The notes under the pieces were generated by a model. It had not been told where the DNA came from, did no database searches, and saw nothing but the letters and a program-made list of their open reading frames with translations. The position numbers were made by a program, and so were the translations under genes. DNA of 24,769 nt from Rhodocyclales bacterium (GTDB taxonomy: Bacteria; Pseudomonadota; Gammaproteobacteria; Burkholderiales; Rhodocyclaceae). Location: assembly GCA_021286885.1 (NCBI GenBank), contig JAJTBM010000003.1:1-24769 (forward strand), read 5' to 3'. Positions within the stretch are counted from its first letter, which is position 1, and each line of letters opens with the position of its first letter. Below are positions 1-24,769 of this stretch, piece after piece.

Positions 1-241
1 GCCATTGGCGGGGCAAAGTAACGCAGCACATCATGCCGCTGGCACCAAAGGCATCTACACCTTCTGCGGCCATGATCTTGGTAGGTGTTTCAGGTTTGGC
101 TACCGCCACCAAATCAAAAGGCCAATCGGTGTAATTCACGGATGTCAAAGGCGCGCTCAGTTCATCGGCTTGCCCCAGGTGGCTGCATGCGCTCAAGGCA
201 AGGGCCAGTAGGGCGGGGGTGAGTTTGGGCCAGGGGGGCAT
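1..241 (-). CDS. DUF2931-like lipoprotein, second copy (partial, N-terminal part)
   Basis: This is the first 80 codons of a lipoprotein gene that continues beyond the left window edge. Its sequence is identical to the start of the lipoprotein at 862-1515: a short hydrophobic signal peptide ending in the lipobox LSAC, then the W-P-F and CCVTLP motifs typical of DUF2931-like proteins. It lies 9 nt downstream of the truncated effector fragment and uses the same AAGGA ribosome-binding site as the other copy. By analogy with T6SS effector loci it is probably an immunity-type lipoprotein in the periplasm; that role is inferred. Whether this copy diverges after the window edge cannot be seen. Confidence 0.75.
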   Translation of the reverse strand, partial: MPPWPKLTPALLALALSACSHLGQADELSAPLTSVNYTDWPFDLVAVAKPETPTKIMAAEGVDAFGASGMMCCVTLPRQW

Positions 242-256
242 GGGGGTTCCTTAGGT
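1..256. repeat. Direct repeat copy A (identical to 1275-1530)
   Basis: Bases 1-256 match 1275-1530 without a mismatch on reading both through. The repeat covers the start of the lipoprotein gene, its ribosome-binding site and 15 bases upstream of the ATG. It ends exactly where the two upstream sequences diverge, and it continues past the window edge. The stop codon of the effector fragment (251-253) lies inside the repeat. Confidence 0.95.
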
Positions 257-865
257 CAGGGCGTCAATTGCGAGCAGGCAGTGGATCGTGCCTTGCTGGC
301 TATTTAGATAGGACTCTTTTTTGAGATTCCAGCCGGTCAACACCAGCTTGCGACTGATGTCGCGAATCTCCTCCGCGCTATACAGCATGTCGCCCACAAA
401 ATAGCGGTGGATGTTGTTTACTGCCTGCATCAAGGCCCAGGCCAGCCGCTCATGCCCCGCAGCCCCCGCAGCCGCGCCCCACATGCTTTTGCCCTCGTCG
501 AAAACCTCTGGGAAAGGCGACCCAACACCCGGCACGTAAACCTTGAAAAAGTGTCGATAATCGTTATTCCATGGTGGATCATGCTTGATCACCTCTGGCA
601 CGCCCTGCCCCGGATAGCAGTCATACAACCGGGCCACATTTGAATAGGCTTCGTTTTCGGTGCACTGGTTGTAGTTGTTCCGGGTGCCATCAAAGAAGAA
701 GCCGAAGAACAGGTTGAAGTCGCAACTGGTGGCGGGGCGGCCGGGTGGGGGGAGTTGGCGAGGCTCCATTCTAGCGATAATGCGATCTTCTTCCTCCGAG
801 AAAAAATTAAAATAGTCGCAAGGATTAATAGCGGAGGTGGGTACGGGTTGGCAAATTCTTGTCAT
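251..865 (-). pseudogene. Truncated DUF2235 (Tle1-like) T6SS lipase fragment
   Basis: The 204-aa product carries the DUF2235 opening motif FFDGTRNN (around residues 54-61), followed by a segment typical of T6SS phospholipase effectors of the Tle1 type. Full-length members are several hundred residues and carry a Ser-Asp-His triad with a G-x-S-x-G elbow. Here the chain reads LTGWN, then about a dozen unrelated residues, then GTIHCLLAIDAL and a stop, so the serine of the elbow is missing and the rest of the lipase fold is absent. The gene starts in a 4-nt ATGA overlap with the upstream lipoprotein, so the two are translationally coupled. The stop lies inside the downstream repeat. I read it as a broken effector left by recombination between lipoprotein copies. 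A short intact protein of unknown role is possible but less likely. Confidence 0.7.
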
Positions 866-1515
866 GGCCGAGATCCTAAAAATTGCATTCTTCTTTTGAC
901 ACTATCAATAGCTTCTTGGTACTCAACTGCATCTTGGCCGCTTGATTTTTTGATGGCAGTTTCAAATCTAGCCAAGGATTTCTGCAGCAAACTCATATCC
1001 CTATCCCAAATCTTCTGCCTAAACTCCAGCGTCGGCAGCGGCCAGCCCTTCACCTCGCCGGGCCAGGAAGGGTGGTCTGGGTCGTAGCGGCTCACCACCA
1101 GCACGACCTTGCCTCCGGGTAAAAGCTGCACCCAGACGGTACCCATATCCTTGGGGGTATAGGGCGGCACGGGGACGCGGTGTTGGATGATGGGTAGTTT
1201 TTCCATGTCCCATTCCTGATAGCTTTTCGCTCGCGTACCGTCTTTGATTCGCACCACCAGCTCCATCCCCGGCCGCCATTGGCGGGGCAAAGTAACGCAG
1301 CACATCATGCCGCTGGCACCAAAGGCATCTACACCTTCTGCGGCCATGATCTTGGTAGGTGTTTCAGGTTTGGCTACCGCCACCAAATCAAAAGGCCAAT
1401 CGGTGTAATTCACGGATGTCAAAGGCGCGCTCAGTTCATCGGCTTGCCCCAGGTGGCTGCATGCGCTCAAGGCAAGGGCCAGTAGGGCGGGGGTGAGTTT
1501 GGGCCAGGGGGGCAT
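862..1515 (-). CDS. DUF2931-like lipoprotein, probable T6SS effector immunity protein
   Basis: The 217-aa protein starts with a signal peptide whose lipobox is LSAC (Cys at residue 19), so the mature protein should be lipid-anchored, probably facing the periplasm. The body has the DUF2931-like features TDWPF near residue 38 and MMCCVTLPRQWRPG near residues 71-84. Such lipoproteins are often found beside T6SS lipase effectors, where they are thought to neutralise the toxin. Here the gene overlaps the start of a DUF2235 effector fragment by 4 nt, which supports that pairing. The immunity function is inferred from context and was not demonstrated. The start has an AAGGA site nearby. A partial second copy lies downstream. 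Confidence 0.7.
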   Translation of the reverse strand: MPPWPKLTPALLALALSACSHLGQADELSAPLTSVNYTDWPFDLVAVAKPETPTKIMAAEGVDAFGASGMMCCVTLPRQWRPGMELVVRIKDGTRAKSYQEWDMEKLPIIQHRVPVPPYTPKDMGTVWVQLLPGGKVVLVVSRYDPDHPSWPGEVKGWPLPTLEFRQKIWDRDMSLLQKSLARFETAIKKSSGQDAVEYQEAIDSVKRRMQFLGSRP

Positions 1516-1530
1516 GGGGGTTCCTTAGGT
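1275..1530. repeat. Direct repeat copy B (identical to 1-256)
   Basis: This is the other copy of the 256-base direct repeat. Upstream of the repeat (1531 onward) the sequence is unrelated to that next to copy A, so position 1530/256 marks the duplication junction. Confidence 0.95.
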
Positions 1531-1954
1531 GGAGGGTGATTTCAGATGGGCTACGGTTGACTAGAATTAGCAAGTAGTTTTCTGTTTCATCAGTACCAAC
1601 GTTTGGTGTGTTGCTTGATGGCTGTTTATCATTTGATAGGCAGCGGCATGGCCGAGGCGCTGATTGAGTAGTGTTTTTATGGATCAGAGCTTCGGGCTTG
1701 AAAATAAGAAAAATTTCGTAGCTGGATCAGCTACAGCCAGAACATAGATTATTTATTTGTCTTTTTCTGTCCAATCAACGGCGGCACTTCATCCTCCAAT
1801 TTGACGAAGTTTTAGTCGGAGTTTGCGAGGGTTTGCAGACTTTCCGCCTACGGCTATAACGCAGCCTGCTTCGGTTAAAAATTTATGCACGGCCCTGCTT
1901 GTTCACAGACCGGGCTTATGCTCCAGCCGTTTGCAAAATGCGGGAGCCGCATTC
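1531..1954. other. Gene-poor AT-richer stretch with a small hairpin
   Basis: No credible gene is visible in these 424 bases, which are clearly more AT-rich than the flanks. A perfect 7-bp inverted repeat GTAGCTG/CAGCTAC with a 3-nt loop lies at 1718-1734. On the minus strand it is followed by a T-rich run, so it could be the terminator of a gene that is no longer there. Bases 1823-1954 are open in frame with the next gene but show no coding character. Confidence 0.5.
1718..1734 (-). terminator. Hairpin with T-rich tail, possible orphan terminator
   Basis: The stem GTAGCTG/CAGCTAC with loop GAT is followed on the minus strand by a T-rich stretch (complement of 1700-1717). No minus-strand gene ends just before it in the window, so its function is uncertain. 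Confidence 0.35.
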
Positions 1955-2587
1955 ATGGGTCTTGTATGGATTCCCGCCCTGCTGGCGGGTACGGCCCTCG
2001 TTGGGCTGGTCTGGAACGCACGCACGTTGCGCCGGCGGCGGGAGGACTGTGTGCGCCGCCATCTGTTCGACAAGGCGCTGCTCGACAAGCTCGGTGAAAC
2101 CTACCCGGCCCTGGGGCTGGATGAGCGGGTACTGGTGAGTCGTGCCCTGCGGGATTTCTTTCTGATTCACATCCGGGCTGGCAAGCGGCTGATCGTGATG
2201 CCTTCCCGGGCGGTGGATGTGCTGTGGCACGAATTCATCCTCGACACCAAGCCTTATCACCGTTTCTGCAAGCGGGCCTTTGGCGGCTATTTCCACCATG
2301 TGCCCCCGGCGCGCATGCAGGGGGCTGACTGGAGTCGCAAGGCCCTGCGCCGCACCTGGGATCTGGCCTGCGCGCTGGAAAAGCTCAACCCGAACCAGGC
2401 CGCCCGGCTGCCCCTGCTGTTCGGGTTGGATGAGCGCCTGGGGATTCCCGAGGGGCGGTGCTGGAATCTGCAGGATTTCCGGCGTGAAGACAGCAGCAGC
2501 GATGGTTGTGGAGGCGATGGCGGCGATGGAGACAGCGGTTGCGGCGGCGATGGCGGCTGTGGCGGAGGCTGCGGGGGTGGCGATTAG
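1955..2587 (+). CDS. Glycine-rich domain-containing protein with N-terminal membrane anchor
   Basis: The 210-aa protein begins with one hydrophobic segment (about residues 2-20), followed by a basic stretch, so it is probably anchored in the inner membrane. The central region carries AVDVLWHEFIL, then a tyrosine, FC and YFHHVP, a conserved Trp/His/Cys-rich signature of RefSeq 'glycine-rich domain-containing' proteins. The last 35 residues are almost only Gly, Cys, Asp and Ser. No function is known to me; the His/Cys pattern would suit metal binding, which is speculation. I chose the ATG at 1955 because a GGGAG ribosome site precedes it and the hydrophobic anchor starts there. An upstream in-frame ATG at 1823 would add 44 residues without visible coding character. 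Confidence 0.7.
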   Translation: MGLVWIPALLAGTALVGLVWNARTLRRRREDCVRRHLFDKALLDKLGETYPALGLDERVLVSRALRDFFLIHIRAGKRLIVMPSRAVDVLWHEFILDTKPYHRFCKRAFGGYFHHVPPARMQGADWSRKALRRTWDLACALEKLNPNQAARLPLLFGLDERLGIPEGRCWNLQDFRREDSSSDGCGGDGGDGDSGCGGDGGCGGGCGGGD

Positions 2588-2691
2588 CCCCTGCCATCAG
2601 GGAAAGGCGCAGGCCCGGGCTGGCCGGCCTGGGGTTAAGCTGGCGCTTTATCTGCCGTCGTTTCCCTGACCCGTCTGCCAGCAGGCCCGCC

Positions 2692-3330
2692 ATGGTTTCT
2701 GAGTTCCACGTCCCGGTTTATTTCGACTATCTGGCCACCTTCACCTGGGCCCTCTCCGGGGCGGTGGTGGCGATGCGCAAGCGCTGCGACATCGTGGGGG
2801 TGTTCGTGCTGGCCCTGCTCACCTCGGTGGGGGGGGGCATCGTGCGCGATGGGCTGCTGCTCCAGCGTACGCCCTCGGTGCTCACCGACCCCATGTATCT
2901 GCCCCTCATCAGCCTCGCCACGGCGCTGGCGGCCCTGTTCCGGCGGCGCATCGTCCAGCTCCCCATGGTGAATCATGTGGTGGAGGTGATCGACGCCATT
3001 GGCACCCCGGCCTTCGCGGTGATCGGCCTGCAATACGCGCTGGATGCCCATGTGCCACTCCCCGGCGTGGTGTTGGCCGGGGTGGCCGGGGCGGTGGGCG
3101 GCGGGGTGCTGCGCGACATGGTGGTGCGCGAGATTCCCAGCATTCTCCAGCCGGGGCAGTTTTTTGCGCTGGTGGTGGTGCTGGCCTGCGCGGTGTTCCT
3201 GACCCTGGTGCTGTGGGTGCGCTGGCCCAGCGTGCCCTCGGCCTGGGTGACGGTGGCGGTGTTCTTCATCGTGCGCGGCCTCACCCTGCGCTACAACTGG
3301 CGCACCCGGCCCCTGGTGGTGGAAGACTGA
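2692..3330 (+). CDS. UPF0126/TRIC-family membrane protein (YicG/YadS type)
   Basis: The 212-aa protein is almost wholly hydrophobic, with about seven membrane segments. It shows the two internally repeated glycine motifs of the family, TSVGGGIVRDGLL near residue 42 and GAVGGGVLRDMV near residue 130, each ending in GG-x-x-RD. Bacterial members are related to trimeric intracellular cation channels; some relatives have been proposed to transport small metabolites, so the substrate here is open. The ATG at 2692 was chosen because the reading frame upstream of it only decodes the glycine-rich end of the previous gene in another frame. The stop is 51 nt from the convergent transporter gene. Confidence 0.85.
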   Translation: MVSEFHVPVYFDYLATFTWALSGAVVAMRKRCDIVGVFVLALLTSVGGGIVRDGLLLQRTPSVLTDPMYLPLISLATALAALFRRRIVQLPMVNHVVEVIDAIGTPAFAVIGLQYALDAHVPLPGVVLAGVAGAVGGGVLRDMVVREIPSILQPGQFFALVVVLACAVFLTLVLWVRWPSVPSAWVTVAVFFIVRGLTLRYNWRTRPLVVED

Positions 3331-3381
3331 CACCGTGGCCCGGCCTGGGCGGCGCTCCGGGCGGCCGCCCTGCCGTCATGC

Positions 3382-4956
3382 TCAATGCCCGCCTGCACCC
3401 GGATCCACCTGCCGGGTGGGCTTGGGGGCGAGCCAGATCGCAAAGGCGGCGATGATGAAGGCCACCCCGGTGGCCAGCATCAGCTGGTTGGTGGCCAGCA
3501 TCACGCTCTGGGCATTGATGAGCTGATCCAGGGATTGCAGGGCCCCGTCGGCGGCCTGCCCACCTTGCTGGATGAGGGCCAGCAGGCTGCCGTCGCTATC
3601 GCTCAGGCCCACGAGTTCGGCGTGGTTGCGGGTGGTCTGGTCTTCCCAGGCGGTATTCACCAGCGAGGTGGCGAAGGCCCCCGATACGGTGCGCAGGAAG
3701 TTCATCAGCCCGGCGGCGGAGGTCATCTCCGGCTCATCCACGCTGGCCAGGGCCAGCCCGGTGAGGGGCACGAAGAAGAAGGGCAGGCCCAGGCCCATCA
3801 CCATCAGCGGCAGGGCGATTTGCCAGTAATCCATGCCCGTATCGGCCACCGAGCGCCACAGAGTGATGATCCCCAGCCACAGCACGCCGCCAAACACCAG
3901 CCGGCGCGGATCCACCTTGGCCGAAAGGCCGGCGGCGAGGGGGGCGACCAGCACCGCAAACACGCCCGTCCAGGCGGTTGCCTTGCCTGCTTCGGAGGCG
4001 GTGTAGCCCATCAAATTCTGGAGCCACAGGGGCGTGAGCACGTTGGCCCCGAAGAAGGCCGCAAAGGCGAGGCTGATGGTCAGCACGCTGGCCGAAAAGC
4101 CCCGGTGGCGGAACACCCGCAGATCCACGATGGGATGGGCTTCGTGCAGCTCCCAGATCAGGAAGGCCGCAAACCCCACGGCGGCCACCACGCCCAGCCC
4201 GATGATGAGCGGGGAGGCAAACCAGTCCAGATCCTTGCCTTCGTCCAGCATCACCTGCAGGGCGCCCACCCACAGCACCAGCAGGCCCAGGCCCACCCGG
4301 TCGATGGGGGTGTGCTCCAGGGGCGACTCATAGCGCTTGAGCAGCTTCCAGGCGAGCATGGCGCAGGCGAGGGCAATGGGCAGGTTGATGTAGAAGATCC
4401 ACGGCCAGCTCATTTCGTCGCACAGCCAACCCCCCAGGATGGGGCCCAGCACCGGGGCGACCAGGGTGGTCATGGCCCACAGCCCGGTAGCGGCGGGCGC
4501 CATGTGCGGCGGGAAGATGCGCAGCAGCAGGGTTTGTGAGAGGGGCATCAGCGGCCCGCCGGCGAGGCCCTGGCACACCCGGGCAAACACCAGCATGCCC
4601 AGCGAGGTGGCGAAGCCGCACAGGGCCGAGAACAGCCCGAAGCCGGCCATGGCCATCACGAACACCCGCACCGGCCCGAAGCGGGCCGCCAGCCAGCCGG
4701 TGAGCGGCACGGTGATGGCTTCGGCCACCGCGTAGGAGGTGATGACCCAGGTGCCCTGGCTGGTGGTGACGCTCAGGCCGCCGGCAATGTTGGGCACCGA
4801 GACGTTGGCGATGGTCATGTCCAGCACCGCGATGAAGTTCGCGGCGGCCAGCACGATGGCCGCGAACCACAGCATCCCGCCGCTGAGTGGTGCGGAGGCC
4901 GGGTCACTGGCCAGGGTGGCGGCGGTGGTCGAAGGGGGCGTTGAAGCGCTGCGCAT
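3382..4956 (-). CDS. DHA2-family MFS drug efflux transporter (EmrB-like)
   Basis: The 524-aa protein has the hydrophobicity pattern of a 14-segment DHA2 major facilitator. Typical motifs are LDMTIANVSVPNIAGG in the first membrane segment, WVITSYAVAEAI in the second, GWLAARFGPVR after it (motif A) and GPILGGWL (motif C). It would export toxic compounds through the inner membrane using the proton gradient. It is the last gene of a three-gene minus-strand operon, starting 13 nt after the membrane-fusion protein, with AGGAG before the ATG. With its partners it should form an EmrAB-TolC-type channel across both membranes. The substrate cannot be read from sequence. Confidence 0.93.
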   Translation of the reverse strand: MRSASTPPSTTAATLASDPASAPLSGGMLWFAAIVLAAANFIAVLDMTIANVSVPNIAGGLSVTTSQGTWVITSYAVAEAITVPLTGWLAARFGPVRVFVMAMAGFGLFSALCGFATSLGMLVFARVCQGLAGGPLMPLSQTLLLRIFPPHMAPAATGLWAMTTLVAPVLGPILGGWLCDEMSWPWIFYINLPIALACAMLAWKLLKRYESPLEHTPIDRVGLGLLVLWVGALQVMLDEGKDLDWFASPLIIGLGVVAAVGFAAFLIWELHEAHPIVDLRVFRHRGFSASVLTISLAFAAFFGANVLTPLWLQNLMGYTASEAGKATAWTGVFAVLVAPLAAGLSAKVDPRRLVFGGVLWLGIITLWRSVADTGMDYWQIALPLMVMGLGLPFFFVPLTGLALASVDEPEMTSAAGLMNFLRTVSGAFATSLVNTAWEDQTTRNHAELVGLSDSDGSLLALIQQGGQAADGALQSLDQLINAQSVMLATNQLMLATGVAFIIAAFAIWLAPKPTRQVDPGAGGH

Positions 4957-4969
4957 GGGAGGCTCCTGT

Positions 4970-6163
4970 TCAGTCGGCCTGGCTCAGGCGGGGGGCGCCG
5001 CTGCCGCTGCTGCTGTGGTTATCCGCATCGCCGCTGCGGGTGTCGATGCGCACGTTCATGGACAGCCCCACCTTGAGCGGATGGGCCTGCAGGTCTTCCG
5101 GGTTGAGGCGGATGCGCACCGGCAGGCGCTGCACCACCTTGATCCAGTTGCCGGTGGCGTTCTGGGCCGGAATCGCGGCAAAGGCAGCGCCGGAGCCGCC
5201 CGAGAAGCCTTCCACCGTACCCCGGTAGGTGATGCCGCTGCCGTACAGGTCGGCATGCACATCGACCGGCTGGCCGACCCGGACGTTTTCGAGCTGGACT
5301 TCCTTGAAGTTGGCATCCACGTGCATCTGGCCCACCGGCACCACCGACAGGAGCGGGTTGCCGGCCTTGATGCGCTGGCCCACCTGCACCTGGCGCTTGG
5401 CTACGACCCCATCCACCGGGGCGCGGATCACGGTGCGTTCCAGATCCACCGCCGCCTGATCGCGGCGGGCCCGGGCGAGGGCGACTTCGGGGTTGTCGGC
5501 CTCGCTGGTGTTGGCGATCAGCACCGCGTTGGCATCCCGGGAGCCCAGGGCCGCGCTGCGGTTGGCCCGGGCCTGGGCGGCGCTGGCGCGGGCGGCGCTG
5601 AGGGCGGCTTCGGCGGTGGTGTAGGCGTTGCGGGCGCGGGTGAGTTCATCGCCCGATACTGCGCCGGAGCTGGCCAGGGCCTCGCGCCGCTCCAGGTCGA
5701 TGCGGGCCCGTTCGAAGTCGGCTTCGGCGGAGCGCAGCTGGGCGGTGGCCCGCGCCTCGTCGGCCTCCCGGGCGGCGATCTGGGCATTCAGGCCACTATC
5801 GGTGGCCACGTAGCCGCGCACCCGGCGCAGGGCGCGGCCCAGTTCGGCCTCGGCCTGGGCGAGGGCGAGACGGGCGTCGGTGGGGTCGATCACCACCAGC
5901 ACGTCGCCCTGGTGCACCGCCTGGGTGTCGGTGACCTTCACCTCGGCCACGGTGCCATCCACCGAGGGGGTGACCTGGGCAATTTCGGTGGCGGCGTAGG
6001 CGTTGTCGGTGGACACGTAGCGTGAGCCGTACAGGGCCCAGTTAGCTGCGGCGGTGAGCACCAGGCCGCCCAGGGCGAGGAGCAGCCAGTTGCGCCGCTG
6101 GGGCGTGGGCGTGGTTTCAGGGGTGTCTGCAGGGTGGGGGGTGGAGGTGGAAGTCGCGGACAT
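4970..6163 (-). CDS. HlyD/EmrA-family membrane fusion protein
   Basis: The 397-aa periplasmic adaptor has one N-terminal membrane segment (RRNWLLLALGGLVLTAA), then a barrel-sandwich lipoyl-like half (TPSVDGTVAEVKV, DVLVVIDP), a long Ala/Arg/Glu-rich coiled-coil hairpin, and the second half-motif RAPVDGVVAKRQVQVGQRI before the beta-barrel. This order is standard for EmrA-type adaptors. It links the DHA2 transporter to the outer-membrane factor. I placed the start at 6163 because AGGA lies 9 nt before this ATG; in-frame ATGs at 6172 and 6196 have worse spacing. It is the middle gene of the efflux operon. Confidence 0.92.
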   Translation of the reverse strand: MSATSTSTPHPADTPETTPTPQRRNWLLLALGGLVLTAAANWALYGSRYVSTDNAYAATEIAQVTPSVDGTVAEVKVTDTQAVHQGDVLVVIDPTDARLALAQAEAELGRALRRVRGYVATDSGLNAQIAAREADEARATAQLRSAEADFERARIDLERREALASSGAVSGDELTRARNAYTTAEAALSAARASAAQARANRSAALGSRDANAVLIANTSEADNPEVALARARRDQAAVDLERTVIRAPVDGVVAKRQVQVGQRIKAGNPLLSVVPVGQMHVDANFKEVQLENVRVGQPVDVHADLYGSGITYRGTVEGFSGGSGAAFAAIPAQNATGNWIKVVQRLPVRIRLNPEDLQAHPLKVGLSMNVRIDTRSGDADNHSSSGSGAPRLSQAD

Positions 6164-6229
6164 GGTGGGCATTCCTTGTGCTGGAGCTAAATTCAAATCT
6201 GAGGGGGATGGGGCGCGGGGTGGGGCAAA

Positions 6230-7702
6230 TCAGCCCCGGGGCTGCTGGTAGCCGCCGCCCAGGGCGCGCACCAGGGCCACATCGAGGGTGAAGGCGCGGG
6301 ACTGGAGGTCGGTCAGGCTGCGGATGCTGGCGAGCAGGGTGTCTTCGGCGCTGAGTACTTCCAGGTAACTGGCCAGCCCGCCGGTGTAGCGCTGGTGGGT
6401 GAGCCGATAAGCCTCGCCAGCGGCCTGGTAGGCCTCTTCGGCGCGGGTCAGGCGATGGTCCAGGGCGCGCTGGCTGAGCAGCGCATCGGCCACTTCCTGA
6501 AGGGCGCGGGTGAGGGTCTGGTTGTAGCTGGCCACGGCCAGGTCGTAGGCCGCCTCGCTGGCGCGCAACTCGCCCCGCAGCCGCCCCCCGTTGAAGATGG
6601 GCAGGGAAATGGCCGGGCCTACGCTGCCCACTTCGGAGCCAGACTTGCGCAGCAGATCAAGGCCCAGGGATTGCAGGCCCACGAAGGCCGACAGGTTCAC
6701 GTCCGGATAGAACTCGGCGGTCTTTTGCCGGATGCGCTGGGCTTCGGCCTCGGCCTGGAGACGGGCGGCCACCAGATCCGGGCGGCGCCCCAGCAATTCG
6801 GCGGGCAGCGTGGCCGGCAGGGCCGGTGCCTGGCCGAGCAGCACGCTGGGGCGGGCGATGCGGGTGGCCCGGTCGGGGCCGGCGCCGATCAGGGCGGCAA
6901 TGCGCTGGCGCTGGAGCCCGATGGATTCATCCAGCTCGGCCAGATCCCCGGCGGCGCTGGCCTGGCGCGCATCGGCAGCGCGGCTGCTGCCCCGGGTTTC
7001 GAGCCCGTGGGCTTCCCGGTCGTGCATCAGGGTGGCCGTGCGGGTACGCACTTCCAGGCTGCGCTCGGCGGCTTCCCGGGCGGCGTAGAGGCGGGTCAGC
7101 TCGGCATAGGCGCTGGCCACCGCGCTGGTCAGGGTAAGGCGGGCCTGGGCCAGATCCGCCCGGCGGGCGTCCTGCTCCGAGGTGGCGGCGGCGAGGGCGG
7201 CCCGGTTCTTGCCCCAGAAATCCAGCTCCCAGCTGAAATCCAGGGTGGCGCGCCCGTAGTCGTTCCAGCCCTCCGGCGTCATGGAGCGGGGGGTGAGGTA
7301 GTTGTAGCTCTGCTTCTGGCTGGTGGCGCTGGCCTTGGCGTCCAGCCGGGGCTGGAGGGCGGCGCCGCTCACCTGGGTGCTGGCTTCGGCCTGGCGCAGG
7401 CGGGCGGCGGCGCTGGCCATGTCGGGGGCGTCGCGCAGGGCTTCGTCGATGAGCTGGTCGAGCTGGGCATCCTGATAGCGGGCCCACCAGCGGTCGGCGG
7501 GCCAGGAGCCGGCGGTGCTGCCGGCCAGGGTCTGGCTGCCCAGGGTTTCCGGGCTGTTGAGGCTGGCGCGGGGGGCGCTGTTGGTGGGCAACTGGGCGCA
7601 GGCGGCCAGCCCCAGGCTGAGCAGCAGGGCCAAGGCCAGGCGCGGGCTGCGGGGCCGGGCAGGGAAGCGCGGCGTAGCGGTCAAGGTGGGGGACGGAGAC
7701 AT
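6230..7702 (-). CDS. TolC-like outer-membrane efflux lipoprotein (NodT/OprM family)
   Basis: The 490-aa protein has a signal peptide with lipobox LAAC (Cys at residue 35), the opening WWARYQDAQLDQLIDEAL typical of the family, and two repeats of the outer-membrane-efflux domain. Conserved landmarks include LGRRPDLVAARLQAEA and the ISLPIFNGGRLRGEL segment at the second repeat. It should form the outer-membrane channel of the efflux complex encoded downstream. It is the first gene of the operon, and its promoter region overlaps the TetR operators at 7719-7777, so the whole operon is probably under that repressor. Confidence 0.93.
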   Translation of the reverse strand: MSPSPTLTATPRFPARPRSPRLALALLLSLGLAACAQLPTNSAPRASLNSPETLGSQTLAGSTAGSWPADRWWARYQDAQLDQLIDEALRDAPDMASAAARLRQAEASTQVSGAALQPRLDAKASATSQKQSYNYLTPRSMTPEGWNDYGRATLDFSWELDFWGKNRAALAAATSEQDARRADLAQARLTLTSAVASAYAELTRLYAAREAAERSLEVRTRTATLMHDREAHGLETRGSSRAADARQASAAGDLAELDESIGLQRQRIAALIGAGPDRATRIARPSVLLGQAPALPATLPAELLGRRPDLVAARLQAEAEAQRIRQKTAEFYPDVNLSAFVGLQSLGLDLLRKSGSEVGSVGPAISLPIFNGGRLRGELRASEAAYDLAVASYNQTLTRALQEVADALLSQRALDHRLTRAEEAYQAAGEAYRLTHQRYTGGLASYLEVLSAEDTLLASIRSLTDLQSRAFTLDVALVRALGGGYQQPRG

Positions 7703-7718
7703 GGGCCACTCCTATATA

Positions 7719-7777
7719 TGTACTGTTCAGTACAGTTTAGTTTTGGAGTTTGGCGGATGTCAAGGTAAACTGTACAG
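7719..7777. promoter_or_regulatory. TetR-type operator region between divergent genes
   Basis: Two related palindromes lie here. One is TGTACTGTTCAGTACA at 7719-7734 (7-bp arms around TT). The other is CTGTACAG at 7770-7777. In addition GTACAGTTTA (7730-7739) and TAAACTGTAC (7766-7775) are exact inverted copies 26 nt apart. Such nested symmetry in the intergenic region of a TetR gene and its divergent efflux operon is the usual autoregulated arrangement. Confidence 0.75.
7734..7763 (-). promoter_or_regulatory. Sigma70-type promoter of the efflux operon
   Basis: On the minus strand TTGACA (complement of 7758-7763) is a perfect -35 box. TAAACT (complement of 7734-7739) lies 18 nt further and matches four of six -10 bases. 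The -10 box falls inside the operator symmetry, so a bound TetR protein would block it. Confidence 0.6.
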
Positions 7778-7808
7778 ATTGGTTCAGTTAATCCGGAGGA
7801 GGGCGCCC

Positions 7809-8414
7809 ATGCGTACCAAGAGCGAGGCCAAGCGGCAGAAGATCCTGGACGTGGCCGCCCAGGTGTTTCGGGAAGAAGGGTTCGAGCGGGCCTCCATGGC
7901 GGAGATCTGCGCCCGGGTGGGGGGCTCCAAGGCCACCCTGTACAGCCACTTTTCATCCAAGGAAGCGCTGTTTTTCGAGGTGATGTTTTTGTCCACCGAG
8001 GCCGAGTTCGAGGCCACCCACGCGGCGCTCAACCCCGATACCGGCGATCTGGGGGACGCCTTGCGCCATTTCGGGCGGCGTTTCATCACCCTGTTGACCT
8101 CCCCCGAGGTGATGGCGGTGCGCCGGCTGATCGTGTCCGAATCCGGGCGTAGTGCCCTGGGCAGTACCTGCTATGAGCGGGGCCCCAAGCGCAGCGAGGG
8201 CATCATGGTGGCCTTTCTGGAAAAGGCGGTGGAGGCCGGCAAGCTGCGGCCCGGCAACCTGCGGGTGATGACCCTCCATCTGCGCGCCCTGCTGGAGGCG
8301 GAGCTGATGGACGGCTTTTTGTTCGGGATTTGGGAAACCCCGCCCGAGGGCCTGGTGGATGGGGCCGTGGAGCGGGCGGTGGAGGTCTTTCTGCGGGCCT
8401 ACGGCCAGCCCTGA
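7809..8414 (+). CDS. TetR/AcrR-family repressor of the efflux operon
   Basis: The 201-aa protein has the TetR DNA-binding domain at its N terminus: KILDVAAQVFREEGF, then the helix-turn-helix ASMAEICARVGGSKATLYSH at about residues 31-50, followed by FSSKEALF. The C-terminal ligand domain resembles AefR-type TetR_C domains. It is transcribed away from the efflux operon and shares an intergenic region full of palindromes, so it most likely represses both. The ATG at 7809 has GGAGGAG eight bases upstream; the frame is open further upstream, through the operator, but that part is not coding. Inducer unknown. Confidence 0.92.
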   Translation: MRTKSEAKRQKILDVAAQVFREEGFERASMAEICARVGGSKATLYSHFSSKEALFFEVMFLSTEAEFEATHAALNPDTGDLGDALRHFGRRFITLLTSPEVMAVRRLIVSESGRSALGSTCYERGPKRSEGIMVAFLEKAVEAGKLRPGNLRVMTLHLRALLEAELMDGFLFGIWETPPEGLVDGAVERAVEVFLRAYGQP

Positions 8415-8433
8415 GCGGGCTCGGGCGACAGGC

Positions 8434-8781
8434 TCAGGCCGCCGGGCTGGCCGGTGCGGGGTCGGGCGTTTCTTCGTCTTTCAGCGATTTGAGAAACTTG
8501 CGCCGGGCCGCTTCCAGGGCCAGGTGATCGGCCATGTCCACCACCCGGCGGCAGACGGTGTAAAACTGGTCGAAGGCTTCAAGCACCCGCTTTTCGTCCA
8601 GCTGGCGGGCGGCGGGGGCCTCGATGTTGAGATTCTGGCCTTCCAGGGGGCGCAGCACCGCGTAGCGCGGGATCATGCGGGTTTTGCCGTCGTCGGTGCT
8701 GGCGGTCATGGGGCCGGTCTTGGAATAAACCTGGCCTTCGAATTCGAAGCGGGTGCCGTTGGGGAGCTGGTGGAGTTTCAT
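8434..8781 (-). CDS. Conserved hypothetical protein, 115 aa
   Basis: I do not recognise a named domain. The first half (MKLHQLPNGTRFEFEGQVYS and following) is rich in beta-strand-forming residues and looks like a small barrel. The second half is helical (RVLEAFDQFYTVCRRVVDMADH) and ends in an acidic, Pro/Ala-rich tail. Convergent with the TetR gene, 19 nt from its stop. Base composition fits the neighbourhood, and third positions are strongly GC-biased in this frame, which supports real coding. It may be a regulatory or structural protein; nothing in the context says more. Confidence 0.65.
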   Translation of the reverse strand: MKLHQLPNGTRFEFEGQVYSKTGPMTASTDDGKTRMIPRYAVLRPLEGQNLNIEAPAARQLDEKRVLEAFDQFYTVCRRVVDMADHLALEAARRKFLKSLKDEETPDPAPASPAA

Positions 8782-8893
8782 GGCGTGGTGGCGATGCGGG
8801 TGATCTGATCGGTCAATGTCTGCCGGCGTGCGGCCCAGGCGTGATTTTAGGCGCCCGGCGCGAAAGTCGGCACGTTCCTGTTGCGCGTGCGGA

Positions 8894-8922
8894 TTGACCG
8901 GCTTTGGGGTTTTTCTTATTTT
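8894..8922 (+). promoter_or_regulatory. Sigma70-type promoter of the cold-shock-domain gene
   Basis: TTGACC (8894-8899) and TATTTT (8917-8922) are separated by 17 nt. They match five and four of six consensus bases. The predicted transcript starts near 8929, some 25 nt before the ATG at 8955, with AGGAGG at 8940-8945 as ribosome site. Confidence 0.6.
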
Positions 8923-8954
8923 CGGTGTCTTACTGATCCAGGAGGCACGCGGCC

Positions 8955-9371
8955 ATGACCCAGCGCCAGGAAGGCCGGCTCATTCGGTGGCACGAAGACA
9001 AGGGCTACGGTTTCATCGCCCCCGACGTGGGCGGCCCCGAAGTCTTTGTACACATCTCCGAATTCCCCCGGGACCAGCGCCGTCCCCAGTTAGGCGATCG
9101 GCTCACCTTTGTGGTGCTGAGCGAATCGGCCAGCCGCAAAAAAGCCGTGGAGCTGGACAATCTCTCGGCCTATCAGCGGGAGGTGCAGGCCACCCTGCCC
9201 CATGCGCCTCGGGGCCGTTTGGCGCCCCGCAAGAAGCCCTTTCCCTGGTGGTTGTTGATTCCGTTGGTGGTGGCCCTGGGCTTTGCCGGGCACCGTTATG
9301 GCCTGTTCGGCCCGCTTTCTTCGGGGGGGGCGCAGCCCTCCGCGACCGAAGCGCAAAGTCCGTCACGCTAA
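8955..9371 (+). CDS. Cold-shock-domain protein with C-terminal membrane segment
   Basis: Residues 4-70 form a cold-shock (OB-fold) domain with both RNA-binding motifs, RNP1 as KGYGFI and RNP2 as VFVHIS. It should bind single-stranded RNA or DNA. After a basic linker (RGRLAPRKKPF) comes one membrane segment (WWLLIPLVVALGFAGH, about residues 99-114) and a short Ser/Ala-rich tail. Related proteins often carry a DUF1294 membrane domain of several helices after the cold-shock domain; here only one helix is present. The positive residues before the helix suggest the nucleic-acid-binding part stays in the cytoplasm. Own promoter upstream; a GC-rich hairpin follows the stop. Confidence 0.88.
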   Translation: MTQRQEGRLIRWHEDKGYGFIAPDVGGPEVFVHISEFPRDQRRPQLGDRLTFVVLSESASRKKAVELDNLSAYQREVQATLPHAPRGRLAPRKKPFPWWLLIPLVVALGFAGHRYGLFGPLSSGGAQPSATEAQSPSR

Positions 9372-9377
9372 CGCGTG

Positions 9378-9408
9378 GCCCCGGGTGCCCGGGGCTCCAG
9401 TTTCTTGC
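9378..9408 (+). terminator. Probable Rho-independent terminator after the cold-shock gene
   Basis: GCCCCGG (9378-9384) pairs with CCGGGGC (9389-9395) around a 4-nt loop, six bases past the stop. The tail is only moderately T-rich (CCAGTTTCTTG), so efficiency is uncertain. Confidence 0.5.
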
Positions 9409-9462
9409 GTCTGTGCCGCTATTGGTTCAACCCACAGGCCAGCGATCAGACGGGAGAGGCGC

Positions 9463-10614
9463 ATGTCGACGACAGGAAGCATCATTCAGGGCCACAGTTG
9501 CGCCACCGACGCCCGGGAGGCGGTGCAGGCCTTTCATGCCAGCGTGGCCCAGCCGGACATGGCCGTGGTGCTGTTTTTCTGCTCCCCCGCCTATGATCGG
9601 GTAGCCCTGGCCGACGAAATGAACCGCGTGTTTGCCGGTGTTCAAGTGGTGGGGTGCACCACGGCGGGCGAGGTGGGCCCGGCGGGCTATCTGAATCACA
9701 GCCTCTCCGGGGCCAGTTTCTCTGGGGCCGCGTTTACCGCCGAGGCGGGTTTGATCGAACATCTCCAGAGCTTTGAAATTGCCGCCGGGCATCAATTTGC
9801 CGAAGGGTTGCTGGCCCAGCTGAGCGATCGCAAGCCGGGGGGCAACACCTTCGGCGTGCTGCTCATCGATGGGCTGTCCCGGCGCGAGGAGCCCGTCACC
9901 CATGCCCTCCAGGCCGGTTTGGGGGCCGTGCCCATGTTCGGCGGTTCAGCGGGCGATGGGCTGGATTTCCGCCAGACCTGGGTGTTCCACGGGGGCCGCT
10001 TTCATACCGATAGCGCGCTGTTGCTCTTGCTCGCCACGCCCTTGCCCTTCCATTTCCTGCGTACCCAACATTTTATTGCCGACGGGGAGCGTTTGGTGGT
10101 GACGGGGGTCGATGCGCCCAATCGGGTTGTATACGAAATCAACGGCTTGCCTGCGGTGGATGAATATTCGCGCCTGGTGGGGGTGAATCCCGAAGAACTC
10201 ACCCCGGGCCACTTTGCCAGCTGCCCGGTGGTGGTGATGATCGACGGCACCGATTACGTGCGCTCCATCCAGCACGCCAATCCGGATGGCAGCCTGACTT
10301 TTTATTGTGCGATTGACGAAGGCGTGGTGCTGCGGGTGGCCCACGGCGTTGATCTGATCGACAAGACCGAAGCGGCATTTGCCCGGGTTGAGCAGGATTT
10401 GGGCGGTCTGGAAGGGATGATCGTATGCGATTGCATCCTGCGTAATCTGGAAATCCAGCGTCTGGGCCGCCGGGATGCGGCTACCCAGCTTTTCCGCCGT
10501 TTCAAGGCCTTTGGCTTCAGTACCTACGGGGAGCAATTGGGCGGCGTGCATATCAATCAGACCCTGACCGGAATTGCCATCGGTAGCCGCCGGGAGAAGC
10601 AGCATGGTCAATGA
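9463..10614 (+). CDS. FIST sensory domain protein
   Basis: The 383-aa protein consists of a FIST_N domain (about residues 30-215) and a FIST_C domain (about 220-365). Landmarks are VVGCTTAGEVGP near residue 62, FGGSAGDGLDF near 160 and CDCILRNLEIQRLG near the C terminus. FIST domains are thought to bind small molecules such as amino acids and to pass the signal to partner kinases or cyclases. No membrane segment is present, so it is cytoplasmic. The start at 9463 has GGGAGAGG before it; a longer upstream frame overlaps the cold-shock gene. Its stop overlaps the kinase gene by 11 nt, so the two are very likely made together and work as a sensor/transmitter pair. Confidence 0.92.
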   Translation: MSTTGSIIQGHSCATDAREAVQAFHASVAQPDMAVVLFFCSPAYDRVALADEMNRVFAGVQVVGCTTAGEVGPAGYLNHSLSGASFSGAAFTAEAGLIEHLQSFEIAAGHQFAEGLLAQLSDRKPGGNTFGVLLIDGLSRREEPVTHALQAGLGAVPMFGGSAGDGLDFRQTWVFHGGRFHTDSALLLLLATPLPFHFLRTQHFIADGERLVVTGVDAPNRVVYEINGLPAVDEYSRLVGVNPEELTPGHFASCPVVVMIDGTDYVRSIQHANPDGSLTFYCAIDEGVVLRVAHGVDLIDKTEAAFARVEQDLGGLEGMIVCDCILRNLEIQRLGRRDAATQLFRRFKAFGFSTYGEQLGGVHINQTLTGIAIGSRREKQHGQ

Positions 10615-11680
10615 AATTCCTGCGGGCGACGAAACCGCCCTGCGGGCTGAAATCACCCGCCTCAACAAGATCGTGACCGCCCTGGTGAATCGGGCCGAGC
10701 GCGAAACCGGCGCCAAGCAGAGCCATTTTGGCCTGTTCCAGAACGCGGTGATGCTCGAAAACCAGGTGCGCCGCCGCACGGCCGAACTGGAAGAGGCGCT
10801 GCGCGAAAATGAGCGCATCAACCGGGATCTCACCCGGGAGCGGGAGGAACAGCGCATCCTCATCAAAAAGCTCGAAGAGGCTCACAATCAGCTGCTCCAG
10901 TCTGAAAAGCTCGCCTCCATCGGTCAGCTGGCCGCCGGGGTCGCCCACGAAATCAATAACCCCATTGGCTTCGTCAATTCCAATCTGGGTGCCCTGCAAA
11001 AGTATTGCGATTCCCTGCTTGGCCTGCTGGATCAATACGAAGGCCTGGAAGGCGAACTCAAGCCCGAATCCAGCACCGCCATTCGCAGTGCCAAGAAAAA
11101 GCTGGATCTGGATTTTCTGCGGGAAGATCTGGTGGACTTGATTGCCGAATCCATCGACGGCACCGACCGGGTGCGCCGCATCGTGCAGGATCTGCGCGAC
11201 TTTTCCCGTACGGGCGGCGCCGAATGGCAGCGGGCCGACGTGCACGCGGGCCTGGAAAGCACCCTCAACGTGGTTTCCAATGAAGTCAAATACAAGGCCG
11301 ACGTGGTGCGGGATTACGGCGAACTACCCGAAATCGAATGCCTGCCCCAGCAGCTCAATCAGGTCTTTCTCAACCTCCTGGTGAACGCCGCCCAGGCCAT
11401 CCCCGAGCGCGGCACCATCACCCTGCGCACCCGCTGCGAAGGGGGCTGGGTGCGCATCAGCATCATCGACAATGGCGCCGGCATCCCCCCGGAAATCCGC
11501 GAAAAGATCTTCGACCCCTTCTTCACCACCAAACCCATCGGCAAAGGCACCGGCCTCGGCCTCTCGGTGACTTACGGCATCGTGGACAAACACAAGGGCC
11601 GCATCGAGCTGGAAAGCGAAGTGGGTAAGGGTACCAGCTTCACCATCTGCCTGCCGGTGAATCGGCCGGAAGAGGGGTGA
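10604..11680 (+). CDS. Soluble sensor histidine kinase, partner of the FIST protein
   Basis: The 358-aa kinase has no membrane segment and no sensor domain of its own. Residues 45-105 form a charged coiled coil. The H box is [12 protein letters not shown] with the phospho-accepting His at residue 115. The ATPase part shows the N box ([12 protein letters not shown]), G1 (DNGAGIP), F box ([19 protein letters not shown]) and G2, all intact. The gene starts inside the FIST gene (11-nt overlap), with GGGAGAAG upstream. I infer that FIST acts as the input module in trans. No response regulator is encoded in the window, so the output must be elsewhere in the genome. Confidence 0.93.
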
Positions 11681-11713
11681 AATCCGGTACTCCCTGCCCT
11701 CTTCTCCTAGTAA

Positions 11714-12358
11714 TCAGCGCATGCTGAGCCGCTTGCACTCGGCTACGACTTGTTCTTCCCAGTTGTTGAGATTCTGATCGGCTTGCGGGGCGCGCTTCCG
11801 GACGCAATCTACCCACTTCTTGCTCGGATTGCCCGAGGTCAGTACCTGACCGAAGCCGTTGATCATGACATCGCCTTCTTCCAGAGGCGGTTGTGAGCCT
11901 TTAGCGAGCTTGCCGTTTTCATACAGGGCGCCATTTTCGTAGGCAAAGCTGGTGGAGCCACGACCATTCATCTTGGGCATGGTGACGGTGATTTTCCCAC
12001 CTTGCTGAACGGGCTTGATCAAGTCGCTGCATGTACCAAATTCTGGCGTGACGCGAACATCGCCCTGGACGGACGCCGAAACAAAGAGGTATTGCATGGG
12101 GCAGGCCATCCCGCCCGAATTGTTGGCCAGCAGGATGACGTCTCGATCACCAATCGCGTACTTTTGTTCAAAAGTGACCGAAAAGCTGGTGAAACTGGAT
12201 AGTTTTTTGTTGTTCAGCAGCAGAACCTGATCGCCAGTGGGCGTTTCGACAATCCGGAGTTTTCCGGCGCGAATCTGGATATTGTTTTCTTGCCCCGCAT
12301 GGGCGCTTATGGCGCCAAGTGTGAGCCCCGCAACGGCAACTAGAAAAAGCTTTTTCAT
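11714..12358 (-). CDS. Secreted hypothetical protein with signal peptide
   Basis: The 214-aa protein starts with a clear Sec signal peptide, MKKLFLVAVAGLTLGAISAHA, with likely cleavage after AHA at about residue 21. The mature part has four cysteines in two widely separated pairs (CPMQY and GTCSDL; WVDCV and VAECK), which could form disulphides in the periplasm. I do not recognise the family. The start at 12358 is fixed by the signal peptide; the frame extends upstream but without signal or ribosome site. It lies between the convergent kinase and the AlbA_2-type gene upstream on the same strand, separated from the latter by 119 nt with a hairpin, so it is probably transcribed separately. Confidence 0.75.
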   Translation of the reverse strand: MKKLFLVAVAGLTLGAISAHAGQENNIQIRAGKLRIVETPTGDQVLLLNNKKLSSFTSFSVTFEQKYAIGDRDVILLANNSGGMACPMQYLFVSASVQGDVRVTPEFGTCSDLIKPVQQGGKITVTMPKMNGRGSTSFAYENGALYENGKLAKGSQPPLEEGDVMINGFGQVLTSGNPSKKWVDCVRKRAPQADQNLNNWEEQVVAECKRLSMR

Positions 12359-12422
12359 GATAATCAAATGCCTGTAAATTGATTTTTCATAATATTGCCT
12401 TGGGGGCCGTATCGTCTGTGAC

Positions 12423-12444
12423 CTGCGGCATTGTGTGGCCGCAG
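12423..12444 (-). terminator. Hairpin downstream of the AlbA_2-type gene
   Basis: CTGCGGC (12423-12429) and GCCGCAG (12438-12444) form a perfect 7-bp stem with an 8-nt loop, 33 nt past the stop of the gene ending at 12478. There is no T-run after it on the minus strand, so it may be a weak terminator or only a transcript-end structure. Confidence 0.35.
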
Positions 12445-12477
12445 ACTTGATGCCATCGGTATTGTGCTCGGCTGGAT

Positions 12478-14559
12478 TTAAACGTCCGTGCTTGCGCTTG
12501 TATACGCCTGCTTCGGCGAATTCGCCGCGCTGAAGGCGGGTTGTAGGCTGCCTTCCTGGAGCATGGGCATCAGGGCGCGTTTGCGCAGGTCGTCGCTGTC
12601 CCGGTCCAGCGCCTGGGCGAGGACGCGCAGGCCCAGGTAGCGGCCCTGGCATAGGGCGAGGATGGTGTCCCGCAGCAGCGGGGCGCTCACCTTGCCCCGG
12701 CGGGAGACGGGCTCGCCCAGGCGGCGCAGCTCGGCCTGCAGGCTGGCGGGGAGGCTGTCCCAATCCAGATGCAAGATGCGCTCTTCCTGGGGGGGTGGGG
12801 GATCGATAGGAGCGGCACTGGGCGCTGCCGGCACTGGGGGCGAAGGGCGCGCTGCGGGCTTGGGTTGGAGCTCCGGTGATTTCAAGGCGGGTGCTGCAAT
12901 CTCCGGTGTTTTGCGCCCTGGGTCCGGTGTTATTGCTATCTGCTCCGGTGCTTTATGGGCTTTCTCCGGTGGTTTGGCGGGGTGCTCCGGTGTTTTTGGC
13001 GGGGCTTCGGCCAGGCTGAACAGGGCCGGCAGGGGCTGGGCGGCTGGGCTTTGGCCCGGGGCGCCGGTCTGGGGCGCGAGGGTGGCCAGGCTGTAATGGC
13101 GTGCGGAGACGGGGCCGTGGGCTTCGAGCAGGCCGGTGTGCACCAGGTGGGCCAGTAGGGCGGGCGCGTCGGCGGTGGTGGTGGGGCTCAGTTGGCGCAG
13201 TTGTTCCAGGCTGAATTGACCTTCCTGCTGGGCCAGCACCAGGGCGAGGCGGGCGGCCTCGGGCTGGTCGGTAAAGCGCGGGCCGAGCTGCTGGGTGAGG
13301 GCGTCCACTGCGGCGGCAGGCATCAGGCTGTGCATGCGCAGTTCCAGCAGGGTTTGCTCGGGTTCGATCTGTTCGTAGAGTTGGGGCGTGCGCCACTGCT
13401 GGGCGGCCCAGTTCTGGTGGATGCGCAGCAGGCCCGAGCCCGCGTGGTCGCCATAGCCCACCAGCTGGAACATGGTCTGGAGGCGCCGGTTGCGGCAGTC
13501 GCTATTGCCCCCCTGAATGGCCAGGGCGGGCGCAATCCGCATCCGGCCCGGGTTGCGAAAGCCGAACATGTCGGGCCGCTTGACCACCAGCACCGAAGCC
13601 CGACCGCTGAAATCCGCGTGGATCAGCGCGTTGGCCAGGGCTTCCCGCAGGGCTTCATGCACGGGGGTGTCATCCACCCGCTGCCCGCCCTGGAGCTGGA
13701 ACGGGACTTTCAGATCCGCCCCGAGCTTCTGGTAAACCTTGCGGAAAAAATCGTATACGTTGCCCGACCAGCTGCCATCGGGCACCAGCCGATCAACCCA
13801 GCGCCGTTCGGTGCGGGCGGCGGGGCGTTCCTGGTAGTCCAGCATGTAATGGGGCAGCGCGTCGCGGATCACTTCGCCCCGGCCAAACATCAGCAAACCC
13901 GCCAGACGCAGCCCGCTGTAGCCCTCTTCGCGGTTCTTGCCAAAGGCGCCGATCCGCTCCAGAAAGGCCTCCAGGGGCAGATCCGTCCAGGCGTGGCCGG
14001 GTTTGACTGCCGCAAAGCGGTTGCGATAGGCGGCCACCGTGTCCATGTCCAGATCGCTGAAATCAAAGCCCTTGAGCACCCGGTCGTCCCGGGCGCTTTC
14101 GACCTGCTCGGCCAGCAGGCGGCGCACGGTTTCATCGTCGGCGGGGGTGTCGCCCCCCGGGCGGCGCAGATAGGTGCCGCCAAACGGGTTGCTGCCCACA
14201 TGCACCGGGCGTTGCTGGCGGCTGGCGCGGGGCACCCGGATGCGCAACACGCTCTTGCCCTCCAGGGGCAGGGTGCTCACATCGCTTTCGGCCAGCAGGT
14301 TGTGGCTGATCTGGGCCCGGTTGTGCAGCCCGTCCCACAGGGCCGTGCGCAGCCATTCGGGTTCGGGCAGCCCGGTGGCCTGCAGCCGGCCATTGGGCAG
14401 GCGCTGGGCGCCCAGCAGGATCACCCCGCCGTAGGTATTGGCCAGCGCGCTATAGGTGCGCCAGAGGTCTTCGGGCAGCCCGTTATGGGCGGGCTTGCAT
14501 TCCAGCTCGGTGGCTTCGCCCAGCTGGGCGAGGATGGAGGTATCGCGGGGGGTGTTCAT
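12478..14559 (-). CDS. AlbA_2/Schlafen-domain ATPase-type transcriptional regulator
   Basis: The 693-aa protein has an N-terminal AlbA_2 (Schlafen-like) domain (residues 10-135, with ELECKPAHNG and ALANTYGGVILLG) and a C-terminal-type HATPase domain further on (LREALANALIHADFSG, then FRNPGRMRI and GYGDHAGSGL near residues 290-385). This is the RecG-like/AlbA_2 regulator architecture. A helical, winged-helix-like region follows (about 415-500). A low-complexity linker then repeats Pro-Glu every 7-14 residues (about 525-565), before a last helical domain. The ATG at 14559 has AGGGA upstream; a frame extension to 14685 is not convincing. Such proteins are often assigned to stress or defence regulation; the target here is unknown. 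Confidence 0.82.
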   Translation of the reverse strand: MNTPRDTSILAQLGEATELECKPAHNGLPEDLWRTYSALANTYGGVILLGAQRLPNGRLQATGLPEPEWLRTALWDGLHNRAQISHNLLAESDVSTLPLEGKSVLRIRVPRASRQQRPVHVGSNPFGGTYLRRPGGDTPADDETVRRLLAEQVESARDDRVLKGFDFSDLDMDTVAAYRNRFAAVKPGHAWTDLPLEAFLERIGAFGKNREEGYSGLRLAGLLMFGRGEVIRDALPHYMLDYQERPAARTERRWVDRLVPDGSWSGNVYDFFRKVYQKLGADLKVPFQLQGGQRVDDTPVHEALREALANALIHADFSGRASVLVVKRPDMFGFRNPGRMRIAPALAIQGGNSDCRNRRLQTMFQLVGYGDHAGSGLLRIHQNWAAQQWRTPQLYEQIEPEQTLLELRMHSLMPAAAVDALTQQLGPRFTDQPEAARLALVLAQQEGQFSLEQLRQLSPTTTADAPALLAHLVHTGLLEAHGPVSARHYSLATLAPQTGAPGQSPAAQPLPALFSLAEAPPKTPEHPAKPPEKAHKAPEQIAITPDPGRKTPEIAAPALKSPELQPKPAARPSPPVPAAPSAAPIDPPPPQEERILHLDWDSLPASLQAELRRLGEPVSRRGKVSAPLLRDTILALCQGRYLGLRVLAQALDRDSDDLRKRALMPMLQEGSLQPAFSAANSPKQAYTSASTDV

Positions 14560-14626
14560 GGGGTGTTTCCCTGCATGGGATACGCGGTTGCGGCATGGGC
14601 TGCGTATCGGTATCCATAAAAGCGTT

Positions 14627-14659
14627 GGAGGATCTGTCGCCCAGGGCGAAAGATCCTCC
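14627..14659. repeat. Long near-perfect inverted repeat in the intergenic region
   Basis: Arms GGAGGATCTgTCGCCC (14627-14642) and GGGCGAaAGATCCTCC (14644-14659) pair over 15 of 16 positions around a single central A. It sits between the radical SAM gene and the AlbA_2 gene, both minus strand. No T-run follows directly. It could be a transcription terminator/attenuator or an operator for the AlbA_2-type regulator. Confidence 0.6.
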
Positions 14660-14718
14660 GTGCCCGGCATGGGGCGCTCAGGCACAACAGAAAAAAATGA
14701 AAGGTGGGTGGCAGGGCC

Positions 14719-16608
14719 TCAGCCCAGCGCCTTCTCCACAAAATGCCGGCCCACCCGGGTGCGGGGCACCTTGCCGGTGAACCAGTAGCGCACATCCTCA
14801 TCCAGGCCAATGCCGTGCATGTAGTTGTAGAGCGCCTTGTTGAGGGCCACGCCCAGGGTGTCGTGATCAACGCCGGTGGGGTCGATGAAGCCCACATCGT
14901 TTTTGGCAAAGCTGATGGGGGGCAGGGGGCGCAGCTGGATGCCGTATTCATCCGGGTTCTGGCCCACCGGGGAGTGGACGGTGCACACAAAGCGGTGGAA
15001 GAAGCCCGATTGAATGCAGCCCGCCGCAAACAGCTGGCGCACGTATTCGAGGGCATCCACGGTGTCCTGCACCGTCTGGGTGGGGAAACCGTACATCAGG
15101 TAGGCGTGCACCAGAATGCCCGCGTCCGAGAAGCTGCGGGTCACGCGGGCCACCTGCTCCACCGAAACGCCCTTTTTCATCAGCTTGAGCAGCCGGTCTG
15201 AGGCCACTTCCAGCCCGCCCGACACGGCGATGCAGCCGCTATCCGCCATGAGCTGGCACAGCTCGGGGGTGAAGGACTTTTCAAAGCGGATATTGCCCCA
15301 CCACGATAGGGTGAGATTGCGCCGCAAAATCTCTTCAGACAGCCCGCGCAGGGCCTTGGGCGGGGCGGCTTCATCCACAAAGTGAAAGCCCGTGTGGCCG
15401 GTTTCGGCGATGATGGTTTCGATCCGGTCGGCCAGCAGGCTGCTGCTGGCGCCGTCGTAGCGGCCAATGTAATCCAGCCCCACATCGCAGAAGCTGCATT
15501 TCTTCCAGTAGCAGCCATGGGCCACGGTCAGCTTGTTCCAATGCCCGTCCGACCACAGCCGGTGCATGGGGTTGAGCATGTCCAGCACCGCCAGATAACG
15601 ATCCAGCGGCAGCCCGTCCCAGGTGGGCGTGCCCACCTCGGCAAAGGGCACGTCCGGCTCCACCAGGTTGATGTAACGCACCTGCCCGGTATCCGGCTCG
15701 CGCCGGTAGGTGCGCACCAGGCGCGAGGCCCCGCGTTGGCCCGCCAGATGTTCGAGCAGGGCCAGCAGGGGCCGTTCGCCGTCGTCCAGGGTCACAAAAT
15801 CAAAGTAATCGAATACCCGGGGCTCGCTCAGTTCGCGCAGCTCGGTATTGGCAAACCCGCCGCCCAGCACCGTCACGATGGCCGGGTTGTGGGCCTTGAT
15901 GCACTGGGCGATTCTGAACGCGCCATACACCGAGCCCGGAAAGGGCACCGAGAGCAGCACCACCTGGGGCGCATGCTCGGCCAGGGCCGCGTGGGTGAGC
16001 TGGCTCAGGTAGTCATCCACCAGGGTGGGCGGCTCCGCCAGGGCCCGGGCGAGGGGCTCGAAACTGGGCTGGGCCATGGCCAGGGATTCGGCATAGCGCA
16101 CAAACTCGAAGCGCGGGTCCACCGCCTCCCGCAGGATGTCGGCCAGATCGTTGAGGTAGAGCGTCGCCATGTGGCGCGCCTTGTCCTGCACCCCCAGGGC
16201 ACCAAACGCCCAGGCCAGCGGATCGCCCCCGTCCGGATCAACGTATACATCCAGCGCATCAAAGCGCGGCCCTTCGGGCAACAGCCCCCGGCTCGCAATC
16301 CGGTGCGCCAGACTCGTATCGCGCCCCTGCAGAAACGCAATCGCCGGCTCCACCGTGCGCCGGTAATGGGCAAAGTGCTCCAGAAAGCCCTGGAGCAGCG
16401 GGCTGCGCTTGCGCGCCGGCATGGCCTCGATCCGGCCCTTGATGTCATCCAGCCCAGGCCCCGAAAACAGCCTGAGCACCAGGCCCAGCGCCAGATCGGC
16501 CTGCACCGCATCCACCCCCCGGCTACGCAGAAAGCCGGTCAGGTAAGCCGTCGAAGGATAAGGAGTATTGAGCTGGGTCATGGGCGGGATCAGCGACAGA
16601 ACCCGCAT
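14719..16608 (-). CDS. B12-binding-type radical SAM protein
   Basis: The 629-aa protein begins with MRVLSLIPPMTQLNTPYPS, the usual start of B12-binding radical SAM enzymes. The middle has the Rossmann-like cobalamin-type fold (VLLSVPFPGSVYGA, VLGGGFANTELREL, FVTLDDGERPLLALL). The radical SAM core follows with the cluster cysteines at residues 366, 371 and 374 (GCYWKKCSFC), then VSGGLEVASDRLL and AYLMYGFPTQT. The cysteine spacing is C-x4-C-x2-C instead of the canonical C-x3-C-x2-C. It uses SAM and a 4Fe-4S cluster for radical chemistry; substrate unknown. I placed the start at 16608 (GGAGC upstream); the frame is open to 16809 but that part overlaps the transposase remnant and is poor coding. 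Confidence 0.87.
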   Translation of the reverse strand: MRVLSLIPPMTQLNTPYPSTAYLTGFLRSRGVDAVQADLALGLVLRLFSGPGLDDIKGRIEAMPARKRSPLLQGFLEHFAHYRRTVEPAIAFLQGRDTSLAHRIASRGLLPEGPRFDALDVYVDPDGGDPLAWAFGALGVQDKARHMATLYLNDLADILREAVDPRFEFVRYAESLAMAQPSFEPLARALAEPPTLVDDYLSQLTHAALAEHAPQVVLLSVPFPGSVYGAFRIAQCIKAHNPAIVTVLGGGFANTELRELSEPRVFDYFDFVTLDDGERPLLALLEHLAGQRGASRLVRTYRREPDTGQVRYINLVEPDVPFAEVGTPTWDGLPLDRYLAVLDMLNPMHRLWSDGHWNKLTVAHGCYWKKCSFCDVGLDYIGRYDGASSSLLADRIETIIAETGHTGFHFVDEAAPPKALRGLSEEILRRNLTLSWWGNIRFEKSFTPELCQLMADSGCIAVSGGLEVASDRLLKLMKKGVSVEQVARVTRSFSDAGILVHAYLMYGFPTQTVQDTVDALEYVRQLFAAGCIQSGFFHRFVCTVHSPVGQNPDEYGIQLRPLPPISFAKNDVGFIDPTGVDHDTLGVALNKALYNYMHGIGLDEDVRYWFTGKVPRTRVGRHFVEKALG

Positions 16609-16739
16609 CGAACCCGCTCCAGCAATCGCGCCCGAGGCGCCAGCAGCGTGCAGCATGGTGTGGCAGGGGCCTGGACATCCACCAGACCCGAAGGAACAGC
16701 TTAGGGGCCGCCATGATACCGGGCGGAGGGGGGGCGCTG

Positions 16740-16937
16740 TTAGTCGGGCGTGAGCAGCAAACGCTTCTCGGGCCGCACGGCCAGTTTTTCGTCCACTTGC
16801 TGAACCCATCGCCGTACGGTGGATTCGGTCAGGTTCATATCCTTGGCAAGCTGACTGACCGAGAGTCCCTGGTTCTTGATGGTGTTGACGACCTCAAGCT
16901 TGAAGCTCGGGTCAAAAGTTCTACGACTGCGTTTCAT
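16740..16937 (-). pseudogene. IS3-family transposase OrfA remnant
   Basis: The 65-aa product starts MKRSRRTFDPSFKLEVV and continues through a helix-turn-helix (GLSVSQLAKDMNLTESTVRRW), as IS3-family OrfA proteins do. It stops after LLLTPD, where full OrfA proteins continue into a leucine-zipper-like coil of about 30 more residues. There is no OrfB. It is therefore a truncated remnant and cannot transpose by itself. It lies exactly between the high-GC backbone and the island. Confidence 0.8.
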
Positions 16938-16987
16938 CGGTGTTTCCTCGAAAGGGGACATCATCCGCCTATCGGGGGCAGGGGACA
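16740..16987 (-). mobile_element. Remnant of an IS3-type insertion sequence, left-end fragment
   Basis: Beside the truncated orfA, the minus strand begins at about 16987 with TGTCCCC, in keeping with a 5'-TG IS end, and the octamer TGTCCCCT recurs 27 nt further inside. The internal end is lost. The exact IS boundary is a guess; the remnant stops within 4 nt of the tandem decamers of the island. Confidence 0.45.
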
Positions 16988-16990
16988 AAG

Positions 16991-17030
16991 TGGCCATTAA
17001 CGGCCATTAACGGCTACTAATGGCCATATT
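16991..17030 (+). repeat. Four tandem decamers, candidate upstream activator sites
   Basis: Four consecutive 10-bp units read TGGCCATTAA, CGGCCATTAA, CGGCTACTAA and TGGCCATATT. The 10-bp period places them on one face of the helix. TGGCCATTA (16991-16999) and TAATGGCCA (17018-17026) are also inverted copies. They end 60 nt before the sigma54 promoter, the usual distance for sites bound by a sigma54 activator, and such an activator is encoded at the end of the operon. Confidence 0.7.
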
Positions 17031-17089
17031 TGAGATTGATTCCATTGGGTTAGTGTATGATTTTCATGTAAATACTCTAAAAAAATGGC

Positions 17090-17105
17090 TGGCACAAAGC
17101 GTGCA
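17090..17105 (+). promoter_or_regulatory. Sigma54 (RpoN) promoter of the helicase-PLD-CARF operon
   Basis: TGGCACAAAGCGTGCA matches the sigma54 consensus TGGCACG-N4-TTGCA. The invariant GG (17091-17092) and GC (17103-17104) are separated by exactly 10 nt. The predicted transcript starts around 17115-17117, which places the Shine-Dalgarno (17121-17127) and the ATG at 17133 right after it. The match is 10 of 12 consensus positions by eye. Confidence 0.72.
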
Positions 17106-17120
17106 CATAGCAAGCCAACA

Positions 17121-17127
17121 AAGGAGG
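17121..17127 (+). promoter_or_regulatory. Strong ribosome-binding site deciding the helicase start
   Basis: AAGGAGG lies 5 nt before the ATG at 17133. The upstream in-frame ATG at 17085 has no such site and lies before the predicted sigma54 transcript start, so it is not used. Confidence 0.85.
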
Positions 17128-17132
17128 ATCTT

Positions 17133-18401
17133 ATGGCACGCCTTTTCTACATGTCGCTCCCTGGCGTAGGCGACTGGAACACCGTGATGCGGCAATCAGG
17201 CGCACAACTAGCCCCGTACCGCACGTACCTGATGACAGCCAAGAAGGCAGCGGATAACCGAGCGCTTTCACTTTCTTGGCGATTGCCGACCCCGGAAGAG
17301 AGGAAAGAACTTGACCGCCGACAGCAGGAGTCAATCATTCAGGCGAAGCAGCGGGCCGAGAAGGCTCAGCGGCGTCGTGACCGTCAGGCTCTGCAGTCCG
17401 TGCCGTCCGGAGAATGGGTCATTCTGGAACCACGACCGGATCGCAGCGAAGAACCTGATACCACGTTTGACGCATTCCTAGATGCCAAGGAAGTTTCGGA
17501 ACGGAAACCTGCCTTTCGCGGCAAAGCCTCCAGTTGGCATCCAGAAAGCAGGATTGGCGTAAATGCCAGTGATCGGGAGGCTCTCGCCTTACTTCTCTCA
17601 CGTCTGCCAACTGACATTCCCCCTACGGCGAATAAGGAGGGTGATGAGGTCAAATCCGGCACCCCGCTGCTATTCCTGCGGCCCAATACCTGGCCACTGG
17701 AGTGCCAGAGCAAAATATTGGAGGCGCTGGAGGACCGTCCTTCCCCTCGCTTAGCCCCTCTCCTTCGACTAGTCTCGACTCGGCCACAATGGAACCAGTT
17801 CGAAGGCGACTACGTGTCGGATTCTGACTGGGTGTTCCTACGCCGGGAAAGAGATGGTGCGCTGAGGGATGGCACGACTGAGCAGCGCCAGTTCGTACGC
17901 TGCGCCCTCGGAACCCCGGACTTCGCCATACTGGAAGGCCCCCCGGGTTCCGGCAAGACCACGGCCATCTGTGAGCTGATCGTTCAACTTGCACGGGCCG
18001 GAAAGCGCGTACTGTTGGTTGCATCCACCCACGTTGCGGTAGATAACGTCCTGGAACGACTCATCGAATGGCAGGACGAGGCCGATGAAAAGCTGGTCAT
18101 GCCCATTCGCATCGGCGATGAAAGTAGTGTCACCTCGCCCAGCATCAACGCCTGGGTGCTACGGAATCTGCAGCGTACCTGGCGTGGCGAAATACTCGAT
18201 CACTTGGATCGGCCCAGAGATGTCAAGCCAGAGGGTGCGGAAGCCCGGAAGATTCTGCGGGAGGCGCTCGCCCCAGAAGGTAAAGAATCTGCCATCGCGC
18301 GTCTGCTCTTGGATGCATCAAACCTCGTGGCATCCTGCAACACCCAGCAATCAAGGATGCGGGAAAGAATCGCACAGACATCGAACCTTTCGATTATCTG
18401 A
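17133..18401 (+). CDS. Helicase, N-terminal part as the frame stands
   Basis: The 422-aa product has a charged N-terminal region with a coiled-coil-like stretch (EERKELDRRQQESIIQAKQR, about residues 51-70) and no recognised domain up to residue 250. Then come TTEQRQFVRCALG (Q-motif-like), Walker A GPPGSGKTT and motif Ia (VLLVASTHVAVDNVLERL). Past the frameshift the last 25 residues are out-of-frame sequence ending TSNLSII. It lacks Walker B and all later motifs and cannot hydrolyse ATP as a helicase alone. The MARLFYMSLPGVGDW start region resembles no named domain I know. Confidence 0.7.
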   Translation: MARLFYMSLPGVGDWNTVMRQSGAQLAPYRTYLMTAKKAADNRALSLSWRLPTPEERKELDRRQQESIIQAKQRAEKAQRRRDRQALQSVPSGEWVILEPRPDRSEEPDTTFDAFLDAKEVSERKPAFRGKASSWHPESRIGVNASDREALALLLSRLPTDIPPTANKEGDEVKSGTPLLFLRPNTWPLECQSKILEALEDRPSPRLAPLLRLVSTRPQWNQFEGDYVSDSDWVFLRRERDGALRDGTTEQRQFVRCALGTPDFAILEGPPGSGKTTAICELIVQLARAGKRVLLVASTHVAVDNVLERLIEWQDEADEKLVMPIRIGDESSVTSPSINAWVLRNLQRTWRGEILDHLDRPRDVKPEGAEARKILREALAPEGKESAIARLLLDASNLVASCNTQQSRMRERIAQTSNLSII

Positions 18402-18442
18402 TCCTGGACGAGGCATCCAAGACCACTTTCACCGAGTTCCTA

Positions 18443-19912
18443 GTGCCCGCCATCTATGCTAAGCGATGGGTGGTAGTGGGCGACCGGCGCCAACTCTCGC
18501 CCTACGTGGAGGAGCAGGATCTGGCTGAGAATATTCGCGGCCTGCTCCCGGATGAGGTGGCGCAAGCCATAACGCATAGCTTTCTGGCTTCTTCTGCAAT
18601 TCCTAAAGGGATGCAAAAGCGCTCATTGGTTGCCATCAATTCCGATGAAGAGGCCCGATGGATAATTGCGGAGGCAGAGGCGCGCAAGGTCGCTGTGATC
18701 AACCTAGACAGCGTCAAACCCAGTGATGCATGCGCTGAGCTAACCTATGCCGACATCGTGACTGGAACAGCCGACACCCTAGATGCCTGGCAGCATCGTT
18801 TGCCCGGCGACCTCCAAGTGACGGCGGGCAATTTGCCAGAGCTTCCAGACTGGGAGGCTCACCGTCGCGCCCTCGGTACGGAAAGGGATCAGGAAACGCC
18901 CTCCTGGGCCTCCGAAGTCGCCTGGCGTCAAATTCGTACCTACGAACTCAGATACAACGAACCCGAGCAAAAACGCTACCTCACCGAGTTACATGAACTC
19001 CTGCCCAAAACACTTGGGGAGACGCCGTTGCCGGGGCAGCGTCGAGCACGGACATTGAAGGACGGGGAGACACAAATGCCGATTGATGTCCTTAAAGAGG
19101 ATCTGGAACATATGCGGCGGGTGGCTATGCCGTCAATCCTGGAGATACTCCAGGTTGGTGCCGGCTCGCTATGGGAAGACAAGACCGCTCTAACCGATGG
19201 ACTACCAAAGCCTGTTCTGGCCGAGCGCATGGTGTCGCTATCGTTCCAGCATCGAATGCACCCCGATATAGCCGCTTTTCCTCGGGCACAATTCTATGCG
19301 CAGGATGGCCTGCTTAAGGACGCAACCGATATGGACAAAGCTCGGGAATGGAGCTACCGACGCTATGCCCGCCGGGCGGCGTGGCTGGAAATATCGCCAA
19401 AACAACAGGGCCGCGGACGCGGGCAAACTGGAAACAGAAATCCGGCCGAAGCTGACGCGGTGATGGGCGAGTTGCGGGAATTCGTGAAATGGGCAGGTTC
19501 AACACCGCATCCCGGCAAGAATCCAGACGCCCCATGGGAGGTAGCCGTTCTGACCTTCTACCGGGGCCAGGAAAAGGAACTTCGCCAGCGCCTGCAAAAT
19601 GAGTGCAAGCAGCCCGGAAATACCCGGAATTTTCATCTCGGCGAGGGGCGCGTGCGTGTCACGCTGTGCACTGCCGACCGCTTCCAGGGACACGAAGCAG
19701 ATCTGGTTCTGCTGTCTTTCGTGAAAACCGGGTCGGTGGGCTTTCTGAACAGCCCGAACCGCCTCAACGTAGCGCTAACCCGCGCTCGTTATCAAGTTGT
19801 CCTGATCGGCAACCGTCGCTGGATGGCATCCGACAAATGCCGTTCCGAACTTATCAATTCCCTCGGCACCTCCTCTTGCTATGCCCGAGATATCGGCTGG
19901 GAAAAATCATGA
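18443..19912 (+). CDS. Helicase, C-terminal part (motifs III-VI)
   Basis: The open frame from the first ATG (18443) encodes 489 aa, but the same frame carries the Walker B DEAS at 18407-18418, before that ATG. Visible motifs are III (VVVGDRRQLSP), IV (FQHRMHPDIAAF), V (TADRFQGHEADLVLLSF) and VI (LNVALTRARYQVVLIGN), all intact and typical of Upf1-like helicases. A large insertion between motifs III and IV (about residues 45-260) holds no domain I recognise. The ATG at 18443 has no ribosome site, so this half is probably not made on its own. The stop overlaps the next start (ATGA). Confidence 0.7.
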   Translation: MPAIYAKRWVVVGDRRQLSPYVEEQDLAENIRGLLPDEVAQAITHSFLASSAIPKGMQKRSLVAINSDEEARWIIAEAEARKVAVINLDSVKPSDACAELTYADIVTGTADTLDAWQHRLPGDLQVTAGNLPELPDWEAHRRALGTERDQETPSWASEVAWRQIRTYELRYNEPEQKRYLTELHELLPKTLGETPLPGQRRARTLKDGETQMPIDVLKEDLEHMRRVAMPSILEILQVGAGSLWEDKTALTDGLPKPVLAERMVSLSFQHRMHPDIAAFPRAQFYAQDGLLKDATDMDKAREWSYRRYARRAAWLEISPKQQGRGRGQTGNRNPAEADAVMGELREFVKWAGSTPHPGKNPDAPWEVAVLTFYRGQEKELRQRLQNECKQPGNTRNFHLGEGRVRVTLCTADRFQGHEADLVLLSFVKTGSVGFLNSPNRLNVALTRARYQVVLIGNRRWMASDKCRSELINSLGTSSCYARDIGWEKS

Positions 19913-21084
19913 TTCGTCTTTCTCGCACCATACCTATCAATTGCTTCGATGTAGAGGCCACCGTCGCCGTAGGCCGTCAGCGCCCGGAGTTCCTCGCGGT
20001 AGCCCAGCTTGCCGCGGACCTTAAACGCCCCATTTCTTCACGCGATGTTCTGCGCGAACTTCTCGGACCACGACCAGAGGTTCTCGGTCGGCGTGTAATT
20101 GAACGATGCATAGCACTCGGACTACTGAACAGCACTGACTCCAGAAACAGCGAAGCCGAGCTGTCTGAAGCAGGTGCCCTTGCCCTGGAACATGGCGAAG
20201 TTCTGGTGCCCGAGGAGGGGGTCTGGCGTTTTTATCTGGTGGACGACCCGCTCGTACCCAACAAACTCCTGCATGCGGAACGACTGGAGAGCGACTCGGT
20301 GAAGAAGGAGCGGGATGCGGCCAAGAACGCCCGCAACAGGGGCGATCGCCTGATTCGGTCGGAACACCCCCCTGAAATACTGAGTAGCTGTTGCGGTGAT
20401 TTGCCGTCCAAGTCAGCTCACCACGGGCAACTGTTCCAACTCACGGAACTAGCCAAGTCTGGCACCTCTGGGCCAAAAGGGTCGCTGAGACTGGATCTAA
20501 CTTGGGATCGAGACTCCGACGCCATGCTCAACCTGTCTGGAACGCTACCGTCAGACAGTCAAGTGCGAAACCCGAGGTCGGTAGATGTGAACATTGAGCT
20601 CCCGGAAGTATTTGATGATCTGGATTACCAGACCGTCTGGACCAACTTGGTCAGCCTCTCGACGGATACCCCTCTTGAAGAGCTTGACGAATGGTTTTCT
20701 ACTGCGGGCGAAGCGGTGATCCCATTGGCCTTCGATGCAATGTCGGAAAACGAGCACAAGGGATTCCGGAGGAACGTGGCGGTGCCCAGATCGAAATGGA
20801 AGCAACTCGGTGCCTTCGATGCGACGAATCTGGAAAACACCCTCATTGTTCCCGCTAGCGATACCGATGCCCAAGTCTGGCTTGAGTGGTTGCACTGGAA
20901 TTCCATCAACGACTACGTAACACCTCATCAGATCGAAGAATTGGGGAAAGATCAACTCGCTCGGTTTCCCTACCATAAGCCTCGCCCCTTGAGCCCGTCA
21001 GCGCTTCTTGCCCAGGCACTCACCACCAGAAATGAGCGCTCCTTCTTCCTGCTTGCCACCTCCGACCTTGGACTCTGGAGCTAG
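19909..21084 (+). CDS. Unrecognised operon protein between helicase and PLD nuclease
   Basis: I do not recognise this 391-aa protein. It starts MIRLSRTIPINCFDVEAT; residues 25-75 (AVAQLAADLKRPISSRDVLR and the helix after it) could be a winged helix, but this is a weak impression. The middle is hydrophilic and Ser/Asp-rich, and the last third is acidic with many Trp and Leu residues. No signal peptide or membrane segment is seen, so it is cytoplasmic. The start overlaps the helicase stop by 4 nt and its stop is 3 nt before the PLD gene, so it is an obligate member of the operon. An adaptor between helicase and nuclease would fit, but nothing shows it. Confidence 0.8.
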   Translation: MIRLSRTIPINCFDVEATVAVGRQRPEFLAVAQLAADLKRPISSRDVLRELLGPRPEVLGRRVIERCIALGLLNSTDSRNSEAELSEAGALALEHGEVLVPEEGVWRFYLVDDPLVPNKLLHAERLESDSVKKERDAAKNARNRGDRLIRSEHPPEILSSCCGDLPSKSAHHGQLFQLTELAKSGTSGPKGSLRLDLTWDRDSDAMLNLSGTLPSDSQVRNPRSVDVNIELPEVFDDLDYQTVWTNLVSLSTDTPLEELDEWFSTAGEAVIPLAFDAMSENEHKGFRRNVAVPRSKWKQLGAFDATNLENTLIVPASDTDAQVWLEWLHWNSINDYVTPHQIEELGKDQLARFPYHKPRPLSPSALLAQALTTRNERSFFLLATSDLGLWS

Positions 21085-21087
21085 ACC

Positions 21088-22617
21088 ATGATTCCCCCCA
21101 TTTCTCGCGAAGAAACCCTCGATCTGACCCAGGAAGCGCTTGGTCCCGGTTGGTTGCGTAGATTCCCGACCAATCCAGAGGCTCATGAGATTGCCGGCCC
21201 CGGTGTATGGCGTACCGGCCCACAGCTTCTGTTCCGCAATGAACTCGTCGCAGCCATGGAAAGGGCAAGGGAAGTCATTCTCCTTTCATCCTTCCTGCTC
21301 GCCGACGACGCCCTCGCTCAGGCCATGATCCAGGCAGCGGGTCGAGGAGTACGAGTTTACGTGCTCACCGCCTCGGAGCAGCGCATCGGAAAGGCTCTTC
21401 GTGAGGACGAGGTCTTTGAGCAAAGGATGGTGGAGCAACACAAGAAACTACTGGAGAACCTTGCCGGCAAAGTACTGCTCCGTTCAGCCGAGCACATCCA
21501 TGCAAAATTCCTGGTGGTCGACCCACAACTGAAACGCGGTGGGTACGCGTGGCTATCTACCGCAAACTTTAACAAAGCACTGGAAGACAGCGTGGAGTTA
21601 GGGGTGATGCTCAATGCCGACGGAGTCCGCGAGCTGGCCGCCTGTTTCAACTGGGCGTTTTGGTCCGAAGCCGAACGAGAACTTCGTGGCCCCAATCGCC
21701 TTGTCGAGATCAAGCCGAACCACCCAGCTGCGCCGCCGCGGCCATCTCACGGGGCCATCTTTGCTACCTTGAGGGACAGCCCAGTCCTACGCGAGCAGCT
21801 TATTACCTTGATAAGAGGGGCCCGAAAGGAAATTCTGGTGGCGAGTTATGGCATCGCGGTTGACCACGTCGCCGTGGGCGAACTTGCAGAGGCGGCAAAG
21901 CGGGGGGTCCAAGTCACTGTATTGACCCGTCCCCGCCCTGCGGTTGCCGGCGGCGTTGCCTTGCTTGCCTCCGCTGGAGCCTTGATTTTCGCCCACGACA
22001 AGCTTCACGCCAAAGCGCTTGTAGTGGACGGGAAGGCGCTGGTCATGTCGGCGAACCTTGAGGCACAGGGTCTCGATAAGGGCTTTGAGATCGGAGCCAT
22101 GCTGCCTGCCGACACCTCACTTGCGGTGGAAAAAACCTTGCGCGACTGGGTATCGTCCTTTCCGTGGATATACCGGGCTGACGCGACACGAGGCGAGCAT
22201 CTTGGCGACTTCTGCCCGGCTGAAGTGGGGCTGCGTGGCGGCGTCGTGAAAGTGGTTGATTCCTACTATCAAGCTGCGGCCGATGTAATTGCGGCAGATG
22301 CGCTCAAACTTTCAGAAGCGCCGCCTCCCACATTGAAACCATCACATGCTCCCCGAGAACTGCCGAAGACAGTGAGGGTTACTTGGAATGTCCAGCCGCC
22401 AAGGCTTCCGAAAGGGGCTAAGGAGCAGTTCCAGGTGATAGAACGTGAAAAACAGGGACAGAACGGAAAGTCCAATAAGGAGAAGGAAAGCGTTTCCTAT
22501 GTTCCTCCTGTGTATGAATTGATGGGCAAACGTTACGTGCTCTTGCGCAACATCGAGGAGACAGACAAGGCGCAACGGCTTGCTACCGAACTTGGGGCCA
22601 AGGTGGTGCTGCCATGA
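21088..22617 (+). CDS. Phospholipase-D-family protein with two HKD motifs (probable nuclease)
   Basis: The 509-aa protein has two complete PLD domains. HKD1 is HIHAKFLVVD (His138, Lys140, Asp145) followed by STANF; HKD2 is KLHAKALVVD (His307, Lys309, Asp314) followed by SANLEAQG. Each domain begins with a strand typical of the fold (REVILLSSFLLAD; KEILVASYGIAVD). Two HKD motifs in one chain make a complete active site through a covalent histidine intermediate. There is no signal peptide, which favours a nuclease acting in the cytoplasm over a lipase. Residues 395-509 form an additional Lys/Pro-rich tail that could bind nucleic acid. Coupled to the next gene by an ATGA overlap. Confidence 0.88.
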   Translation: MIPPISREETLDLTQEALGPGWLRRFPTNPEAHEIAGPGVWRTGPQLLFRNELVAAMERAREVILLSSFLLADDALAQAMIQAAGRGVRVYVLTASEQRIGKALREDEVFEQRMVEQHKKLLENLAGKVLLRSAEHIHAKFLVVDPQLKRGGYAWLSTANFNKALEDSVELGVMLNADGVRELAACFNWAFWSEAERELRGPNRLVEIKPNHPAAPPRPSHGAIFATLRDSPVLREQLITLIRGARKEILVASYGIAVDHVAVGELAEAAKRGVQVTVLTRPRPAVAGGVALLASAGALIFAHDKLHAKALVVDGKALVMSANLEAQGLDKGFEIGAMLPADTSLAVEKTLRDWVSSFPWIYRADATRGEHLGDFCPAEVGLRGGVVKVVDSYYQAAADVIAADALKLSEAPPPTLKPSHAPRELPKTVRVTWNVQPPRLPKGAKEQFQVIEREKQGQNGKSNKEKESVSYVPPVYELMGKRYVLLRNIEETDKAQRLATELGAKVVLP

Positions 22618-24224
22618 CGACTGGGGATCGAGTCGTATTGGATGCTGTACTCGTCAGCTGGGTAAGCGTCAATCACCGGGCTGCGCCGCTCCTCACCGCC
22701 CTGCATGCCCCCAAGAGTCACCTCCGTTCCAGGGTTCGGTGCGTGTATATCTGCTGGCGCGAAGCTCCTGCCCCAGATGGTGATCGCGAACGTGAGGCTT
22801 TGCGGGAGACAATTAGTGAGCTTCGTAGAGAGCTCGCTTCTCATTGCCCAGAGATTGTGAAGTTGCCTTGGAAGACGAGCGCATCACCCACGGATCATGC
22901 CGCGATTCGATCATTTGCTGAGCAGGTACTGATTCGCGTCCGAGGTGACAATCCCGATTCTCTCATCGCAGTTCACTTATCGCCAGGGACTCCTGCAATG
23001 CACGCCGTATGGCTGACGCTTGGTGCTACGGGTTTCATATCGGGACCAATGGAACTGATACAGACCTCTGACATCCGCGGCCAAGTGGCGGGCCAACCGC
23101 CTGTGCAGGTGATTCAGTTTGATCTGGATACCTGGCTTCGTCGGTACCGAACGGCGAGTCCCCAAAAGACAGGAACAGACGATGACGGCCACCTCTGGGA
23201 CCCAGCCACGATCAAGAGTCCTGCCCTTCGCGAGGCTCTGCGTAGGCTTACCGAATGGGCTCCTCTGAGAGTTCCAGTGCTATTGATCGGAGAGCGGGGT
23301 ACAGGCAAGACCACGCTCGCTAATTTCCTGCGCGCCATGAGTCCATTTCAGAAGGCACAGGGATCGTCCTGGCCGACAGTTGTTTGTGGCCAATTTCGGG
23401 TGAATCCACAACTCGCACGGTCAGAGCTGTTCGGTCACGCTAAGGGAGCGTTCACCGGTGCAACGAGGGCTCGCGAGGGCCTACTGAAGAAGGCTGACGG
23501 TGACACTTTGTTTTTCGATGAAATCGCCGACCTGGATCAGGATACTCAGCGCTTGCTCATGGCCGCCATTGAAGGGCGAGGCTTTCAGAAGCTCGGAGAC
23601 GGGGCAGTAGAGTATTCGAACTTCCGGCTGGTTTGCGCCACAAACCGTCCGCTTACTGAGCTTCGCGATGCAATACTTGATTCAGATTTCCTTGATCGCA
23701 TTGCCATCTTCGTTCTTAAAGTGCCAGCATTACGGGAGTGCAGGGAGGATTTGCCGGATGCTTGGCGGCGCGTACTGACGGCTACGACACGGAACGCGGG
23801 TGTTTCACCTGAGGGATGGCAAACGTATATTGCGCACCCAACTATGCTGGCAGCACTTGCCAACCATCCGTTGAGCGGGAACTTCCGAGACCTCCAGCGT
23901 GCGGCCTATCACTTGCTCTCTGCACTGTGTGCGGCACGTCCCAAGGAACAGGTTCTGGAGGATGCCATTGCGGCTCTAGGCCCGCGTCTGTCACCGCAAC
24001 GAGCACTGCCAAACGTCCCCGACCTTACTGCATTGCTACCGGTTGACGACTTTCGTACTCAGGTACAAGACTACGAACGCGCATGGCTGAACGCTGCACT
24101 TTCGAAGGCAGAGGGCAACAAATCTGAGGCAGCACGGCTACTCGGAATTCCCCGTAAGACATTTGAAAACCGACTACGCGTATGTAGCAGTGAAGATTCG
24201 GATGGCAGCGAATTAGGTGACTGA
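22614..24224 (+). CDS. CARF-domain sigma54-dependent activator (RtcR-like architecture)
   Basis: The 536-aa protein has an N-terminal CARF-type domain (1-180) with the signature HLSPGTPAMHAVW at 121-133, the same type of motif as in RtcR. The AAA+ domain follows: Walker A GERGTGKT (226-233), the sigma54-contacting GAFTGA (278-283) and Walker B DTLFFDEIADL (297-307). A Fis-type helix-turn-helix ends it (NKSEAARLLGIPRKTFENRL, 502-521). CARF domains bind cyclic oligoadenylates or, in RtcR, RNA ends with a cyclic phosphate; the ligand here is open. As the last gene of an operon with a sigma54 promoter it should activate its own operon. Unlike RtcR loci, no rtcB or rtcA is adjacent. It lies on the same strand as its targets, so some basal transcription must supply it. 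Confidence 0.9.
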   Translation: MTTGDRVVLDAVLVSWVSVNHRAAPLLTALHAPKSHLRSRVRCVYICWREAPAPDGDREREALRETISELRRELASHCPEIVKLPWKTSASPTDHAAIRSFAEQVLIRVRGDNPDSLIAVHLSPGTPAMHAVWLTLGATGFISGPMELIQTSDIRGQVAGQPPVQVIQFDLDTWLRRYRTASPQKTGTDDDGHLWDPATIKSPALREALRRLTEWAPLRVPVLLIGERGTGKTTLANFLRAMSPFQKAQGSSWPTVVCGQFRVNPQLARSELFGHAKGAFTGATRAREGLLKKADGDTLFFDEIADLDQDTQRLLMAAIEGRGFQKLGDGAVEYSNFRLVCATNRPLTELRDAILDSDFLDRIAIFVLKVPALRECREDLPDAWRRVLTATTRNAGVSPEGWQTYIAHPTMLAALANHPLSGNFRDLQRAAYHLLSALCAARPKEQVLEDAIAALGPRLSPQRALPNVPDLTALLPVDDFRTQVQDYERAWLNAALSKAEGNKSEAARLLGIPRKTFENRLRVCSSEDSDGSELGD

Positions 24225-24300
24225 ATCTTCCCCGGTTTCGTAGCTGCAGTCGAGAGCGACAGTTCAGCATCAGATGACGGATTTCAAATCCCCCACCCCC

Positions 24301-24769
24301 TCAATGCGCCGCATCCCCCCCCGCCGCGCTCGGCCTTCCATGTACAGGCCGGCTGAGCCAGACTGTGGCGAGGAGTAGTACGAACAGGCAGCCCGAGATC
24401 CAGAAGATGTCCAGGGCGGCCATGGAAAATGCCTGTACGTTGATCTGCCGTTCGAGCACGCCCAGGGCTGCGTCGCCGGGGATGCCGAGGGCGTGTATGC
24501 CGTCCAGGGTCTGGGTGGCGGTGGGGTTGTAGGCGCTGATCTGGGTGGCCAGGTGTTCGTGGTGGAGGCTGGCGCGGCGTTCCCACAGGGTGCTCATCAG
24601 GGATGCGCCGAAGGCGCCGAAGGTGATGCGCACAAAGTTGGAGACGCCAGAGGCCGAGGGGATGCGCTCCATGGGCTGGCCCGAGAGGGTGATGGAGACC
24701 AGCGGGATGAAGAAGCAGGCCATGGCGATGCCCTGGATGATCTGGGGAATCACGATGCTGATGGGGCTG
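24301..24769 (-). CDS. DHA2-family MFS transporter (partial, C-terminal part)
   Basis: This is the last roughly 155 residues of a transporter whose start lies beyond the right window edge. It shows membrane segments at the end of a DHA2 permease (MACFFIPLVSITLSG, then SGVSNFVRITFGAFGASLMS) and a final one (FWISGCLFVLLLATVWLS). The signature PSASGVSNFVR matches the late-segment motif of EmrB-type transporters, and the N-x-Q-A-F segment near 24445 is also typical. It differs in sequence from the transporter at 3382-4956, so it belongs to a second system. It is convergent with the island operon, with 76 nt between the two stop codons, and belongs to the high-GC backbone. Confidence 0.88.
   Translation of the reverse strand, partial: SPISIVIPQIIQGIAMACFFIPLVSITLSGQPMERIPSASGVSNFVRITFGAFGASLMSTLWERRASLHHEHLATQISAYNPTATQTLDGIHALGIPGDAALGVLERQINVQAFSMAALDIFWISGCLFVLLLATVWLSRPVHGRPSAAGGDAAH

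Follow-up and report, generated by a model that had tools for sequence, protein, structure and literature searches.

Four genes in the window (the whole 24,769-nucleotide stretch of DNA analysed here) form a conserved unit that encodes, in order, a UPF1-like SF1 helicase, a 391-amino-acid protein denoted u391, a double-HKD PLD nuclease and a CARF-AAA+-Fis activator. In our reading, which we hold with a probability of about 0.6, the unit is a mobile helicase-adaptor-nuclease system that stands alone, induces itself and most likely acts against viruses. Together with enhancer-like repeats and a sigma54 promoter, the genes span positions 16992-24224 of the plus strand:

16992..17027, plus strand: enhancer-like (UAS) repeats found with TRF; three overlapping palindromes of the GGCC-N6-GGCC type in 10-bp phase
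17090..17104, plus strand: putative sigma54 (-24/-12) promoter, TGGCAC-N5-GTGC (GG-N10-GC), 43 nt 5' of the helicase start
17133..18401, plus strand: UPF1-like SF1 helicase, part 1; N-terminal region without a name, Walker A EGPPGSGKTT, off the family frame past about 18329
18329..19912, plus strand: UPF1-like SF1 helicase, part 2 (approximate start); Walker B DEASK, AAA_12
19909..21084, plus strand: u391, of a family without a name; residues 22-96 form a winged helix, with a long strand (residues 2-23) ahead of it
21088..22617, plus strand: PLD nuclease with two intact HKD motifs, H138/K140/D145 and H307/K309/D314
22614..24224, plus strand: CARF-AAA+-Fis sigma54 activator of the RtcR_PspF1 family (PADLOC), with Pfam Sigma54_activat and HTH_8

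The helicase and u391 genes share 4 nt at the helicase stop, the PLD gene starts 3 nt beyond the u391 stop, and the PLD and activator genes again share 4 nt, at the PLD stop. Open reading frames and Pfam domain matches place all four genes at the positions and on the strand given in an earlier note made from the sequence alone, and uphold the identities it proposed for the last two products, with PLDc_2 recognised twice along the PLD protein and both activator domains present. The whole set in the same order was recovered at 11 of the 17 loci examined; five others are damaged or cut by a contig end, yet consistent with the unit, and one (L019) belongs to a different helicase/u391-like system. 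Whole loci were found in Pseudomonas, Stutzerimonas-like, Sorangium and another Myxococcales host, and on Vibrio and Pontibrevibacter plasmids, the order being common to distantly related bacteria and plasmids. Recurrence of all four genes, which the earlier note had proposed as support for a unit, is thus documented in 11 whole loci elsewhere and points to an arrangement beyond chance. The combination could not be named at the outset and still cannot: no searched library names the set, no named system matches all four genes, and we recognised no description of it in the open-access literature; the accessible part of a BREX survey (PMC12839542) mentions neither RtcR nor UPF1.

The region upstream of the helicase gene contains the tandem decamers described earlier, which are real (TRF: period 10, 3.6 copies), and the window palindromes lie at -141, -131 and -121 relative to the helicase start. 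The sigma54 promoter predicted ahead of the operon corresponds to the GG-N10-GC site, which scores 18 out of 19.5 against the sigma54 consensus with author-set weights, a value reached by 0.33% of random 65-position windows (random and other-ORF backgrounds were drawn from nine loci). Sigma54 sites lie 5' of the helicase gene in 11 of 13 loci, a count that excludes L003, L006, L019 and L022, where the helicase start is missing or the system is a different one; the exceptions are L021, which has no good site, and L023, whose site is weak. For this count, the helicase genes of L002, L005 and L010 were taken to start at the Met that aligns with the homologues instead of at the mechanical ORF start, and the start of L008 was placed by eye, its score being taken from an earlier scoring; before this shift, 7 of 10 loci had a site scoring at least 16.5 between -36 and -53. 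Palindromes of either of two forms occur in 8 of the 13 loci (the GGCC-N6-GGCC type in five of the six clade-1 loci), the motif having been derived by inspecting the very sequences in which it was then counted, and both exact forms are absent from L005, L016, L017, L020 and L023. The clade-2 locus L018 also contains one GGCC-N6-GGCC, at chance level. These site frequencies make it very probable that the operon is switched by the CARF-sigma54 gene it contains, consistent with the earlier suggestion that a sensing protein induces the effector set.

The activator matches the PADLOC profile RtcR_PspF1--CARF_AAA_HTH (PDLC01994) over nearly its full length (E 1.7e-140; residues 11-522 of 536, profile positions 4-466 of 468) and is a member of that family, as is the L010 activator (E 4.7e-150). 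It carries the CARF motif SPGTPAMH (residues 123-130) and, like RtcR, a GAFTGA sigma54-contact loop (residues 278-283) and an upstream sigma54 site with palindromes. In contrast with true RtcR, it scores 197.4 bits against the NCBIfam RtcR equivalog, below the 650-bit cut-off, and it accompanies a helicase/nuclease set rather than rtcBA. According to the portion of PMC9650030 available, the CARF domain of RtcR binds tRNA fragments, and RNA repair is under RtcR control. This, together with the relatedness of the activator to the RtcR model (E 4.5e-58), would suit a nucleic-acid repair or RNA-surveillance function, in which damaged RNA, sensed by an RtcR-like switch, would lead to induction of the helicase and PLD proteins, which clear or process it, as with rtcBA. 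Moreover, RtcB was not found in three of nine genomes, so the module might stand in for it, and the genes around L010 look by eye like housekeeping genes, one of them only 6 nt downstream. However, patchy occurrence, carriage on plasmids and the decay of some copies characterise defence systems more than maintenance functions, and defence genes adjoin five loci; we therefore consider a repair function unlikely.

Cyclic oligoadenylate was rejected as the general ligand. Csm1-/Cmr2-type Cas10 had no match in seven of the nine genomes (it is present in G000 and G1054, and a Csm1-type Cas10 was found in the window's own genome), so the activator does not qualify as an ancillary effector of type III CRISPR systems in those seven, though it may in the two with a Cas10. 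Furthermore, RtcR itself is not activated by this molecule, as stated in the accessible part of PMC9650030.

The helicase belongs to the UPF1-type SF1 family (Pfam AAA_11/AAA_12) and lies where the earlier note had placed it; its gene is, however, broken in frame in the window, which that note does not mention. Compared with intact homologues, it has undergone a short deletion and a frameshift (the junction was judged by eye), and the deletion takes out a conserved five-residue motif in the interval between Walker A and Walker B; the listed ORF start of part 2, 18443, is mechanical. Programmed frameshifting was rejected because conserved residues are lost in addition to the frame. Since the source genome is a draft (611 contigs, 80.5% complete), the break may be an assembly fault. 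Because the helicase gene is broken, the window copy of the operon is probably inactive.

The u391 protein is as unrecognised as originally reported, with no match in Pfam, NCBIfam, PADLOC (E ≤ 0.1) or PHROGs (E ≤ 0.01). Its predicted structure is confident and begins with the winged helix; outside residues 22-96, Foldseek against the PDB returned 0 matches at E ≤ 0.001, and we do not claim that the remainder of the model represents a new fold. The C-terminal end, LGLWS, is conserved among near relatives. A sub-threshold Pfam match to HVO_A0261_N (E 0.041), confined to the L010 relative, was disregarded. A whole-helicase model built from an 8-sequence alignment was poor (mean pLDDT 56) and was not used, so a contact between the helicase and u391 is proposed by analogy.

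Matches to the u391 profile occurred in 2 of 398, 4 of 398 and 2 of 300 genomes in three overlapping samples (the window's genome is in the first and third, and G023 in the first two; one of the four matches is L019). The u391 and PLD profiles and the top scores of the CARF profile converged on the same two genomes in a sample of 398; scoring covered the best few candidates in each genome, and module members served to build the PLD and CARF profiles. Neither the u391 nor the PLD family was found outside the unit in that sample, and the homologues in unrelated contexts that the earlier note had named as contrary evidence did not appear for these two families. At greater distance, L019 combines a u391-like protein and a related helicase in a different context. 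Three plasmid modules were reached solely through helicase and PLD queries, for which inspection covered the best three of 129 helicase records and every one of the 4 PLD records, three of them being the same records. Searches with u391 itself gave no relative in the IMG/VR, phage and plasmid collections, and no record carrying u391 was found in the viral and phage collections searched. A Klebsiella PLD-CARF pair had no megablast match in 5,426 E. coli genomes.

The earlier note had named recurrence of the genes mostly in defence islands as support: the genes do recur, and defence genes adjoin only 5 of 12 partly inspected neighbourhoods; the other seven revealed no clear defence gene in the parts of the flanks scanned. 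PADLOC recognised none of the flanking proteins scanned for L007 (six) and for L010, L020 and L021 (one each); the flank of L005 has just a protein kinase of uncertain meaning, and that of L023 was judged by annotation alone.

The best PADLOC matches of the module are MkoA, DrmC and MkoB, as might be expected of an already named helicase-PLD defence system (Mokosh type I, or a derivative of DISARM) that had gained extra genes. The Mokosh composition noted earlier holds for the cores: the SF1 helicase core scores to MkoA (intact helicases of L007, E 4.8e-81, and L010, E 2.7e-84) and the PLD core to MkoB. The kinase part of MkoA and MkoB beyond its PLD core are unmatched, which leaves a loose likeness. 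L010 covers MkoA positions 505-1080 of 1112, the best stretch of L007 covers 607-834, and L007 covers MkoB positions 312-562 of 610, all short of near full-length matches (judged without PADLOC's own coverage rule). Positions ~7-287 of the MkoA profile represent a protein kinase, matched by the kinase adjoining L005; the best helicase stretches begin at profile position 505 at least, and a domain scan found no kinase family in three intact helicases. As a further difference from Mokosh, every whole locus also has the u391 and CARF-sigma54 genes. The likeness to DISARM lies in the PLD protein, which scores best to DrmC models (PADLOC E 1.1e-23) and reaches 88.8 bits against NCBIfam DrmC, where the cut-off is 133. 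The genes scanned at L007 and L010 (helicase, PLD or CARF) hit neither DrmA nor DrmB at E ≤ 1e-5, and neither is among the matches listed for the window genes (25 of 30 and 25 of 27 for two of the five proteins), so the DISARM combination of both with DrmC is absent from the genes scanned. Moreover, u391, found in no library searched, is kept as strictly as the other genes. An expanded version of a named system thus appears quite improbable.

The accessible part of PMC11090510 describes CoCoNuTs in which the gene after UPF1-like CnuH encodes an elongated protein that joins a winged helix to a nuclease, with two PLD domains in type III-C; RtcR homologues are described there as neighbours of CoCoNuTs. 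The unit resembles the CnuH-CnuE pair of types II and III in its UPF1-like SF1 helicase, followed by a winged-helix gene and a nuclease effector, and RtcR-like CARF-sigma54 genes lie near both. It might accordingly be a CnuHE-type relative, an effector half acting in trans with McrBC encoded elsewhere. However, neither McrB nor McrC is among the four genes, and the McrC family (PF10117, the target of the genome-wide search) was found in one of nine module genomes, on a 29,846-nt contig, whereas L005 lies on a contig of 78,393 nt; a degenerate CnuC may escape detection. Unlike in CnuE, the winged-helix protein and PLD are encoded by separate genes in all 11 whole loci. The CARF-sigma54 gene is likewise fourth in 11 of 11, in contrast with its place at the 5' end of CoCoNuT operons in that source. 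We regard a CoCoNuT effector half as very improbable.

Hachiman HamAB, in the part of its description available, is alike in principle, its helicase being a sensor that controls a nuclease partner; its helicase and nuclease are reportedly of other families. The unit is a complete example of none of the closest known systems (CoCoNuT, Mokosh and RtcR-type switches).

Our preferred reading, a helicase-adaptor-nuclease defence system, suggests the following mechanism. In the resting state, the CARF domain would keep its own AAA+ domain off, as in RtcR. Infection or translation damage would generate a ligand derived from RNA (probably breakage products ending in a 2',3'-cyclic phosphate), which frees the AAA+ domain from this hold. 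The activator could then bind the phased palindromic enhancers seen ~120-170 bp before the helicase start and drive the sigma54 promoter; since the operon under its control includes its own gene in fourth place, positive feedback would follow. The induced UPF1-like helicase would travel along RNA or single-stranded DNA, the winged helix of u391 would link it to the two-HKD PLD protein, and the latter would cleave nucleic acid of the invader or of the cell. In its most specific form, to which we give slightly less than even odds, the proposal is that of a defence system in its own right and without a name, located on chromosomes in Gammaproteobacteria and Myxococcota and, in addition, on plasmids of Vibrio and of one alphaproteobacterium: an McrBC-free machine of UPF1 helicase, winged-helix adaptor and PLD, locked by a CARF-sigma54 switch that converts infection-broken RNA into self-amplifying nuclease induction.

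The u391 protein family, which had no name, is defined here. The module offers a compact four-gene setting in which to ask which signals RtcR-type CARF domains respond to when RNA repair is not involved. If it is a defence system, it would illustrate, through the RNA-sensing sigma54 switch it carries, how an expensive nuclease can be held back until there is use for it.

In the right third of the window, palindromes and a sigma54 promoter precede four overlapping or nearly touching genes, all on the plus strand:

16992-17027, + strand: three overlapping palindromes of the GGCC-N6-GGCC type (motif and tandem-repeat scan)
17090-17104, + strand: sigma54 promoter (consensus scoring)
downstream, + strand: genes for a helicase, a 391-aa protein (u391), a PLD protein and a CARF-AAA+-Fis protein, in this order

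The earlier note had named a UPF1-type SF1 helicase, a PLD protein and a CARF-sigma54 protein from the sequence alone, and family searches agreed. The helicase belongs to the UPF1-type SF1 group (Pfam PF13086/PF13087), UPF1 being its best solved relative (E 9e-26, with the intact protein of Pseudomonas sp. LD120 as query). The PLD product matches PLDc_2 in two stretches, and the fourth product matches the PADLOC family RtcR_PspF1 CARF-AAA-HTH across nearly its whole length. Intact catalytic motifs are present in the unit. u391 yielded no match in Pfam, NCBIfam, PADLOC or PHROGs and no significant sequence match in the PDB (best E 1.9); modelling predicts a winged helix.

To the left of the operon, a small minus-strand ORF (16740-16937) was judged by eye to resemble an IS3-type OrfA; its start lies some 55 nt from the enhancer repeats and it is read in the direction leading away from these, which suggests that a remnant of an insertion sequence borders the operon. 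The upstream neighbour (14719-16809, - strand) is a radical SAM protein, whose B12-binding match is weak and falls below the cut-off. Beyond it lie a protein with Schlafen AlbA_2 and RecG-type HATPase_c_4 domains (12478-14685, - strand), lacking a PADLOC match at E <= 1e-5, and a FIST-domain protein followed by a histidine kinase (9283-11680, + strand).

The helicase gene of the window is split between two reading frames, one open as far as 18401 and the other running from about 18329 to 19912. Judged against eight intact homologues, it lacks a short segment between Walker A and Walker B that includes five conserved residues, and the frame shifts there. Since the source assembly is a draft in 611 contigs, a mutation is indistinguishable from an assembly fault; other bacteria hold intact copies.

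We inspected 17 loci, comprising the window, seven from a GTDB genome scan, five from genome samples and four from plasmids. All four genes were whole, in identical order and strand, in 11 of them: Sorangium cellulosum (L002), Pseudomonas nabeulensis (L004), a Myxococcales MAG (L005), Pseudomonas sp. LD120 (L007), four further loci (L010, L016, L017 and L018), and plasmids of Vibrio rumoiensis (L020), the alphaproteobacterium Pontibrevibacter nitratireducens (L021) and Vibrio aerogenes (L023). The u391 of L010 is 95% identical to a Stutzerimonas nitrititolerans protein. Five loci are damaged or cut yet consistent: the window, a Pectobacterium locus with all four genes in pieces (L008), two units cut by contig ends (L003, L006), and a Klebsiella pneumoniae plasmid (L022, 5064-11726) in which IS21 genes divide u391 into two pieces, 95-96% identical to the V. 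rumoiensis protein, with the PLD and CARF-sigma54 genes kept and no helicase match found in that stretch. Across eight loci, pairwise identities vary together among the four proteins, with correlations of 0.94-0.98 (28 pairs), or 0.82-0.97 for the 12 pairs that fall within clades.

The remaining locus, L019, differs. A related helicase precedes a 556-aa protein that resembles u391 in its first part (25% over 335 residues); the CARF gene is absent and the PLD protein match is marginal (E 0.001). Positions 5246-15103 encode an IetA-like AAA ATPase, an MkoA-like helicase, the 556-aa protein, a 705-aa unknown and a radical SAM protein. Many proteins close in length are homologous to the 556-aa protein, among them one from Pseudomonas sp. 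A-1 that also has 556 aa.

The u391, PLD and CARF-sigma54 genes of the unit co-occur. In a phylum-level sample of 398 genomes, the u391 profile and the PLD profile (E <= 1e-15) found the same two, the window's own and G023, and among the best candidates scored per genome neither family was seen outside the unit, two positive genomes being few. The CARF-sigma54 profile scored 856 and 641 bits in these genomes and did not exceed 242 bits in the 11 others that it matched. The u391 profile found 4/398 genomes in the family sample, including G023 and L019, and 2/300 in the window's order, including its own. Among 72,556 plasmid records, the PLD query found four, three with the whole unit and one with remains; for the helicase, the best three of 129 matching records were inspected.

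Upstream of the helicase, we scored sites against the general sigma54 consensus with weights of our own (maximum 19.5). A site of at least 16.5 lies within 90 nt of the helicase start in 11/13 loci (-43 to -54 in nine, -57 in L018, -81 in L010), a score reached by 2.6% of random windows and 3/133 other ORF starts. The site of L023 is weaker (15.5 at -54), and L021 has none within 90 nt. Palindromes whose 4-bp arms flank a 6-bp spacer are located further upstream, a motif derived by inspection of these same loci, both exact forms being absent in 5/13. GGCC-N6-GGCC (at most one mismatch) occurs in 5/6 clade-1 loci in two to four copies (0.1-0.5 expected), and GGGT-N6-ACCC in three of the other seven (L010, L018, L021) in one or two (0.02-0.11 expected); L018 additionally has one GGCC form (0.31 expected). 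Where palindromes are multiple, most neighbours are spaced by 10 or 20-21 bp, thus on the same helix face, where the activator would presumably bind. RpoN was found in all nine genomes. The CARF gene appears to control its own operon and, being its fourth gene, would provide positive feedback. In L010 another same-strand gene begins 6 nt downstream of the CARF gene, so that fourth place in the unit does not always mean being transcribed last.

The CARF motif SPGTPAMH is present in 8/9 aligned proteins, L004 having SPGTPASH. According to a published analysis (PMC4012209), the positive residue after strand 4, a proposed nucleotide contact in other CARF domains, is mostly missing in the RtcR family. 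PMC9650030 describes binding of tRNA fragments by the CARF domain of RtcR, which was not activated by oligoadenylates, nor by tRNA fragments alone in vitro. Cas10, searched as two types, had no match in 7/9 genomes; the window's genome has a Csm1-type (strong, 663 bits, G000:C194:3595-6129) and therefore probably a type III-A CRISPR system, and G1054 has Cmr2-type matches. RtcB was found in 6/9 genomes. By analogy, RNA ends would thus be the likeliest class of signal for the CARF domain. An RNA repair or surveillance module is the main rival to a role in defence.

Twelve neighbourhoods (the 11 whole loci and the window) were inspected in part. Defence genes adjoin the unit in five: type I restriction-modification (L002), a C5 methylase (L004), Azaca ZacA and ZacC (L016), a partial TmtA/NOV_C-like match (L017) and annotated cas1 and cas2 (L023). 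No clear defence gene was seen in the other seven, where PADLOC scanning covered two flank proteins each for the window and L018, three for L005, six for L007 and one each for L010, L020 and L021, the rest being annotations or translations by eye. The kinase about 2.6 kb upstream of the unit in L005 (2324-4489), matching PD-T4-6, mad6 and the kinase part of MkoA, was not counted because kinases are common in Myxococcales. In L023 (9418-12707), cas2 accompanies a gene annotated as cas1 that is very long, at 3,012 nt, and may be a fusion. A LuxR/MalT-type regulator adjoins the unit in L004 (74-2998), with a weak PADLOC CARF3 match restricted to its DNA-binding end.

The unit has parts in common with CoCoNuTs, Mokosh, DISARM and Rtc without the full definition of any, and the libraries used held no name for it. 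The L010 helicase matches positions 505-1080 of the 1112 in the MkoA profile, whose first part is a kinase, since the L005 kinase matches it at 7-287; a search of three intact helicases of the unit found no kinase family. The PLD protein scores best with DrmC models and the PLD part of MkoB. The data show the content and order of the genes, their conservation and co-occurrence, the promoter and palindrome sites, intact catalytic motifs and, as a model, the winged helix, whereas we infer the ligand, its binding and that of the activator, the protein contacts, the target and the phenotype. In summary, the four-gene unit is real, conserved and mobile and looks to have its own switch, and its purpose is most likely defence.
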